Assembly: GCA_019637795.1 (NCBI GenBank)
Contig: JAHBUY010000003.1
Location: 629,409 to 693,408 of the forward strand
Source: a bacterium
Lineage (GTDB): Bacteria > Desulfobacterota > Binatia > HRBIN30 > CADEER01
DNA length: 64,000 bases
Reading direction: 5' to 3'
Shown: piece by piece, positions 1 to 64,000 of the stretch
Layout of the letters: the number at the start of each line of letters is the position of its first letter
Position numbering within the stretch: position 1 is the first letter of the stretch
Translations under genes and position numbers: made by a program
The notes under the pieces: model-generated
Seen by the model: only the letters and a program-made list of their open reading frames with translations
What the model was told of the DNA's origin: nothing
Database searches by the model: none

Positions 1-20
1 CAACCCACTGCCCACTCGCT

Positions 21-716
21 TCATCGCTTCACCCCGCTGTCGTCCTTCTTGTCGTCCCTGGGCATCTCCACGACGACCTGGTGCGGCTGCTGGCGCCCGT
101 AGTAGTCGAGGACGATTTCCTCCACGACGAGGCGACCCGGTTCGATCGACTTGACGACGCCGTGTCGACGCCCGATGGGCGTCCCCGGCGTGACGATGTA
201 GCCCATGCCGCTGTTGTCCTGCAGCATCGCCCGCGGCGGCCGCATGTCGAGCACCAGACCGGTCAGCTTGAGCTGCGCGATCTCGTAGCGCTGCAGCGGC
301 GACAGGATCTCCGCTTCCGGCGCCTCGCTGCGCTGCAGGTCGAGCGTGAATGGCCGGAACGGATCGCGCCGGCCGTCGCCGAGCGCCGCCGCCGGCGCCG
401 GCTGCCCCTCGACGCCCTCGCCGGCCAGCGCCGGTTCGCCGGCCGCCGGCGCCTCGCCGGCGGCGGCGCGCGCGTCCTCCGCCGCCCAGGCGCCGGCGTT
501 GCCGGCCGGCGCGGGGACGCTGCCCTGCGGCGGCGCGGTGGCGCCGAAGACCGTGGCGATCGCCGACTTGGTCACGCCGCGCGCCTGCGCGGCCATGTTC
601 TGCTCCGCGTTCTGGTTGATCGCCATCGCGGTGCCGAGCTCGCCGAGCGTCTGCGCGGCGGCGGCGCCGGCGATCGACAGCCACGCGACACAGGCGATGA
701 GCGCGAGGGGTCTCAT
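21..716 (-). CDS. pilP: type IV pilus assembly protein PilP
   Basis: 231-aa periplasmic component of the PilMNOP inner-membrane alignment complex, which in other species links PilN/PilO to the secretin PilQ. The N-terminus is a Sec-type signal (hydrophobic stretch ending GAAAA, about residues 5-21). No convincing lipobox is seen: the only LIAC is at residues 6-9, too near the start. A Pro/Ala/Gly-rich flexible segment covers about residues 60-100. The family landmark RDPFRPF begins the beta-domain, which continues with the LTGLVLD and GYIVTPGTPIG strands. The ATG overlaps the pilO stop by 4 bp. pilQ would be expected just beyond the left edge but is not in the window. Confidence 0.9.
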   Translation of the reverse strand: MRPLALIACVAWLSIAGAAAAQTLGELGTAMAINQNAEQNMAAQARGVTKSAIATVFGATAPPQGSVPAPAGNAGAWAAEDARAAAGEAPAAGEPALAGEGVEGQPAPAAALGDGRRDPFRPFTLDLQRSEAPEAEILSPLQRYEIAQLKLTGLVLDMRPPRAMLQDNSGMGYIVTPGTPIGRRHGVVKSIEPGRLVVEEIVLDYYGRQQPHQVVVEMPRDDKKDDSGVKR

Positions 717-1342
717 CGCTTCCCCTCCTTCTGCTTCTTCTCGCGCTCCTTGCGGATCCGCTCGCGCTCCTCCTCGTCGAGGAAGCGGAACGTCGTCGCG
801 GCGCACGAGGTCTGCAGTTGCACGGGGTCGTTCTCGATCAGCGTCGGCGCCTTGATGCCGATGTCGCCGACGTTGACGATGCGGGTCAGATCGGCGACCT
901 TCTTGAAGAACTGCTCGACCTGCCAGTACGTGCCCTTGACCAGGATCTCGACCGGCACCTCGGCGTAGAAGTCCTGGTAGTTCTCCTGCTTCTGCCGGAA
1001 CTGCTGGATCTCGAGGCCGGACTCGCGCGCCACGGCGGAGATGCCGCTCAGCAGATCGGGGATCTCCTTGGTGTCGGGCAACTGCGCCACCGCCTTCTTC
1101 AGGGCGGCGTTGAGATCGGCGACCTCCTGCCGGAGCTGCGGCAGGTTGGCGACCAGCGCCTGTTTGCGATCGCGGTCCTTCTCGAGCGCGCTGAGGTTCT
1201 CCTGCTTCTCGTCGATCTCCGCGTTGCGCGGCAGGTACAGCAGATAGCCGTAGAGGAAGAAGAGCAGGAAGACGGAGCCGACCAGCAGCAGGACGCGCTG
1301 CCGGACCGGCATGTCCATGATCCGGTCGAAGATCTCGTTCAT
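713..1342 (-). CDS. pilO: type IV pilus inner-membrane protein PilO
   Basis: 209-aa bitopic membrane protein that pairs with PilN in the pilus alignment subcomplex. One transmembrane helix lies at about residues 17-36 (VLLLVGSVFLLFFLYGYLLY). It is followed by a coiled-coil segment rich in Glu, Lys, Leu and Ala (about 40-95) and a ferredoxin-like periplasmic domain. Length and layout match PilO. It sits between pilN and pilP with 4-bp overlaps on both sides, so translation is probably coupled through the operon. The C-terminus is highly charged (repeated Glu, Arg and Lys). Confidence 0.92.
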   Translation of the reverse strand: MNEIFDRIMDMPVRQRVLLLVGSVFLLFFLYGYLLYLPRNAEIDEKQENLSALEKDRDRKQALVANLPQLRQEVADLNAALKKAVAQLPDTKEIPDLLSGISAVARESGLEIQQFRQKQENYQDFYAEVPVEILVKGTYWQVEQFFKKVADLTRIVNVGDIGIKAPTLIENDPVQLQTSCAATTFRFLDEEERERIRKEREKKQKEGKR

Positions 1343-1992
1343 GCCTGCGGCTCCTGCTTCGCGGTCTGGCCCGGCACCGCCTTGGCCTTGCTGTCCGGCG
1401 GCGGCTCGGGCGGCTTGCCGCCACGGCCGAAGTAGTCGATCGTCGCCTTGACGATGAAGCGCGTGAACTGCGCCGTCGCCGGCGCCTCCTTGCCCGGGCT
1501 CGCCGGCTGCTGCTGCGACGTCTCGACCAGGTCGACGCTGTAGAAGTAGGGCGACGCCTGCAACTGGCGCATGAACTTGGCGATCGTCTCGTTGTCGAGC
1601 GCCAGGCCGGTGAAGGTGGCGGCGCTGCCGACCTCGTTGAAGTCGATCAGCCAGAGGTTCTCGGGCGACGCCAGGCTCAGGTCATCGAGCACCCGCGACG
1701 GTCCGACGCGCTTGCGGTTGAGATCCTCGATGATCTGCAGCTTGGTCTGCACCTCCCGCTTCAGGCGATCGATGTCGCGCACCTCGCGCACCTGCAGGTT
1801 CATCGCCTGGATCTCTTTGGTCAGGGTCTCGATCCTCGCATCGAGGGCGCCGATCTTGCGGCCCTGGATCAGGTACGGGATCACCATGATGAGCAGCGTC
1901 GTCGCCAGGCCGAGCGCCACCAGCGACATCTGCTGGCGCCGCCCGAGCGCGCGCTCGGTTTCCTTGATGGGCAGGAGGTTGATGCGGATCAT
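1339..1992 (-). CDS. pilN: type IV pilus inner-membrane protein PilN
   Basis: 217-aa protein with a short cytoplasmic N-terminus beginning MIRINLLPIKE. The INLLP motif is the PilN segment that docks into a groove of PilM. One transmembrane helix follows (about residues 24-43), then a coiled coil (about 48-95) and a fimbrial-assembly PilN-type fold. The C-terminal tail is Pro/Lys-rich. It overlaps pilM and pilO by 4 bp each. Role: membrane partner of PilO and anchor for the actin-like PilM. Confidence 0.93.
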   Translation of the reverse strand: MIRINLLPIKETERALGRRQQMSLVALGLATTLLIMVIPYLIQGRKIGALDARIETLTKEIQAMNLQVREVRDIDRLKREVQTKLQIIEDLNRKRVGPSRVLDDLSLASPENLWLIDFNEVGSAATFTGLALDNETIAKFMRQLQASPYFYSVDLVETSQQQPASPGKEAPATAQFTRFIVKATIDYFGRGGKPPEPPPDSKAKAVPGQTAKQEPQA

Positions 1993-3107
1993 TTGTCCCC
2001 CGGCCGGCGCACCGACATGCCCAGCGCCACCGCGAACTCCGACGCCCGCCGCTGCAGCGCCGCCGGATCGATCGACGACGTCAGCGCGATGCGGCTGAAG
2101 GGATCCGTCACTTCCACCGGCGCCTCGATGCGCTCCGCCAGGCGCGTCGCCAGCTCCGGCGTCTGCGCCGCGCCGCCGCTCAGGTAGAGGACGTCGATGC
2201 GCTCGTCGGTCGCCGCGGTCCAGAAGAAGCTGAGGGCGTAGTGGATCTCCTCGATGAGCGCGTCGACCGCCGGGCCGAGCGCCATGCTGAGCTGCTCCTG
2301 ATCGATGGCGCCGTTGCCGCGCCCGGTCTTCAGCTTCTCGGCCTCGTCCGCCGGGATGCCGAGGTCGCGGGTCAGCGCCTCGGTGATGTCGCGCCCGCCC
2401 ACCGGCACGTCGCCGGTGAACACCGAGCGGCCCCCCTTGAGGATGTTGATCGAGGAGTAGCGGGCGCCGATGTTGACCAGCGCCACGACCTGATCGGCGA
2501 CGGGGTCGTAGTTGAGCTCGTAGAGGTTGTCGAGCGCGAAGTAATCGACATCCACCACCACCGGCTGCAGGCCGGCGGCGCGCAGGGTCTCGGAGTAGCT
2601 GTGGACGATGTCCTTCTTGGCCGCCGCCAGCAGGACCTCCATCTCTCTCGACTCCGGCTTGGTGTCGATCACCTGGTAGTCGAGATTGACGTTCTCGAGC
2701 TCCTCGGGGATGAAGTTCCCGGCCTCGAGCATGATCGTCTGCTCGGTCTCCTGGGCGCTCTGTCCCGGCAGCGTCACCCGCTTGATCATGACCGCCGGGC
2801 CGGGCACCGCCGTGATCGCCTTGCGGGCGCGGATCCCCTTGGCCTCGAGCAGCGCCTTGATGGCTTCGCCGACCCGGTCGGGCTCACTGACCATGTTGCT
2901 CTGGATGGCCGAGGGCGGCGTCGGGATGGAGCCCCAGTTGAGCAGCTCCAACTGGTCGCTCAGGGTGCGGACCTCGAGGACCTTGATGGAGCTCGAACCG
3001 ATGTCGATCGCGGCGTACGTCTCCTGCCGCTTGAAGGGGTTCAGGTCCTCCAGGGACACCGTGAACAGGCGCTTCAGCCGGTCCTGCCATTCAGCGGCAA
3101 CGCTCAT
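1989..3107 (-). CDS. pilM: type IV pilus actin-like ATPase PilM
   Basis: 372-aa actin/FtsA-fold cytoplasmic protein, first gene of the pilMNOP operon. The phosphate-1 loop is visible as AAIDIGSSSIKVLEV (about residues 32-46). A second conserved nucleotide-binding segment is VALVNIGARYSSI (about 208-220), and the adenosine motif LYLSGGAAQTPEL lies near 305-317. The ATG at 3107 is supported by a GAGGAG ribosome-binding site 5 nt upstream. A 433-bp non-coding stretch with a possible promoter lies upstream. Nothing in the gene looks damaged. Confidence 0.95.
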   Translation of the reverse strand: MSVAAEWQDRLKRLFTVSLEDLNPFKRQETYAAIDIGSSSIKVLEVRTLSDQLELLNWGSIPTPPSAIQSNMVSEPDRVGEAIKALLEAKGIRARKAITAVPGPAVMIKRVTLPGQSAQETEQTIMLEAGNFIPEELENVNLDYQVIDTKPESREMEVLLAAAKKDIVHSYSETLRAAGLQPVVVDVDYFALDNLYELNYDPVADQVVALVNIGARYSSINILKGGRSVFTGDVPVGGRDITEALTRDLGIPADEAEKLKTGRGNGAIDQEQLSMALGPAVDALIEEIHYALSFFWTAATDERIDVLYLSGGAAQTPELATRLAERIEAPVEVTDPFSRIALTSSIDPAALQRRASEFAVALGMSVRRPGDK

Positions 3108-3333
3108 CGACGCTCCTCACCGACCCGCCATCGCATGCGACTTCGCATATTCCGCTCGACGCGGACAATCACTGCGGGGCGTACATCCACGGACAGAGAA
3201 TCTCTCCCCACATGCCCTCCCACCGGCCATCTCGCGTGGGCTCAAAGCGAAAAGCGGGCCAAAAAGGGCGCGGTAGGCATTTGATTGCTCAGGTGCCCCA
3301 GGGATCGGGCCCCGGGCAGTGCGCCACCCCACA

Positions 3334-3363
3334 ATTGTTCGACTTATGACACCAAAATGTCGA
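3334..3363 (-). promoter_or_regulatory. possible sigma-70-type promoter for pilMNOP
   Basis: Read on the minus strand, TCGACA (3363-3358, 5 of 6 match to TTGACA) is followed 18 bp later by AACAAT (3339-3334, 4 of 6 to TATAAT). This lies in the only AT-rich patch upstream of pilM, about 230 bp before its start codon. It is a pattern match only. Confidence 0.3.
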
Positions 3364-3506
3364 AAAACCTGCGGCCATCCATATCAACTGACCAACCGTG
3401 GGCTTTTCGCTGCGCAGATGATGCGTCAGCCGGTGGGCACTCTGGTACGCGAATGACACTTTCGTGCCGGTTCGAGCCGTCCGACCCGCGGATCGTCCGA
3501 GGGGGG

Positions 3507-3530
3507 CCGGGATGGGAAACGGGATCCCGG
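3507..3530 (-). terminator. hairpin after rlmE
   Basis: CCGGGAT at 3507-3513 is complementary to ATCCCGG at 3524-3530 with a 10-nt loop, just downstream of the rlmE stop on the minus strand. There is no clear U-tract, so an intrinsic terminator is possible but not certain. Confidence 0.35.
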
Positions 3531-3540
3531 GGGCGGGCGC

Positions 3541-4128
3541 CTACCGGCGACCGGAGGCGATGAGGTACATCTCCGCCGATTCCTTGCGGCTCGCTTCCGG
3601 CTTGGTGAGCTTGGCGGTGGCGAAGACGCCGCGGGCGAGCTTCAGGGCCTCCGACTCGGCGCCGCTGAACACCTTCATCACCAGGCGCCCGCCGGGGGCC
3701 ACCAGTCGATCGGCGAACGCGACCGCCGTCTCCGCCAGCTCGGCGGCCCGGGCGGCGTCGCGGTCGCGGATGCCGCTCAGCTTGGGAGCCATGTCGGAGA
3801 GGACGATGTCGACCCGACCGCGGCAGCGCTCGCGGACCTGCGCGAGCACCTCCGGATCGCCGGCATCGCCGACGATCAGCGACACCCACGCCTGCGGCAG
3901 CGGATCGATCGGCGCCAGGTCGACGCCGACGACGACGCCGCGCGGCCCCACCAGGTCGGCCGCCACCTGCAGCCACCCGCCCGGCCAGGCGCCGAGGTCG
4001 ACGACGTGATCGCCGCGCTTCACCAGTTGATAGCGGCGCGCCAGATCCATCAGCTTGTAGGCCGCCCGCGATCGGTAGCCCTCGGCCTTGGCGCGCGCGT
4101 AGAATGTATCCTTGCGCTGATATGCCAT
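3541..4128 (-). CDS. rlmE: 23S rRNA 2'-O-methyltransferase, RlmE/FtsJ family
   Basis: 195-aa SAM-dependent methyltransferase that methylates the 2'-O of U2552 in the 23S A-loop during late 50S assembly. The start ATG gives MAYQRKDTFYARAK, with the usual basic N-terminus and YRSRAAYKL segment (catalytic Lys). The SAM motif is DLGAWPGGW, the catalytic Asp is in SDMAPKLSG, the second Lys in VMKVFSG, and the Glu in ESAEMYLIA, giving the K-D-K-E tetrad. Length is close to E. coli RlmE (209 aa). The start codon lies one base from the start codon of the divergent gene at 4122. FtsJ-family members can differ in target base, so specificity is inferred. Confidence 0.9.
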   Translation of the reverse strand: MAYQRKDTFYARAKAEGYRSRAAYKLMDLARRYQLVKRGDHVVDLGAWPGGWLQVAADLVGPRGVVVGVDLAPIDPLPQAWVSLIVGDAGDPEVLAQVRERCRGRVDIVLSDMAPKLSGIRDRDAARAAELAETAVAFADRLVAPGGRLVMKVFSGAESEALKLARGVFATAKLTKPEASRKESAEMYLIASGRR

Positions 4129-4982
4129 CGCCCGCCGACTCCATAAGCCGCCGCCGCTCGCTGGTCCACACGACCATGCTCGCGGCGTGCGCCGCCGCGG
4201 CGCTCGCCGCCCTGCCTCGCGGCGCCGCCGCCGTCGATCCGCTCGACGTCCTGCGCGCCTTCTGCCAGGCCGACGGCAACGGCGCCCGGCTGCGGCCGGC
4301 GACCTGGCCGGCGATCGCGCCGCTGGTCGCCTGGGGTCTCGAACCCGCCTGGGACCGCCTCTCCCTGATCCACGGTTACGAGATCGGCACGCCGACGGGC
4401 CAGGACGGCACCATCGTCGTCGACGTCCTGTACAACCTCGCGCAGACCATCCGCAGCAGCGGCGCGCGCGGCGAGGCGCGGGTCGAGACCCGCCGCTACA
4501 TCCTCGAACCCGCCGGCGATCGCGGCTGGCGCCTGCGCGGTCCGCCGCCGCCACCTTACGTCTTCGCCTCGCAGGCCGACCCCGACGCCCTGGCCGCGCT
4601 GCTGGCGCCGGAGGACGGCGCCTACGAGAGCAATTCGGCCTTCGCCTGGCACCTGCTGCGCGACGCCGGCTTCGACCTGCCGTACGCCGACACGCTCGAC
4701 CTGCCGACCGCCTTCGGACTGCGCGCCGAGCGCACCGCCAACATCGGCGATCTGGCACTCTATTACGCCGCCGGCGTGCCCTATCACGTGGCGGTGGTCG
4801 AATCGGATGACGGCGTCGTCTCCGCCACCCTCAACGGCGGCCTGCGCCGCACCCCGTTCGGCGCCTTCCCCGGCGAGATCCGCTATCTGCGCCCGGTGTC
4901 CGACGCCGACCTGCCGCCGACCCCGACCCCGGCGGCGACACCGACTCCGGCCGGGGCGCGCAAGCGCGGCAAGGCGCGCTGA
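4122..4982 (+). CDS. secreted protein with degenerate NlpC/P60-like C-terminal domain
   Basis: 286-aa uncharacterised exported protein. The N-terminus SRRRSLVHTTMLAACAAAAL looks like a twin-arginine or Sec signal ending near GAAA (residue about 38). Residues about 40-150 resemble an NTF2-like fold. Residues about 165-270 follow the NlpC/P60 layout: a helix (NSAFAWHLLRDAGFDLP), a GDLALYY strand, then YHVAVVES with the usual His. The Cys expected at the start of that helix is replaced by Asn/Ser, so hydrolase activity is doubtful. The C-terminus is a PTPTP tail ending in basic residues. ATG 4122 keeps the positively charged signal region; ATG 4176 would lose it. Function unknown; the fold assignment is inference. 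Confidence 0.6.
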   Translation: MPSPADSISRRRSLVHTTMLAACAAAALAALPRGAAAVDPLDVLRAFCQADGNGARLRPATWPAIAPLVAWGLEPAWDRLSLIHGYEIGTPTGQDGTIVVDVLYNLAQTIRSSGARGEARVETRRYILEPAGDRGWRLRGPPPPPYVFASQADPDALAALLAPEDGAYESNSAFAWHLLRDAGFDLPYADTLDLPTAFGLRAERTANIGDLALYYAAGVPYHVAVVESDDGVVSATLNGGLRRTPFGAFPGEIRYLRPVSDADLPPTPTPAATPTPAGARKRGKAR

Positions 4983-5094
4983 GCGAACACCGCCGCCGGC
5001 AGATCCGCCCCACGGCCGGGAAGCACGCGCCCATGGCGTCCGCGGTGCAGCCACATCGGCGCGCCGCGAGCTCTGGTGTTCCGGCAGGGTCTCT

Positions 5095-6489
5095 GTGGTA
5101 GCTACTCGCGTGCCGTCGAGCAGCGAGTCCCTCGCCCGTTTCGCGAGCGAATTGCGTTTCACGGACCTGCCGGCGCTGGTCGTCGCGCAGGTGAAGCGCC
5201 ATCTGCTCGACCTGCTCGGTGTCGCCCTCGCCGCGGCCGCCGATCCGTTCGCCGCGCCGGCGCGCGAGGCGGTGGCCGAACTCGCCGGCGGCGACGGCGA
5301 CGGCACCGTCATCGGCAGCGCGCGGCGCCTGCCGCCGCCCTGGGCGGCGCTGCTCAACGGCGTGCTCGCACACGGGCTCGACTACGACGATACCCACGAA
5401 GCGGCGGTGACCCACGTCAGTTGCAGCGTCGCCCCGGCCATGCTCGCCGCCGCCGAGCAGCATCGCCGGAGCGGCGCCGACGCCCTCGCCGCCCTGGCGC
5501 TCGGCATGGAAGCGGCCGTGCGCATCGGCCTGGTGGCGCGCGGCGCCTTCCACGACCACGGCTTCCACCCCACCGGCGTGTGCGGCGCCTACGCCGCCAG
5601 CCTGGTGGCCGGCCGGCTCGGCGGACTCGCCGCGCCGCGCCTCGCCCACGCCCTCGGGCTCGCCGGCAGCATGGCGTCGGGAACGATGGAGTTCCTCACC
5701 GACGGCAGTTGGGCGAAGCGCGTCCACGCCGGCTGGGCCGCGCACGCCGGCCTGACGGCGGCGGCGCTGGCCGCGGCGGGATTCAGCGGCCCGCGCGAGA
5801 CGTTCGAAGGCCGCTTCGGGCTCTATCGCAGCCACCTCGGCGGCGATTGGGACGCCGGCGGCATCACGCGGGAGCTCGGGCAGCGCTGGCACCTGCTCGA
5901 CATCGCCATGAAGCCCTATCCGTGCTGCCACATGACGCACGCCTTCATCGACGCCGCCGCCGCGCTGCGCGCCCAGGAGCGGCTGGCGGCGGCCGACATC
6001 GCCGCCGTCGAATGCCACATCCACCCGCGCGAGATGCCGGTGGTGTGCGAGCCGGCGGCGAGCAAGCAGACGCCGCGGACCGACTACGACGCCAAGTTCA
6101 GCCTGCCCTACACCGTCGCGGCGACGTTCGTGCGCGGCGACATCGACCTCGACGACTTCACCCCGGCGGCGATCAGCGACCCCGCGGTGCTCGACCTGGC
6201 ACGCCGGGTCACCTGCCTTCCCGATCCGGCCGCCGACTACCCCCGCTGCTTCCCGGGCCGGCTGCGCGTCCACCTCCGCGACGGCCGCGTCCTCGCGCGC
6301 GACGAGCCGGTCAACCGCGGCAGCTTCCTGCGCCCGCTCGGCGACGCCGACGTGCGCGACAAGTTCCGCCGCAATGCGACGCGCGTCCTGCCGGCGGCCC
6401 AGGTCGAGGCCATCGGCGATGCGGTCGCCGGCCTCGACCGCGCCGCCGACGTGTCGACGCTCGCCACCGCGCTGCGAGGCCCGCGATGA
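5095..6489 (+). CDS. MmgE/PrpD family protein
   Basis: About 464 aa, similar in length to 2-methylcitrate dehydratase (PrpD) and cis-aconitate decarboxylase-type enzymes. Family features seen: an N-terminal helical domain, AHGLDYDDTHEAAVTHVS (about residues 92-109, substrate pocket with conserved Asp and His), the FHPTGVCG segment, GTMEFLTDGSWAKRVHAGWA, and KPYPCCHMTH near residue 278. The exact dehydration substrate cannot be read from sequence. The start is uncertain: GTG 5095 follows a CAGGG-like site, and GTG 5110 is also possible. The next gene overlaps by 4 bp and encodes a CoA-transferase, so a CoA-ester pathway is likely rather than the classical methylcitrate cycle. Confidence 0.85.
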   Translation: MVATRVPSSSESLARFASELRFTDLPALVVAQVKRHLLDLLGVALAAAADPFAAPAREAVAELAGGDGDGTVIGSARRLPPPWAALLNGVLAHGLDYDDTHEAAVTHVSCSVAPAMLAAAEQHRRSGADALAALALGMEAAVRIGLVARGAFHDHGFHPTGVCGAYAASLVAGRLGGLAAPRLAHALGLAGSMASGTMEFLTDGSWAKRVHAGWAAHAGLTAAALAAAGFSGPRETFEGRFGLYRSHLGGDWDAGGITRELGQRWHLLDIAMKPYPCCHMTHAFIDAAAALRAQERLAAADIAAVECHIHPREMPVVCEPAASKQTPRTDYDAKFSLPYTVAATFVRGDIDLDDFTPAAISDPAVLDLARRVTCLPDPAADYPRCFPGRLRVHLRDGRVLARDEPVNRGSFLRPLGDADVRDKFRRNATRVLPAAQVEAIGDAVAGLDRAADVSTLATALRGPR

Positions 6490-7679
6490 CCGCGCCCCTG
6501 CCGCTCGCCGGCCTGCGCATCCTCGCCCTCACCCAGCTCGGCGCCGGCCCCTATGCCATGCAGGTGCTCGGCGACCTCGGGGCCGAGATCGTGAAGGTCG
6601 AGGACCCGACCACCGGCGGCGACGAGGCGCGCGCCGTGCCGCCGGCGAGCGACGGCGATTCGCTCTACTACCAATCGTTCAACCGCAACACCCGCGGCCT
6701 CACGCTCGACCTGCGCACCGCCGCCGGCCGGACGCTGTTCCGCCGCCTGGCGGCGGTGGCCGACGCGGTCTACGCCAACCCGCGCGGCGATCTGCCGGCG
6801 AAGCTCGGCCTCGACTACGCCAGCCTGCGCGAGGTGAATCCCCGCCTCGTCTGTTGCACCCTCACCGGCTTCGGCCGCACCGGACCGCGCGCCGCCGACC
6901 CCGCCTACGACTATCTGATCCAGGCGCTGAGCGGCTTCATGCACGTCACCGGCGAGCCGGACGGGCCGCCGATCCGCAGCGGCGTCGCCACCATCGACTT
7001 CGCCGGCGGCCTCGCCTCGGCGCTCGGCCTCATGGTGGCGCTGCTGCGGGCGCGCGAGACCGGCATCGGCGGCGACGTCGACGTCAGCCTCTTCGACACC
7101 GCCATCTCCATGCTCACCCACATGGCCACCCACCACCTGCGCACCGGCGTCGAGCCGCCCCGCCTGCCCGGCGGCTCGCATCCCTCGGTGGTGCCATCGC
7201 AGACGTTTCCCACCGCCGACGGCTGGCTGATGGTCATGTGCATGAAGGAGAAGTTCTGGCAGCGCCTCTGCGCGCTGATCGAACGCCCGGACCTGGCACG
7301 CCAGCCGCGCTACGCCGGCTTTGCCGAACGCCTCGCCAACCGCGCCGCCCTGGTCGACGAGCTGTCGGCGGTCTTCCGCGCCCGCCCCACCGCCGACTGG
7401 ATCGAGCGCCTCGGCGGTCAGGTGCCCTGCGCCCCGGTGCAGACCATCTCCCAGGCCCTCGCCGATCCCCAGGTCGCCGCCCGCGACATGCTGATCACCG
7501 TCGACCATCCCCGCTTCGGCCCGCTGCGCGAAGTCGGCTGCCCGATCAGGATCGACGACGTCCGGCCCCGCTACACCCCCGGCGCCGCCCTCGGCGCCGA
7601 CACCACCGCCATCCTCCGCGAATGGCTGCGTTGCGGAGACGAGGAGATCGACCAGTTGCGTCGCGATGGGGCGATCTAA
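6486..7679 (+). CDS. CaiB/BaiF family CoA-transferase (class III)
   Basis: 397 aa, the normal length for a single-domain class III CoA-transferase. These enzymes move CoA between carboxylic acids through an aspartyl-CoA anhydride. Seen: the N-terminal LAGLRILALTQLGAGPYA and LGAEIVKVEDP, the TGFGRTGP motif, and the catalytic Asp in SGVATIDFAGGL, which aligns with the Asp of formyl-CoA transferase. The ATG overlaps the MmgE/PrpD stop by 4 bp. The neighbours are acyl-CoA dehydrogenases, suggesting activation of an organic acid followed by beta-oxidation. Substrate unknown. Confidence 0.92.
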   Translation: MTAPLPLAGLRILALTQLGAGPYAMQVLGDLGAEIVKVEDPTTGGDEARAVPPASDGDSLYYQSFNRNTRGLTLDLRTAAGRTLFRRLAAVADAVYANPRGDLPAKLGLDYASLREVNPRLVCCTLTGFGRTGPRAADPAYDYLIQALSGFMHVTGEPDGPPIRSGVATIDFAGGLASALGLMVALLRARETGIGGDVDVSLFDTAISMLTHMATHHLRTGVEPPRLPGGSHPSVVPSQTFPTADGWLMVMCMKEKFWQRLCALIERPDLARQPRYAGFAERLANRAALVDELSAVFRARPTADWIERLGGQVPCAPVQTISQALADPQVAARDMLITVDHPRFGPLREVGCPIRIDDVRPRYTPGAALGADTTAILREWLRCGDEEIDQLRRDGAI

Positions 7680-7687
7680 GAGAAGAC

Positions 7688-7770
7688 TTTCACCGCAGAG
7701 GCGCGGAGACGCAGAGATCACGGATTTCGATAGCCGTCATCTCGGCGCCTCTGCGTCTCTGCGGTGAAGA
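7688..7770. repeat. palindromic dispersed repeat, copy 1
   Basis: An 83-bp imperfect palindrome. The left arm TTTCACCGCAGAG...GCGGAGACGCAGAGAT is matched by the right arm CTCTGCGTCTCTGCGGTGAA, around a 25-bp centre. It fills the gap between the CoA-transferase stop and the ATG of the acyl-CoA dehydrogenase. A second copy in opposite orientation is at 8917-9000. Spurious translations of such repeats (RRGAETQR-like) are familiar from many bacterial genomes. It resembles REP/MITE-type mobile palindromes and contains no gene. Confidence 0.8.
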
Positions 7771-7776
7771 TTTCTG

Positions 7777-8916
7777 ATGGATTTTTCCTACTCCGATCAC
7801 GAGCAGGCGTTCCGGGCCGAGTTGCGCGCCTGGCTCGCCGCCAACGTGCCGCGCGAGGCGGTGCCGGCGGCGCTCGAGGAGGAGGCGGCGTTTCTCACCG
7901 CCTGGCAGCGGCGGTTGTACGACGCCGGCTGGGTGGCGGTGCACTGGCCGAAGGAATACGGCGGACGCGGCGCTTCGTTGACCGAGACCGCGATCTACCA
8001 GGAGGAGATGGCGCGGGCGCGCGCGCCGCAGGTGATGAACCGGGTCGGCGTCAACAACGTCGGCCCGACGCTGATCGCGCACGGCACCGCGGCGCAGCGG
8101 CGGCGCTACCTGCCGGGCATCCTCAGCGGCGACGAGATCTGGTGCCAGCTCTACTCCGAACCCAACGCCGGCTCCGACCTCGCCTCGCTGCGCTGCCGGG
8201 CCGAGAAGCGCGGCGACGACTTCGTCGTCAGCGGCCAGAAGGTGTGGACCAGCTACGCGCAGTTCGCCGCCTTCGGCATCCTGCTGGCGCGCACCGACCC
8301 CGACGCGCCGCCGCATCGCGGCATCAGTTGCTTCATCGTCGACATGCGCGCGCCCGGGCTCACCATCCGGCCGCTGCGCCAGCTCACCGGCAGCGCCGAG
8401 TTCAGCGAGACCTTCTTCGACGACGTCGTCGTCCCGCGCGCCAACCTCATCGGCGCCGAGCACGACGGCTGGCGGGTGGCGACGGTCACCCTGGCGCACG
8501 AGCGCGGCACCAACTTCTCCTTCAAGGAACAGGTGCTGCAGAAGATCGCGCTCGACGAGCTCGCCGAGCGCCTGCGCGCCAGCGGCGCCGCCGGCGATCC
8601 CGTGCTGCGCCAGCGCTGGGCCGCGAGCTGCATCGAGGTCGAGATCCTGCGCCTGCACAACTGCGCCACCATGACCCGCCTGGCGCGCGGCGAGCTGCCG
8701 GGCGCCGAGAGCTCGATCGTGAAGCTGTTCTGGGCCGAGCTGTCGCAGCGCCTGCACGAGCTCGGCCTCGACAGCCTCGGCCCCGCCGGCCAGCTCGCCG
8801 CCGGGCCATGGCCGCAGCGCCTGCTCTGGTCGCGCTGCGCCAGCATCGCCGGCGGCACCAACGAGATCCAGCGCACCATCATCGCCCAACGCTTGCTGGG
8901 ACTACCCAGAAGCTGA
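7777..8916 (+). CDS. acyl-CoA dehydrogenase (first of an adjacent pair)
   Basis: 379-aa FAD-dependent acyl-CoA dehydrogenase. It should form the alpha-beta double bond of an acyl-CoA and pass electrons to ETF. The sequence begins MDFSYSDHEQAFRAELRAWL, as in many FadE-type proteins. The FAD/substrate segment CQLYSEPNAGSDLASL (about residues 125-140) and the C-terminal GGTNEIQRTIIAQRLLGLPR are intact. Where medium-chain enzymes have the catalytic Glu (YEGT), this protein has AGGT, so the base must be elsewhere or in a partner subunit. It sits between two copies of the palindromic repeat and is followed by a second dehydrogenase. Substrate unknown. Confidence 0.92.
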   Translation: MDFSYSDHEQAFRAELRAWLAANVPREAVPAALEEEAAFLTAWQRRLYDAGWVAVHWPKEYGGRGASLTETAIYQEEMARARAPQVMNRVGVNNVGPTLIAHGTAAQRRRYLPGILSGDEIWCQLYSEPNAGSDLASLRCRAEKRGDDFVVSGQKVWTSYAQFAAFGILLARTDPDAPPHRGISCFIVDMRAPGLTIRPLRQLTGSAEFSETFFDDVVVPRANLIGAEHDGWRVATVTLAHERGTNFSFKEQVLQKIALDELAERLRASGAAGDPVLRQRWAASCIEVEILRLHNCATMTRLARGELPGAESSIVKLFWAELSQRLHELGLDSLGPAGQLAAGPWPQRLLWSRCASIAGGTNEIQRTIIAQRLLGLPRS

Positions 8917-9000
8917 TTTCACCGCAGAGACGCGGAGACGCAGAGATGACGGCTTTCGAGATCCGCGATCTCCGTGTCTCCGCGTCTCTGCGGCGGGAAA
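8917..9000. repeat. palindromic dispersed repeat, copy 2 (inverted relative to copy 1)
   Basis: An 84-bp palindrome starting TTTCACCGCAGAGACGCGG and ending CGTCTCTGCGGCGGGAAA. Its centre, GATGACGGCTTTCGAGATCC, matches the reverse complement of the centre of copy 1 (7688-7770), so the two lie head to head around the first acyl-CoA dehydrogenase. It ends 6 bp before the ATG of the second dehydrogenase, so any ribosome-binding site for that gene lies in or against the repeat. Confidence 0.8.
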
Positions 9001-9006
9001 TCTTCC

Positions 9007-10161
9007 ATGGATCTGACGTTCTCTGCTGAGGAAGAGGCCTTTCGCGCCGAGGTGCGCGCCTGGCTCGCGGCCAACGTGCCGCCGCCCGAGGAGCTCGCCA
9101 CGCTCGCCGACGAGGTGCGGTTCCTGGTCGGCTGGCAGCGACGGATGGCGGCGGCGGGGTGGGTCGGCGTGCACTGGCCGCGGCAGTACGGCGGCCGCGG
9201 CGCCTCGACGACCGAGAACTACCTCCTGCAGGAGGAGCTGGCGCGGGCGCAGGCGCCGGAGATCATCGGCCGCATCGGCGTCAACCTGGTGGGACCGACG
9301 CTGATCCACGCCGGCAGCGAGACGCAGAAGGCGCGCCACCTGCCGCGCATCCTCGCCGCCGACGAGCTGTGGTGTCAGCTCTTCTCCGAGCCCAACGCCG
9401 GCTCCGACCTGGCGGCGCTGCGCTGCCGCGCCGAACGCGATGGCGACTGCTTCGTCGTCACCGGCCAGAAGGTATGGACCAGCTACGCGCAGTTCGCCGA
9501 CTGGGGCATCCTGCTCGCCCGCACCGATCCCGCCTCGCGCGGCGGCAAGGGGATCAGCTTCCTGATCGTCGACATGCGCAGCCCCGGCATCACGGTGCGG
9601 CCGCTGACCCAGATGACGGGCAGCGACGAGTTCAACGAGGTCTTCCTCGACGCGGTGCGCGTGCCGGCCGAGAACCTGGTCGGCGGCCTGCACCAGGGCT
9701 GGGCGATCGCGCAGACGACGCTCAGCCACGAGCGCGGCACGTCGCCGCGGCAACTGGTCGTGCATCGCATGCTGCTCGCCGACCTGCTGGCGCTGGCGCG
9801 CGAGACCGGCGCCGCCGACGACCCGATCGTCCGCCAGCGCCTGGCGCAGACCATCATCGAGGTCGAGATGACCAAGCTGCACAACTGGCGCACCCTGACC
9901 CAGTTGCGCCGCGCCGGCGCGCCCGGGCCGGAGAGCTCGCTGGTGAAGCTGTTCTGGAGCGAGATGAGCCAGCGCCTGCACGACACCGCCATGCAGGTGC
10001 TCGGCGTGCACGGCCAGCACTGGCCCGGCGAGCCGCGCGCCGTCGGGGGCGGCCGCTGGCTGCGTTCCTTCCTCTACTACCGCGCCGCCACCATTTTCGC
10101 CGGCACCTCCGAGGTGCAGCGCAACATCATCGCCCAACGCGTCCTCGGCCTGCCGCGCTGA
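9007..10161 (+). CDS. acyl-CoA dehydrogenase (second of an adjacent pair)
   Basis: 384-aa FAD-dependent acyl-CoA dehydrogenase, clearly paralogous to the preceding gene (shared FRAEVRAWLAANVP, QLFSEPNAGSDLAALRCRA and VVTGQKVWTSYAQFA). The C-terminus reads IFAGTSEVQRNIIAQRVLGL. The canonical catalytic Glu position (YEGT) is Ala here (FAGT). Adjacent dehydrogenases that both lack this Glu are known from heteromeric enzymes acting on bulky CoA thioesters such as steroid side chains, but whether these two form a complex is inference. The start at 9007 follows directly after the palindromic repeat. Confidence 0.92.
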   Translation: MDLTFSAEEEAFRAEVRAWLAANVPPPEELATLADEVRFLVGWQRRMAAAGWVGVHWPRQYGGRGASTTENYLLQEELARAQAPEIIGRIGVNLVGPTLIHAGSETQKARHLPRILAADELWCQLFSEPNAGSDLAALRCRAERDGDCFVVTGQKVWTSYAQFADWGILLARTDPASRGGKGISFLIVDMRSPGITVRPLTQMTGSDEFNEVFLDAVRVPAENLVGGLHQGWAIAQTTLSHERGTSPRQLVVHRMLLADLLALARETGAADDPIVRQRLAQTIIEVEMTKLHNWRTLTQLRRAGAPGPESSLVKLFWSEMSQRLHDTAMQVLGVHGQHWPGEPRAVGGGRWLRSFLYYRAATIFAGTSEVQRNIIAQRVLGLPR

Positions 10162-10308
10162 GCACCGGTTCCGTGGCGCGACTGCCGCGTCCGCCCTCCC
10201 CGACGGCGCCTGGACGATCGCCGCGACCGGTGGCGGATGAATCAATCCCCCTTTGACGAATTCGCCGCCGGGAGTAGGCTGCGGCCCCACGAACGAAGGG
10301 GAGCGGCC

Positions 10309-11193
10309 GTGGCCGTTACGAAACACGGGGTGAAGTCCTATTCCGACGGTCACCCGCTCGACGAGGTGCACTACCGGGAGTTCAAGATCCTGCTCAAGCC
10401 GGATCACTTCACGCAGGCGCACCAGTTCAAGGAGTTCGGCAAGCTGCTGCGGCACGCCACCGCCGAGCTCGACGTCGCGCTCTACACCGACAAGGTGCTG
10501 GCGACGAAGAATCAACTGCGCGAGGTGGTGTTCTACGACACGCACCACTTCGACCTCTACAACCACGCCTACATCCTGCGGAAGCGCACCCTCTACGAGG
10601 ACGGCTTCGCCAGCGGCGCGCCGGAGCTGGCGCTCAAGTTCCGTCACGTCGACCTCGACACGGCGGCGGCCGTCGATGTGCGGCCGCAGGGCTCGGGCAC
10701 GGCGCGCATCAAGTTCAAGGAGGAGATCCTGCCGCTCACCGACAAGCTGGGCGGGGCGCGCAACCTGTACTCGCACAACGTGGTGCTGACGCTGACCACG
10801 GCGACCATCGATCCCAGCGTCAAGCACATCGCCCAGACCTTCCCGTGCCTGCAGCGGGTCGATCTGCAGGGCCGCACCCTGGCGCTGGTCAACGACGTCG
10901 CGGTCGAGGAGGTGCTGCACGATCTCGGCGAGCTGCACTTCGGGCACGGCGTCCAGGGCAACGCGAACGTCGCCGTGTGGCGGCGGCGCGCCGACGAGAA
11001 GCCGTTGATCGGCGAGTTCGCGTTCCAGTGCAAGTTCAAGCGCGCCGACGAGTTGCACGCCAAGGCGAGCAAGCACGCCGACCGTTTCTTCGTCGGCCTG
11101 CAGCACGCGGTGCGGAACTGGGTCCAGCTCGGCACCACCAAGACGCGGGTGGTGTACGGCCTGGGCGCGACCGAGGTCCGCAACCGTGAGTGA
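10309..11193 (+). CDS. uncharacterised protein, possible CYTH-like fold
   Basis: 294-aa soluble protein without signal or membrane segment. The GTG at 10309 is chosen because AAGGGGAG lies 5 nt upstream (10296-10303); an ATG at 10237 is also in frame but has no such site. Alternating charged strands (VHYREFKILLKP, AYILRKRTLYED, LALKFRHVD, ARIKFKEEILPL) resemble the triphosphate-tunnel (CYTH) superfamily. I recall similar uncharacterised proteins but cannot name a family. The stop overlaps the first chrA half by 8 bp, so they are probably co-transcribed. Function unknown; phosphate or polyphosphate chemistry is only a guess. Confidence 0.6.
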   Translation: MAVTKHGVKSYSDGHPLDEVHYREFKILLKPDHFTQAHQFKEFGKLLRHATAELDVALYTDKVLATKNQLREVVFYDTHHFDLYNHAYILRKRTLYEDGFASGAPELALKFRHVDLDTAAAVDVRPQGSGTARIKFKEEILPLTDKLGGARNLYSHNVVLTLTTATIDPSVKHIAQTFPCLQRVDLQGRTLALVNDVAVEEVLHDLGELHFGHGVQGNANVAVWRRRADEKPLIGEFAFQCKFKRADELHAKASKHADRFFVGLQHAVRNWVQLGTTKTRVVYGLGATEVRNRE

Positions 11194-11776
11194 ACGGCCG
11201 GCCGGCCGCGTCGTCGCGCTGGCCGAGATCTTCCAGACCTTCCTGGTCATCGGCGCCACCAGCTTCGGCGGTGGGGTCGTCGCCTATCTGCGGCAGGCGT
11301 TGGTGGTGCAGCGCGCCTGGCTCGACGACGACCAGTTCATGAGCGCGCTCGAGATCAGCCAGACGCTGCCGGGTCTCAACGCCACCAACATGAGCGTGCT
11401 GGTCGGCAGCCGCCTGCGCGGCATCCCCGGCGCGGCGGTGGCGCTGGTCGGCATGTGCCTGCCCGGCAGCCTGCTGCTGTTCGTGCTCGGCACGCTCTAC
11501 GGCCAGCACAACGCGCGGCCGGCGGTGATCGCGATGCTCAACGGCGTCGCCGCCGCCGCCACCGGGCTGCTGCTGGCGACCACCTACCAGCTCGGCCGCA
11601 AGGAGCTCGGCGGCTGGGTCGACCTGATTTTCGTCGCCCTCACCACCGCCGCGGTGAGCGTCTTCCACGTCTCGCTGCCGCTCACCCTCTTCACCCTCGG
11701 ACCGCTCGCCATCTGGTGGTACCGGCCGGCGAAGCCGCCGGTCGCCGACCCCGCCGCGGCGGGAGGCGCGCAATGA
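11186..11776 (+). CDS. chrA1: chromate transporter, N-terminal-type half
   Basis: 196-aa membrane protein of the CHR family. This is the short form, in which one six-helix domain is encoded per gene. Visible: the N-terminal amphipathic segment LAEIFQTFLVIGATSFGGG with the FGGG motif, the conserved ISQTLPGLNATNMSVLVG motif, and several hydrophobic helices. It starts with GTG inside the previous gene and overlaps the second half-gene by 4 bp. Bidomain ChrA exports chromate; paired short forms are thought to work as heterodimers. Substrate inferred from family. Confidence 0.9.
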   Translation: MSERPAGRVVALAEIFQTFLVIGATSFGGGVVAYLRQALVVQRAWLDDDQFMSALEISQTLPGLNATNMSVLVGSRLRGIPGAAVALVGMCLPGSLLLFVLGTLYGQHNARPAVIAMLNGVAAAATGLLLATTYQLGRKELGGWVDLIFVALTTAAVSVFHVSLPLTLFTLGPLAIWWYRPAKPPVADPAAAGGAQ

Positions 11777-12297
11777 ACACGTTGGCGCAGCTCGCGGCGG
11801 CCTTCGGGATCCTGTCGCTGCTCGCCGTCGGCGGCGGCGCCGCGGTGCTGCCGGAAATGAAGGAGACGGTCGTCGGCCAGTATCACTGGCTCACCGCCGA
11901 CCAGTTCGTGCACATCTACAGCCTCGGGCAGATCGCGCCCGGCCCCAACATGCTGATGGTGCAAATCATCGGCGAGCGCATCGCCGGCGGCGCCGGCGCC
12001 CTGGTGGCGCTGCTGGCATTCTTCCTGCCGGCCAGCGTGCTGACCTTCGCCACCGGCCACCTGTGGGACCGGCTCGAGGGCTGGCCGTGGCGGGAGTCGA
12101 TCCAGCGCGGGCTGGCGCCCATCTCCATCGGCCTGATGCTCGCCGGCACCATCACCATCGCCAAGATCGCCGTCACCGATCCGCGGACCATCGCCCTCGC
12201 CCTGGCGGTCACCGGCATCCTGCTGTGGCGCAAGGTCAACCCGGCGTACCTGATCCTCGCCAGCGCCGCGCTCGGCTGGGTGATGCTGGCCGGCTGA
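11773..12297 (+). CDS. chrA2: chromate transporter, C-terminal-type half
   Basis: 174-aa partner of the preceding gene. It contains the CHR signature GGGAAVLPEMKE near the N-terminus, IYSLGQIAPGPNMLMVQIIG (about residues 49-68), and hydrophobic helices to the C-terminus. The pair together equals one full-length ChrA. The start is ATG in a 4-bp ATGA overlap, which favours coupled translation and 1:1 stoichiometry. Confidence 0.9.
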   Translation: MNTLAQLAAAFGILSLLAVGGGAAVLPEMKETVVGQYHWLTADQFVHIYSLGQIAPGPNMLMVQIIGERIAGGAGALVALLAFFLPASVLTFATGHLWDRLEGWPWRESIQRGLAPISIGLMLAGTITIAKIAVTDPRTIALALAVTGILLWRKVNPAYLILASAALGWVMLAG

Positions 12298-12325
12298 GTC
12301 CGCCGCGCCGGCGCCGAACGGCGCT

Positions 12326-12341
12326 GGCCGCGTTCGCGGCC
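12326..12341. terminator. hairpin between convergent chrA2 and sterol desaturase genes
   Basis: GGCCGC (12326-12331) and GCGGCC (12336-12341) form a 6-bp perfect stem around a GTTC loop, between two convergent genes. It is likely a shared terminator, though there is no long T-run. Confidence 0.4.
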
Positions 12342-12366
12342 GGACGATCCGAAGGCGCGTGATCCG

Positions 12367-13371
12367 CTATGGCGCTGGCTGCGACGAGGCGCGCTGCGGC
12401 GGCGGCGCGGGAGCGCCGCCCGCCAGGCGCGGCAGGGACCGCCAGCGGAACGGAGCCGCCATCTGGGACGGCCAGGTCTGCGGAAAGTCCGGCATGTCGG
12501 CGATGCCGATCGCCGCCGGCGGCTCGCGGTCGGTCGGCAGGAAGAAGCTGCCGAACGCCAGGTCCCAGATGATGAGGTTGGAGCCGTAGTTGGTGTTCGC
12601 CTCCTCGAGCACCAGCGAGTGATGCCAGCGATGCGGTTCGGCCATGCTGAAGACGTAGTTCAGCGGCCCGAGGCGGACGTCGATGTTGCAGTGCTGGAGC
12701 ATGCCGAACACGGCATCGAAGAGCGCGAACAGCATGATCGTCTCCTCGGGGCAGCCGAGGGCGATCAACGGCACGTAGCCGACGAGGTACAGCAGGCCGA
12801 GGTCGACCGGGTGAAAGCGCGCCGCGTTCAACCAGTACAGGCGCGGCGCGCTGTGGTGCACGGAGTGGAACCGCCACAGCCAGTCGTGCTCGTGCTGCCA
12901 GCGGTGCAGCCAGTATTGGGGCAGCTCGACGATCACCAGCGCCAGGACGAGCTGCGCCAGCAGCGGCCAGCCGCGCGGCCAGAGGTCGAGACCGACGGAG
13001 CCCGACAGGGCGCCCGCGAGCAGCACGCCGAGGACGCCGGCCAGCGGCCGCGCCAACTGGGTGGAGCCCACCCCCGACACCACCGCGTGCACGACGTCGG
13101 TGCCGACATCGCCGTGCGACCGATTCCACTCGCGGCGGAACGGCAGCCGGTGCTCGACCACCGCCACGGCCACCAGGCCGAACGTCTGCGCGATCAGCAG
13201 GGTGAGCGGCGCGCCGAGGCGCGGCAGCAGGATCAGCGCCAGGGCGAGGGTCGCGCCGAGGATGAGCGGGAACGCGAGCACCGGGGCGACGGGCGGTCGC
13301 GCGCCGGTGCGCCCCTGCGCCGGAACGCGCGGCTCGACCGAGCTCACCGGCTCATCCGCGGGCTGCCGCAC
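12367..13371 (-). CDS. sterol desaturase / fatty acid hydroxylase superfamily membrane protein
   Basis: 334-aa membrane protein with at least four hydrophobic helices in the first half. The di-iron His clusters are clear: HRWQH (near residue 146), HSVHH (near 159) and the late HRWHH (about 245), the pattern of the ERG3/ERG25-type superfamily. These enzymes use O2 and di-iron to hydroxylate or desaturate lipids or sterols. The start is GTG at 13371, with GGGGGA just upstream. It lies 11 bp downstream of glpX on the same strand. The substrate (sterol, fatty acid or carotenoid-like) cannot be told from sequence. Confidence 0.85.
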   Translation of the reverse strand: MRQPADEPVSSVEPRVPAQGRTGARPPVAPVLAFPLILGATLALALILLPRLGAPLTLLIAQTFGLVAVAVVEHRLPFRREWNRSHGDVGTDVVHAVVSGVGSTQLARPLAGVLGVLLAGALSGSVGLDLWPRGWPLLAQLVLALVIVELPQYWLHRWQHEHDWLWRFHSVHHSAPRLYWLNAARFHPVDLGLLYLVGYVPLIALGCPEETIMLFALFDAVFGMLQHCNIDVRLGPLNYVFSMAEPHRWHHSLVLEEANTNYGSNLIIWDLAFGSFFLPTDREPPAAIGIADMPDFPQTWPSQMAAPFRWRSLPRLAGGAPAPPPQRASSQPAP

Positions 13372-13382
13372 CGATCCCCCGC

Positions 13383-14357
13383 TCAGAACTCCACCACCGT
13401 CCCCGGATCGCCGTCCAGCTTCACGCTGTCGACGAACTGGATGAGGTTCTCCGACGACGACATCAGCACCGAGCTGGTGCGCGCGCCGTGGCCGAAGAAG
13501 CGGACGCCGCGCAGCAGGTTGCCGTCGGTGACGCCGCAGGCGGCGAACATCAGGAACGGGCCGGGCGCGAGGTCGCGCTCGCTGTAGATGCGCTTCATGT
13601 CGGTGATGCCCATGGCGCGGAAGCGCTCCTCCTGGCCTTCCTTGGTCGGCACCAGGCGCGCCTGCATGTGGCCGTTGAGGCAGCGCAGCGCGGCGGCGGC
13701 GAGAACCCCCTCGGGCGCGCCGCCGATGCCCATCACCGCGTGCACGTTGGTGCGGCGCACCGCGGCGCTGATGCCGGCCGAGAGGTCGCCGTCGCTGATC
13801 AGCCGGATGCGCGCGCCGGCGCTGCGGATGTCCTCGATCAGCTTCTCGTGCCGCGGCCGGTCGAGGACGATCACCACCAGGTCGCTCACCGAACGATTGA
13901 GGCGGCCGGCGATCGCCTTGAGGTTCTCCTTCACCGTCGCGTCGAGGTGGACCGCGCCCTTCACCGACGGGCCGACGATGATCTTGTCCATGTAGCAGTC
14001 GGGGGCGTGCAGCAGGCCGCCCTTGTTCGACGCCGCCAGCACGGCGATCGCGTTCGCCGAGCCGGTGGCGCAGAGGTTGGTGCCCTCCAGCGGGTCGACC
14101 GCGATGTCCACCTCGGGATCGCCGTCCCGCCAGGCGCCGACCTTCTCGCCGATGTAGAGCATCGGCGCCTCGTCGCGCTCGCCCTCGCCGATCACCACCG
14201 TGCCGCGCATCGACAAGCGGTCCATCGCCTTGCGCATCGCCTCGACCGCGACCGCATCGGAGTGCTTGCGGTCCCCCTGCCCCATCGTGCGCGCGCAGGC
14301 GACGGCCGCGTCCTCGACGACGGCGAGAAACTCCCGCAACAAATGCTGCAGATCCAT
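13383..14357 (-). CDS. glpX: class II fructose-1,6-bisphosphatase
   Basis: 324 aa, the standard length for GlpX, a gluconeogenic phosphatase (Mg/Mn dependent) hydrolysing fructose-1,6-bisphosphate. Metal- and substrate-binding segments are intact: [15 protein letters not shown] (about residues 57-71), the VDPLEGTN box near 87-94, and the C-terminal GVRFFGHGA. An AAGGGGG ribosome-binding site precedes the ATG by 4 nt. The upstream plus-strand gene at 14510 is divergent, so the roughly 150 bp between should hold both promoters. Confidence 0.95.
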
Positions 14358-14509
14358 GACGCCCCCTTTGTCCCGACCGCTGGCTGGTTAGCCGACGGGG
14401 TGCCGTATCGCAATCGCCGAAGCGCCCGAACGATGCGAATCACCGCGACGCCCGCCACGCCGTCGTGTCCTTCGTGGTCATTCCCGTTCATTTGTGGTTT
14501 CAGGACTCC

Positions 14510-15706
14510 GTGGCTCTGCCGCTGGACGGTATTCGCATCCTCGACATCGGCACCCGCATCGCCGCGCCCTTCGCGGCGACGCTGCTGGGCGACTTCGGGG
14601 CCGAAATCATCAAGGTCGAGCTGCCCGGCAGCGGCGACTTCATGCGCGGCATCGGGCCCTTCGACCCCAGCGGCGGCTCGCTGTGGTGGGCGGTAGAGGG
14701 ACGGAACAAGAAGTCGATCACCCTCGATCTGCGCCGGCCGCGCGGCCAGGAGCTGTTCCGCGCCCTGGCGCGGCGAGCGGACGTGGTGGTCGAGAACTTC
14801 CAGCCCGGCACCCTCGAGGCGTGGGGCATCGGCCCCGAGGTGCTGGCGCGCGAGCATCCGGACCTGATCGTCACCCGCGCCTCGGTATACGGGCAGACCG
14901 GCCCCTATCGCGATCGCCCCGGACTCGACCGCAACGGCATCGGCTTCGGCGGCCTGCTCCACCTCACCGGCTACCCCGACCGGCCGCCGGTGCGCCCCGG
15001 CATCATCATCTCCGACTACCTGACGGCGATCTTCAACGCGCTGGCGATCATGATCGCGCTGTACCACCGCGACGTGCACCGCGGCGGCGGCCAGACCGTC
15101 GACCTGGCGCTGTACGAGTCGGTGTTCCGCATCCTCGAGCACACGCTGCCCGCCTACGACCGCCTGGGCGTCGTCCGCGGCCGCGAGGGCAATCGGCTGC
15201 GCAACTCGGCGCCGCTCGACAACTGGGAGACCGCCGACGGCGAGTTCGTCTGCATCGTCGCCGCCGGTGACGGCCTCTTCCCGCGCCTGGCTCGGGCCAT
15301 CGGCCGCCCCGAGCTGCTCGATGATCCGCGCTTCGCCACCTTCAAGGCGCGGGTCGCCAACGGCGACGCCATCAACGGCATCGTCGGCGAGTGGTGCCGG
15401 CGACACAGCGCGGCCGAGATCGAGGCGATCATGGTCGCCGCCGAGGTGCCGGTGTCGCGCGCCTATTCGATCGCCGACATCGCCGCCGACCCCCACTACG
15501 CGGCGCGCGGCGACATCGTCACCGTCGACGACCCCACCCTCGGCCCGCTCAAGCACCCCGCCGTCTACCCCCGCCTCTCCGCCACGCCCGGCGAGATCCG
15601 CCGCGGGGCGCCCAGGCTCGGCGAGCACAACGACGAGATCTACGGGGCGCTGCTCGGCCTCGCGGCGCCGGAGATCGCGCAGCTCCGCGCTGACGGCATC
15701 ATCTGA
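14510..15706 (+). CDS. CaiB/BaiF family CoA-transferase (class III)
   Basis: 398 aa. The GTG at 14510 is chosen over an in-frame ATG at 14465 because AGGA lies 5 nt upstream and the protein then starts at the family N-terminus (LPLDGIRILDIGTRIAAPFA). Seen: FGAEIIKVELPG, VVENFQPGTLEAWG, the TGP motif at YGQTGPYRDRPG, and the catalytic Asp in IIISDYLTAIF. The C-terminal GAPRLGEHNDEI is typical. It is divergent from glpX and convergent with an SDR. Substrate unknown; with the SDR, a degradation step for a hydroxy or oxo acid is plausible. Confidence 0.92.
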   Translation: MALPLDGIRILDIGTRIAAPFAATLLGDFGAEIIKVELPGSGDFMRGIGPFDPSGGSLWWAVEGRNKKSITLDLRRPRGQELFRALARRADVVVENFQPGTLEAWGIGPEVLAREHPDLIVTRASVYGQTGPYRDRPGLDRNGIGFGGLLHLTGYPDRPPVRPGIIISDYLTAIFNALAIMIALYHRDVHRGGGQTVDLALYESVFRILEHTLPAYDRLGVVRGREGNRLRNSAPLDNWETADGEFVCIVAAGDGLFPRLARAIGRPELLDDPRFATFKARVANGDAINGIVGEWCRRHSAAEIEAIMVAAEVPVSRAYSIADIAADPHYAARGDIVTVDDPTLGPLKHPAVYPRLSATPGEIRRGAPRLGEHNDEIYGALLGLAAPEIAQLRADGII

Positions 15707-15729
15707 CGCTCGCCCCGCGGCGATCGCGG

Positions 15730-16506
15730 CTATCCGCGGATGACCTCCGGCTGCTTGAACGCGGTCCAGCCGCGGTCGCAGTTGAGCACGGCGCCGGTGA
15801 GGCTGCGCGCGGCGTCGCTGGCGAGGAAGACCACCACCTCGGCGATCTCCTCGGCGCTCTGCAGGCCGGTGGCGTGCCCCTTGGCGAAGCCGTCGCGGAA
15901 GGCGTCGTTGCCGAAGATCAGCGCGTTCATCGGCGTGTCGACGTACCCGGGGCTGATGGCATTGACGCGGATGTTCATCGCCCCGCAGCCGACGGCCAGC
16001 GACTTGGTGAGCAGCGCCACGCCGCCCTTGGACGCCGCGTAGCCGTCGAGCCCGCCGAGCGGCAGGTGGGCCATCGAGGAAGCGGTGTTGATGATCGCGC
16101 CGCCGCCGGCGCGGGCGATCTCGGGGATGGCGAATTTGGCGTGGTAGAAGGCGCTCGACAGATTGACGCGAATCACCGTGTCCCAGACCTCGACGTCGAT
16201 CATCGGCGCGAAGCCATCGCGCCCCGGCCAGGCGACGCCGGCATTGTTGTAGAGCACGTGCAGGGCGCCGAAGGCGTCCACCGCGGCGCGCACCGTGCGC
16301 TCGGCGTCGGCCGCGTTGCCGGCGTCGGCGACCACGGCCCGCGCCACGCCCCCGGCGGCGCCGATCCGCGCCGCCGTCTCGCGCACCCCGGCTTCGTCGA
16401 TGTCCGACGCCAGCACCCGCGCCCCCGCCGAGGCCAACGCCAGCGCGCCGGCGCGCCCCAACCCCGATCCCGCGCCGGTGACGATCGCGACCTTGCCCTC
16501 GAGCAT
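15730..16506 (-). CDS. short-chain dehydrogenase/reductase
   Basis: 258-aa classical SDR with Rossmann motif TGAGSGLG (residues about 11-18), an acidic residue after the second strand (ASDID, suggesting NAD preference), NNAG, catalytic Ser in NTASS, and YAASK (Tyr-Lys pair). The C-terminus has the usual SLTGAVLNCDRG. ATG 16506 is preceded by GGAGGGA at good spacing. It converges on the CoA-transferase with only 23 bp between the stops. The exact alcohol/ketone substrate is unknown. Confidence 0.92.
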   Translation of the reverse strand: MLEGKVAIVTGAGSGLGRAGALALASAGARVLASDIDEAGVRETAARIGAAGGVARAVVADAGNAADAERTVRAAVDAFGALHVLYNNAGVAWPGRDGFAPMIDVEVWDTVIRVNLSSAFYHAKFAIPEIARAGGGAIINTASSMAHLPLGGLDGYAASKGGVALLTKSLAVGCGAMNIRVNAISPGYVDTPMNALIFGNDAFRDGFAKGHATGLQSAEEIAEVVVFLASDAARSLTGAVLNCDRGWTAFKQPEVIRG

Positions 16507-16585
16507 GTGTCCCTCCCCAATCAGCGACAACGTACCCTCCCGAGGACCGATGGGGGCACCGCGCCGGCTGACGTGCCAGCTCGCG

Positions 16586-17863
16586 TCAGCGGCGCATGGC
16601 CCGCCGGCGGAACGCGGATGCCGCGACGAGGAGCAGCACGGCGGCGCCGATCCATTGCGCGCGGACCGAGAGCGCTGGCGCCGGGGCGATGATCGGCGCG
16701 CACGTCCCCCGCTGCCCCGCGAGGTTGCACGCGTGGGCCGGCTGCGTGCAGGCGGTGTCGCAGCACACCTGGTCGACGCAGTGCATCGAGGCGCACTCGC
16801 CGCCACTCGTGCAGGAGCCCCCATTGGGGACCAGCGGCGTCGCCGTGGGCGTCGTGGTCACGGTCGCGGTCCTCGTGACGGTCGCCGTCGAGGTCGCTGT
16901 CCCGGTCGCGCTGGCGGTGCGGCTGGAGGTCGCCGTCGGCGTCATCGAGTGCGTCTGGGTCGCGGTCGCGGTGCGCGTCGCCGTGCCGGTCGACGTCGCC
17001 GTCACCGTCGACGTGGCGGTCGAGGTGTGACTGGCGGTCGACGTGCAGGTCGCGGTGCCGGTCGCCGTCGGCGTCTCGGTGACCGTCGGGGTGTCCGTGA
17101 CGGTCGGCGTGCTGGTCGGCAGCGAGTAGGTCACCTGCAATTGCGGCACCACGAACATCGACGTGTTGTCGAACGTGGCCCACTGCACCAGGTTGGTGGG
17201 GTTGCTGATGCCGGTCGGCGCTCCGCCACTGATGCCGCAGCGCAGTTTCGTGTTGCCGGTGGTGCTGACTCCGGGGGAGCCGTTGAAGCCGGAGAGCGTG
17301 AGCGTGTTGTCGGCGCCGTTGGTCAGGCTCGAGATGGCGATGTTCAGCGCCGTCGTGCCCACGGGATCCGTCCAGTCGCCGGCCACGATCGCGCCGTCGA
17401 CCACCCATTCGCAGACCAGATTACGACTGTTGGTGTTGCTCAGTGACGTGATGCGCACGAGCAGACTGACGCCCGTGATGATCGCGTCGTCGGGCAGGGC
17501 GGAGGTGTCCCAACGCATCTCGCCCACGTTGTAGATGTACTGCGCGTTGCTGATGGTGAGTTGCTTGGTCATGGTCATCGTGGTGTTGCTGCTGTTGACG
17601 ATGACCGCGTCGCCGAACGCGTTGGTGGGCGGAAGGGCGGTGCGGCTCCGGCTGAGGCCCGCGTCGTAGGCGCTCTGCGGGACGCTGAAATTCATCATGT
17701 CCGCGCCCGCGGGCGCCACCGCCTGGAGCACGGCGACCGCCACCGCCATCTGACACACGGCGGCGACGCGGACGCAGCCCCAGGCACGGGTCCGTGGCGC
17801 GCGAGAACGGCGTCGATCCGCAACCCCGCTTGCCCCCTCACTAATTCGCGACGGCTGGCTCAC
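16586..17863 (-). CDS. secreted Thr-rich surface protein with Cys-rich module and C-terminal anchor
   Basis: 425-aa predicted surface protein. GTG 17863 is preceded by GAGGAGG. After a basic N-region comes a signal helix (about residues 30-55). Residues about 60-265 form a beta-rich Asn/Thr/Ser domain with no recognised family. A long Thr/Ala/Pro low-complexity stalk (TPTVTDTPTVTETPT-like) follows, then a Cys-rich block (CVDQVCCDTAC, ACNLAGQRGTC) of a type found in deltaproteobacterial surface proteins. The last 32 residues are a hydrophobic helix followed by FRRRAMRR, a layout like CTERM-type sorting signals. The sorting enzyme is not in the window. Likely cell-surface anchored; function unknown. 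Confidence 0.7.
   Translation of the reverse strand: MSQPSRISEGASGVADRRRSRAPRTRAWGCVRVAAVCQMAVAVAVLQAVAPAGADMMNFSVPQSAYDAGLSRSRTALPPTNAFGDAVIVNSSNTTMTMTKQLTISNAQYIYNVGEMRWDTSALPDDAIITGVSLLVRITSLSNTNSRNLVCEWVVDGAIVAGDWTDPVGTTALNIAISSLTNGADNTLTLSGFNGSPGVSTTGNTKLRCGISGGAPTGISNPTNLVQWATFDNTSMFVVPQLQVTYSLPTSTPTVTDTPTVTETPTATGTATCTSTASHTSTATSTVTATSTGTATRTATATQTHSMTPTATSSRTASATGTATSTATVTRTATVTTTPTATPLVPNGGSCTSGGECASMHCVDQVCCDTACTQPAHACNLAGQRGTCAPIIAPAPALSVRAQWIGAAVLLLVAASAFRRRAMRR
16830..17115 (-). repeat. low-complexity DNA encoding the Thr-rich stalk
   Basis: Roughly 285 bp of degenerate short repeats of the GTCGCCGTC type on the plus strand, corresponding to Thr-Ala/Thr-Pro dipeptides of the surface protein. 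Such tracts are prone to slippage, so stalk length may vary among strains. Confidence 0.6.
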
Positions 17864-18047
17864 CCCACCCTCCTCGCTGCGGCAGCATACCGCGCATGTG
17901 GTTCGCGCCGCTCCTACAGGCACTGGACCTCGGACGTCAAACTCGGTGGACCCGAGGCATCATCGCCGCGGCCCGCTGTCCGGGGCGGGCCGATTGGCAA
18001 CCGGCGCCGCCCCGTCCCCTCGGTGGTGAAAGCGGGCCATAGGAGGT

Positions 18048-19184
18048 ATGAACCCCGCCGTGGCGGATGCGGCGGGCTATGAGCTGCAGGCGGCGCGGCG
18101 GAACGGAGCGGCGACGATCGCGGTGCGCGGGCGGGTGGCGATCGGCAACGCCCAGCGCCTGCTCGAGGAGATCAGCGCCACCGTGCCGGCCGACGCGCGC
18201 GAGGTGCGGCTCGACCTGTCCGGCGTCGACTACTTCGACAGCGGCGGCGGCGCGCTGTTGATCCGGCTGCGCGAGCAGCTCGAGCGCCGCGGCGCGGCGC
18301 TGCGCATCACCGGCAGCACGCCCGACATCGACGGCTTCCTCGGTCTGGTCGACGAGGAGCGCCTGCGCGCCGCGGCGCCGCGCCCGGCACCGCCGACGAC
18401 GCTGATCGAGCGCGCCGGCGAGTGGGGCGAGCGCGCCATGGCCAGCCTGCGCGACTTCACCGCCTTCAGCGGCGAAGTGGTGATCGGCCTGCTCGACGCG
18501 GCCCGCAACCCGCGCCAGATCCGCTGGCGCGAGACCTGGATCTACATGCAGCGCGCCGGCTACGAGGCGCTGCCGATCGTCACCCTGATCAGCTTCCTGA
18601 TGGGCCTGATCACCGCCTTCCAGGCGGCCGTGCAGCTCCGCCAGTTCGGCGCCGACATCTACGTCGCCAGCCTGGTCGGCCTGTCGGTGACGCGCGAGCT
18701 CGGGCCGCTGATGACCGCGATCATCGCCGCCGGCCGCTCCGGCGCCGCCTTCGCGGCCGAGATCGGCACCATGAAGGTGTCGGAGGAAGTGGACGCGCTG
18801 GCGGCCATGGGGCTCGACCGCACCCGCTTCCTGGTGACGCCGAAGGTGCTGGCGCTCATCCTCATGCTGCCCCTGCTGACCCTCTACGCCGATCTCGTCG
18901 GCATCCTCGGCGGCCTCTTCGTCGCCGTCGTCCAGCTCAACATCCCGACCGTCGTCTATTTCTCGACCATGAAGTACTACATGGTCTTCTGGGACGTCGG
19001 GCAGGGGCTCATCAAGGCCTTCGTGTTCGCCATCCTGATCGCGCTGGTCGGGTGCCTGCGCGGCTTCGAGGCGCGCGAGAGCGCCGAGAGCGTCGGCCGC
19101 ATCACCACCTCGGCGATCGTCTCCGGCATTTTCGCGATCATCCTCAGCGACGCGGTCTTCACGGTGCTGTTCAATGTCTGGTGA
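18048..19184 (+). CDS. mlaE: MlaE-type lipid ABC transporter permease with fused N-terminal STAS (MlaB-like) domain
   Basis: 378-aa permease of the MCE/Mla system for lipid transport between the membranes. Residues about 5-110 are a STAS domain (VRLDLSGVDYFDSGGGALLI, with the conserved D-S-G loop), which in E. coli is the separate protein MlaB. Residues about 120-378 are MlaE: ITAFQAAVQLRQFGADIYVA, TRELGPLMTAIIAAGRSGAA and AAEIGTMKVSEEVDAL are hallmark motifs. AGGAGGT lies directly against the ATG, so the GTG at 18060 may be the real start. mlaF begins inside its 3' end. Confidence 0.93.
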   Translation: MNPAVADAAGYELQAARRNGAATIAVRGRVAIGNAQRLLEEISATVPADAREVRLDLSGVDYFDSGGGALLIRLREQLERRGAALRITGSTPDIDGFLGLVDEERLRAAAPRPAPPTTLIERAGEWGERAMASLRDFTAFSGEVVIGLLDAARNPRQIRWRETWIYMQRAGYEALPIVTLISFLMGLITAFQAAVQLRQFGADIYVASLVGLSVTRELGPLMTAIIAAGRSGAAFAAEIGTMKVSEEVDALAAMGLDRTRFLVTPKVLALILMLPLLTLYADLVGILGGLFVAVVQLNIPTVVYFSTMKYYMVFWDVGQGLIKAFVFAILIALVGCLRGFEARESAESVGRITTSAIVSGIFAIILSDAVFTVLFNVW

Positions 19185-19986
19185 GCCGAGCGCCGCGCCG
19201 GCGGCGATCACGGTCGAGCACCTGGTGGCGCGCTACGGCGACAAGGTGATCCTCGACGACGTCTCCTGCGCCGTGCGGCGCGGCGAGGTGTTCGCGATCG
19301 TCGGCGGCTCCGGCTGCGGCAAGACGACGCTGCTGCGTCACATGATCGGGCTGCTGCGCCCGGCCGGCGGCCGGGTGCTGATCGAGGGCGACGACGTGGC
19401 GCATGCCGACGAGGAGCAACTGCGCCGCATTCAGCAGCGCTTCGGCGTCAGCTTCCAGGCTGGCGCGCTCTTCGGCTCGCTCACCCTCGGCCAGAACATC
19501 GCCCTGCCGCTCGAGGAGTACACCACCCTGCCGCCGGACATGATCGCGCTGCTGGTGCGCATGAAGCTGGCGATGGTGCGCCTCGACGGCTTCGAGGACT
19601 TCATGGTGTCCGAGCTCTCGGGTGGCATGAAGAAGCGCGCCGCGCTCGCCCGCGCCCTGGCGCTCGACCCCCGCATCCTCTTCTTCGACGAGCCCTCGGC
19701 CGGCCTCGACCCGATCACCTCGGTGGAGCTCGACGAGCTCATCGTGCAGGTGAACCGCAGCCTCGGCACCACCATCGTCGTCGTGTCGCACGAGTTGCCG
19801 AGCATCTTCACCATCGCCACCCGCTGCATCATGCTCGACGCCGCGACCAAGTCGGTGATCGCCGAGGGGCCGCCGCTCGAGCTGCGGGAGGGGCACCCCG
19901 ATTCGCGCGTCCATGCGTTCTTCAACCGCCAGCCGAGCGAGCAGGCGCAGCACAGGAGGGCCACCCGTGGCGACCGAGGCGCGTAA
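19174..19986 (+). CDS. mlaF: Mla/MCE-type ABC transporter ATP-binding protein
   Basis: 270-aa ATPase with Walker A GGSGCGKTTLL (about residues 45-55), a Q-loop in VSFQAGALFGSLT, signature LSGGMKKRAALARAL, Walker B ILFFDEPSAGLD, and the switch His in VVSHEL. This is the MlaF subgroup (LSGGMxxR signature). It overlaps mlaE by 11 bp and mlaD by 20 bp, in the order mlaE-mlaF-mlaD typical of this system. Confidence 0.95.
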   Translation: MSGEPSAAPAAITVEHLVARYGDKVILDDVSCAVRRGEVFAIVGGSGCGKTTLLRHMIGLLRPAGGRVLIEGDDVAHADEEQLRRIQQRFGVSFQAGALFGSLTLGQNIALPLEEYTTLPPDMIALLVRMKLAMVRLDGFEDFMVSELSGGMKKRAALARALALDPRILFFDEPSAGLDPITSVELDELIVQVNRSLGTTIVVVSHELPSIFTIATRCIMLDAATKSVIAEGPPLELREGHPDSRVHAFFNRQPSEQAQHRRATRGDRGA

Positions 19987-20902
19987 GCTCCGCGTCGGCA
20001 TCTTCGTCATCGTCGCCCTGATGATCGGCCTGGCGGCGGCGATCTGGCTCGGCGCCAGCCGCTACCTGGCCGACGAATCGGCGGCGGTGACCTACTTCTC
20101 CGAATCGGTGCAGGGCCTCGACCGCGGCGCCGCGGTGAAGTACCGCGGCGTGCCGGCGGGCCGGGTCGAGCGCATCGACATCGCGCCCGACGGCGACCTC
20201 ATCGAGGTCCGCATGAGCATCGACAACCGCTATGCCGATCTGCTGTTCAAGGACCCGACGCTGCGCGCCCAGCTCCAGCTCTCGGGCATCACCGGGCTGC
20301 GCTACGTCGAGATCGACCGCCACGCCGGCGATGCGCTGGAGAAGGCGCCGACCCTGTCCTTCGAGCCCTCGGCGCCGCTGATCCCGTCGACGCCGTCGCA
20401 GTTCAAGGCCATCCAGGAGGCGCTCGAGGACATCTACCAGCGGGTGATGAGCATCGATCTGCCGGGGATCTCGGACGACGTGCGCGCCACCCTGCAGGCC
20501 GCCGACCAGTTGCTGCGCGACGAGCGCGTGCAGCACATCCTGACCAATCTGACCAACATCACCGACTCGGCATCGCGCGTGACGCTCAATCTCGACAAGG
20601 CCACCGAGGGCGTGCGCCTGCAGCCGGTGGTCGCCGATCTGCGCGAGGCGACGGCCGAGGCCAGGGCGCTGATGGTCGACCTGCGCAGCGGCGACACCGG
20701 CCGCGATCTGCGCAGCGCCGTGCGCGAGGTCGACGGCCTGGCGCGCACCGGCCAGTCGTTCATCATCGACCTGCAGGGCGTCATCGGCCGCCTCAACCGC
20801 ACCATCGACAACCTGCAGCTCCTGAGCGACTCGCTCCGCCAGCAGCCCTCGAGCCTGCTGTTCTCCAACCCGCCGCCGCCGCGTCCGACGCCGGCGCGTT
20901 GA
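19967..20902 (+). CDS. mlaD: MCE-domain substrate-binding protein (MlaD-like)
   Basis: 311-aa inner-membrane-anchored periplasmic protein. GTG 19967 is set by AGGAGGG 6 nt upstream, inside mlaF. One transmembrane helix lies at about residues 8-27, followed by the MCE domain (VTYFSESVQGLDRGAAVKYR, VPAGRVERIDI, about residues 37-115). The C-terminal half is helical and rich in Asp, Leu and Arg, probably forming the hexamer pore as in other MCE proteins. It is longer than E. coli MlaD (183 aa), as is common in Proteobacteria outside the enterics. Confidence 0.93.
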   Translation: MATEARKLRVGIFVIVALMIGLAAAIWLGASRYLADESAAVTYFSESVQGLDRGAAVKYRGVPAGRVERIDIAPDGDLIEVRMSIDNRYADLLFKDPTLRAQLQLSGITGLRYVEIDRHAGDALEKAPTLSFEPSAPLIPSTPSQFKAIQEALEDIYQRVMSIDLPGISDDVRATLQAADQLLRDERVQHILTNLTNITDSASRVTLNLDKATEGVRLQPVVADLREATAEARALMVDLRSGDTGRDLRSAVREVDGLARTGQSFIIDLQGVIGRLNRTIDNLQLLSDSLRQQPSSLLFSNPPPPRPTPAR

Positions 20903-20911
20903 GGAGTGCCC

Positions 20912-21505
20912 ATGCGCCGCCTGGCTCCGCTCGCCATCGCTCTTCTGGTCAGCGCCTGTTCCACCTTCGGCGGCGCGCCGCCGGTCGCGCGCACCTACCG
21001 GCTCGCCTACCCCGCACCCGCCGCGACCCACGAGGCGCCGGCCGGCATCGTGCGCGTCGCGCCCTTCAGCGTCGCGCCCGCGTACGACCGCCTGGGCTTC
21101 ATCTACCGCCAGGGCCCGTACGACGTCGGCGTCGACAACTACAACAGTTGGATTGCCGCGCCGAGCGCGATGATCGGCGAGCTCATCGCGCGTGATCTCG
21201 GCAGCGCCGGCGTCGCCTCGGCGGTGCTGCAGGGACCGTCGGCGCTGGCGCCCGACTACGAGCTCAGCGGTCGGGTCGAGGAGATCGACGAGCTCGACAG
21301 CGACGGCTGCACCGCGCACCTGCGGGTGCGCGCCCTGCTCGTGCGGGTCGCCGCCAGCGGCCCGCGCGGCCCCGTCTTCGAGGAGCTGTTCACCAGCGAC
21401 CAGCCGTGCGTGCTCGGCGACCCGACGTCGTTCGTCGCCGCGATGAGCCGCGCCGCGCAGGACATCTCGGGGCAGATCGCCGCCCGGGTGGCCGCGGTCC
21501 GCTAG
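20912..21505 (+). CDS. ABC-type transport auxiliary lipoprotein
   Basis: 197-aa lipoprotein with an N-terminal signal ending in LLVSAC (lipobox Cys at about residue 18). The body matches the auxiliary lipoproteins (PqiC/YmbA type) that accompany MCE transporters: VRVAPFSVAPAYDRLGFIYR, then an alpha/beta domain and C-terminal helix. ATG 20912 has GAGGAG 5 nt upstream. It lies 9 bp after mlaD and is probably the last gene of the operon, acting at the outer membrane end of the lipid path. Confidence 0.85.
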   Translation: MRRLAPLAIALLVSACSTFGGAPPVARTYRLAYPAPAATHEAPAGIVRVAPFSVAPAYDRLGFIYRQGPYDVGVDNYNSWIAAPSAMIGELIARDLGSAGVASAVLQGPSALAPDYELSGRVEEIDELDSDGCTAHLRVRALLVRVAASGPRGPVFEELFTSDQPCVLGDPTSFVAAMSRAAQDISGQIAARVAAVR

Positions 21506-21518
21506 CCGCAGCCCTCGG

Positions 21519-22184
21519 CTACGGCATCCGCCGAGTCGCCAGCAGCTCGATCGCCTCGGCGAAGAGATCCCGCTTCAGCCGCCCGTAGATCGCCCGATCC
21601 TTCCCCGACAGCGCCTCGGCCCGCGCCACCGCCCGCGGCAGCACCTCCTCCGCGGCGGCGGTCTCGTCCACCGCGCGCAGCGCCAGGGCCTCCGCGCCGC
21701 CGACGCGGCGGCCGGTGAGGATCAGATCGGTGGCGCTGCGGCGCCCGAGCTTGCCGGTGATGAGCGCGTTCATCCCCGGAGCGAACGGCATGCCGAGGTC
21801 GACCTCGGGCAGGCAGAAGAAGCCGCGGTCGGCGCGCATGACGCGGAAGTCGTGGGTGAGCGCGAACATCGCGCCGCCAGCGAAGGCGTGGCCATTGATC
21901 GCCGCCACCGTCGGCACCGGCAGGGCCAGCAGACGGCCGAAGAAGGCGAGGAAGTCGCCGATGAAGCTCGGCCCCTCGCCGGCGGGCGACATCAGCCAGT
22001 CGAGGTCGAGGCCGTTGGAGTAGAACTTGTCGCTCCCGACCGTCACCAGCGCCGCCGCGCCGCGGCTCCGCTCCACTTCGTCGACGGCGCCGTTCAGCGC
22101 GTCGAGGAAGGCGCGGTTGAAGCGGTTCTCGCCGCTCTGCATGGCGAGGACGAACACGGGACCGGTGCGGGTGAGATCGATCAT
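21519..22184 (-). CDS. enoyl-CoA hydratase/isomerase family protein
   Basis: 221-aa crotonase-fold protein, shorter than typical hydratases (about 260 aa) and closer to delta3,delta2-enoyl-CoA isomerases. The oxyanion-hole segments are SNGLDLDWL (first backbone NH) and NGHAFAGGAMFAL (second). A Glu is kept in FCLPEVDLGMPF at a site used by isomerases. ATG 22184 follows an AGGAT sequence; in-frame codons upstream look non-coding. It converges on the Mla operon (13-bp gap). Reaction (hydratase or isomerase) uncertain. Confidence 0.85.
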   Translation of the reverse strand: MIDLTRTGPVFVLAMQSGENRFNRAFLDALNGAVDEVERSRGAAALVTVGSDKFYSNGLDLDWLMSPAGEGPSFIGDFLAFFGRLLALPVPTVAAINGHAFAGGAMFALTHDFRVMRADRGFFCLPEVDLGMPFAPGMNALITGKLGRRSATDLILTGRRVGGAEALALRAVDETAAAEEVLPRAVARAEALSGKDRAIYGRLKRDLFAEAIELLATRRMP

Positions 22185-22314
22185 CGGGAATCCTCGGCGT
22201 GACGGAGCTGCGTCAGGCTGTCGCGCGCTCGGGGGTTGGCGGTCGGGGCCTTCAGCCACCGTCGGCGCTTGGCGCGCGGCGGCACCCGCCAGCCCTCGGC
22301 TGTCGGGCCGCCGC

Positions 22315-23907
<1,593 letters not shown>

Positions 23908-23987
23908 GTCTCCCCGCGGCAACGTCTACCCGAGGCGCTCCGCCACGGCAACGGCGGTCCCTGCGCGGGGACGCGCGTGGTGGGTTC

Positions 23988-24034
23988 GCGGGGCGGGGCG
24001 GAGGGCGCGCTGGCCCCCGCGCCCCCCGCGCGCG
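23988..24034 (-). terminator. GC-rich hairpin between the DsbA-like gene and the regulator
   Basis: GCGGGGCGGGG near 23988-23998 is largely complementary to CCCC-CGCGCCCCCCGC at 24013-24030. It lies just past the stop of the DsbA-like gene on the minus strand. A GC-rich hairpin terminator is possible; the pairing is imperfect. Confidence 0.3.
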
Positions 24035-24037
24035 TGC

Positions 24038-25129
24038 TCACCCGTGCGCTTCGAGCTCCTCGTCGATGATCTCCTGGAACTTCTCGAACGGCTGCGCGCC
24101 GTCGAGCAGGCGACCGTTGATGAAGAACGCCGGCGTGCCGTTGACGCCGGCGGCCTGGCCGGCGGCGAGATCCTGCTCGATCATCTCCTTGCCACGCTCG
24201 GCGGCCACGCACTCGTCGAACTTCTTGCGGTCGAGGCCGACGTCGCTGGCGATCTGCTGCAGGTTGGCCGCCGAGAGGTCCTTGGCGGCCATCAGTTTGT
24301 CGTGCATCGCCCAGAACTTGCCCTGCTCGTTGGCGCACAGCGCCGCCTGCGCGGCGGGGCGGGCGCTCTGATGGAAGGGCAACGGGTAGTTGCGATAGGC
24401 GATGCGCACCTTGTCGCCGTAGGTCTCCTTCACCTGCTCCACCGACGCCTCGGCGCGCTTGCAGAACGGGCACTCGTAGTCGGAGAACTCGATGATCGTG
24501 ACCTTGGCGTCGGCGGGACCGAGCGGCGGCAGCTCGCCGACGGCGACGTCGACCGTCGGCGGCCGCAGCGCGATCTTCGTCGGATACTTCTTCTTCAGCT
24601 CCGCGATGTACTCGGTGTAGCGGCCCTGGGCGGAGCGGCTCTTCATGTACTCGACCAGCTTCTCCTTCACCTCGTCGAAGGACTGTCCGCCGAGCTGCTC
24701 CTTGTTGTCCTCGTAGAGCTTCTTGACGTCGTCGTCGCTCGGCGCCGGCACCTTTTCGACGATCTCGGTCTGCTGGAGCTGCTCGAGGGACACGCCGCGC
24801 GCCGTGGCCTCCTGCTCGAACAGCGCCGTGGCGACCAACTCGTCGACGCCGCCGCGGAGGATCTTGTAGCGGGCGGCCTCGACCTCGCCGAGCTCCGATT
24901 TCACCGACGCCTCGACGTCGGCGCGGGTGATCGTCTTGTTGCCGGCGGTCGCGAGCACGTCGCTGCCGGCCTCGGTCGCTGGGGCTGCCGCTGCCGGCGC
25001 CGCCGCGGGGGCGGCCGCGTGCTGGACCGCCGCCGGCGCCGCCGCGCCGCCCGGAGCGGCCGATTTCTGGTCACAGCCACCGGTCGCCAACACGGCGACC
25101 GCCAGCAGCGTCAAGGTGCCAATGCGCAT
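24038..25129 (-). CDS. lipoprotein with SurA-like N-domain and DsbA-like thioredoxin domain
   Basis: 363-aa predicted periplasmic lipoprotein. The signal ends in the lipobox LATGGC (Cys about residue 19). An Ala/Pro-rich linker (about 25-55) follows, then a SurA/PpiC-type N-terminal helical domain (about 55-175), then a DsbA-type thioredoxin fold with active site CPFC (in SDYECPFCKRAE) and the cis-Pro segment GVNGTPAFFINGR. GGAGGATCC precedes ATG 25129 at good spacing. Such fusions probably act as disulfide oxidoreductases with a chaperone-like arm. No DsbB partner is seen nearby. Confidence 0.85.
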   Translation of the reverse strand: MRIGTLTLLAVAVLATGGCDQKSAAPGGAAAPAAVQHAAAPAAAPAAAAPATEAGSDVLATAGNKTITRADVEASVKSELGEVEAARYKILRGGVDELVATALFEQEATARGVSLEQLQQTEIVEKVPAPSDDDVKKLYEDNKEQLGGQSFDEVKEKLVEYMKSRSAQGRYTEYIAELKKKYPTKIALRPPTVDVAVGELPPLGPADAKVTIIEFSDYECPFCKRAEASVEQVKETYGDKVRIAYRNYPLPFHQSARPAAQAALCANEQGKFWAMHDKLMAAKDLSAANLQQIASDVGLDRKKFDECVAAERGKEMIEQDLAAGQAAGVNGTPAFFINGRLLDGAQPFEKFQEIIDEELEAHG

Positions 25130-25193
25130 GGATCCTCCTGGGGGTTCGAGACGATGATCCCCCACCGTACGGGTCCCCCACCTGTCCCGTCAA

Positions 25194-25209
25194 CTCGAAC
25201 GCGGAACAC
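25194..25209. repeat. target-site duplication, left copy
   Basis: CTCGAACGCGGAACAC immediately left of the insertion sequence, identical to 26631-26646. One or two further flanking bases could belong to it depending on where the element ends. Confidence 0.8.
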
Positions 25210-25260
25210 TGTCGCTGCTCAGTGATTCTGTCCGCCCTCAACTGCTCAGTGATTCCGTCC
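25210..25260. repeat. left terminal repeat of the IS (two units)
   Basis: Outer unit 25210-25236 and inner unit starting at 25244 share GCTCAGTGATTC followed by GTCC. The doubled arrangement is mirrored at the right end. Confidence 0.75.
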
Positions 25261-25269
25261 CCCCGGGGT

Positions 25270-26556
25270 TCATCGTGGTGGTGACGGGATCATGTCGGTG
25301 GGGGAAACGGAAGGAGCCCGCAGGGCGACTGGAGTTTTCCCCACCGAGGCGGCGCTCGGCGGCCGCCGCCGCCGGCGCTTGAGCGTGCGGAGGGCGCCGG
25401 GCGAGGTGGCGGCGGCCGTGGCGATCACCGTGTCGCCGCCGTAGACGCGCCAGCTGCCGTCGAGGAGCTGGCGCACCTCGACGCGCGTCCCCGCATAGCT
25501 GCGCTTGCGCGGGCCGGGCGGGATGTCGAGGACCAGGCCGCCGATCCGCACGGTGTTGTCGTTCAGCACGGTCGCCTCGTACTGGAAGCTGCAGATCCGG
25601 CTCAGATCGGTCCCCCGTCGCACCGGCCGCCACGCCGGGGTGGCCTCGGCCGGGGGAATGGCAAACCGCTGGTTGTGCTCCGCCCGAAAGGCCTCCAGCA
25701 CGGCATTGGCCTCCTCCACGGTCGTGGCCCCCACCAACCGGAGCTCGGAGACCAACCGATCCTGCAGCGTGCCCCACAGCCGCTCCACTCGGCCCTTCGC
25801 CTGCGGCGACAGCGCGTAGATCACCTCAATCTCCAAGGCCGCGAGCGCCCGGCCCACCTGCGTCGGGTCTTGGACCCCGCGTAACTCCTCTTCCAGCGTC
25901 CAGTGCGCGTCGTTGCGCTTCAGGCTCCCGTGCCGATCCATGTAGGCGCTGTACGGAAGTCCTTTCGCCTCCGCGATCGCTCGCAGCACCCGCAGGTACC
26001 CTGCCGCGCACTCCTGCTCCACGAACGACGCCCCAGGCAGCAGCTCGCCGGTCGCGTCATCGATCGCTCCCATCAGGCACAGCATCGGCCCGCGCCCCTC
26101 GAGCCACTCGTGTCGGCTGCCGTCCCAGAGGATCATCAACCCCGCCTGCGGTTTGCGGTCTCTGCGCCGGCGGTGTTTCGGGGCGCGCCGCCGGCGCGGC
26201 GGCCCGATGCCCGCCGCGCGCAGCAGCCGCTGCACGCTGGCCCGAGAGACCTTGACCCCTTCCACGTCCCCCAGCTTCTCGGTGAAGTGCTGGTCGTTGA
26301 ACCCGTCGTACTTCTTGCGCCGCAGCTCCAGGATCTGCTCCCGCACCGCTTCCCCCAAGCGGTGCTTCGGCGCCCGCCCCGTGTTCCCGTGCTGCACTCC
26401 TTTCGCCCCACGCCGCCCCACCGCCCGCCGCAGCCGTCGCACCTGCCGCTTCGACAGTCCCAGCACCTCCGCCGCTTCTCCCACCGTCAGCGCCCCTCGC
26501 TCGATCCGCTCCACGGCGTCCAGCCGCTTCCATTGCCGCTTGCTCATCCTCTCCAT
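25270..26556 (-). CDS. DDE transposase of the ISNCY/IS1202-like element
   Basis: 428-aa transposase. The N-terminus has a helix-turn-helix (LTVGEAAEVLGLSKRQVRRL, residues about 24-43). The integrase-like core shows the acidic residues in MILWDGSRHEW, DDATGELL, YMDRHGSLKRND and GRVERLWGTLQDR, a DD-E arrangement. The C-terminus is basic and Ser/Pro-rich. It fills almost all the element, ending 60 bp from the left tip. No frameshift or stop is present, so it may be active. Confidence 0.9.
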   Translation of the reverse strand: MERMSKRQWKRLDAVERIERGALTVGEAAEVLGLSKRQVRRLRRAVGRRGAKGVQHGNTGRAPKHRLGEAVREQILELRRKKYDGFNDQHFTEKLGDVEGVKVSRASVQRLLRAAGIGPPRRRRAPKHRRRRDRKPQAGLMILWDGSRHEWLEGRGPMLCLMGAIDDATGELLPGASFVEQECAAGYLRVLRAIAEAKGLPYSAYMDRHGSLKRNDAHWTLEEELRGVQDPTQVGRALAALEIEVIYALSPQAKGRVERLWGTLQDRLVSELRLVGATTVEEANAVLEAFRAEHNQRFAIPPAEATPAWRPVRRGTDLSRICSFQYEATVLNDNTVRIGGLVLDIPPGPRKRSYAGTRVEVRQLLDGSWRVYGGDTVIATAAATSPGALRTLKRRRRRPPSAASVGKTPVALRAPSVSPTDMIPSPPR

Positions 26557-26577
26557 CCCTCCTTCTTTGCCGCGGAG

Positions 26578-26630
26578 GGGCGGACATTTTCACTGAGCAG
26601 TTAGGCGGACAAAATCACTGAGCTTCAACA
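26578..26630. repeat. right terminal repeat of the IS (two units)
   Basis: Inner unit GCGGACATTTTCACTGAGC (about 26581-26599) and outer unit GGCGGACAAAATCACTGAGC (about 26604-26623) plus the tip TTCAACA. These are the reverse complements of the left-end units. Confidence 0.75.
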
Positions 26631-26646
26631 CTCGAACGCGGAACAC
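26631..26646. repeat. target-site duplication, right copy
   Basis: CTCGAACGCGGAACAC, identical to 25194-25209, immediately right of the insertion sequence. Removing one copy plus the element restores an intergenic sequence between the DsbA-like gene and the repeat protein gene. Confidence 0.8.
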
Positions 26647-26730
26647 TGGACCGCGGAGCACCGGCCGCCGATGGGCTGGGAGCAAGGAGCAAGGGATCCC
26701 ATCCGCCCGCGCCTGCGCTATGCTGCGCGC

Positions 26731-27123
26731 ATGCGTGCCGCCCTGACGCTCCCCCTGCTCCTCCTCGCCCCCGCCCTCGCCATGGCCGGCGAGCGGACGG
26801 TGCGGGAGAACGCCTTCAACCGCGGCCAGTACGACATCTACGAGAACGGCAACCGGATCGGCACGGTCCGACCCAACGCCTTCAACGAAGGCCAGTACGA
26901 CGTCTACGATCGCGCCGGTACCCGCACCGAGACCGTGCGCCAGAACCCCTTCACGCCCGACCGCTACGACATCGAGCGCGACGGCCGCCGCACCGGCACC
27001 GTCGAGCGCAACCCCTTCCTGGCCGACCAGTACGACCTCCGCGGCGCCGACGGTCGCCGCGCCGGCACCCTGCGCGCCAACCCGTTCGAACGAGGCACCT
27101 ACGACCTCGACCGCGACCGCTGA
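26731..27123 (+). CDS. small secreted protein made of about five 22-residue repeats
   Basis: 130 aa. Residues 1-20 are a Sec signal (LLLLAPALAMA). The rest is a tandem array with consensus TVRxNPFxxxQYDIYxxxGRRxG: the core words NAFNRGQYDIY, NAFNEGQYDVY, NPFTPDRYDIE, NPFLADQYDLR and NPFERGTYDLD recur every 22-24 residues. The alternating pattern predicts short beta-hairpins, probably a beta-solenoid or beta-propeller-like stack. No Cys or known catalytic motif. The start is chosen at the ATG directly before the signal. Exported; function unknown. It lies between the IS and tRNA-Thr. Confidence 0.8.
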   Translation: MRAALTLPLLLLAPALAMAGERTVRENAFNRGQYDIYENGNRIGTVRPNAFNEGQYDVYDRAGTRTETVRQNPFTPDRYDIERDGRRTGTVERNPFLADQYDLRGADGRRAGTLRANPFERGTYDLDRDR

Positions 27124-27198
27124 CCTGGCTTCCCTCTCCCCGCCGCTTTCGCTATACGGCCGAATCGCGGCCGCACCGGCCGCGGCCCCACCCAATAC

Positions 27199-27271
27199 GC
27201 TGGCGTAGCTCAGTTGGTAGAGCAGCTGATTCGTAATCAGCAGGTCCGCGGTTCGAATCCGCGCGCCAGCT
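27199..27271 (+). tRNA. tRNA-Thr(CGT)
   Basis: A 73-nt cloverleaf. Acceptor GCTGGCG pairs with CGCCAGC, the D-arm is GCTC/GAGC, the anticodon stem is GCTGA/TCAGC with loop TTCGTAA (anticodon CGT), and the T-arm is CGCGG-TTCGAAT-CCGCG. The 3' CCA is not encoded. The gene forms the left border of a small mobile-gene region with an integrase remnant, as expected for a tRNA used as an integration site. Confidence 0.95.
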
Positions 27272-27522
27272 TCTCATCTAGGCCATGTGCCACAAGCGTT
27301 TCCGCAGCTTTCACGCACGCGGGCCCCGAGCGCGCCATCTGGCCGGGTAAGCACTGGGTAAGCACCCGGTCGCACGTCGCGGAGGTAGCGCTGCCACGCG
27401 CCGGCGCCGCCTTGCGGAATCGACTTGAGGCGCAAAAAGTCAGTCGCTGTGCGCCCCGGGGGGTCGCGGTGCGACCTCGGAGATGCGTGACGCGCAGATG
27501 CGAGCACGAGCGGCGCCCCCGG
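27272..27522. other. spacer after tRNA-Thr with a short direct repeat
   Basis: 251 bp with no convincing gene. It contains GGGTAAGCAC twice (27345-27354 and 27356-27365). It lies where an attachment junction would be expected, but no second copy of the tRNA 3' end was found in the window, so no att site can be defined. Confidence 0.4.
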
Positions 27523-27717
27523 TCAGAATTGCTTGGGCAAGCCGGCCTGCTTCAGCACGGCATTCGCCAGGTGGCGCGATTTGATCGCCGCGTCTACGGG
27601 GAAGCGGCGCTTCGTGTGGGGGCTGTACCAGACTTCGTGATCGCCCTTGCCGTGGCGCTCGAAGCTGCAGCCGGCGGCGCGCAGCAGCCGCTTGAGCGCG
27701 GGCGTGTAGTCGGCCAC
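27523..27717 (-). CDS. hicA: HicA-type mRNA interferase toxin
   Basis: 64 aa, the usual size for HicA, with a dsRNA-binding-like fold. Features: LLRAAGCSFERHGKGDHEVW (catalytic His in GDHEVW) and KRRFPVDAAIKSRHLANAVL. GTG at 27717 directly abuts the hicB stop (27718), so the antitoxin is made first and translation is probably coupled. HicA cleaves mRNA when free of HicB. Confidence 0.9.
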   Translation of the reverse strand: MADYTPALKRLLRAAGCSFERHGKGDHEVWYSPHTKRRFPVDAAIKSRHLANAVLKQAGLPKQF

Positions 27718-27975
27718 TCAGGCGATGGCGTGCGCCTGCTCGGCGCGTTCCGCGACGATGCGGAAGCGCGCGGTCGCGGCGGCGGCGGCGGAGCAGGCGC
27801 CGTTCAGCTCCAACAGCTCGGGCACCATGACGCGCAACTTCTCCGCCAGTGCCTCGAAGGTGTCGGCGCCGGTGGCGAGCCCGGGCACGTCATCGCTGGT
27901 CGCCACCCAGACGCCGGCCTCGGCATCCCACTCGGCGGTCACGGTGTAGACTGGCGGCGCATCAGGGTGCGTCAT
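27718..27975 (-). CDS. hicB: HicB-type antitoxin (DUF1902-like)
   Basis: 85 aa with the partial RNase H-like fold of short HicB proteins: VYTVTAEWDAEAGVWVATSD, DVPGLATGADTFEAL, then a C-terminal helix. There is no DNA-binding domain at the C-terminus, as in DUF1902 members. ATG 27975 is preferred to the upstream TTG. It neutralises the adjacent HicA. Confidence 0.85.
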   Translation of the reverse strand: MTHPDAPPVYTVTAEWDAEAGVWVATSDDVPGLATGADTFEALAEKLRVMVPELLELNGACSAAAAATARFRIVAERAEQAHAIA

Positions 27976-28081
27976 TCGCAGCAAGGCTAGCGCCTCCGCG
28001 CCCGCTGGCGCAACGGCATTCGCTTCCCGTGTCGGCGCGGCGCGACCACGCTGCCCTCGGGGTTCGAGCCGTCGGGGCGCG

Positions 28082-28252
28082 CTGGTCCTTCACGGAGACG
28101 AGGCTCTCGCCCTGCACGATGAGGAGCCTGGCGTACATGTGCCGCAGGCCACGGAGCCGGACGCGGCGCAGACCGACCGCGTCCAGGACGCGGGTGAGCT
28201 CCTTCGGCGCACGGCTGCCATCGCCTGGCGTGCCACGGCTGAGAAGATGAAC
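28082..28252 (-). pseudogene. tyrosine recombinase (phage-type integrase) remnant
   Basis: A 57-codon piece of a phage-type integrase C-terminal domain: LTRVLDAVGLRRVRLRGLRH, then MYARLLIVQGESLVSVKDQ. The LRHxxA box with the catalytic Arg-His is still readable. The catalytic Tyr region and everything N-terminal are missing or out of frame, so it is inactive. It points toward tRNA-Thr, fitting a decayed integrative element at that tRNA. The rest of 27976-28418 holds no gene I can support. Confidence 0.75.
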
Positions 28253-28418
28253 GCCGCCGCGATCTCCTCCGCGCCGCTGCCCGGCGGCTCGCAGATCCGC
28301 GACCCGCGCATCCACGACGGCTCCGAGCACTTCGACAACCTGCCGGGACGTCGTGTCACATCACCTGTAATTGAACCGTTGTCGTTGGCTGTGTAGGCTG
28401 ATCAAAAGGGTACACACC

Positions 28419-28667
28419 ATGACTCGCGTCCAGGTTCTGCTCACGGAAGACGCAGACCGGCGCTTGGAAGATCTCGCCGCAACGCGCGGGGAATCGAAGT
28501 CGAGCCTCGTTCGGCGGGCGGTAGATCTGTTGCTGCAACTTGAAGAGCGCGACGACGAGCCGCTGCTGGCGCTGGCTGGGCAGGTGGGACGTGCGGGGAC
28601 GCGCCACGGAGCGCGGGATCACGACCGGCTGTTGGCCGGGGGCGCACGGCGCCGCGGCGCGCGGTGA
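28419..28667 (+). CDS. vapB: ribbon-helix-helix antitoxin (VapB/CopG-like)
   Basis: 82 aa. Residues 1-40 are a ribbon-helix-helix: MTRVQVLLTEDADRRLEDLA (strand and helix 1) and SKSSLVRRAVDLLLQL (helix 2). The C-terminal half is basic and low-complexity. It overlaps nothing but is followed 2 bp later by the ATG of the PIN toxin gene, which is out of frame with the rest of that toxin. Confidence 0.8.
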   Translation: MTRVQVLLTEDADRRLEDLAATRGESKSSLVRRAVDLLLQLEERDDEPLLALAGQVGRAGTRHGARDHDRLLAGGARRRGAR

Positions 28668-28669
28668 CC

Positions 28670-29106
28670 ATGGGACCGCGGGGGTCTTCGTCGACACCGG
28701 GGCCTGGTATGCGCTGCAGGTCAGCGACGACGAATGGCACGAGGCCGCCGTCGGCACACTCCGCGAGCTGGTGGTCTCCCACCACCCGCTGGCGACCAGC
28801 AATCAGGTGATCGGCGAGACCTACACGCTCCTGCGGGTCACGTGCGGGCACACCGCCGCCCTGGCGTTCCTCGACCGGCTGGATGAGTCCCGCAGGGTCG
28901 AGCGCATCTTCGTCGGCAAGGAGCAGGAGGCGCGCGCCTACCGATTGCTGCGCCAGTACACCGATCAGGATTTCAGTTTCGTGGACGCGACGAGCTTCGC
29001 GGTGATGCGCGCCGAGCGCATCCGCCACGCCTTCGCCTTCGACCAGCACTTTGCCGCGGCTGGCTTCACCCGGCTCCCGGTCGACGTGTCCGTCGGCCAG
29101 GTCTGA
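28670..29106 (+). pseudogene. vapC: PIN-domain toxin (VapC-like), apparently frameshifted at the start
   Basis: The PIN body is intact (VFVDTGAWYALQ, SNQVIGETYTLL, FSFVDATSF, AFAFDQHF, giving four acidic sites). However, the natural ATG at 28670, two bases after the antitoxin stop, reads MGPRG and then leaves the frame. One extra G in the run GGGGG (28680-28684) would restore MGPRG-VFVDTGAW exactly. The length, 437 bp, is one short of a multiple of three. Possible explanations are a mutation, slippage-based phase variation, a sequencing error, or an unusual upstream start such as GTG 28591. Confidence 0.7.
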
Positions 29107-29202
29107 TCGGCTTCCGCCCGAGCCGAGCCGCACCGTTCCAATTCCTGCGGACCGGCTCAACATCCTGCGACAGCCAGACTCCTGCCGCGGGGGGCGAGCG
29201 CG

Positions 29203-30003
29203 CTACCGCGCCAGGTACTTCGGGGTGAACATCTCGTCGGGCAGGTCGATGCCGTACTGCACCGTCTTCACGTCGAGGCGGGAGGACGCGCGCTCCCGGA
29301 CGTCCTCCATGGTCTGCCGCATCAGCGTCCACACGCCGTCGACCTGATCGACCTGGTCGATGGTCCACACCTTGGACAGTGTGCCGTCGGGAGCGAAGAA
29401 CTGGCGCCTGAGGATGAGCAGATCCTTGGGATCGAGCGACAGGACCGTCCGGCTGTAGATCCCGTCGGGGTTCTTCGGCCGCGCCTCGACGAGCGTGCAC
29501 GGACGGCCGAGCAGCGTCTCCTCACCCACGACGGCGTAGTCGAAATCGTCCAGCTTCGGCTCGACCAGATCGGACACGTAGAACGTCGAGCCGAGGAACG
29601 GCTGCTTGCGGATCTCCTCGGCGACGAGGATCACCTTCCGACTCGCCGTCACCTTCAGGTACTGCTGGGCCGGTCCGTCGACCGGCTGCAGAAAGAGGAA
29701 GCGCATGCCAGCGAGCTCGCTCGGGGCCGTCACCTCGATGTAGCTGCCGCGCGCGCCGTTCACGATCTTGTTGCTGATCGCCAGCGTCCGCGTCGGCTGT
29801 CCCTTCACGGTCAGGTCCACCGTCGCCTGGCTCGTCTGCTTCGGCAGGGCGTCGAGCACCCGTCGCACCAGGTCGCGCGCCGCGTCGTCGGCACGAACGG
29901 CCCCGCTCCACAACGCGCCGGCGATCGTCGCCGCCAGGGCGGCGCGGCCCATCGGCCGACACCGCATTCGCGCCCGTCGAACCGCCTCGCAACATGCGAC
30001 CAT
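29203..30003 (-). CDS. outer-membrane lipoprotein-sorting protein (LolA-like)
   Basis: 266-aa exported protein. ATG 30003 has a strong AAGGAGG site 5 nt upstream. The signal peptide is long, ending near AVRADD (about residue 40). The body is a LolA/LppX-type half-barrel: TSQATVDLTVKGQ, YIEVTAPSELAGMRFLFLQ and STFYVSDLVEPKLDDFDYAV are typical of the COG2834 group, which usually works with RND-type lipid transporters. No such transporter is adjacent here. It probably carries a lipid or lipoprotein across the periplasm. Confidence 0.85.
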   Translation of the reverse strand: MVACCEAVRRARMRCRPMGRAALAATIAGALWSGAVRADDAARDLVRRVLDALPKQTSQATVDLTVKGQPTRTLAISNKIVNGARGSYIEVTAPSELAGMRFLFLQPVDGPAQQYLKVTASRKVILVAEEIRKQPFLGSTFYVSDLVEPKLDDFDYAVVGEETLLGRPCTLVEARPKNPDGIYSRTVLSLDPKDLLILRRQFFAPDGTLSKVWTIDQVDQVDGVWTLMRQTMEDVRERASSRLDVKTVQYGIDLPDEMFTPKYLAR

Positions 30004-30159
30004 GCCGCCTCCTTTCGCGTCAGTCGTCCACCGATCGACGCCGCGTCGTCAGCCGGGGCTGCGGCGCTCCTAGAGGATCAGGCCCGGTCACACAAGAACT
30101 TCGGGGCGTCCATTGCCCGCGCCGCGCGCCGTCCTTGACCGCTGCCGGCGCTTCGGCGC

Positions 30160-31335
30160 ATGTCCGGCGGCATGAGCCTGTTCGATCGCTACCGCGTCAT
30201 CGACGTCGACGCGCACGTCACGGAGCCGGCCGACGTCTGGACGGCCCGCGTCTCCAGCCGCTGGGGCGACCGCGTGCCGCACGTCGAGCGCCTCGGCGAC
30301 AAGGACGTGTGGATGGTCGCCGGACGTCCGGTCGGCGCCCCCGGCGCCTATTCGATGGCCGGCTTCGACGGCACCATTCCGGAGTTTCCCGACACCTACG
30401 CCGACTGCGCCCCGGCGACCTACGACGCGCAGGCGCGGCTGGCGCACCTCGATCGCGAGGGCCTGTGGGCGCAGGTGCTCTACCCGAACGTCGGCGGCTT
30501 CGGCTCCGCGGGCTTCCTGCAGCTCGAGGAACCGGCGCTGATGCTCGAGTGCGTGCGCGCCTACAACGACTTCCTGATCGACTGGACGAGCGCCGCGCCG
30601 CGGCGGCTGGTGCCGGTGATGGCGACGCCGTTCTGGGACGTCGCCGCCGCCGTCGGCGAGATCGCCCGCTGCGCCGCGCGCGGCCACCGGGCGGTGCTGT
30701 TCTGCAGCCAGCCGCAGGCGTTCGGGCAGCCGGTGCTCGCCGACCGCCACTGGGACCCGATCTGGGCCGCCGCCCAGGAGGCCGGGCTGTCGATCAGCTT
30801 CCACGTCGGCTCCGGCACCATCGGCGGCGACATCTTCGACGATCCCGCCAACATGGGCATCAAGACGGTGTTCGCGCGCAACTCCGCCAACTACTTCCTC
30901 GAGAACACCCGCTGCATCGGCGATCTCACCATGGGGGGCGTCTGCCACCGCTTCCCGCGCCTCCGCTTCGTCTCGGTCGAGAGCGGCGCCGGCTGGATTC
31001 CGTTCGTCCTCGAGGCCTTCGACTGGCAGTGGACCAACGGCGGCGCCTTCCGCGAGCATCCCGACTACGAGCTGCGGCCGAGCGAGTACTTCCGGCGCCA
31101 GATCTTCGGCTGCTTCTGGTTCGAGGAGAGGGGCCTCGCGACGGCGCTCGAGCTGTTCCCCGACAATCTCCTGTACGAGACCGACTTCCCGCACCCGACG
31201 TCGATGGCGCCGGGACCGCAGAGCGCCGCCTCGCCGCCGCGCGCCTACGCCGAGCGGGCGCTGGCGCGGGCGCCCGAGGCGACGGTGCGCAAGGTGCTGC
31301 ACGACAACGCCGCCGCGCTGTACGGCCTGCAGTAA
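30160..31335 (+). CDS. amidohydrolase family protein (amidohydrolase 2 type)
   Basis: 391-aa TIM-barrel metal hydrolase or decarboxylase. Metal ligands are suggested by DVDAHVTEP (about residues 16-24), the His in ISFHVGSG, and the late Asp in YETDFPHPTS. This group includes ACMSD-type decarboxylases and many enzymes linked to CoA-ester catabolism. ATG 30160 or 30172 may be the start. It is followed 4 bp later by the double CoA-transferase and then an enoyl-CoA hydratase, forming a three-gene catabolic operon. Confidence 0.85.
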   Translation: MSGGMSLFDRYRVIDVDAHVTEPADVWTARVSSRWGDRVPHVERLGDKDVWMVAGRPVGAPGAYSMAGFDGTIPEFPDTYADCAPATYDAQARLAHLDREGLWAQVLYPNVGGFGSAGFLQLEEPALMLECVRAYNDFLIDWTSAAPRRLVPVMATPFWDVAAAVGEIARCAARGHRAVLFCSQPQAFGQPVLADRHWDPIWAAAQEAGLSISFHVGSGTIGGDIFDDPANMGIKTVFARNSANYFLENTRCIGDLTMGGVCHRFPRLRFVSVESGAGWIPFVLEAFDWQWTNGGAFREHPDYELRPSEYFRRQIFGCFWFEERGLATALELFPDNLLYETDFPHPTSMAPGPQSAASPPRAYAERALARAPEATVRKVLHDNAAALYGLQ

Positions 31336-31339
31336 CCGC

Positions 31340-33727
31340 GTGTCGAGCGACGCACGGCCGGCGAGCGCGATGCACGGGCTGCGCGACCTGCGGGTGGTCG
31401 ACTTCTCCACCGAGATCGCCGGCCCCTACTGCACCAAGCTGTTCGCCGACGCCGGCGCCGACGTCATCAAGGTCGAGGACGCCGCCGGGGACCCGCTGCG
31501 CCGCTGGTCCGCCTCCGGCGCCGACCGGCGCGGACGCGACGGCGCCCTGTTCCGCTTCCTCAACGCCGGCAAGCGCTCGGTCGTCGGCGGGCTCGACGAC
31601 GCCGCGGTGCGCGATCTCGTCGCCGGCGCCGACCTGGTGGTCGAGAGCTTCGCCCCCGCCGCGACCGACATCCTCGATCTGCCGGCACGACATCCCGGGT
31701 TGACCCTGGTCTCGATTTCTCCCTTCGGCCGCAGCGGGCCGTGGCGCGATCGCCCCGCCACCGAATTCACCATCCAGGCGGAATCGGGCTCGATCGGCAC
31801 CCGCGGCCTCGCCGATCAGGAACCCTTCCAGGCCGGCGGCCGCATCCTCGAGTGGCTGGGCGGCACCTTCGCCGCCGTGGCGGCGCTCGCCGCGGTGCAC
31901 CGGGCGCGGCGCACCGGCCACGGCGAGCACGTCGACTGCTCGCTGCTCGAGGCCATGGCGCTGGCCTCGACCAACTTCCTCGATCTCTTCTGGAGCCTGT
32001 TCGGCCGCCCCGAGCCGCCGGGGCCGGCGCGGACCATCGAGACGCCGTCGATCGAGCCGACCGCCGACGGGCACGTCGGTTTCTGTACCAATTCCGGCCA
32101 GCAGTTCCGCGACTTCCTGGTGCTGATCGAACGCCCCGACCTGCTCGACGATGCGGAGCTGGCGCTGGTCTTCGGGCGCATGCAGCGCTTCCGAGAGTGG
32201 AACGACATCGTCCACGCCTGGACGACGCGACACACCACCGCGGAGATCGTCGCCCGCGCCACGGCGCTGCGCATCCCGGTGGCGCCGATCTGCAACGGCG
32301 AGACGGTGCAGCGGCACGAGCAGTTCGTGGCGCGCGGCGTCTTCGTCCGCGACCCCGAGGACACCTTCACCCATCCGCGCGCGCCCTACGCCATCGACGG
32401 CGAGCGGCCGCGCGCCACGGCGCCGGCGCCACGCCTGGGCGAGCACACGGGCCGCATCGAGCCGCGCCCGCTGCCTCGCCCGACGGCGGACGGGCCGAAG
32501 CCGCCGCCGCTCGCCGGCCTGCGCATTCTCGACCTGACCAACTGGTGGGCCGGGCCGTCGGCGACGCACGTCCTGGCGGCGCTCGGCGCCGATGTCATCC
32601 ACGTCGAGTCGATCCAACGCCCGGACGGCATGCGCTACGCCGGCGGCGCCTTCATGGGGCACGAACGCTGGTGGGAGCACAGCCCCTTCTTCCTGGCGGC
32701 CAACACCAACAAGCGCGGCCTGACACTGAATCTCAACGACCCCGCCGGCCTCGACCTGCTGCTGCGGCTGCTGCGCCGCTCCGACGCCCTGGTGGAGAAC
32801 TTCAGCCCGCGCGTGCTCGACAACTTCGGCCTCACCTGGGAGGCCATCCACGCCGCCAACCCGCGCGCCATCCTCGTCCGCATGCCGGCCTTCGGGCTCT
32901 CCGGACCGTGGCGCGACAACACCGGCTTCGCGCAGACCATGGAGCAGTTGACCGGCCTCGCCTGGGTCACCGGCCATCGCGACGACCAGCCGCGCATCCA
33001 GCGCGGCCCCTGCGATCCCCTGGCCGGCATGCACGCCGCCTTCGCGCTGCTCGTCGCCCTCGCCGAGCGCGAGGTGACCGGCGTCGGCGCGCACGTCGAG
33101 GCGACCATGGTGGAGGGGGCGCTGAACGCCGCCGCCGAGCAGGTGATCGAGCACAGCGCCTACGGCGCCGTTCTGCAACGGGACGGCAATCGCTCGCCCG
33201 CCGCCGCGCCGCAGGGCCTCTACCGCTGCCGCGGCGCCGACGCCTGGCTGGCGCTGTCGGTGGCGACCGACGCCCAGTGGCAGGCGCTGGTCCGCGTCCT
33301 CGGCCGGCCGGCGTGGAGCGGCGACCCGTCGCTGCGGACGCGCCCCGGGCGGCGCGCGGCGCACGACCGCATCGATCGCGAGCTGCGGCGGTGGACGGCG
33401 GACCGCGACCTCGCCGCGACCGTCGCGCTGCTGATCGCCGCTGGCGTGCCGGCCGGCGCGGTCGCCGACCCGCGGGAGATCAGCCGCCACCCGCAGTTGG
33501 CGGCGCGCGGCTTCTTCGAGCCGTGCGCGCATCCGATCGCCGGCACCCACCCGATCCCCACCGTGCCGTTCCGCTTCGCCGGCGTGGCGCGCTGGCTGCA
33601 CGCCCCGGCGCCAACCCTCGGCCAGCACAACCGCGAGATCCTGTCCGAGCTGCTCGCGCTCGACGACGACGCCATCGCCGCGCTCGCCGCCGCCGGCGTC
33701 ATCGGCGAGCGCCCACAGGGAGCCTGA
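31340..33727 (+). CDS. tandem double-domain CaiB/BaiF CoA-transferase
   Basis: 795 aa made of two complete class III CoA-transferase modules, residues about 10-385 and 390-795, each starting with the family N-terminus (LRDLRVVDFSTEIAGPYC; LAGLRILDLTNWWAGPSA). The second module keeps the catalytic Asp in GPCDPLAGMH. In the first the aligned position is Glu (RILEWLGG), so only one site may be fully active. Single-domain enzymes form interlocked dimers; this fusion could be a covalent heterodimer. The start is GTG 31340 or ATG 31370. It sits in an operon with an amidohydrolase and an enoyl-CoA hydratase. Confidence 0.92.
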   Translation: MSSDARPASAMHGLRDLRVVDFSTEIAGPYCTKLFADAGADVIKVEDAAGDPLRRWSASGADRRGRDGALFRFLNAGKRSVVGGLDDAAVRDLVAGADLVVESFAPAATDILDLPARHPGLTLVSISPFGRSGPWRDRPATEFTIQAESGSIGTRGLADQEPFQAGGRILEWLGGTFAAVAALAAVHRARRTGHGEHVDCSLLEAMALASTNFLDLFWSLFGRPEPPGPARTIETPSIEPTADGHVGFCTNSGQQFRDFLVLIERPDLLDDAELALVFGRMQRFREWNDIVHAWTTRHTTAEIVARATALRIPVAPICNGETVQRHEQFVARGVFVRDPEDTFTHPRAPYAIDGERPRATAPAPRLGEHTGRIEPRPLPRPTADGPKPPPLAGLRILDLTNWWAGPSATHVLAALGADVIHVESIQRPDGMRYAGGAFMGHERWWEHSPFFLAANTNKRGLTLNLNDPAGLDLLLRLLRRSDALVENFSPRVLDNFGLTWEAIHAANPRAILVRMPAFGLSGPWRDNTGFAQTMEQLTGLAWVTGHRDDQPRIQRGPCDPLAGMHAAFALLVALAEREVTGVGAHVEATMVEGALNAAAEQVIEHSAYGAVLQRDGNRSPAAAPQGLYRCRGADAWLALSVATDAQWQALVRVLGRPAWSGDPSLRTRPGRRAAHDRIDRELRRWTADRDLAATVALLIAAGVPAGAVADPREISRHPQLAARGFFEPCAHPIAGTHPIPTVPFRFAGVARWLHAPAPTLGQHNREILSELLALDDDAIAALAAAGVIGERPQGA

Positions 33728-33732
33728 TCCGC

Positions 33733-34503
33733 ATGCGCGACATCGACCTCGGCACGTCGTTTCTGAAGGCCCACGTCGCGGAGCGCGTGTTGCACGTGCG
33801 CATCGACCGCGCCGACAAGCGCAACGCGATCACCCAGGACATGTACCGGGGCCTGAAGCGCGCCGCGATCCTCGCCGACGGCGAGCCGGAGGTCGACGTC
33901 CTCTGCCTCACCGGCAGCGGCGACGCGTTCGCCGTCGGCGGCGACATGAGCGGCGAGAGCGAGCATCCCGAGGAGCTGGCGCAGGAGCTCGACCCCACCG
34001 ACCACTTCCCGTTCCGCCAGCTCGAGCAGTGCCGCAAGGTGGTGTGCGCCGCCGTCAACGGCCTCTGTCACGCCGGCGGGCTCAACCTCGTCCTGTTCAG
34101 CGACCTCAGCATCGCCTCCGACCGGGCGACCTTCCGCGCTCCCGAGCTGCGGCGCGGCGTCCCCGATCCCTGGATCGCGGCCCGCCTCGCCGAATACGTC
34201 GGCCTCGGCAAGGCGAAGTACCTGCTGTTCACCGGCGCGCTGCTCGACGCCCACCAGGCCGCCGCGCTCGGGCTGGTCGGCACGGTCGTCCCGCACGCCG
34301 ACTTCGCGGCCGAGCTCGCCTGGACGCTCGAGCAGATCCGCCGCACCGGCCCGAAGTCGCGCGCCGCGGTGAAGGACGACCTCAACCGCCGCCTGCCGGC
34401 GCCCGACGTCAACCTGTTCCGCCGCGCCATCATGTCGCCGGAGATGGCCGAGGGCTTCCAGGCCTTCCTCGAGAAGCGCCCGCCCAATTGGCCGCGCGAC
34501 TGA
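33733..34503 (+). CDS. enoyl-CoA hydratase/isomerase family protein
   Basis: 256-aa crotonase, full family length. Oxyanion-hole segments are FAVGGDMSG and NGLCHAGGLNLVL, and RIDRADKRNAIT is near the N-terminus. The usual catalytic Glu positions read APELRRGVPDPW, where one Glu is kept. Gly142-type backbone features are intact. It starts 5 bp after the double CoA-transferase. Likely hydrates or isomerises the enoyl-CoA formed in this pathway. Confidence 0.9.
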   Translation: MRDIDLGTSFLKAHVAERVLHVRIDRADKRNAITQDMYRGLKRAAILADGEPEVDVLCLTGSGDAFAVGGDMSGESEHPEELAQELDPTDHFPFRQLEQCRKVVCAAVNGLCHAGGLNLVLFSDLSIASDRATFRAPELRRGVPDPWIAARLAEYVGLGKAKYLLFTGALLDAHQAAALGLVGTVVPHADFAAELAWTLEQIRRTGPKSRAAVKDDLNRRLPAPDVNLFRRAIMSPEMAEGFQAFLEKRPPNWPRD

Positions 34504-34525
34504 CGCGCCGCGCGCGAGACGTCGG

Positions 34526-34598
34526 GCACGGGCGGGCGGCGCCAGGCCCGGCCCCGCTCCCGCGCCCGACCGTGGCGCCTGGACCGGCGTGCCCGTGC
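34526..34598. terminator. inverted repeat between convergent genes
   Basis: GCACGGGC (34526-34533) pairs with GCCCGTGC (34591-34598), and inside it GGCGCCAGGC pairs partly with GCGCCTGG (34575-34582). Placed between the hydratase and the convergent gene at 34619, it may terminate both. Confidence 0.4.
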
Positions 34599-34618
34599 TG
34601 CCGCCGCGGATCGTCCGC

Positions 34619-35551
34619 TCAGGCGATCGGCGGGGCGGCCGCGAGCAGGCGGCGCGCCTGGATGAGGATCACCAGGGGCGTCACGAGGAATCCGATGGGA
34701 ACCAGCAGCATGGCCAGCAGCAGGTAGAGCGGCTGGCCGACGAGCAGCGCGACGGCGAACCCGGTGGCGGCGGCGGCGAACAGCAGCGGCGCGAGCAGGC
34801 AGGCGCCGAGCACGCCGTAGCGCCGCTGCGCCAGCAGCGCGGCGATCTCCTCGGCGCCGTACGACACGTCGGCGTGCGCGCCGCGGGCGCCGGCGGCCAC
34901 TGGCGACAGGCGCTGCCCCAGACGCCGGCGCGCGTTGACCACGAGGTCGGCCGCCTCCGCCGCGGCGAGGGGGCCGCTGGTGCGGCGCAGGTGGCGCCCA
35001 ACGGACACGATCACCGCCGCGCCGAGCACGAAGGCCAAGGCTGCCAGCGCGGCGCCGGCGTGGCGCAGGGACACCGGCCGCCCGTGGACGACCGCCAGCA
35101 GCGGATTGGCGAGCGGCTGCATCAGCGGCGACCCGTCGGGCTCGGCCCGCGCGGCGGTCACCGGCGGCACGGCGGCGGCGGCCGGGGGCGCGTCGGCGCG
35201 GAGCAGGAAGTTGAGCTGCAGCGCGCGATCCGGCGCCAGCTCGACCGCCTCGATGCGCCACGGCTGCAGGCCGCCGGAGGAGGCGCGCAGCGCGTAGGTA
35301 CCGGTCGCCTCGCAGGTGAGCGCGAAGCTGCCGTCGGCCGCGCTGCGGGTCGCGCAGGGCGGCTCGCCAGCCGGGCGCAGGACCTCGACCAGCGCGCCGC
35401 CGATGGGGACGGCGCCGTCGCCGACCACCGTCCCGGTCACGACCGCGGCCCGCGCCGCGCCCGCGCAGAGCAGCAGCGCGGCGCCGCCTGCCGCCGCGAT
35501 CCGCGGCGCCGCGCGCCGTCCGTCCGTCGGTGCCCCTGCGCTCCGATCCAT
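34619..35551 (-). CDS. membrane protein with carboxypeptidase-regulatory-like domain
   Basis: 310-aa predicted membrane protein. A signal or anchor helix (about residues 17-37) is followed by a carboxypeptidase-regulatory-like beta-sandwich (VTGTVVGDGAVPIGGALVEV, about 39-110). A proline-rich linker comes next, then a helix (about 165-185), a cytoplasmic segment (about 190-240) and two C-terminal helices (about 250-300). No catalytic motif. ATG 35551 is chosen because the frame upstream has no protein-like character. Function unknown; it may sense or bind something in the periplasm. Confidence 0.6.
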   Translation of the reverse strand: MDRSAGAPTDGRRAAPRIAAAGGAALLLCAGAARAAVVTGTVVGDGAVPIGGALVEVLRPAGEPPCATRSAADGSFALTCEATGTYALRASSGGLQPWRIEAVELAPDRALQLNFLLRADAPPAAAAVPPVTAARAEPDGSPLMQPLANPLLAVVHGRPVSLRHAGAALAALAFVLGAAVIVSVGRHLRRTSGPLAAAEAADLVVNARRRLGQRLSPVAAGARGAHADVSYGAEEIAALLAQRRYGVLGACLLAPLLFAAAATGFAVALLVGQPLYLLLAMLLVPIGFLVTPLVILIQARRLLAAAPPIA

Positions 35552-35979
35552 CGCCAGACAGATGCCGCATGCCGCGTCGGGGGACAACCGCCGCGCGCGG
35601 CGTTGGCGCCAGGCACCAGACTGGCGCCGCGAGGCGCGCACGACGATGGTGTCGCCCTGGAGCGCGAACCCCTCCTCGCCGTTGCCTGCGGCGCGGCAAG
35701 TGCTCGAAGCGGACGTCAGGCTCAGGTATCGAGGATCGTGGTCGATTCGTCGCAGGAACCGCGGCACGTCGCGCGCCTGGACGCGTCGCGGGAGAATCCG
35801 CAGCCGCCGGCGAGCGCACGCTGCTGGAAACCGGGCGTCGACTTCGGCCCGCACGGCGCCGCGCGCTCGCGCTCCAGCATGCCGGCGAACATCCTGCTGC
35901 GGCGCGCGGCCGGAGCGCGTACCGGAAAGGCGCGGGGGCGTGGCGTTGCGCGCTGCCGGCGGCCCGGAAGCGGCGCGCC
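35552..35979. other. 428-bp region without a supported gene
   Basis: This lies between divergent genes, so promoters for both are expected here. Open frames on both strands run through it but show no recognisable domain, and their amino-acid composition (Arg/Ala-rich) looks like high-GC noise. No clear hairpin or repeat was found. Confidence 0.4.
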
Positions 35980-36840
35980 GTGACCGGCGTTCTCGATGCC
36001 GAGGTCCAGGCCGCCCTGAGGGCGAACGACCTGCGCTGGTCCGGATGGGAGTGCCTGTCGAGCCTCATGAGCCCCGCGCTCGATCGCGTGACCTACCGCA
36101 TCGATCTGACCGACGGCGGACCGGCGGCGACCGTGAAGGCCCGACGGATGCCCAGCGAGGAAGCGGCGCGGGTGCAGGCCGAGATCCGCAGCGCCCTGCC
36201 CGACGCCTTCACGGCGGTGCTGGTCCGGCACGGACGCGTGCTCCTCGAGGAGTGGGTCGACGGCGAGGTGGTGGGCGCGGCTCCCGACGCGATGACGGTC
36301 CGCCGGGCTGCCGGCGTCCTCGCGGAGTTGCACATGCGGCCCACGCTCGACGGACGGACGCTGTTCGGGCGCGAGTCCACGGCGGAGCAGCGCCGGGCGA
36401 CGGTGCAGGCGGTGCACGCGGTGCGCCGCGCCGGCCTGCTTCGCCGAGAAGACGCGGCCGTCCTGGCGCGAGCCCTGCGCCGCGAGGATCCGGGGACGTG
36501 CCTCTACGGTCTGATCCACACCGATTTCTGCGGCGTGAACATGGTGGCCGATCGGCAGGGCCGGCTACGGGTGGTGGACAACGAGCGTCTCGGACGCGAC
36601 GCGCTGGGCTATGACCTCGGCCGCGCCTGGTACCGCTGGGCCCTGGCGCCGGACGCCTGGAGCGGCTTTCTCGACGCCTACAGGACGGCGCTTGCGGCAC
36701 CCGGGGCGCCCGAGCCGTTCCGGTTCTGGCAGATCGTGGCGGCCGTGCGGGCGCTGGAGATCCGCCTGCGCTACACACCGGATAACGTCGAGGCGCCGCT
36801 GGTCTGCCTGCGCCGACTGATGGCGGAGATGGCCACGTGA
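35980..36840 (+). CDS. phosphotransferase-family protein (APH/choline-kinase fold)
   Basis: 286-aa kinase-like protein. The Brenner motif is HTDFCGVNMV (catalytic Asp, then Asn), followed by RVVDNERLGRDALGYDLG, where the Asp binds Mg. The N-lobe strand TVKARRM supplies the ATP-binding Lys. The start is GTG 35980. The next gene, a glycosyltransferase, overlaps by 4 bp, indicating a two-gene unit. Substrate could be a sugar, amino alcohol or antibiotic; homology alone cannot decide. Confidence 0.75.
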   Translation: MTGVLDAEVQAALRANDLRWSGWECLSSLMSPALDRVTYRIDLTDGGPAATVKARRMPSEEAARVQAEIRSALPDAFTAVLVRHGRVLLEEWVDGEVVGAAPDAMTVRRAAGVLAELHMRPTLDGRTLFGRESTAEQRRATVQAVHAVRRAGLLRREDAAVLARALRREDPGTCLYGLIHTDFCGVNMVADRQGRLRVVDNERLGRDALGYDLGRAWYRWALAPDAWSGFLDAYRTALAAPGAPEPFRFWQIVAAVRALEIRLRYTPDNVEAPLVCLRRLMAEMAT

Positions 36841-38057
36841 CAGCGCCAACCGCGGTGTTCTTCAGCATGGAAGGGCACGGTCATCTCCGCCGACTGCTGC
36901 CCGTGGTGGCGGGCCTGGCCGCGGCGGGGTTGCGCGTCTGCGTGTTCGCGGAGCGGCGCTACCGCGAGGAGGTGGAACAGGCCGGCGGCGAGATCATGGA
37001 CCTGTACTCCCGCGGCTCGCTCGCCGAGGCCGATGCCGAGTCGATCCCCACGCCGTGCCGCTATGTGACCTTCGCCGGGCTCCATGCCGAGGCCATCCTG
37101 AGCGAGGTGGCCGCACTCGAGCCGTCGCTCATCGTCCATGACAGCTTCGCGGTGATCGGGCAGATCGTGGCGCGGCGACTGGGACTGCCGCGCGTGAACG
37201 TGTGCGCCGGGCACAACGTCACCCCGGCCACGATCCAGGAGATCCTCTCCGACTACGCCAGACTCGTCTTCTCGGACGCCTGCAAGCGCGCGGTCGAGAC
37301 GCTGCGCACCCGGGATCTGCTGCCCGACGCGACCCCGCTCGCCTTCGCCACGCCGCCGAGCCCCGATCTCAACCTCTACTGCGAGCCGCCGCAGTTCCTG
37401 CGCCCGGACGAGCGCCCGGCCTTCGCGCCGCTGGAGTTCATCGGCTCCCTGTCGCCGCAGAACCTGGCCCGCGGACCGTCCTCCACGCAACCGTTCGGCG
37501 CCGATCCGGCGATCCGGCGCCGCCTCTTCGTCTGCCTGGGGACGGTCGTCTGGCGCCGGTACGAGGCGCTGGGACGGGAGCTGCTGGAGACCGTGAGCAG
37601 AGCCGTGGCCGAGCAGCCGGACACGGCCGCCATCATCAGCCTCGGCGGAGCCACGCCCGGGCCGTGGGCGGACGCGCTGCGGCACGCTCGCGTCCGCGTC
37701 GAGGACTACGTCGATCAGTGGGATGTGCTGGCGCACGCCGACCTCTTCCTGACGCACCAGGGACTGAACTCGACGCACGAGGCGATCTGTCAGGAGGTCC
37801 CGATGATTTCGTATCCGATCTTCTGGGACCAGCCGGCGCTCGCCACACGATGCCGGGAGCTCGGCCTGGCCGTGCCGCTGGTGGAGGCGCGGCGCGGACC
37901 GGTGACCGTGGACGACGTGCGGTCGGCCCTGGCGACGGTGGCCGCGGCGCGCGAGCGGCTGCGCGATCGCCTGCGCGAAGCCCGCGCCTGGGAGCTCGAC
38001 GTCGTCGCCCAACGGCCACGGGTCATCGATCGGGTGCTGGCACTGGCCGACCGCTGA
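36837..38057 (+). CDS. UDP-glycosyltransferase, GT1/MGT-like
   Basis: 406-aa GT-B fold enzyme. N-domain begins with FFSMEGHGHLRRLLPVVAGL (His of the GHGHxxP motif). The C-domain donor-binding box is DLFLTHQGLNSTHEAICQEV followed by PMISYPIFWDQPALA, a form of the GT1 signature. These enzymes glycosylate small hydrophobic acceptors such as macrolides, sterols or flavonoids. It is translationally coupled to the upstream kinase. Acceptor unknown. Confidence 0.88.
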   Translation: MTAPTAVFFSMEGHGHLRRLLPVVAGLAAAGLRVCVFAERRYREEVEQAGGEIMDLYSRGSLAEADAESIPTPCRYVTFAGLHAEAILSEVAALEPSLIVHDSFAVIGQIVARRLGLPRVNVCAGHNVTPATIQEILSDYARLVFSDACKRAVETLRTRDLLPDATPLAFATPPSPDLNLYCEPPQFLRPDERPAFAPLEFIGSLSPQNLARGPSSTQPFGADPAIRRRLFVCLGTVVWRRYEALGRELLETVSRAVAEQPDTAAIISLGGATPGPWADALRHARVRVEDYVDQWDVLAHADLFLTHQGLNSTHEAICQEVPMISYPIFWDQPALATRCRELGLAVPLVEARRGPVTVDDVRSALATVAAARERLRDRLREARAWELDVVAQRPRVIDRVLALADR

Positions 38058-38255
38058 TCTGTCCCGGGGATCGCCTCCCAGCGCCGCGGCGGTGCGACCA
38101 GACGGCGCCGTTCGGTGTGAAGGTCCCGGGGTCAGCTCCGAGCCGCACCCGTGCACGGTCGCGCGGAGCCGCGAGACCCGGGCCCGCGCGAGGGCGAGGG
38201 CGACCCCTGGCCCGGCGTGCGGCGTGCCACGACCACCGGCGCGCGCCGACCGGCC

Positions 38256-38636
38256 TCAGGCGGCAGTGCGCCAGCTCAGCGCGGCACGGCGCCGCCGGCC
38301 GGCCGCGTGCCAGCGCTCGACCGCGGCGCGCACCCACTGTGGATCGAGGTTCAGCAGCTCGCACAGGTGGCGGAACGCGTAGAAGTGATCGACCAGGTCC
38401 GAGCGCACCCAGTCGAGCTCGGCGGCGACCAGTGCGGCGCGCTTGGGATCGCCGGAGTGATCGCGGATCTCGATCAGCGCGCTGGCGAGAACGGCCGCCG
38501 CCAGCGACTTCTCGGGCGACCACACGCAGGCCGCCGGCTGCTGCGCCGCCACCGGCTCGCCGCCGGCGAGCATGTGCGCCAGGTTGGCGATGCTGTTGCC
38601 CTCCAGCAGAATCGACGACGTCACCATCTTGGTCAT
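38256..38636 (-). CDS. small hypothetical protein
   Basis: 126-aa soluble protein without signal peptide. The central pattern DWVRSD...FYAFRHLCELLNLDP then QWVRAAVERW predicts a compact helical fold. I recall similar short proteins scattered in deltaproteobacterial genomes but cannot name a family. ATG 38636 has GAGG 5 nt upstream. It lies 43 bp downstream of the sulfatase on the same strand and may be co-transcribed. Function unknown. Confidence 0.6.
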   Translation of the reverse strand: MTKMVTSSILLEGNSIANLAHMLAGGEPVAAQQPAACVWSPEKSLAAAVLASALIEIRDHSGDPKRAALVAAELDWVRSDLVDHFYAFRHLCELLNLDPQWVRAAVERWHAAGRRRRAALSWRTAA

Positions 38637-38679
38637 CACCACCTCAACGTTCTCCCGGCCGAGCCCGCGCGGGAGACTC

Positions 38680-40272
38680 TCACTCGCCGCTGTTCGCGGT
38701 CAGCTTTTCCAGGGCGTCGCCGAGGTTGAAGCTGCCGGGCTTCTGGCGCGGCGGGAATTCCCTGAAGCTCGCCAACCAGTTCTTGACGAACACCTGGGCG
38801 GGCACCAGCGCGTAGACGCGGTCGATGCGCCAGCGGCTGTACCCCATGCCCTCGTGATCGGCGCGCTCGAACGGGTCGGAACGCAGGTTGAAGAGCTTCG
38901 GCACGCGCAGGGTGACCATCGGCTCCTGCCAGACGTCGAAGCCGTGCGCGCGCTGCTCCATGAACACCACCTTCCACGGGTTGTAGCGCAGGCCGGCGAG
39001 ATCGCCGTCGTCGGTCCAGTAGAGGAACTCGTGGCGCGGCCACTCGCCCTGCCCGCCGAGCGCCGGCATGAGGTTGTAGCCGTCGAGATGCGCCTTGTAG
39101 TTGGTGCCGCCGACCGTGGTGCCCTTCAGCAACTGCTCCTTGACGTCCGGCTGGCCGACGGCGGCGAGCAGGGTCGGCAGCCAGTCCTCGTGCGAGATGA
39201 TGTCGTTGATCTCCGTGCCGGGCTTGATGACGCCGGGCCAGCGCACCGTGAGCGGAACCCGATAGCCGCCCTCCCAGTTGGTGTTCTTCTCGCCGCGGAA
39301 CGGCGTCGTGCCGCCGTCCGGCCAGCTCATCATCTCGGCGCCGTTGTCGGTGGTCCAGATGACGATGGTGTTGTCGGCGATGCCGAGGTCGTCGAGCTTC
39401 TGCAGCAGATGGCCGATCTGGGCGTCGTGCTCGACCATGCCGTCGGCGTAGACGCCGACGCCGGTCTTGTCGCGCGACTCCGGCTTGAGATGCGTCCAGA
39501 TGTGCATGCGGGTGGTGTTGAACCAGACGAACCACGGCTTCTTGGCGGCGTTCTGGCGGTCGATGAAGTCGAGCGTCGCGTCCATCACCTCGCCGTCGAA
39601 GGTCTCCATGCGCTGCGTGGTGAGCGGGCCGGTGTCCTCGCACCTCTGCTTGCCCCAGGGGCCGAAGCGCGGGTCATCGCCGGGCGTCACGGTGCTGGTG
39701 GCGACGCACCTGAAGACGCCGCGCGGTCCGAACGTCTGCTTGAACGCCGGGTCCTTGGGATAATCCTCGTTCTCCGGCTCCTCCTCGGCGTTGAGGTGGT
39801 AGAAGTTGCCGAAGAACTCGTCGAAGCCGTGCACCGTGGGGAAGAACTCGTTGCGGTCCCCGAGGTGGTTCTTGCCGAACTGGCCGGTGGCGTAGCCCTG
39901 CGCCTTGAGCAGCTCGGCGATGGTCGGGTCCTTCGCCGACAGTCCCTCGGGCGCGCCCGGGAGGCCCACTTTGGTGAGGCCGGTGCGCACCGGCGACTGG
40001 CCGGTGATGAAGGCGGCGCGACCGGCGGTGCAGCTCTGCTGTGCGTAGGCGTCGGTGAAGACGGCGCCCTCATGGGCGATGCGGTCGATGTTGGGCGTGC
40101 GATAGCCCATCATGCCGCGGTTGTAGATGCTCGGGTTCCAGTAGCCGACGTCGTCGCCGAACATCACCAGGATGTTGGGCTTCCTGGCAGGCGCGGCCGG
40201 CTGCGCCTCGGCCGCGGCGCACAGGCCAGTCAGCAGGGCGAGGATCGCGAGCGGACCTCGGATGTGGGGCAT
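38680..40272 (-). CDS. arylsulfatase (type I, formylglycine-dependent)
   Basis: 530-aa exported sulfatase. Signal peptide residues 1-23 (ending AAEAQ). Metal-binding Asp pair in MFGDDVGYW, and the modification site QSCTAGRAAFITG, where Cys is the formylglycine precursor (CxAxR variant of CxPxR). Other active-site pieces are GKNHLGD and TTDNGAEM (third metal Asp/Asn pair). A GGAGG site precedes ATG 40272. It should hydrolyse a sulfate ester in the periplasm; the formylglycine-generating enzyme is not in the window. It is divergent from a Crp/Fnr regulator. Confidence 0.93.
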   Translation of the reverse strand: MPHIRGPLAILALLTGLCAAAEAQPAAPARKPNILVMFGDDVGYWNPSIYNRGMMGYRTPNIDRIAHEGAVFTDAYAQQSCTAGRAAFITGQSPVRTGLTKVGLPGAPEGLSAKDPTIAELLKAQGYATGQFGKNHLGDRNEFFPTVHGFDEFFGNFYHLNAEEEPENEDYPKDPAFKQTFGPRGVFRCVATSTVTPGDDPRFGPWGKQRCEDTGPLTTQRMETFDGEVMDATLDFIDRQNAAKKPWFVWFNTTRMHIWTHLKPESRDKTGVGVYADGMVEHDAQIGHLLQKLDDLGIADNTIVIWTTDNGAEMMSWPDGGTTPFRGEKNTNWEGGYRVPLTVRWPGVIKPGTEINDIISHEDWLPTLLAAVGQPDVKEQLLKGTTVGGTNYKAHLDGYNLMPALGGQGEWPRHEFLYWTDDGDLAGLRYNPWKVVFMEQRAHGFDVWQEPMVTLRVPKLFNLRSDPFERADHEGMGYSRWRIDRVYALVPAQVFVKNWLASFREFPPRQKPGSFNLGDALEKLTANSGE

Positions 40273-40389
40273 GGGGACCTCCTTCACGGGCCCGTTCTTG
40301 GCAGCGTCCCGGGGCGAAAGCTGTCGCGGGCGCGACAAGCCGTGCAGAATCTTTGCGGCGCCGGCGGGGGAGGTGATAGCGCGTCGCCC

Positions 40390-41118
40390 GTGACCGGGGA
40401 CCCGACGCCGTGGATGCTGCGCCTGCTGCGCGATGGAGCCTGGTTCCGGCAGCTCCCCGAGGCTCTGCAGGAACAGTTCGTGCGCCGCTCGGTGGTGCGC
40501 GCCTACCGCCGCGGGCAGGTGGTCACCCGGGCCGGCATCCGCCTGGAGGGGCTCCACGGCCTGCTCGAGGGCCGGCTGCGCGTGATCCGGCCGGTCGGCG
40601 CGGATGGCGAGGATCTCATCCACGTCGGCGAGCCGGGGTTCTGGATCGGCGAGTACTCGCTCCTCACCGGCGCCCCCGCGGTGGTCGGCACCGTGGCGGC
40701 GACGGCGTCGCGGGTGCTGCTGCTGCCGCGCCGCGAGTTCGAGCGTCTGGTCGACGAGGAGCCGCGCTGGTTCCGACCCTTCGCCACGCTGGCGCTCGAA
40801 CGGTACGCCCTGAGCATCCGCCAGCTCTCCGACACGCGCGCGCTGTCGCCCGAGGAGCGGCTGCGGATGCGCCTCGCCGATCTCGTCGAATTGCGCCGGG
40901 CGGAGCGCTTCGGCGTCGGCCCGGTCGTCCTGCGCCTCTCGCAGGAGGAGCTGGCGCGCATCGTCGGCGTGTCGCGGCAGACGCTCAATGCGCTGCTCGC
41001 CGGTCTGCGCGACGAGGGCCTGGTCGAGATCGGCTTCCGCTCGCTGCGCATCCCCGATCCGGCGTCCCTGTGCGCGACCGCACCGCTTCCGCTGGCGGCG
41101 CCGCGGCGCGTCATCTGA
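40390..41118 (+). CDS. Crp/Fnr-family transcriptional regulator
   Basis: 242 aa: N-terminal cyclic-nucleotide-binding-like jelly roll (about residues 15-130, with IRLEGLHGLLEGRLRV and WIGEYSLLTG), a dimer helix, and a C-terminal winged helix (LSQEELARIVGVSRQTLNAL). No Fnr-type Cys cluster, so it is not an obvious oxygen sensor, and the cAMP-binding Arg/Glu pair is not clearly preserved. GTG 40390 is used; GGGGGAGGTGAT lies about 14 nt upstream, a rather long distance. Divergent from the sulfatase and a candidate regulator of it. Confidence 0.88.
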   Translation: MTGDPTPWMLRLLRDGAWFRQLPEALQEQFVRRSVVRAYRRGQVVTRAGIRLEGLHGLLEGRLRVIRPVGADGEDLIHVGEPGFWIGEYSLLTGAPAVVGTVAATASRVLLLPRREFERLVDEEPRWFRPFATLALERYALSIRQLSDTRALSPEERLRMRLADLVELRRAERFGVGPVVLRLSQEELARIVGVSRQTLNALLAGLRDEGLVEIGFRSLRIPDPASLCATAPLPLAAPRRVI

Positions 41119-41176
41119 CCGCACGTCGCTGTCGGGCGGGGCCCGGCCCGGCGCCCGCGGTGTTATCATCCGCAGC

Positions 41177-41450
41177 ATGAGACCGGCGCGGACGCGGCAC
41201 GAGGTGCTCATCGTCGGCGTCAACATCGCCGGCCTGAGCGCGGCAATGGCGCTGTCCGCCGACTGCGACGTGGCAGTGCTCGATCCGCGGCCGTGGTTCG
41301 AGCGGCTGCCGAACAATTCACGAGCTGGTCTCGGAGGTGAAGCGGCCGTCGCATCTGCGCCGGCCGCGCCGCGAGATCGTCGAGCGGGACGGCCACCGCT
41401 TCCTCGGGGCTCGGATGGTGTCCAGCGACCGCCGCGGGCGAGCGCGCGCG
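41177..41450 (+). pseudogene. type II NADH dehydrogenase-like FAD oxidoreductase, frameshifted remnant
   Basis: The N-terminus reads HEVLIVGVNIAGLSAAMAL (dinucleotide-binding motif, with one Gly changed) up to WFERLPN. Then an extra A at 41315-41316 shifts the frame. In the other frame the family sequence continues as IHELVSEVKRPSHLRRP, then GHRFLG, before fading near 41450. Only about 90 of some 400 residues remain. The shifted frame runs without a stop into the next gene. It is a decayed relative of NDH-2/AIF-like oxidoreductases. Confidence 0.75.
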
Positions 41451-41531
41451 TCCGCCACGCGCTCGCCGGCCTGCTGCCGCCGGCGCTGCACTCCCCGGAG
41501 CGCTGAGACGCGCATGGTCGATGGAGCTCCG

Positions 41532-42989
41532 ATGAGCGACCGCATCCTCGTCACCGGCGCCACCGGCTACGTCGGGAGCCGGCTCCTGCGGGCGTTGACG
41601 GCACGCGGCGCGGCGCTCCGCGGGCTCGCCCGTCGGCCGGAGATCCTGCGGGCGCGCGTCGGTCCGGGCGTCGAGGTGGTCGGGGGGGACGTGCTGCGGC
41701 CGGAGACGCTGCCGGCGGCGCTCGCCGGCGTCGGCACCGCCTACTACATGATCCATTCGATGGGCTCGGCCGAGCCCTTCGAGGAGCGCGACTGCGTCGC
41801 GGCGCAGCACTTCGGTCGCGCCGCGCGCGCGGCCGGCGTGCGGCGGATCATCTATCTGGGCGGTCTCGGTGACCCCGCCGAGACGCTCTCGCCCCATCTG
41901 CGCAGCCGTCTCCAGGTCGGGGACATCCTGCGCGACAGCGGCGTCGAGACGATCGAGCTGCGCGCCTCGATCGTCATCGGCTCCGGCAGCCTCTCCTTCG
42001 AGCTGGTGCGCGCCCTGGTCGAGCGCCTGCCGGTGATGATCATGCCGCGCTGGGTGTCGGTGCCGGCGCAGCCGATCGCCATCGACGACGTGCTCGCCTA
42101 CCTGATCGCCGCCCGCGACCTGCCTCCGGGACCCAGCCGGGTGTTCGAGATCGGCGGCGCCGACGTGGTCACCTACGCCGACCTCATGCGCGAGTATGCC
42201 GCGCTGCGCGGTCTGCGCCGCTGGATGATCCCGGTGCCGGTGCTGACACCGCGCCTGTCGAGCCTCTGGCTCGGGCTGGTGACGCCGGTCTACGCCCGCA
42301 TCGGCCGCAAACTGATCGAGAGCATCGTCCACGCCACGGTGGTACGCGACCCCGCGGCGGCGGAGGTGTTCGGCATCCGCCCGCGCGGCATGCAGGCCGC
42401 GATCGCCGAGGCGCTGCGCGCCGAGGAGCGCGAGCTCGACGAGACGCGGTGGTCGGACGCGCTGTCGTCGCTCGGCGAGCCGCGCGACTGGGGCGGCGTG
42501 CGCTTCGGCAGCCGCCTGGTCGACGCGCGGAGCGCCGTGGCGGCCGTGCCGCCGGCGCGCGCCTTCGCCCCGGTGCGCCGCATCGGCGCCCGCACCGGCT
42601 GGTACTGTGCCGACTGGCTGTGGACGCTGCGCGGCTGGATCGACCTGCTGCTGGGCGGCGCCGGCATGCGGCGCGGCCGCCGCGATCCCGACGCGCTGCG
42701 CGTCGGCGACGTGCTCGACTGCTGGCGCGTCGAGGTCTACGAGCCCGACCGCCGCCTGCGGCTCGCGGCCGAGATGAAGCTCCCCGGCCGCGCCTGGCTG
42801 GAGTTCGAGGTGGAACCGCACCCCGCCGGCGCGCGCGTCCGCCAGACGGCGATCTTCGATCCCGTCGGCCTCGCCGGCCTCGCCTACTGGTACGGCATCT
42901 ATCCGCTGCACCAGCTCGTGTTCGCCGGCATGCTGCGGGGCCTGGTCGCCGCCGCCGAGCGCGACGACCGCGGCGGCGCCGCGGCCTGA
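41532..42989 (+). CDS. NAD(P)H-binding protein with C-terminal DUF2867 domain
   Basis: 485 aa. Residues 1-290 are an atypical SDR of the complex-I-subunit/epimerase type (VTGATGYVGSRLLRAL, YMIHSMG, YLGGLGD). Residues about 330-485 match DUF2867 (GWYCADWLW, LRVGDVLDCWRVE, MKLPGRAWLEFEV, YWYGIYPLHQLVF). The two-domain form is widespread in bacteria, and its reaction is not established. ATG 41532 has GGAG 6 nt upstream; the frame continues upstream into the oxidoreductase remnant, which is not thought to be part of this gene. Confidence 0.85.
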   Translation: MSDRILVTGATGYVGSRLLRALTARGAALRGLARRPEILRARVGPGVEVVGGDVLRPETLPAALAGVGTAYYMIHSMGSAEPFEERDCVAAQHFGRAARAAGVRRIIYLGGLGDPAETLSPHLRSRLQVGDILRDSGVETIELRASIVIGSGSLSFELVRALVERLPVMIMPRWVSVPAQPIAIDDVLAYLIAARDLPPGPSRVFEIGGADVVTYADLMREYAALRGLRRWMIPVPVLTPRLSSLWLGLVTPVYARIGRKLIESIVHATVVRDPAAAEVFGIRPRGMQAAIAEALRAEERELDETRWSDALSSLGEPRDWGGVRFGSRLVDARSAVAAVPPARAFAPVRRIGARTGWYCADWLWTLRGWIDLLLGGAGMRRGRRDPDALRVGDVLDCWRVEVYEPDRRLRLAAEMKLPGRAWLEFEVEPHPAGARVRQTAIFDPVGLAGLAYWYGIYPLHQLVFAGMLRGLVAAAERDDRGGAAA

Positions 42990-43113
42990 CCGCGGGCCGC
43001 GCGCGACTGTCCGCGCCGCGCTCCTGGCGGAAAACGGGGCCAATCGACCCGCCGGCCCGCCCACCGCGCTCCGCGCGGTCGTGGGCGCGCGGCGGTGGTG
43101 GTAGCCTGCGGTC

Positions 43114-43683
43114 GTGCGCCCGCGCCGGCTCTCGAACACCGTCGGCTTCGACGACGCGCCCTTCGCGCGCACGCACCGCGGCCCGGTGCCGGTGGTCGGC
43201 GCGGTGTTCGCCGACCGCCGCCTCGACGGGGTGCTGCTGGCGGCGGTGGAAAAGGACGGCACCGACGCCACCGCCGTGCTGGCGGCCATGCTCACCGGCT
43301 CGCGTTTCGAGGAGCACGTCCACCTGGTGCTGCTGCAGGGAGTGACGCTGGCGGGCTTCAACGTGGTCGACGCGGTGGCGCTGCGCGAGCAGGTCGGCCG
43401 CCCGGTGCTGGTGGTCGCGCGCCGGCGCCCGGACCTGGCCGCGGTCCGCCGCGCCCTCGAGAACCGCCTGCCCGGTGGCCATGCCCGCTGGCGGGCCATC
43501 GAGCGGCTGGGGGCGATGGAACCCTGCGGCGGCGTGTGCGTGCAGCGCGTCGGCCTCTCCGCCGAGGAGGCACGGGTCGTAGTCGAGCGCCTGGCGCTCC
43601 ACAGCCGCATCCCCGAGCCGTTGCGGGTCGCGCACCTCATCGCCGGCGCGGTCGGGCGCGGCGCCAGCCGCGGCCGCCCCTGA
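43114..43683 (+). CDS. DUF99 family protein
   Basis: 189 aa matching the DUF99 family, whose fold is related to endonuclease V/RNase H-like proteins: GFDDAPFARTHRGPVPVVG, VFADRRLDGVLL, SRFEEHVHLVLLQGVTLAGF and RIPEPLRVAHLIAG. The early Asp residues are retained. GTG 43114 is the only plausible start. It stands alone with no conserved partner. Members are common in archaea and uncommon in bacteria; function unknown, perhaps nucleic-acid repair. Confidence 0.85.
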   Translation: MRPRRLSNTVGFDDAPFARTHRGPVPVVGAVFADRRLDGVLLAAVEKDGTDATAVLAAMLTGSRFEEHVHLVLLQGVTLAGFNVVDAVALREQVGRPVLVVARRRPDLAAVRRALENRLPGGHARWRAIERLGAMEPCGGVCVQRVGLSAEEARVVVERLALHSRIPEPLRVAHLIAGAVGRGASRGRP

Positions 43684-43999
43684 GGCGCCGTCACCCGCGT
43701 CCGTCCCACCGGTGCCACCGCCGCCCTCGCCGCCTTCGCGTCGGTGCGACGGGCGCAACGGCGGCTCGGGCCGGGCCGGTCGTCGCCCGCGCGGCACGCA
43801 ACTTGGACCGTAGTCCGTTTGGAAAACAGGCGGCGTCGCGGGGGCGATGGATCGTGCGCCGGATCGAGGCGCCGAACCGGAGGCGAACCGGTCGGTGTTG
43901 TCGAAGAGTTGGCGCACGAAACCCACCCGCAGGAGGCGAGCTGTCTTTCAACGGGCTGCAAGGCGGCGGGGCGCGCACCGGCGCGCGCCCACCAGGGTC
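43684..43999. other. 316-bp upstream region of the first large secreted-protein gene
   Basis: No gene is supported. A locally AT-richer stretch (about 43800-43830, TTGGACCGTAGTCCG) is the likeliest promoter area, but no good -10 box is visible. Low confidence. Confidence 0.35.
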
Positions 44000-46900
44000 A
44001 TGAGCTGCGTCGTCATCACCATCGTCATCGCCTGGGTCCTCGCGCTGTCGGCGCCCGGCCCGGCTCGAGCCGACGTCTGCCTCGGCGACTGCGTCGGCCG
44101 CGCCGGCGTGGGGGCCGACGACCTGCGCGCCGGCGTGACCGCGATCTTCGATCCCGGCGCGGCTGGGGTCTGCGTCGCCGCGTTCGATCGCGACCCCGAC
44201 GGCCGCGTCACCGCCGCCGAGCTGGTGGCCGCCGTCATCGCCGCGCAGAGCGGCTGCGGCGAATCGTCGGCGCGCTGCGCCGCCCTCGCCGCGCCGCTCG
44301 CCGTGCCCGACGACGACGCGGACGGGGTCGCCAGCGACCTGGTCGTCGCCGATCCCGCCGCGGTGACGACGCTGTCGGTGTCGCTGCGCATCGCCCACAC
44401 CTGGGTCGGCGACCTGCGCGCGGTGCTCACGCACCTCGACAGCGGCCGCGCGGTGCTGCTGCTCGATCGCCCCGGCGAGCCGGCCGAGCCGGTCGGCTGC
44501 AGCGCCGACGACGTCGACTGCACCCTCGCCGACGACGCGGCGCTCGCCGCCGAGGACCAGTGCGCCGACACGCCCCCGGCGCTGGCCGGCCGCCTGCGTC
44601 CAGCCGAACCGCTGGCGGCCTTCGCCGGCGAGCCGCTCGCCGGGACGTGGCGGCTGCAGGTGGCCGACCTCGCGCCGGGCGACAGTGGCGCGCTGCAGGG
44701 CTGGTGCCTGGAGGCCGCAGCGGCGCCGCCGGCGACGCCGACCCACACCGCGACCGCGGCGGCGCCGACCCGCACCGCCACCCCGACCCGGCCGGCCGCC
44801 ACCCCGACCGCGACGCCGAGCAGCGGCGCCTCGCCGACGCCCACGATCCCGGCCACGCCGACGGTCGCCGCGTCGCTCACGCCGACGCCCACGCGCGTGC
44901 CGACCGCTCCCGGCACCGCCACCGCGACGCCGACCAACCCGCCCGGCAACCTGATCGACCTCGCCATCGGCGGTCGCGTCGCCACCGACGTCGGCGCGGT
45001 GGTCGAGGTCCTGCCCGGCAGCGGCCAGGGCGTGGTGGCGATCGCCGCCACCGTCGGTGGCGCCGCCGGTTTCACCGACGAACGCGGCCTCGTCGTGTCG
45101 CGCGAGTACGACGTCGTCGCCACCGGCGCCGCGGCGGCGCAACTCTCCGGGCCGCTGCTGACGCTGCCGGTGGACGCGTCGGTGATCGAGGGGCCTGTCG
45201 ACCCCGACGGTTTCTACGCCGAGACGTTCGATGCCGCCAGCCAGCAGTGGGTCGCCGTCGACGGCATGCCGCGCTACGACGCCGCCCACGGGGCGGTGAC
45301 CTTCCAGGCGCCGCACCTGTCGCCCTACCGCCTGCGCCTGATCGCCAGCGGCGGTCCCCACGTCTTCCTCTACGGCTGGACGGCTCCCAGCGGCCACTTC
45401 CGCCTCCTTTTCTACTGTCGCACCAAGGAGCCCTGCCAGCTCCCCGCCGACGGCGACCCGGCAGTCCTACCGATCTATCCGCGCGCGGATGCGGACTGGG
45501 CCGCGGTGGGCGGCGGCCACGCCGGCGATCCGGAGGTGCCCGACTACCTCGAGGACCTCGCCCAGGCGCTGGAGGATGGCCTCGCCGCGCTGTTGGCCAT
45601 CAAGACCTCGACCGGCGCGGCGCTCTTCGCGACGCCGTCCTACCCGCTCCCGGTCGTGGTCACCCACACGCCGGACGCCAGCGGCGATTCGCCGCTGGGC
45701 GGTCCGCTCCGCATCAACGCCCGCCTGAGCGACTGGAACGAGATGCGCACCACGGCGCCGCACGAGCTCGTCCACGTCCTCGCCGACCAGCACTACACCA
45801 TCCTCGGCGCGGTGCTGAACCGGTGGTACTTCGAGGCCATCGCCAACCTCTGGGCGGCGCGCGCCGCCCGCCTCTCGCGCGCCGAGGCGGTGACGTACTA
45901 CCGGCGCGAGATGGCCACGTACCTGCGCGTGCCGCTCACCCAGTCGGACGAGGGCAGCTACTACGCGGCGGCCGACTTCCTCGACTGGCTGGAGACCCAG
46001 GTCGGCGCGCCGCTCGCCGCCGACGTCGTCGCCGCCGACTACACGCGCGACATCGACGGCCTCGCCGCGCTCCTCGCCGCGAGCCACGGCCGCACGCTCG
46101 ACTCGCTGTTCTTCGAATACGCGCGCCTGGCCACCGTCGGCGCCTACGATCTCAAGCCCGGCTATCTCTACCAGATCGTCCCGGGCCAGCTCTTCCAGGT
46201 GCTGACGCCCGATCAGCGCGGCTGGCGCGTCCAGTTCAACCAGTTCAACCACAGCGTGCGCGCCCTGAGCCTGCGCACCTCGATCGCCCGGCCGGGACTG
46301 CTCGTCGCCGTCGCCGAGCGCGAGCTCCACGACGCGCTGCGCGGCCTGACGACCTTCTCCTACGCCAGCCAGGCGGTCGGTCCGGTGGCGGACATCGACG
46401 CCTTTCTCGAAGCGGGGCTCGCCGCCGGCCAGCCGGTGACGGTGAAGAACTTCGGCGCGCCGATGACCAGCGGCGTCGACGCCACCATCCTCGACCAGAT
46501 CGTCGTCACGGGCGAGCAGTACCGCCCCGTCGGCGAGGACCCGCACGTGTTCGACTTCTACTTCCTCGAGGCGCCGCAGGCGACCGCGCCCGCCATGGGG
46601 CGCGTGACGTGGACGTTCGACGACCGCGGCATCCCGCCGCTGGGGTTCCTGCAGACGCCCTACGTCGCCGGCTTCAACGTCTACAGTCGCGGCGAGCGGG
46701 TGAACCCCGACCGCATCGATCCGGCGGCGCGGCAGTACGAGAACCCCGCGCTCGTCGACGGCTGCGGCGCGCGGGTCACGGTCGAGGACCGTTACGGCAC
46801 CGAGTGGCCGGACCCCGCCGCGCTGCAGCTCGCCGCTCCGTCGGGCTCCGCCCTCTGCTGTGGACAGGGCACGGCCTGCCGCCTCGCGCCGTGCGCCACC

Positions 46901-47131
46901 GGCGGCGCCATTCCGCACGCCTGGACGATCACCGGGGGCCTCCTCCCGCCGGGGTTCGTGCTCGACGGCACCACCGGCGAGATCGCCGGCACCGTCGGCG
47001 TCGAGGAGCGCGAGTACACCGTCACCCTGCAGGTGCGCGACGCCGCCGGCGCCACCGCCGACTACACGGCGACCATCCTCCACTGCGGCGACTTCAACGG
47101 CTTCCGCTGCACGGTGGAGTGCCTGTACTGA
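44000..47131 (+). CDS. large secreted putative metallopeptidase with EF-hand-like, P-domain and Ig-like modules
   Basis: 1043-aa exported protein. Signal peptide 1-25; a Cys-framed dockerin-like pair (about 26-80) whose second loop is DRDPDGRVTAAEL; a proprotein-convertase P-like domain (about 90-235, ending GTWRLQVADLAPGD and LQGWCLE); a Thr/Pro linker (about 238-315); a beta-rich region; then HELVH at 588-592 and Glu612 in WYFEA. The HExxH-19-E spacing equals that of thermolysin-type gluzincins, so a zinc peptidase is plausible though no family is recognised. The C-terminus carries an Ig-like (He_PIG) domain (TGGLLPPGFVLDGTTGEIAG). Secreted; substrate unknown. Confidence 0.75.
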   Translation: MSCVVITIVIAWVLALSAPGPARADVCLGDCVGRAGVGADDLRAGVTAIFDPGAAGVCVAAFDRDPDGRVTAAELVAAVIAAQSGCGESSARCAALAAPLAVPDDDADGVASDLVVADPAAVTTLSVSLRIAHTWVGDLRAVLTHLDSGRAVLLLDRPGEPAEPVGCSADDVDCTLADDAALAAEDQCADTPPALAGRLRPAEPLAAFAGEPLAGTWRLQVADLAPGDSGALQGWCLEAAAAPPATPTHTATAAAPTRTATPTRPAATPTATPSSGASPTPTIPATPTVAASLTPTPTRVPTAPGTATATPTNPPGNLIDLAIGGRVATDVGAVVEVLPGSGQGVVAIAATVGGAAGFTDERGLVVSREYDVVATGAAAAQLSGPLLTLPVDASVIEGPVDPDGFYAETFDAASQQWVAVDGMPRYDAAHGAVTFQAPHLSPYRLRLIASGGPHVFLYGWTAPSGHFRLLFYCRTKEPCQLPADGDPAVLPIYPRADADWAAVGGGHAGDPEVPDYLEDLAQALEDGLAALLAIKTSTGAALFATPSYPLPVVVTHTPDASGDSPLGGPLRINARLSDWNEMRTTAPHELVHVLADQHYTILGAVLNRWYFEAIANLWAARAARLSRAEAVTYYRREMATYLRVPLTQSDEGSYYAAADFLDWLETQVGAPLAADVVAADYTRDIDGLAALLAASHGRTLDSLFFEYARLATVGAYDLKPGYLYQIVPGQLFQVLTPDQRGWRVQFNQFNHSVRALSLRTSIARPGLLVAVAERELHDALRGLTTFSYASQAVGPVADIDAFLEAGLAAGQPVTVKNFGAPMTSGVDATILDQIVVTGEQYRPVGEDPHVFDFYFLEAPQATAPAMGRVTWTFDDRGIPPLGFLQTPYVAGFNVYSRGERVNPDRIDPAARQYENPALVDGCGARVTVEDRYGTEWPDPAALQLAAPSGSALCCGQGTACRLAPCATGGAIPHAWTITGGLLPPGFVLDGTTGEIAGTVGVEEREYTVTLQVRDAAGATADYTATILHCGDFNGFRCTVECLY

Positions 47132-47449
47132 CGGAGGGCGACCGACCGACGCCGGTTCGATGCGGCGGACCGTCGGGCGCATCCCGCAGACCGCGAGACC
47201 GCGTGCCGATCCGTGTCGGGTCGCAACGACACGCCCCCCGCCGGCCATTCCCGACGCTCTCGGCCGCGTTGGTGGCGTGCGGGTCCGAGTTGGAACGCCC
47301 GATTCGAGAAGTGAACGATCTGAACAACGATGTCGTCGGGCGTCCTCTGACCGGGGGCGTGCTTCCCGTCCGCGACAATCGCTCGCTCATTTCGCATTGG
47401 CTCTCCGATCGGCGCCGACGCGGCACGGAACGTGCCGGTCGGTGTTCAC
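47132..47449. other. 318-bp upstream region of the second large secreted-protein gene
   Basis: No gene is supported. Positions about 47290-47340 and 47385-47400 are AT-richer than their surroundings and may hold a promoter. No repeat or hairpin stands out. Confidence 0.35.
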
Positions 47450-50400
47450 ATGGGCTCAATCATGCTCGGGCCTCGAGCTCTCGCGGTCGGCGCCCTGCTC
47501 ATGGCGGCCGCTCCGGCGGCGGCCGTGACCCACGTGTGCGGGACCTTGACCGCCGACGCGACCTGGGTTGGCGGCGAGGTGTACGTGATGGACTGCACCG
47601 TCACCGTGCCCGCCGGCCGCACGCTGCGCGTCGAGCCGGGGGCGGTGGTGAAGCTCGGGCTGCGCGACTTCTTCGTCGACGGCGAGCTCATCGCCGCCGG
47701 CTCGCCCGCGGCGCCGGTGGTGTTCACCAGCCTCGAGGACGACGCCTGGGGCGGCGACACCAACGGCGACGGGCCGAGCGCCGGCCAGCCCGGCCAGTGG
47801 GCGGCGCTGACCTTCAACCCCGGCAGCCGCGGCCGCCTGAGCGACGCGATTCTCCAGTACGGCGGCGGCTTCTACTTCCACTACAGCTCGAAGGCGCTGC
47901 TGCGGAACTTCGGTGGCGACGTCGCGCTCGAGCGGGTGACGCTGCGCGGCAGCGCCGTGTACGGGCTGTACGCCGCGAGCCCGGTCAACGTCACGGAGAG
48001 CGTCGTCGGCGACAACGGCGACTGGGGCCTCTACTACGACGGCCTCGGCGACGGCGCGCCGCTGGCGATCGTCGACAACGTCTTCTCCGGGCCGTACCCG
48101 GGGCTGCTCCGGCTCGGCGGCGAACACGGCATGGTGACGCTGCGCGGCAACCGGATCGAGGGCGCGGCGAGCGGGTTCTCGCTGCGCGGCGAGCTGCGCG
48201 CGCCGCTGGAATGGGACAACGACCCGAGCTTCGTGATGATCGTCTCCAGCGACCTGCGGGTCGCCCCATCCGGCTCGTTGCGCCTGGCCCCCGGCAGCAT
48301 CGTCAAGCTCACCTTCGGCAGCTTCAACGGCGGCGAGCTGATCGTCGAGGGCACGCTCGAGGCGGCCGGCAGTCCCGAGGCGCCGGTGGTGTTCACCAGC
48401 CTGGAGGACGACGCCTGGGGCGGCGATACCAACGGCGACGGCGCGCTCACCGCGGCAGCCCCCGGCCAGTGGTCGGCGATCACCTTCGCCGCCGGCAGCC
48501 GCGGGCGCATCAGCGATGCGATCATCCGCTACGGCGGCGGCTACTACTTCCACTACAGTTCGAAGGCGCTGATCCGTGCCTTCAGCGACGATGTCGTGCT
48601 CGACGGCGTCGAGCTGTCGGGCAGCGGCCGCTACGGCATCTATGCCGAGAACGGCCCCATGCTGGTGCGCCGCGGTCGGATCACCGACAACGCCGAGCAC
48701 GCGGTCTTCAACCAGACGCCGGCGCTGGCCGTCGACGCCCGCCGCTGCTGGTGGGGCGACCCGAGCGGCCCGGCGCATCCGACCAGGAATCCGGCGGGCC
48801 AGGGCGGACGGGTCAGCGACGGCGTGCTGTTCTTCCCCTGGGCGGTGGACGAACAGGGCACGCTGGCGACCCAGGTACTGCTCGGCGGGCCGAGCCGCGT
48901 CAGTCCCGGCGATACCGTGGACTATGCGGTGTCGTACTTCGCCGGCGAGGCGATCGACGACGCGGTGCTGAAGGTCGCGCTGCCGGCCGGCGCCGAGTAC
49001 GTCGCCGGCGACGGCGTGTTCTGGGCCCGCAACGGGGAGGTGTTCTGGACGCTCGGCGACCTGGCACCGTTCAGCGAAGGTATCCGGTCGGTGCGCCTGC
49101 GCTTCCCCTGGGGCCTGTCGGAAGCCCGGCGCATCGCGCGCGGGCTGCTCGACGGCAGCAACGTCGACGGCGGCGGGCACGAATTCGACACCGCGCCGTA
49201 CTATGCCTACGCGCGCCCGCCGGCGGGCGCGGCGGAGACGCTGGACGCGGAACAGATCGCGCCGCTGATCGCCGCCCGGACCGACGTCGCCGCGATGGTC
49301 GACGCCGCCCGCGCCGCCGGTCTGACACTGATCGGCGGGGCGCGCTGGGCGCGCCAGGACCGCAGCTCCCTCGAGGCGCTGCTCATCGGCCCGTCCGAGA
49401 CGCGCAGCATCACCTGGGACGATGCCGGTCTGCTCGCCCTGGCGCTGCGCCCGGAGGGGGCCGTCATCGCCGACGCCAGCGGCGCCCTGCGCATCGACAG
49501 TGGCGACGGCGCCGTGACCGCCGACGGCGCGTGGGCGGAGGCCGGGCCCGCGGCGCCCGCCACGACGGCGGCGGAGGCGATCAGCAAAGGCGCCTGCCTC
49601 AACAACTGCATCGTCCAGGGCGGCATCTCCCTGGCCGAAACGGGTGGGCTGGCACCCCAGGCCGTCTCACCGCGCCTCGCGACCCAGCAGATCCTCAGCC
49701 GCCGCCTGTGGCCGACGCTGACCTCGAAGGCCTGCCAGACCATCTGCGCCCGCCTCGGCGACTGCGGCCTCTGCCTGCAGGCGCTGCTCGACGAGAAGCA
49801 GGGGCTGCCGGAGATCGAGGACCTGCTGTTCACCTGCAGCCGCGGCTGCGACGACGCCGGCACCCGGCGCACGGCGCGCTGCGACTACACCAGGCAGCTT
49901 CCGCCCCCCGAGCCGCCGCCGATCCTCGTCTGCGAGGGTGGAATCGCGGCGCACGGCGTCTCGGTGTCCGTCTTGCGCTGCGATCAGACCACCGGCGCCT
50001 GGCGACGCGAGCCGGGCCTGGCGTTCGAGTGCCTCTGCCTGGCGCAGGATTCGCGCGCCGAGGTGACGTGCACCCAGCAGGGCATCGGCGTCGCCTGCAG
50101 CACCGTGCCCGACCGGGCGACGAGCGCGACGCGCTGCGGCGACACCTACACGCCGCGCACCGTGGCGCAGGGCTACGAGGGCTACTGCACCGCGCGCCGC
50201 TTCACCGGCTACTGGGGCACGCCGCCGGCGGCCGCCGGCCTGGTGAGCGCCGCCGCGACGCTCGGCGAAGGGGACTGCTCCGAGGTGTCGACGACCGTGC
50301 GCGTGGCGCGCGATCCCAACGAGAAGGCTGGAGCCAGCGGCGACGTCGTCCCCGGCGACCTCCTCACGTACACGGTGGCGTTCGAGAACGAGGGCGCGGG

Positions 50401-51499
50401 GCGCGCCTACGGCGTCTACGTCGTCGACGATCTCAGTCCCCATCTCGACGAGAGCACCCTCGACCTGATGGGCGCCGGCACGTTCTATCCGACCACCCGC
50501 ACCATCCTCTGGGATGTCGGCGAGCTGGCGCCCAAGGGCGAGGCGGGCTCGACAGGCGAGCGTACGTTCACGGTTCGCGTCCGCGCCGACGCGGCGAGCG
50601 GCACCGTCATCGCCAACCAGGCGGTGGTCTACTTCCCCAGCGTGCCGGAGGAGACGGCGACCAACACCGTCGTCAACGCCGTGCAGCCCGTCGCCGCCAC
50701 GCCGCAGACGCTCGCCACCGACTACGCCACCCCGATCGCGATCACCCTGCGCGGGCGCGATGCCGCCGGCGCCGCGCTTGCCTTCGCCGTCGACCGCCAG
50801 CCCGCCAACGGCGTCCTCACCGGCACCCCCCCGAACCTGATGTACCTCCCGGAGGAGAACTTCGTCGGCCAGGACCGCTTGACGTTCACCGCCAGCAACG
50901 GCGTCAGCGAGAGCCTCCCGGCCGCCGTCATCATCGTCGTGCAGCCGTCCCCGGCCGACGTCCGCCCGCCGCAGGTGGTCTGGACCTATCCTCCCGACGG
51001 GGCCGCGTGGCCCGCTCCGCCAACGGCGCCGCTGTTGAGCGATGCCAGCGGGCCCCTGTACGGGCCGGCGCTGGCGATCGGCTTCTCCGAGCTCATGGAC
51101 GCCGCCACCATCGACGCCGACTCCTTCGCGGTCCGCGACCAGCGCGGCCGCCCGATCGAGGCGCAGGTCTCGTGGGACGCCGCGGCCTACCGCGCCCTGT
51201 TGGCGCCGCGCGCGCCGTGGGAGCGCGGGCGCTACACGGCGACCGTCACGGATGCGGCGCGGGACGCCAGCGGCAACCCGCTGCCGGCGGCGTACGCGTG
51301 GACCTTCCGTGTCGGCGAATGCGTCGGCGACTGCAACGGCGACGGCATGGTGTCGATCGACGAGCTGATCCGCGGCGTCAACATCGCCCTCGGCAGCCAG
51401 CCGGTCGCCGCGTGTCCGTCCTTCGACGCCAACGGCAGCGGCACCGTCGACATCGCCGAGCTGATCACCGCCGTCAACGCCGCCCTCGCCGGCTGCTGA
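47450..51499 (+). CDS. giant secreted protein with beta-helix repeats, DUF11, Ig-like modules and dockerin-like tail
   Basis: 1349 aa. Signal peptide to about residue 25. Two near-identical beta-helix blocks (about 55-185 and 275-400), each with VVFTSLEDDAWGGDTNGDG and YFHYSSKAL. A domain with two Cys-rich clusters covers about 700-950. A DUF11-like domain (about 950-1080: DPNEKAG, LTYTVAFENEGAGRAYGVYV), a cadherin/Ig-like module (about 1085-1165) and an SbsA-like Ig domain (about 1170-1285, ending AWTFRVGECVGD) follow. The C-terminal 60 residues are a dockerin-like EF-hand pair (GDCNGDGMVSIDEL; DANGSGTVDIAEL) closed by Cys. It probably sits at the cell surface or in a matrix. Start ATG 47450 or 47462. 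Confidence 0.8.
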   Translation: MGSIMLGPRALAVGALLMAAAPAAAVTHVCGTLTADATWVGGEVYVMDCTVTVPAGRTLRVEPGAVVKLGLRDFFVDGELIAAGSPAAPVVFTSLEDDAWGGDTNGDGPSAGQPGQWAALTFNPGSRGRLSDAILQYGGGFYFHYSSKALLRNFGGDVALERVTLRGSAVYGLYAASPVNVTESVVGDNGDWGLYYDGLGDGAPLAIVDNVFSGPYPGLLRLGGEHGMVTLRGNRIEGAASGFSLRGELRAPLEWDNDPSFVMIVSSDLRVAPSGSLRLAPGSIVKLTFGSFNGGELIVEGTLEAAGSPEAPVVFTSLEDDAWGGDTNGDGALTAAAPGQWSAITFAAGSRGRISDAIIRYGGGYYFHYSSKALIRAFSDDVVLDGVELSGSGRYGIYAENGPMLVRRGRITDNAEHAVFNQTPALAVDARRCWWGDPSGPAHPTRNPAGQGGRVSDGVLFFPWAVDEQGTLATQVLLGGPSRVSPGDTVDYAVSYFAGEAIDDAVLKVALPAGAEYVAGDGVFWARNGEVFWTLGDLAPFSEGIRSVRLRFPWGLSEARRIARGLLDGSNVDGGGHEFDTAPYYAYARPPAGAAETLDAEQIAPLIAARTDVAAMVDAARAAGLTLIGGARWARQDRSSLEALLIGPSETRSITWDDAGLLALALRPEGAVIADASGALRIDSGDGAVTADGAWAEAGPAAPATTAAEAISKGACLNNCIVQGGISLAETGGLAPQAVSPRLATQQILSRRLWPTLTSKACQTICARLGDCGLCLQALLDEKQGLPEIEDLLFTCSRGCDDAGTRRTARCDYTRQLPPPEPPPILVCEGGIAAHGVSVSVLRCDQTTGAWRREPGLAFECLCLAQDSRAEVTCTQQGIGVACSTVPDRATSATRCGDTYTPRTVAQGYEGYCTARRFTGYWGTPPAAAGLVSAAATLGEGDCSEVSTTVRVARDPNEKAGASGDVVPGDLLTYTVAFENEGAGRAYGVYVVDDLSPHLDESTLDLMGAGTFYPTTRTILWDVGELAPKGEAGSTGERTFTVRVRADAASGTVIANQAVVYFPSVPEETATNTVVNAVQPVAATPQTLATDYATPIAITLRGRDAAGAALAFAVDRQPANGVLTGTPPNLMYLPEENFVGQDRLTFTASNGVSESLPAAVIIVVQPSPADVRPPQVVWTYPPDGAAWPAPPTAPLLSDASGPLYGPALAIGFSELMDAATIDADSFAVRDQRGRPIEAQVSWDAAAYRALLAPRAPWERGRYTATVTDAARDASGNPLPAAYAWTFRVGECVGDCNGDGMVSIDELIRGVNIALGSQPVAACPSFDANGSGTVDIAELITAVNAALAGC

Positions 51500-51538
51500 A
51501 CGGACGCCGAGGGCAACCCTGGCGAACGCGCGGGGGGC

Positions 51539-51558
51539 GCGGGTGCCACAGCGCCCGC
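51539..51558 (+). terminator. hairpin after the giant dockerin-like gene
   Basis: GCGGGTGC (51539-51546) and GCGCCCGC (51551-51558) form an 8-bp stem with a CACA loop, 40 bp past the stop. Likely a factor-independent or stabilising hairpin, without a long T-run. A related G-rich sequence occurs after the dockerin remnant at 58948. Confidence 0.45.
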
Positions 51559-51730
51559 AATGTCCCATCGATGCCACCCGCCGCCGGCCGTCGCCGGCGC
51601 CGTCCGTCCAACTCCGCGCTCCATGCGCACCTCCCGTGCCCCCCCGGACATCAGCCGCGCCCGCGCGAGACGAACCGGATGCGGCCGCCGTTGCGCGCCG
51701 AGACTGCTCCATGGCAGTCAGCGCCCTACC

Positions 51731-54457
51731 ATGACGCCGGAGCAGGAGGCTCGCCAGCAGATCGACGCCCTGCTGGAGGCGTGCGGCTGGGCGGTGCAGG
51801 ACTACCGGCGCTACGATCCGTCGCAAGGCCCGGGCGTCGCCCTGCGCGAGGCGCCGATGAAGGCCGGCTTCGCCGACTACCTGCTCATCGCCAACCGCCG
51901 GCCGGTGGGCATCATCGAGGCGAAGAAGCCGGGCACCCACCTCAGCGGCGTGGTCGAGCAGTCGGCGTTCTACGGCCAGAACCTGCCGGATCTGTTCCAG
52001 GGCAGCGCGCCGCTGCGCTTCTACTACGAGTCGACCGGCGTCGAGACCTTCTTCCGCGACGCCGCCGATCCGGCGCCGCGCTCGCGCCGCGTCTTCGCCT
52101 TCCATCGCCCGGAGACGCTGGCGGAGTGGCAGGCGCGCCCCGACACCCTGCGCGCCCGCTTGCAGCGCCTGCCGCCGCTCGCCACCGCCGGCATGCGCGC
52201 CTGTCAGGTGGAGGCGATCACGGCATTGGAACGGTCGCTCGCCGCCGACCAGCCGCGGTCGCTGATCCAGATGGCGACCGGCGCCGGCAAGACCTTCACC
52301 GCCTGCGCCTTCACCTACCGGTTGATCGCCCACGCGGGAGCGCGCCGCGTGCTGTTCCTGGTCGATCGCGCCAACCTCGGCCGCCAGGCGAAGACCGAGT
52401 TCGAGCAGTTCACCGTCCCCGACAGCGGCCGCAAGCTCACCGAGCTGTACAACGTCCAGCACCTGCTCTCGAACGCCCTCGATCCGGTGTGCCGGGTCAC
52501 CATCTGCACCATCCAGCGCCTGTACTCGATGCTGCGCGGCGAGGAGCTGGCCGAGGACATCGACGAGGTCTCCGGCTTCGAGCTCGCCGCCGCCGACGGC
52601 CGCCCGCGCGAGGTGCGCTACAACCCAGCGCTGCCGATCGAGACCTTCGACGTCATCGTCACCGACGAGTGCCACCGCTCGATCTACAACCTGTGGCGCC
52701 AGGTGCTGGAGTATTTCGACGCCCACCTGATCGGCCTCACGGCGACGCCGTCGAAGCAGACCATCGGCTTCTTCAACCAGAACCTGGTGATGGAGTACGG
52801 CCACGACCGCGCCGTCACCGACCGGGTCAACGTCGGCTACGACGTCTACCGTATCCGCACCGCGGTCACGGAGCAGGGCGCGACCGTGGAGAAGGGCTAC
52901 TACGTCGATCGGCGCAGCCGGGAGACCCGCGCCCTGCGCTGGGAGCGGCTGGACGAGGACCTCACCTACGCCGCCGCCGAGCTCGACCGCTCGGTGGTGG
53001 TGCCGTCGCAGATCCGCACCGTGCTGGAGACCTTCCGCGACGCCCTCGCCGGCGAGCTCTTCCCCGGCCGCGCCCTGGTGCCGAAGACCTTGATCTTCGC
53101 CAAGGACGACTCGCACGCCGAGGACGTCGTCCACATCTGCCGCGAGGTGTTCGGGCGCGGCAACGACTTCTGCAAGAAGATCACCTACAAGGCCTACAAT
53201 CCGGAGACGCGGCGCTACGAGAAGTCCGAGCACCTGATCCAGGAGTTTCGTACCTCGCCGCATCTGCGCATCGCCGTGACGGTCGACATGATCGCCACCG
53301 GCACCGACATCAAGCCGCTGGAGTGCCTGCTCTTCCTGCGCGACGTGCGCAGCCGCGTCTACTTCGAGCAGATGAAGGGCCGCGGCACGCGCGTGCTGTC
53401 GCCCACCGAGCTGCAGGCGGTGAGCGGCGCCGACGCCCGGGTGAAGGACCACTTCGTCATCGTCGACGCCGTCGGCGTCTGCGAGAGCGACAAGACCGAC
53501 TCGCGCCCGCTCGACCGCCAGCCGACGGTGAAGCTCGACAAGCTCCTGCTCGGCGTCGCCCTCGGCAAGCGCGACGAGGACGCGCTCACCACCCTCGCCG
53601 CCCGCCTGGCGCGCCTCGACTGCGCCCTCGACCCGGGGCAGCGCCGCCAGATCGCCGCGGTAGCCGGCGCCCCGCCCGCCGCGCTCTCCGCCACCCTGCT
53701 GCGCGCCGTCGATCCCGACGCCGTCGCCGAGCGCGCCGGCGGGGGCGCCGACGAGGCCCGCCTCGCCGCCGCTCGCGCCGAGCTGATCGCCGCCGCCTGC
53801 GCGCCCTTCGAGCGCCCCGCCGTGCGCGACGCCCTGCTCGAGCTCAAGCGGGTGACCGAGCAGACTATCGACGTCGTCACCCGCGATCGGGTCACCGAGC
53901 GCGGCTTCAGCGCCGCCGCCCGCGAGCAGGCCGAGCGGCACGTGCAATCGTTCCGCGCCTACATCGACCAGCACCGCGCGGAGATCGCCGCCCTGCAGAT
54001 CCTCTACAGCCGCCCGTACGCGCAGCGCCTCACCGAGGCCGCCCTCAAAGAGCTGGAACAGAAGCTCGCCGCCGCCGACGCCCAGTGGACCCCCGAGCGC
54101 CTCGCCGACGCCTACCGGCAACTGCGGCCCGACCGCGTCCGCGGCCAACTGCGCCGCTTCACCGACCTGGTGTCGCTGGTCCGCTTCGCCCTCGAACAGG
54201 AGCCCGTCCTCGAGCCCTTCGCCGCCCACGTCGAACGCCGCTTCGCCGAGTGGCTGGCGGCGAAATCCGCCGCCGGCGTGACGTTCACAGCCGACCAGCG
54301 CGCCTGGCTGGAGAAGATGCGCGACTACGTCATCGCCTCGGGGTCAGTGGATCGCGACCACCTCGAAGCCGACAACGTCCTGGGCCCGATGTACGGCACG
54401 TTTGGCGAACGGCTGTGGGCGCTGATGGACGAGCTCAACCTGGCGCTGGCGGCATGA
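51731..54457 (+). CDS. hsdR: type I restriction enzyme, R (motor/nuclease) subunit
   Basis: 908 aa. N-terminal nuclease domain with Asp and GIIEAKK (near residue 63, PD-ExK type). Then a superfamily 2 motor: Walker A MATGAGKT (near 181), DECH box (near 310), LTATPSK, and the late helicase motif FEQMKGRGTR. The C-terminal part is helical. It translocates DNA and cuts when the site is unmethylated. ATG 51731 has a weak ribosome-binding site. It overlaps hsdS by 4 bp and is the first gene of a five-gene operon with the unusual order R-S-X-PIN-M. Confidence 0.95.
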   Translation: MTPEQEARQQIDALLEACGWAVQDYRRYDPSQGPGVALREAPMKAGFADYLLIANRRPVGIIEAKKPGTHLSGVVEQSAFYGQNLPDLFQGSAPLRFYYESTGVETFFRDAADPAPRSRRVFAFHRPETLAEWQARPDTLRARLQRLPPLATAGMRACQVEAITALERSLAADQPRSLIQMATGAGKTFTACAFTYRLIAHAGARRVLFLVDRANLGRQAKTEFEQFTVPDSGRKLTELYNVQHLLSNALDPVCRVTICTIQRLYSMLRGEELAEDIDEVSGFELAAADGRPREVRYNPALPIETFDVIVTDECHRSIYNLWRQVLEYFDAHLIGLTATPSKQTIGFFNQNLVMEYGHDRAVTDRVNVGYDVYRIRTAVTEQGATVEKGYYVDRRSRETRALRWERLDEDLTYAAAELDRSVVVPSQIRTVLETFRDALAGELFPGRALVPKTLIFAKDDSHAEDVVHICREVFGRGNDFCKKITYKAYNPETRRYEKSEHLIQEFRTSPHLRIAVTVDMIATGTDIKPLECLLFLRDVRSRVYFEQMKGRGTRVLSPTELQAVSGADARVKDHFVIVDAVGVCESDKTDSRPLDRQPTVKLDKLLLGVALGKRDEDALTTLAARLARLDCALDPGQRRQIAAVAGAPPAALSATLLRAVDPDAVAERAGGGADEARLAAARAELIAAACAPFERPAVRDALLELKRVTEQTIDVVTRDRVTERGFSAAAREQAERHVQSFRAYIDQHRAEIAALQILYSRPYAQRLTEAALKELEQKLAAADAQWTPERLADAYRQLRPDRVRGQLRRFTDLVSLVRFALEQEPVLEPFAAHVERRFAEWLAAKSAAGVTFTADQRAWLEKMRDYVIASGSVDRDHLEADNVLGPMYGTFGERLWALMDELNLALAA

Positions 54458-55878
54458 ATAGCGTGGAACTCATGGTCGCCCCGCAATCCGCGCGCGACCC
54501 CAACCAATGGAAGCGCGTGCGAGTTGGGGACACGTTGCGGTTGATAAACGGCGTCGCGTTCAAACCCAGCGACTGGTCAGAGCACGGCCTGCCTATCGTG
54601 CGCATTCAGAACCTCAACAATCCGCAGGCGCCCTTCAATCGCTTCGCAGGCGAGCGCCCTCAAAAGTTCCGCCTTCGCGGCGGCGAGCTCTTGTTTGCGT
54701 GGTCTGGGACTCCAGGTACGTCCTTCGGTGCACACATCTGGCGCGGTGGTGACGCCTGGCTGAATCAGCATATCTTCAACGTGCTGTTCGACGAAGACGA
54801 GTGGGACAAGCGCTTCCTGCGACTCGCGATCAATCAGAACCTAGCGGACTATGTTCGCGCTGCTCACGGTGGCGCCGGGCTGGCGCATATCACCAAGGGC
54901 AGGTTTGAGGATTCCGAGCTTCCACAGCCACCGCTCGCCGAGCAGCAGCGCATCGTCGCGGAGATCGAGAAGCAGTTGACGCGCCTGGAGGCGGGCGTGG
55001 CGGCGCTGCGGCGCGCGCAGGCGAACCTCAAGCGCTACCGCGCCGCCGTCCTCACCGCCGCCTGCGAAGGCCGCCTCGTTCCCACCGAAGCCGAGCTCGC
55101 CAGGCGGGAGGGGCGGGAGTACGAGTCGGGCGAGGCGCTGCTCAGTCGTGTGCTTGCCCTGCGCTTTGACGAGTTCCAGCGGCAGGTACCTGCGCATCGC
55201 AGGGGCTACAAGCCTCCTCCGCCGATCGACGGGAGCGACAGAGTCCACACCCCAGAGGGGTGGACGTGGGCAACGCTAGAACAGCTGACCAGTGCGTTTC
55301 GCGTCATATGTTACGGCATCCTGATGCCGAAGGAGCACGTGCCCGACGGCGTCCTGTACGTGAAGGTGAAGGACCTGAAGGGAGACCGAGTGGACATCGA
55401 TGGTCTACAACGGACCGCACCGGCGATCGCTGCCAAGTACCACCGCGCATCGCTCCGGTCGGGGGATCTCCTTCTCGCGATCAGAGGGACCTACGGACGT
55501 GTTGCCATAACGCCCGCTGAGCTCGACGGAGGTAACATCACGCAAGATACGGCAAGACTCGACGTCAGCCCGTTGCTGGATGTGCGGTATGTGGCCACGT
55601 GTCTCCGCAGTGAGCCCGTGCAGCGCTTTTTCAAGGCAGTGGCACGCGGCGTCGCGGTGAAGGGAGTGAACATCGGCGACGTTCGCATGACACCCATCCC
55701 CGTCCCACCCCTTGCCGAGCAGCACCGCATCGTCGCCGAGGTGGAGCGGCGGCTGTCGGTGGTGGAGGAGCTGGAGGCGGCGGTGGCGGCGAACCTGGCG
55801 CGGGCGGGGCGGTTGCGGCAGGCGATCCTGCAGCGCGCCTTCCGCGGCGAGCTGGTGCCGCCGGAGCCGGCGGAATGA
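54454..55878 (+). CDS. hsdS: type I restriction enzyme, specificity subunit
   Basis: 474-aa DNA-recognition subunit with two target-recognition domains (about residues 15-155 and 270-415). Each is followed by a conserved helix beginning LAEQQRIVAEIEKQL or LAEQHRIVAEVERRL. The repeated CEGRLVP and FRGELVP words end each half. The two recognition domains are visibly less GC-rich than the flanking conserved segments, a sign of exchange by recombination. Recognition sequence not predictable. Confidence 0.93.
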   Translation: MNSVELMVAPQSARDPNQWKRVRVGDTLRLINGVAFKPSDWSEHGLPIVRIQNLNNPQAPFNRFAGERPQKFRLRGGELLFAWSGTPGTSFGAHIWRGGDAWLNQHIFNVLFDEDEWDKRFLRLAINQNLADYVRAAHGGAGLAHITKGRFEDSELPQPPLAEQQRIVAEIEKQLTRLEAGVAALRRAQANLKRYRAAVLTAACEGRLVPTEAELARREGREYESGEALLSRVLALRFDEFQRQVPAHRRGYKPPPPIDGSDRVHTPEGWTWATLEQLTSAFRVICYGILMPKEHVPDGVLYVKVKDLKGDRVDIDGLQRTAPAIAAKYHRASLRSGDLLLAIRGTYGRVAITPAELDGGNITQDTARLDVSPLLDVRYVATCLRSEPVQRFFKAVARGVAVKGVNIGDVRMTPIPVPPLAEQHRIVAEVERRLSVVEELEAAVAANLARAGRLRQAILQRAFRGELVPPEPAE

Positions 55879-55902
55879 CGAGGCCGCCGCCACAAAGGCT
55901 CG

Positions 55903-56943
55903 ATGCCGGCGGCGACGTCCGATGACTGGGCTCCCGTGGCATTCCCGTCCGGGTCGCACTATCCTCGGCCGCGCTCGGAGGCATCCACCACGGCGTACGT
56001 CGAACGCACACTCGAGCTGAGAGGCACCGCCGGCCTGGGGCAGAAGCCCCGACCGGAGCTGCTCGGGCCGATCCTCGGCCGCATTCACTCGACCTTGCTC
56101 GACAGCGTGCGGATGGGCTTCCTGCACTCGAGCCGGATGCGGGGCGCCGTTCCCAAGGCGCTGCGTCGCGCCTCAGAGGTGCGCTACCTCGGCCACTCCG
56201 CCGCCTCCGGAGAGTGCACCGCGCTGCACTTCGAGCTGCCGGAGTTCGGCTCCGTTGCCGAGGAGCTCTTCCGCCAGGGGCAGCTCTGGGATTCGCGGCC
56301 ACGCCCCGACGAGACCGCGATCGACCTGCTCGCCCAGATCATCGGCGACGTGCGCGGCGAGGTCCGCGACAGCCAGCGCTTCGACCAGGCGCTGCTCGGC
56401 CGCCTGGCCCGCTACCGGCCGGTCTTTCGCCGCGGGCTCACCGCCGTCGCGCTGGTCGATGCCAGGGCGCCCTCCCTCGCCGAGATCGACGCGCCGTTGA
56501 GCCGGGTCGCCCAGACGCTGGCGCGCGACACGCCGCCGGCGCGCCGCGTGCGCCTGTGCGCGCGGCTCGACATGCTGGGCGTCAGCAAGCGCGTCCTCGG
56601 ACTGCTGCCGGAGTCCGGCACCCCCGTCACCGCGGTGTGGATCGCCGACGACTTCGTCGATCTGGCCCGCTTCCTCGACCAGCAGGTGCTGATCGAGGGC
56701 CTGGCCGAGTTCCGGCCGTCCGGGGCGCTGCTGCGCATCGACGCCGACGCCATCCGGCCGGCGGCGCCGGCGGACCGCTTCTTCGCGCAGCTTCCGGTCG
56801 GCGAGCGTCGCCGCAATTACGCGCGCGAGGCGGCGGCGACGCGCCCCGGCGAGCGCCCCTACGCGTCGATCATCGGCCTGCTGCCCGCCGACGAATCGGA
56901 ATCGGAAGAGGAGTTCTCCCGCGCGGTCGACGAACTGAGCTGA
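55903..56943 (+). CDS. protein of unknown function encoded inside the restriction operon (X)
   Basis: 346-aa soluble protein with no signal, membrane helix or known catalytic motif. The N-terminal half is helical (LGPILGRIHSTLLDSVRMGF; ALHFELPEFGSVAEELF). The C-terminal half has a beta-rich segment, VRLCARLDMLGVSKRVLGLL through VWIADDFVDLARFLDQQVLI and GLAEFRPSGALLRIDADAI, that looks like an OB-fold or small-barrel module. I recall similar uncharacterised proteins next to PIN genes but can name no family. AAAGG lies 5 nt before ATG 55903. It is 24 bp after hsdS, and its stop overlaps the PIN start (TGATG). A role as antitoxin or effector partner of the PIN protein is inference. Confidence 0.7.
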   Translation: MPAATSDDWAPVAFPSGSHYPRPRSEASTTAYVERTLELRGTAGLGQKPRPELLGPILGRIHSTLLDSVRMGFLHSSRMRGAVPKALRRASEVRYLGHSAASGECTALHFELPEFGSVAEELFRQGQLWDSRPRPDETAIDLLAQIIGDVRGEVRDSQRFDQALLGRLARYRPVFRRGLTAVALVDARAPSLAEIDAPLSRVAQTLARDTPPARRVRLCARLDMLGVSKRVLGLLPESGTPVTAVWIADDFVDLARFLDQQVLIEGLAEFRPSGALLRIDADAIRPAAPADRFFAQLPVGERRRNYAREAAATRPGERPYASIIGLLPADESESEEEFSRAVDELS

Positions 56944-57404
56944 TGGCGACGGCCGGTTCCTACCTGCTCGACACGAACGTGGTGCTGCACCTGATTCGCG
57001 AGACCGCCGTGGGCTCCGTCATCGCATCGGCGTTCGACCTGCGCGCGTCGGGGTTCCGCCCGCTCATCTGCGAGGTGACGCTCGGTGAGCTGGCGGCCTT
57101 CGCCCTCGGACGACAGTGGGGACCGCGCAAGCGCGCCGCGCTCGAGGAGCTGAAGCGCCGGATCGTGACCGTGGACATCTCCGACCCGGCAGTCATACAG
57201 GCGTACGCGGAGATCAGTACGGTGGCGCAGCGCAAGGGGTTGTCCATCCTGAACGCCAAGAACGACCTGTGGATCGCCGCCGCCACTCGGGCGAGCGACT
57301 CGACGCTCCTCACCACGGACCGCAAGGAGTTCCTGCCCCTGCGGGATGGGAACCATGTGGCGTGCGTCGTCCTCGACGCCACGACCGGCCATCCGCTTCC
57401 CTGA
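56943..57404 (+). CDS. PIN-domain ribonuclease (VapC-like) inside the restriction operon
   Basis: 153-aa PIN protein with all four acidic positions: Asp10 (YLLDTNVVLHLI), Glu49 (VTLGELAAF), Asp108 (NAKNDLWIAAAT) and Asp126 (LLTTDRKEF). It is slightly longer than typical VapC (about 130-140 aa). There is no small antitoxin gene of the usual kind; the upstream 346-aa gene overlaps by one base and takes that place. hsdM starts 4 bp after the stop. Likely a metal-dependent RNase; its target, and whether it is linked to restriction activity, are unknown. Confidence 0.9.
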   Translation: MATAGSYLLDTNVVLHLIRETAVGSVIASAFDLRASGFRPLICEVTLGELAAFALGRQWGPRKRAALEELKRRIVTVDISDPAVIQAYAEISTVAQRKGLSILNAKNDLWIAAATRASDSTLLTTDRKEFLPLRDGNHVACVVLDATTGHPLP

Positions 57405-57408
57405 TGCC

Positions 57409-58881
57409 ATGACCGCCGCCGCCCAGCTCGTCCAGAAGCTCTGGAACTACTGCAACCTGCTCCGCGACGACGGCCTGTCGTACGGCGACTACGTCGAGCA
57501 GCTCACTTTCCTGCTCTTCCTCAAGATGGCCGACGAGCGCAGCCGGCCGCCGTTCGACAAGCGGTCGCCGATCCCGGCGAAGTTCGGTTGGGACAAGTTG
57601 GTGCAGCTCGACGGCGACGCGCTGGAGACGCACTACCGGCACACGCTGGAGGAGCTGGGGAAACAGCCGGGACTGCTGGGAACGATCTTCCGCAAGGCAC
57701 AGAACAAGATCCAGGATCCGGCCAAGCTGCGGCGGCTGATCGCCGACCTCATCGACCGCGAGAACTGGTCGGCGCTGTCGGCGGACGTGAAGGGCGACGC
57801 CTACGAGGGCCTGCTGCAGAAGAACGCCGAGGACGTGAAGGGCGGCGCCGGCCAGTATTTCACGCCGCGGCCGCTGATCCGCGCCATCGTCGCGGTGATG
57901 GACCCGCGGCCCGGCGAGATCATCTGCGACCCGGCCTGCGGCACCGGCGGCTTCCTGCTGGCGGCGCACGACCACGTGCGGGCCCGCCACAAGCTCGACA
58001 AGAAGCAGCTCGCGCACCTCAATCGCGAGGCGCTGCGCGGCGTCGAGCTGGTCGACGGCGTCACCCGCCTGTGCGCCATGAACCTGCTGCTGCACGGCGT
58101 CGGCAGCGGCGACGGCGACGACGTGCCTGTGCTCACCAGGGACGCCCTGGTCGCCAAGCACGGCGAGTACGAGGTCGTGCTCACCAATCCGCCGTTCGGC
58201 AAGAAGAGCAGCGTCACCGTGGTCACCGCCGCCGGCGAGACCCAGCGCGAGTCGCTGACCATCCAGCGCGACGACTTCTGGGCCTCGACCAGCAACAAGC
58301 AGCTCAACTTCCTCCAGCACGTCTTCACCATCCTGAAGCAGCACGGCCGCGCCGCGGTGGTGGTGCCGGACAACGTGCTGTTCGAGGGCGGCGCCGGCGA
58401 GACGGTGCGCCGCGCCCTGCTCAAGCAGGCCGACGTGCACACCCTGCTGCGGCTGCCCACCGGCATCTTCTACGCCCAGGGCGTCAAGGCCAACGTGCTC
58501 TTCCTCGACCGCAAGCCGGCGCGCGAGGCGCCGTGGACGACGACGCTGTGGATCTACGACCTGCGCACCAACCAGCACTTCACGCTCAAGGAGCATCCGC
58601 TCGCCGACGCCGACCTGAGCGAGTTCGTCGCCGCCTTCAACCCGGGCAATCGCCACGAGCGGAGCGAGCGCGAGCGCTTCAGGCCGTTCGCCTACGACGA
58701 GCTGCTGAAACGCGACAAGGTGAACCTCGACCTCTTCTGGCTCAAGGACGAGGCCCTGCAGGAATCGGCGAACCTGCCGCCGCCCGAGATCATCGCACGC
58801 GAGATCGTCGACGATCTCGAGGCGGCGCTGGAGCAGTTCGGCGCCGTCGCCGACGATCTGGAGTCCAGCGCCTCGGACTGA
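57409..58881 (+). CDS. hsdM: type I restriction enzyme, modification methyltransferase subunit
   Basis: 490-aa N6-adenine methyltransferase. Residues about 5-135 form the helical N-terminal domain (VQKLWNYCNLLRDDGLSYGD, KMADERSRPPFDKRS). SAM motif I is DPACGTGGF (near residue 175). The catalytic NPPF box is near 261 (VLTNPPFGKK). It should pair with HsdS to methylate host sites. Last gene of the operon, unusual because hsdM normally precedes or directly adjoins hsdS. Confidence 0.95.
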   Translation: MTAAAQLVQKLWNYCNLLRDDGLSYGDYVEQLTFLLFLKMADERSRPPFDKRSPIPAKFGWDKLVQLDGDALETHYRHTLEELGKQPGLLGTIFRKAQNKIQDPAKLRRLIADLIDRENWSALSADVKGDAYEGLLQKNAEDVKGGAGQYFTPRPLIRAIVAVMDPRPGEIICDPACGTGGFLLAAHDHVRARHKLDKKQLAHLNREALRGVELVDGVTRLCAMNLLLHGVGSGDGDDVPVLTRDALVAKHGEYEVVLTNPPFGKKSSVTVVTAAGETQRESLTIQRDDFWASTSNKQLNFLQHVFTILKQHGRAAVVVPDNVLFEGGAGETVRRALLKQADVHTLLRLPTGIFYAQGVKANVLFLDRKPAREAPWTTTLWIYDLRTNQHFTLKEHPLADADLSEFVAAFNPGNRHERSERERFRPFAYDELLKRDKVNLDLFWLKDEALQESANLPPPEIIAREIVDDLEAALEQFGAVADDLESSASD

Positions 58882-58897
58882 ACGGCGCCAGGGCTCG

Positions 58898-58945
58898 AGG
58901 TCGCGTGGGCCTTCCGCGTCGGCGAATGCGCCGGAGACGGCCAAC
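58898..58945 (+). pseudogene. remnant of a dockerin-like gene
   Basis: This reads EVAWAFRVGECAGDG in one frame and aligns without gaps to the Ig-dockerin junction of the giant gene at about 51293-51337 (AYAWTFRVGECVGDC). About 37 of 42 bases match, with several differences at codon third positions, which indicates divergence under selection before decay. The rest of the dockerin domain is absent. It begins only 17 bp after the hsdM stop. Confidence 0.7.
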
Positions 58946-58947
58946 GC

Positions 58948-58990
58948 GGGCGGGGGGCGCGGCCGCGCGCCGAGCCGCGCCCCCGCGCCC
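58948..58990. terminator. strong GC-rich hairpin between hsdM and a convergent gene
   Basis: GGGCGGGGGGCGCGGC (58948-58963) pairs with GCCGCGCCCCCGCGCCC (58974-58990) around a 10-nt loop. It lies between convergent genes and may terminate both. The left arm shares AACGCG-GGGGGGCGCGG with the sequence after the giant dockerin gene (about 51524-51542), consistent with descent from a dockerin gene's 3' end. Confidence 0.55.
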
Positions 58991-58991
58991 A

Positions 58992-60506
58992 TCAGGGCGC
59001 TCGCGGGCAGCCGGCGAGGGCGGCGTTGACGGCGGTGATCAGCTCGTACACCGCGATCTCGCCGTCGCCGTTGCGGTCGAGCGCCGGACACTCGGTAAAC
59101 GGCACATTGCCGAGGGCGATGGCGACGCCACGCACCAATTCGTCGACGCTCACCCGCCCGTCGCCGTTGCAGTCGCCGAGGCAGCGCGGCGGCGTCGCCG
59201 TCGGCGGCGGGGTCGCGCTCGCCGTCGGACTCGGGAGCGGCGAGTCGGTGGGTGTCGGCGGTGGTTCGGTCGAGGTCGGCGGCGGCGAGTCGGTGGGCGT
59301 CGGAGTCGCGGTGGCGCTCGCCGTGCTGCTCGCGGTCTCGCTGGGCAACGGCGTGCGGGTGGACGTGGAAACCGGGGTCGGCGTTGCGGTGCGGGTGCGG
59401 GTCGGCGTGCTGGTTCCGGCGGAGCTCACGATGATGCCGCCGCCGCTGCAGGTGGTCGGGTAGAGGTCGATCAGATGGTTCCCTGCCTGCGGCGGCGAGG
59501 TCTGGGCGACGCCGCAGACGAGCGGGACGACGCCGGCGGCGCCGCTGGCGAGGCGCAGGCGGCACGAGAAGAGCTCCACATCGCCGGGAATCGGCGCGAC
59601 GTTGCGGAAGGAGAGCACGACGGCGCGCACCGTGGCGCAGTCGAGACCCGGCGTGCAGCCGTAGGGCTGGAAGGCGAAGGCCGTCTCCTCCTTGCCGATC
59701 TGCGGGTTGACGGCGCAGTCGGGCAGGCCGCTGCCGGTGGCGGCGAATTCGGCGCCGCCGTTGGGCAGCACGAGATCGACGAGGGCGCCGACCACCGGCG
59801 CGTCGGCGGACAGCCGCACCGGCACGTCGACGAGATCGCCGGGGTTTCCGGCGCCGGTCCCGATCCGCAGCCGCGCCGCGGGGGTCGGGGTCGGCGAACC
59901 GAACGGCCGCGGCGTCCAGGTTCGCGTCGGCGTGAAGGTGGGCGTCGGAGTCGCCACCGACTGCACGATCACCCCGCCGCCGCCGCAGGCGACCGGCAGC
60001 AGGCGCTGATCCGGCGAGCCCGCCGCGGCGCTCTCGCACGCCACCGGCACGACCCCGACCTGGCTGGCGGTGATGCGCATCCGACAGGTGAACAGCGGAC
60101 CGTCCGGGATCGGGTCGACGTCGTACAGCGACAGGATGAGCGCGCGCAGCGCCCGACAGGGCGTCGCCGACTCCGCCCCGCAGCCGGCGGGAAGGAAGCG
60201 GAACACCGACGAGCCCTTGTCGATGCCGGGCTCGACCGCGCAGGCCGGATCGCCGCGGCCGTTGCGCAGCACCTCGGCGCCGTCGTCGGGCAGGGCGAGG
60301 ATCATGTCGACCGCCGCCACCGCCTCGCCGCCGCTCTCAAACTGCACCGGCAGCCACACGATGTCGGAGCGCGCGCCGCTCGCCGCGCCGATGGTGACCC
60401 GCACCGCGGCCGCGGCCGGCGCCGCGAACAGGGCCAGCGCGACGCCGCCCGCCACCAGTCGCCACCGCCCCTCGGATCGACGGACCGAATCGCGATTCCA
60501 ACGCAT
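58992..60506 (-). CDS. secreted protein with two cohesin-like domains and a dockerin-like tail
   Basis: 504 aa. Signal peptide 1-35. Cohesin-like domain 1 (about 36-180: VRVTIGAASG, VWLPVQFESGGEAVAAVDMI) and domain 2 (about 215-365: VDVPVRLSADAPVVGALVDL) resemble each other, each with a Cys pair and GGGxIV at the end. A Thr/Pro/Ser stalk follows (about 370-440). The tail is a dockerin-like EF-hand pair (GDCNGDGRVSVDEL; DRNGDGEIAVYEL) bounded by Cys. ATG 60506 is preceded by GAGGGGG. Carrying both partner types in one chain suggests self-assembly or a scaffold; binding is inference. Confidence 0.78.
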   Translation of the reverse strand: MRWNRDSVRRSEGRWRLVAGGVALALFAAPAAAAVRVTIGAASGARSDIVWLPVQFESGGEAVAAVDMILALPDDGAEVLRNGRGDPACAVEPGIDKGSSVFRFLPAGCGAESATPCRALRALILSLYDVDPIPDGPLFTCRMRITASQVGVVPVACESAAAGSPDQRLLPVACGGGGVIVQSVATPTPTFTPTRTWTPRPFGSPTPTPAARLRIGTGAGNPGDLVDVPVRLSADAPVVGALVDLVLPNGGAEFAATGSGLPDCAVNPQIGKEETAFAFQPYGCTPGLDCATVRAVVLSFRNVAPIPGDVELFSCRLRLASGAAGVVPLVCGVAQTSPPQAGNHLIDLYPTTCSGGGIIVSSAGTSTPTRTRTATPTPVSTSTRTPLPSETASSTASATATPTPTDSPPPTSTEPPPTPTDSPLPSPTASATPPPTATPPRCLGDCNGDGRVSVDELVRGVAIALGNVPFTECPALDRNGDGEIAVYELITAVNAALAGCPRAP

Positions 60507-60685
60507 GCGTACCCCCTCGCCTCGTGCATCGGCGGACCTCGCCGATGGCTGACCCGTGCAACGACCGCGCAGTCGCGGGACGGCCACCAGAGGCCCCCGT
60601 TGCGCCCCAATATCTTGCGCGCCGTGGATTGTCAGCGGCTGGCGGGAGCTGGCCGCCGCGGCCCCAGAAGCGGAGACGGGTGTCG

Positions 60686-61990
60686 ATGCCGAGGGCTCGC
60701 GTCGCCACCGGCCAGTGCGCTAAGCACGCGCCCGTGCCCGAACCCCTCCATCGATCGCGCCCCGGCGGTTTCGACATCCGGCCGGCGAGCCAGAGCGAAG
60801 CGACGCCGGTGGCCGACGGCATCTGGTTGTCGCAGGGGCTGTCGAACGCCTATCTCGTCGTCACCGCGGCCGGCCGGGTGGTGATCAACACGGGCATGGG
60901 GTTCGAGGCGCCGCTGCACAAGCGGTTGTTCGACGCCGTCGACGCCGGCCCGGTGCGTTACATCCTGCTGACCCAGTCGCACGTCGACCACGTCGGCGGC
61001 GTCGAGCTGTTCCGCGAGCCCGGCACCGAGATCGTCGCCCAGGCGAACAACCGCGCCTGCCAGGCGGACGACGAGCGCATCCATCCCTTCCGCGTCGCCC
61101 ACTCGGCGCCGTTCTTCCCGACCGCGGTCGAGCGCGCCGAGCAGAACCGCCACGTGCAGGCGCGGCCGGAGCCGACGGTGACGTTCGAAGACCGCCACGA
61201 ATTCGATCTCGGCGGCGTGCGCTTCGAGCTGCTGGCGACGCCGGGCGGCGAGACCACCGACTCGATGTGCGTCTGGCTGCCGCAGCGGCGCATCGCCTTC
61301 GTCGGCAACGTCTTCAGCGCCCTCTTCGGCCACTTCCCCAACCTCGTCACCCTGCGCGGCGACCGCTATCGCTTCGCCCTGCCCTTCATCGACGCCGTCG
61401 AGCGCGTCCGCGCCCTCGAACCGGAGGTGCTGCTCACCGGCCACTTCGAACCCATCCGCGGCGCCGCCCTGATCGGCGCCGAGCTCACCCGGCTGCGCGA
61501 CGCCGTTCGCTTCGTGCACGACGAGACGGTGCGCGGCATGAACGAGGGCCGCGACGTGTTCACGCTGATGCGGGAGATCCGCCTGCCGCCGGCGCTCGAG
61601 GTCGGCGAGGGCTACGGCTGCGTGGCGTGGAGCGTGCGCGCCATCTGGGAGGGCTACGCCGGCTGGTTCCACCAGCGCTCGACCAGCGAGCTCTACCCGG
61701 TGCCGGTCGCCGACGTGTACGCCGACGTCGTCGAGCTCGCCGGCGGCCCCGGCCCGCTCGCCGAGCGCGCCCGCCGCCGCCTCGCCAGCGGCGACGCCGT
61801 CGCCGCCATCCATCTCGCCGAGATGGCGCTCGCCGCCGCGCCCGATTCGCGGCCGGCGCTCGCCGCCTACCTGGCGGCGCACGAGCACCTGCTGGCGGAG
61901 CGCGGCGGCATCAACTTCTGGGAGACCGGGTGGCTGCGCCACCAGATCGCCCGCGCCCGGGCGCGGCTCGACGCCGCGGCAGACGGGTGA
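60686..61990 (+). CDS. metallo-beta-lactamase-fold protein, alkylsulfatase-dimerisation type
   Basis: About 434 aa. N-terminal lactamase fold with TQSHVDHVGG (near residue 97), then NRACQADDERIHPF. LLTGHFEPIRG holds a later His. The C-terminal half is the helical alkylsulfatase dimerisation domain (GVNF-like: GEGYGCVAWSVRAIWEGYAG). The usual HxHxDH motif has Gln at the first position (QSHVDH), so one metal ligand may be replaced. Start uncertain: ATG 60686 or GTG 60734. Likely hydrolyses a sulfate or other ester; first of four co-directional catabolic genes. Confidence 0.82.
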   Translation: MPRARVATGQCAKHAPVPEPLHRSRPGGFDIRPASQSEATPVADGIWLSQGLSNAYLVVTAAGRVVINTGMGFEAPLHKRLFDAVDAGPVRYILLTQSHVDHVGGVELFREPGTEIVAQANNRACQADDERIHPFRVAHSAPFFPTAVERAEQNRHVQARPEPTVTFEDRHEFDLGGVRFELLATPGGETTDSMCVWLPQRRIAFVGNVFSALFGHFPNLVTLRGDRYRFALPFIDAVERVRALEPEVLLTGHFEPIRGAALIGAELTRLRDAVRFVHDETVRGMNEGRDVFTLMREIRLPPALEVGEGYGCVAWSVRAIWEGYAGWFHQRSTSELYPVPVADVYADVVELAGGPGPLAERARRRLASGDAVAAIHLAEMALAAAPDSRPALAAYLAAHEHLLAERGGINFWETGWLRHQIARARARLDAAADG

Positions 61991-61997
61991 GCCGGCG

Positions 61998-63008
61998 ATG
62001 TCCGCGACGCTGAACCTCGCCGTCGTCGGCTGCGGCGCCATCTCGCAGCTCCACCTGCCGGCGCTGCGCGAGGGCGCGCGCCGCACCACCATCGCCGCCG
62101 TGGTCGATACCGACCCGGCGCGCGCCGAGGCGGCGGCGCGGAGCACAGGCGCGACGCCGTTCACCAGCCTCGACGCGGCCCTGGCGCGCGGCGGCATCGA
62201 GGCGGTCGACCTGCTGCTGCCGCACCACCTGCACGAGGCCGTCGCCGTCCGCTGCCTCGATGCCGGCCTGCACGTCCTGCTGGAGAAGCCGATGGCGACG
62301 ACGCTGCCGGCGTGCGAGCGCATCCTCGCCGCGGCGCGGCGCGCCGGCACCGTGTTCATGGTCGGCGAGAACACGCAATACTGGCCCGAGGTGCTGACCG
62401 CGCAGCGGCTGCTCGGCGAGGGCGCCATCGGCGACGTCGTCACGGCGCGCGGCAGCTTCGCCATCCCGCCGCTGCCGCAGTTCTACGGCGAGCCCAACGC
62501 CTGGCGGCTCGACAACGCCGTCGCCGGCGGCGGCATCGCGCTCGACACCGGCTCGCACTGGATCCGGCCGCTGCGCATGTGGCTGGGCGAGGTCGACGCG
62601 GTGGTCGGCGCGATCGGCCGCCCGTACGCGGCGATGCAGGGCGAGTCGCTGGTGCGCGCCCTGCTGCGCTTCCGCTCCGGCGTCGTCGCGGCGCTCGACG
62701 GCATCATGCGCGAGCCGCCGTTCGCGCCCGAGCCGCTGTTCCGCCTCACCGGGACGCGCGGCGAGATCACCGTCGAGCGCGCCGGCTACGCGCAGCTCTG
62801 GTCGCCGGAGGAGCCGACGGGACGCGAGGTCGGCGAGCTGGGCGGCTATCCGAGCTCGTTTCCGGCGCAGTTCGCCGACTTCGAGGCCGCGGTGCTCGAC
62901 GGCACGCCGCTCGCCGCCGGCCCGGAGGCGGCGCTCGGCGAACTGCGCGTCGCCCTGGCGCTGTATCGCTCGGTCGAGAGCGGTCGCTGGGAGCCGGTAT
63001 GGGACTGA
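61998..63008 (+). CDS. Gfo/Idh/MocA family oxidoreductase
   Basis: 336-aa NAD(P)-dependent oxidoreductase. Rossmann motif VVGCGAISQLHLPAL (residues about 8-22), catalytic Lys in LEKPMATT, and the C-terminal alpha/beta domain with GGGIALDTGSHWIRPL. It starts 7 bp after the previous gene and overlaps the next by 10 bp. These enzymes oxidise or reduce sugars, inositols or hydroxy compounds; substrate unknown. Confidence 0.92.
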   Translation: MSATLNLAVVGCGAISQLHLPALREGARRTTIAAVVDTDPARAEAAARSTGATPFTSLDAALARGGIEAVDLLLPHHLHEAVAVRCLDAGLHVLLEKPMATTLPACERILAAARRAGTVFMVGENTQYWPEVLTAQRLLGEGAIGDVVTARGSFAIPPLPQFYGEPNAWRLDNAVAGGGIALDTGSHWIRPLRMWLGEVDAVVGAIGRPYAAMQGESLVRALLRFRSGVVAALDGIMREPPFAPEPLFRLTGTRGEITVERAGYAQLWSPEEPTGREVGELGGYPSSFPAQFADFEAAVLDGTPLAAGPEAALGELRVALALYRSVESGRWEPVWD

Positions 63009-63754
63009 CCGCCGGCGTCCGCTTCGACTTCGCCGGCGCCCGCGTCCTCGTCACCGGCGGCACCGCCGGCATCGGATACGCGATCGCCCGCGCCTTCGCC
63101 GCCGCCGGCGCGGCGGTGACCGTCACCGGCCGGCGGGCGGACGCGCCGGAGTACGATACGGATCTCGCCGGCTTCGCCTACCGCCAACTCGACGTGCGCG
63201 ACAGCGCCGCCATCGCGCCGTTGGCGGGCGGGCTGGGCGGGCTCGACGTGCTGGTGAACAACGCCGGCGCCAACCTGCCGGGCGGGCGGAGCGAGTACGA
63301 ACCCGACGTCTTCGAGGAGTCGGTGCGGATCAACCTCTTCGGCGCCTACCGCATGGCGGCGGCGTGCCGGGCGCTGCTCGCCGCCAGCGCCCTGCCGGGC
63401 GGCGGCAGCATCGTGCACATCGCCTCGCTGGCATCGTTCTTCGGCATCGCGCCGGTCCCCGGCTACGGCGCCGCCAAGGCGGGCGTCGTGCAGATGACGA
63501 AGACGCTGGCGGCGGCGTGGGCGAAGGACGGCATCCGCGTCAACGCCGTCGCACCCGGTCTCATCCGCACCCAGATGACCGCCCGCATCCAGGCCAATCC
63601 GGAGTACACGCGCAGGGACTTCGAGCGCATGCCGCTCGCCCGCTGGGGCACGCCCGAAGAGGTCGCCCCGGCGGTGCTGTTCCTCGCCAGCCCCGCCGCC
63701 TCCTACATCACCGGCCACACCCTGATGGTCGACGGCGGCTATTCGGTCGCCTGA
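62999..63754 (+). CDS. short-chain dehydrogenase/reductase
   Basis: 251-aa classical SDR: TGGTAGIG Rossmann motif (about residues 19-26), NNAG, Ser in HIASLA, YGAAK catalytic pair, and C-terminal ITGHTLMVDGGYSVA. After the second strand comes TGRRADAP, where Arg residues suggest NADP preference. It is coupled to both neighbours by overlaps (10 bp upstream, TGATG downstream). Confidence 0.92.
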   Translation: MGLTAGVRFDFAGARVLVTGGTAGIGYAIARAFAAAGAAVTVTGRRADAPEYDTDLAGFAYRQLDVRDSAAIAPLAGGLGGLDVLVNNAGANLPGGRSEYEPDVFEESVRINLFGAYRMAAACRALLAASALPGGGSIVHIASLASFFGIAPVPGYGAAKAGVVQMTKTLAAAWAKDGIRVNAVAPGLIRTQMTARIQANPEYTRRDFERMPLARWGTPEEVAPAVLFLASPAASYITGHTLMVDGGYSVA

Positions 63755-64000
63755 TGGTGACCGCCGACCACATCCGCGACGTCTTCGCCCGCTACTGCGA
63801 GCTCGTCTCGCGCGGCGACTGCGACGGGATCGCGCTGCTCTACGCGCCCGATGCGACGGTCGAGGATCCCGTCGGCTCGCCGCCGCACCGCGGCCGCGAG
63901 GCGATCCGCGAGTTCTACCGCGCCTCCGCCGGCGCCGTGCGCCTCCAGCTCGAGGGCCGGGTGCGCGTCGCCGGCCGCGCCGGCGCGGCGGCGATGATCG
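63754..64000 (+). CDS. ketosteroid-isomerase-like (NTF2 superfamily) protein, partial
   Basis: The first 82 residues, cut by the window edge. The N-terminal helix IRDVFARYCELVSRGDCDGI is followed by LYAPDATVEDPVGSPPHRG and REAIREFYR, the pattern of delta5-3-ketosteroid isomerase-like proteins with a conserved Asp/Glu pocket. ATG 63754 overlaps the SDR stop (TGATG). Its place after two dehydrogenases suggests the cluster handles a cyclic or steroid-like substrate. Confidence 0.8.
   Translation, partial: MVTADHIRDVFARYCELVSRGDCDGIALLYAPDATVEDPVGSPPHRGREAIREFYRASAGAVRLQLEGRVRVAGRAGAAAMI

Follow-up and report, generated by a model that had tools for sequence, protein, structure and literature searches.

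A probable eroded copy of a giant gene's 3′ end beside a type I restriction–modification operon in a Candidatus Binatia genome

This analysis of a 64,000-nucleotide stretch of DNA, referred to here as the window, identified a short direct repeat on the two sides of a type I restriction–modification (RM) operon. The left copy (51295-51338, +) is intact and coding, lying where the Ig domain of a giant secreted gene ends and its EF-hand module begins. The right copy, a fragment at 58902-58946 (+) that starts 20 bases past the hsdM stop codon, has the appearance of a degraded direct copy of the left. The preferred explanation, to which a probability of about one half is assigned, is that the fragment is an eroded scar of the giant gene 3′ end, left by insertion of the hsd operon.

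The giant gene (47432-51499, +) encodes a protein of 1355 aa. Pfam matches and the translation place in it a repeat region, DUF7619/DUF11, Big_9, a Big_5 Ig domain and a C-terminal four-cysteine paired EF-hand ('dockerin-like') module. It also contains an internal duplication of ~305 bases with 79 % identity (47673-47978 and 48342-48650; repeat region VVFTSLEDDAWGGDTNGDG...). A scan of GTDB contigs with the giant gene returned only one match, on Candidatus Binatia contig CALAMI010000001.1 (about 44-50 % identical; the same contig as G008 C1), and there are no hsd genes beside this homologue on its 10.6-kb contig.

The operon has the gene order R-S-x-PIN-M. It opens with hsdR (51731-54457, +; Pfam ResIII, EcoEI_R_C and HSDR_N; PADLOC REase_I), for which the open frame begins at 51560 and the start is probably MTPEQEARQQ at 51731, followed by hsdS (54454-55878, +; Methylase_S; PADLOC Specificity_I). 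An uncharacterised open frame of 346 aa (55903-56943, +), with no match in Pfam, PADLOC or NCBIfam, and a PIN-domain (VapC-like) gene (56943-57404, +), assigned from its translation and a weak NCBIfam VapC match below the cut-off, then precede hsdM (57346-58881, +; Pfam N6_Mtase and HsdM_N). The type I RM system is complete, with the expected Pfam domains in HsdR, HsdS and HsdM and PADLOC assignments to type I R, S and M; one copy each of HsdR and HsdM was found in the genome. No integrase, transposase or IS was recognised within the stretch examined. The GC3 of hsdS is 0.79, versus a host-like value of ~0.95 for hsdR and hsdM. Low GC3 in hsdS is as expected of recombining specificity domains. 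Composition gives no proof of a foreign origin of the operon, only hsdS being low, and because the GC3 of hsdR and hsdM is host-like (0.95) the insertion is not visibly recent.

The two copies of the repeat are on the same strand, offset by 7607 bases, and agree at 39 of 45 aligned positions with one gap, including an ungapped core of 27/29 (51295-51323 and 58902-58930). In the spacer that separates the hsdM stop (58881) from the following gene (58992) is GAGGTCGCGTGGGCCTTCCGCGTCGGCGAATGCGCCGGAGACGGC (58897-58941), encoding EVAWAFRVGECAGDG, for which the counterpart in the giant gene is AYAWTFRVGECVGDC; the frame is that of hsdM continued past its TGA, which ends at 58881. The earlier note had reported that a remnant after hsdM aligns with the Ig-dockerin junction of the giant gene 7.6 kb upstream, and this alignment is borne out, with its start moved by one base from 58898 to 58897. 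The 'several silent differences' also reported are wrong, because codon-by-codon comparison of the fragment with the giant gene finds just two silent differences (CGT/CGC and GGC/GGA), the remaining ones being replacements (A/E, Y/V, T/A, V/A, C/G and N/Q). Comparison of the flanks shows that the homology does not extend past ~45 bases on either side, and the only other short repeat linking the spacer on the left (51500-51735) with that on the right is the G-rich arm of a hairpin.

In the whole 6.16-Mb genome, this pairing is the top non-self DNA match, at 51.8 bits. The BLAST E-value of ~2e-7 for this whole-genome match is misleading because the GC content is ~72 %, at which standard BLAST E-values were over-optimistic by about four orders of magnitude compared with simulation. 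Among 97 other genomes of the class, the best match lies in unrelated coding sequence and reaches 46.4 bits, 5.4 bits lower, and unrelated coding sequences (one gene, two other genomes) match part of the fragment at 24/26 positions through common codons. The targeted null took the giant gene's 320-base 3′ end and scored it against tiles of the window. The fragment's score of 56 was not equalled by any of the 6292 other tiles; the runner-up, at 50, is around 44161, in a gene (43847-47131) that has a weak match to the EF-hand module. Against the junction alone, the fragment scores 48 and the null maximum is 26 in 12,726 tiles. Genome-scale nulls were based on genome searches plus window and loci tiles. 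For a blind null, 40 simulated 64-kb windows were generated with a fourth-order Markov model. After adjustment for composition, two of these hold some pair as good as that observed, and in plain bits only the top simulated value (53.6) exceeds 51.8; the chance of a blind, window-wide find this strong is roughly 2-5 % per window. The match is therefore modest when its location is ignored. The operon is flanked by one such direct repeat, of 45 bases and imperfect, which is significant when targeted and marginal window-wide. A genome protein search with the Ig domain and junction as the query returned the giant gene, then the fragment (read through the hsdM TGA), and then an unrelated weak match; no second intact gene with this Ig/EF-hand junction was found in the genome by this search. 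The short match is probably true homology, and we consider it highly likely that the relationship between the fragment and the giant gene is real.

Other repeats are present in the window. There is a tandem duplication of ~1.2 kb with 72 % identity at 7688-10154 (7688-8906 and 8917-10154), which has self-complementary ends near 7689-7768 and 8918-8993. A near-identical 27-base pair (26/27) is found far apart at 33047-33073 and 46298-46324; its composition-adjusted rank is just above that of the fragment pair, and it may be due to chance.

The next gene, overlooked in the earlier note, is intact and convergent, with an open frame of 531 aa (58992-60587, −, read from 60587 to 58992). It has two similar N-terminal domains, a Thr/Pro-rich linker, and a C-terminal four-cysteine paired EF-hand module reading CLGDCNGDGRVSVDELVRG... 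Because this minus-strand gene ends at 58992, the hsd operon sits between two convergent EF-hand-tailed genes. The modules of the giant gene (51320-51499) and the convergent gene (58992-59183) are mutually inverted and 77 % identical over 177 bases. The module consensus is C-x-GDC-N-GDG...ELI-x-GVNIALG...C...ELI-x-AVN-x-AL-x-GC, a four-cysteine paired EF-hand. EF-hand_1 scores above the Pfam cut-off (34.5 and 29.5 bits versus 25.4, two stretches each), whereas Dockerin_1 (PF00404) is below the gathering cut-off (15.8 and 14.2 bits versus 22.9), and the 'dockerin' label used previously is only loosely right. The two N-terminal domains of the convergent gene, each of ~150 aa, are cohesin-like by eye (VRVTIGAASGARSDIVWLPVQF..., LRIGTGAGNPGDLVDVPVRL...); no cohesin or other relevant Pfam match to them was found, even at E 10.

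Across the 6.16-Mb genome there are ~139 matches to the module, several of them clustered, located at C-termini and also just after signal-peptide-like starts. All 15 of the genomes searched within its order contain it, with 9 to at least 66 in each, and it is in none of the 83 other genomes of the class that were searched. It is possible that the module is an order-specific sorting or binding tag. A search of a literature library found no paper linking 'Binatota' or 'Candidatus Binatia' with 'dockerin'. This order-wide expansion of a four-cysteine EF-hand module is a better lead than the fragment.

Between the convergent hsdM and EF-hand-tailed genes there is a strong GC-rich hairpin (58948-58990), with a predicted fold of −47.7 kcal/mol and z-scores of −2.4 (+) and −2.5 (−). 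It has no T run, and a terminator search found none with a T tail; it is likely to be a bidirectional terminator. The G-rich stretch that follows the fragment was previously said to resemble the sequence after the giant gene. That resemblance does not stand, as the stretch is an arm of the hairpin and scores 30, a value commonly reached at gene ends (~3 % match or beat it; 13/357 with self-matches). The same grounds ruled out an extended duplication that would take in this stretch by way of an internal deletion at AACG, and the stretch is uninformative for the remnant claim.

In the preferred history, the ancestral locus would have been a convergent pair in which the giant gene (+) and the EF-hand-tailed gene (−) faced each other. 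The type I RM operon, consisting of R, S, the 346-aa gene, the PIN gene and M, would have entered between the pair at the giant gene 3′ end, and a partial direct copy of the Ig/EF-hand junction would have been left beyond the operon. The left copy would have remained coding, and the functionless right copy may have decayed to the ~45 bases that can still be recognised after the hsdM stop and ahead of the hairpin. We infer that a single event produced both the insertion and the copy. This history is supported by the top non-self match sitting precisely across the operon on the same strand; counting against it, the copy is short, imperfect (39/45) and without flank continuation, no mobility gene was recognised, and the GC3 of hsdR and hsdM is host-like.

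Comparisons with relatives bear on where the operon and the fragment came from. The genus is represented by one genome. In four genomes of the same family there is no synteny at the locus, homologues of the flanking genes being present but in unrelated neighbourhoods. Homologous hsd operons are found in G013 and G003 (same order), with no homologue of the giant or convergent gene within the 16-18 kb examined; the hsd operon is therefore not an ancestral neighbour of these genes. HsdM shares 71 % identity with its homologue in G013, which is from a different family, and 64 % with the one in G003, which is from the same family, and this closer similarity across families suggests transfer. Two open frames are likewise located between the hsdS and hsdM positions of the G013 operon (L071 6768-8698). 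A search of the loci compared, among them the hsdM-homologue loci L071, L072 and L074, found the junction motif at no locus but its own. The fragment therefore does not travel with hsdM, and the idea that it is a tail native to hsdM or to the operon was rejected.

The earlier interpretation was that a second tandem EF-hand-tailed ('dockerin') gene on the + strand had been destroyed by hsd insertion or recombination. A degraded copy of the Ig/EF-hand junction and an hsd operon between two genes with such tails are both retained from it; the separate tandem paralogue is not, and is considered fairly unlikely. In its favour, genes with this tail are numerous and several are clustered, and the fragment, lying on the coding strand, covers the right part of the module. 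However, it resembles the giant gene's own junction, and because that junction was found in no second intact gene of the genome, a partial copy of the giant gene's end offers a simpler origin. A paralogue also requires an extra gene plus the near-total loss of that gene, at a site that is separated from the intact convergent gene facing it (58992) by the hairpin alone.

Also unlikely is a small local copying of the giant gene end, through template switching or repair, independent of the arrival of hsd. Such an event would fit with just ~45 bases matching and no further homology in the flanks, and with hsdR and hsdM appearing from their GC3 to be long resident, but the position of the copy right at the edge of the operon is left unexplained. 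A chance match, arising from common words together with high GC and a strong bias in codon usage, is improbable: although 2/40 Markov windows hold an equally good pair and common codons alone give 24/26 in unrelated coding sequences, the own-genome match is 5.4 bits above the best of 97 other genomes, the junction-only score of 48 is well above the null maximum of 26, and the fragment has the expected strand and sits at the operon border within an intergenic spacer.

If insertion with scarring is correct, this would be one more likely case of an RM operon arriving and leaving a partial gene-end copy, here in the little-studied Candidatus Binatia. A gene-end scar beside an inserted RM operon is a known and fairly ordinary type of rearrangement. 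No functional consequence of the fragment is apparent, and the case demonstrates the weakness of such short matches at ~72 % GC. It is very doubtful that the order-specific EF-hand-tail genes, with dozens to more than 100 near-copies per genome, are recurrent anchors where defence operons recombine in and out, such that gene-end scars recur elsewhere in these genomes.

Several known systems are similar to this locus. Dockerin type I (PF00404) likewise has two Ca-binding-loop repeats in ~60 residues and is often C-terminal; the module here, in contrast, is below the Pfam cut-off, has loops that end in Glu (EF-hand type) and has four conserved cysteines. The operon has the three subunits of a type I RM operon (HsdR/HsdS/HsdM) with the expected Pfam domains, although here two extra genes (346 aa and PIN) are between hsdS and hsdM. 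Restriction systems are described in PMC3031569, with reference to Nobusato 2000 and Furuta 2010, as inserting with long, variable target duplications. Compared with such insertions, the present operon is likewise apparently bounded by a direct repeat that would derive from a neighbouring gene, has no recognised transposase and occupies other loci in related genomes, whereas the repeat here is short, imperfect and non-contiguous, and no empty site is known. Genomic islands in gene 3′ ends differ in that here no integrase or tRNA target was recognised and the fragment maps to the module's interior side instead of to the last bases of the gene; they are alike in having a whole gene on one side and a displaced end fragment on the other.
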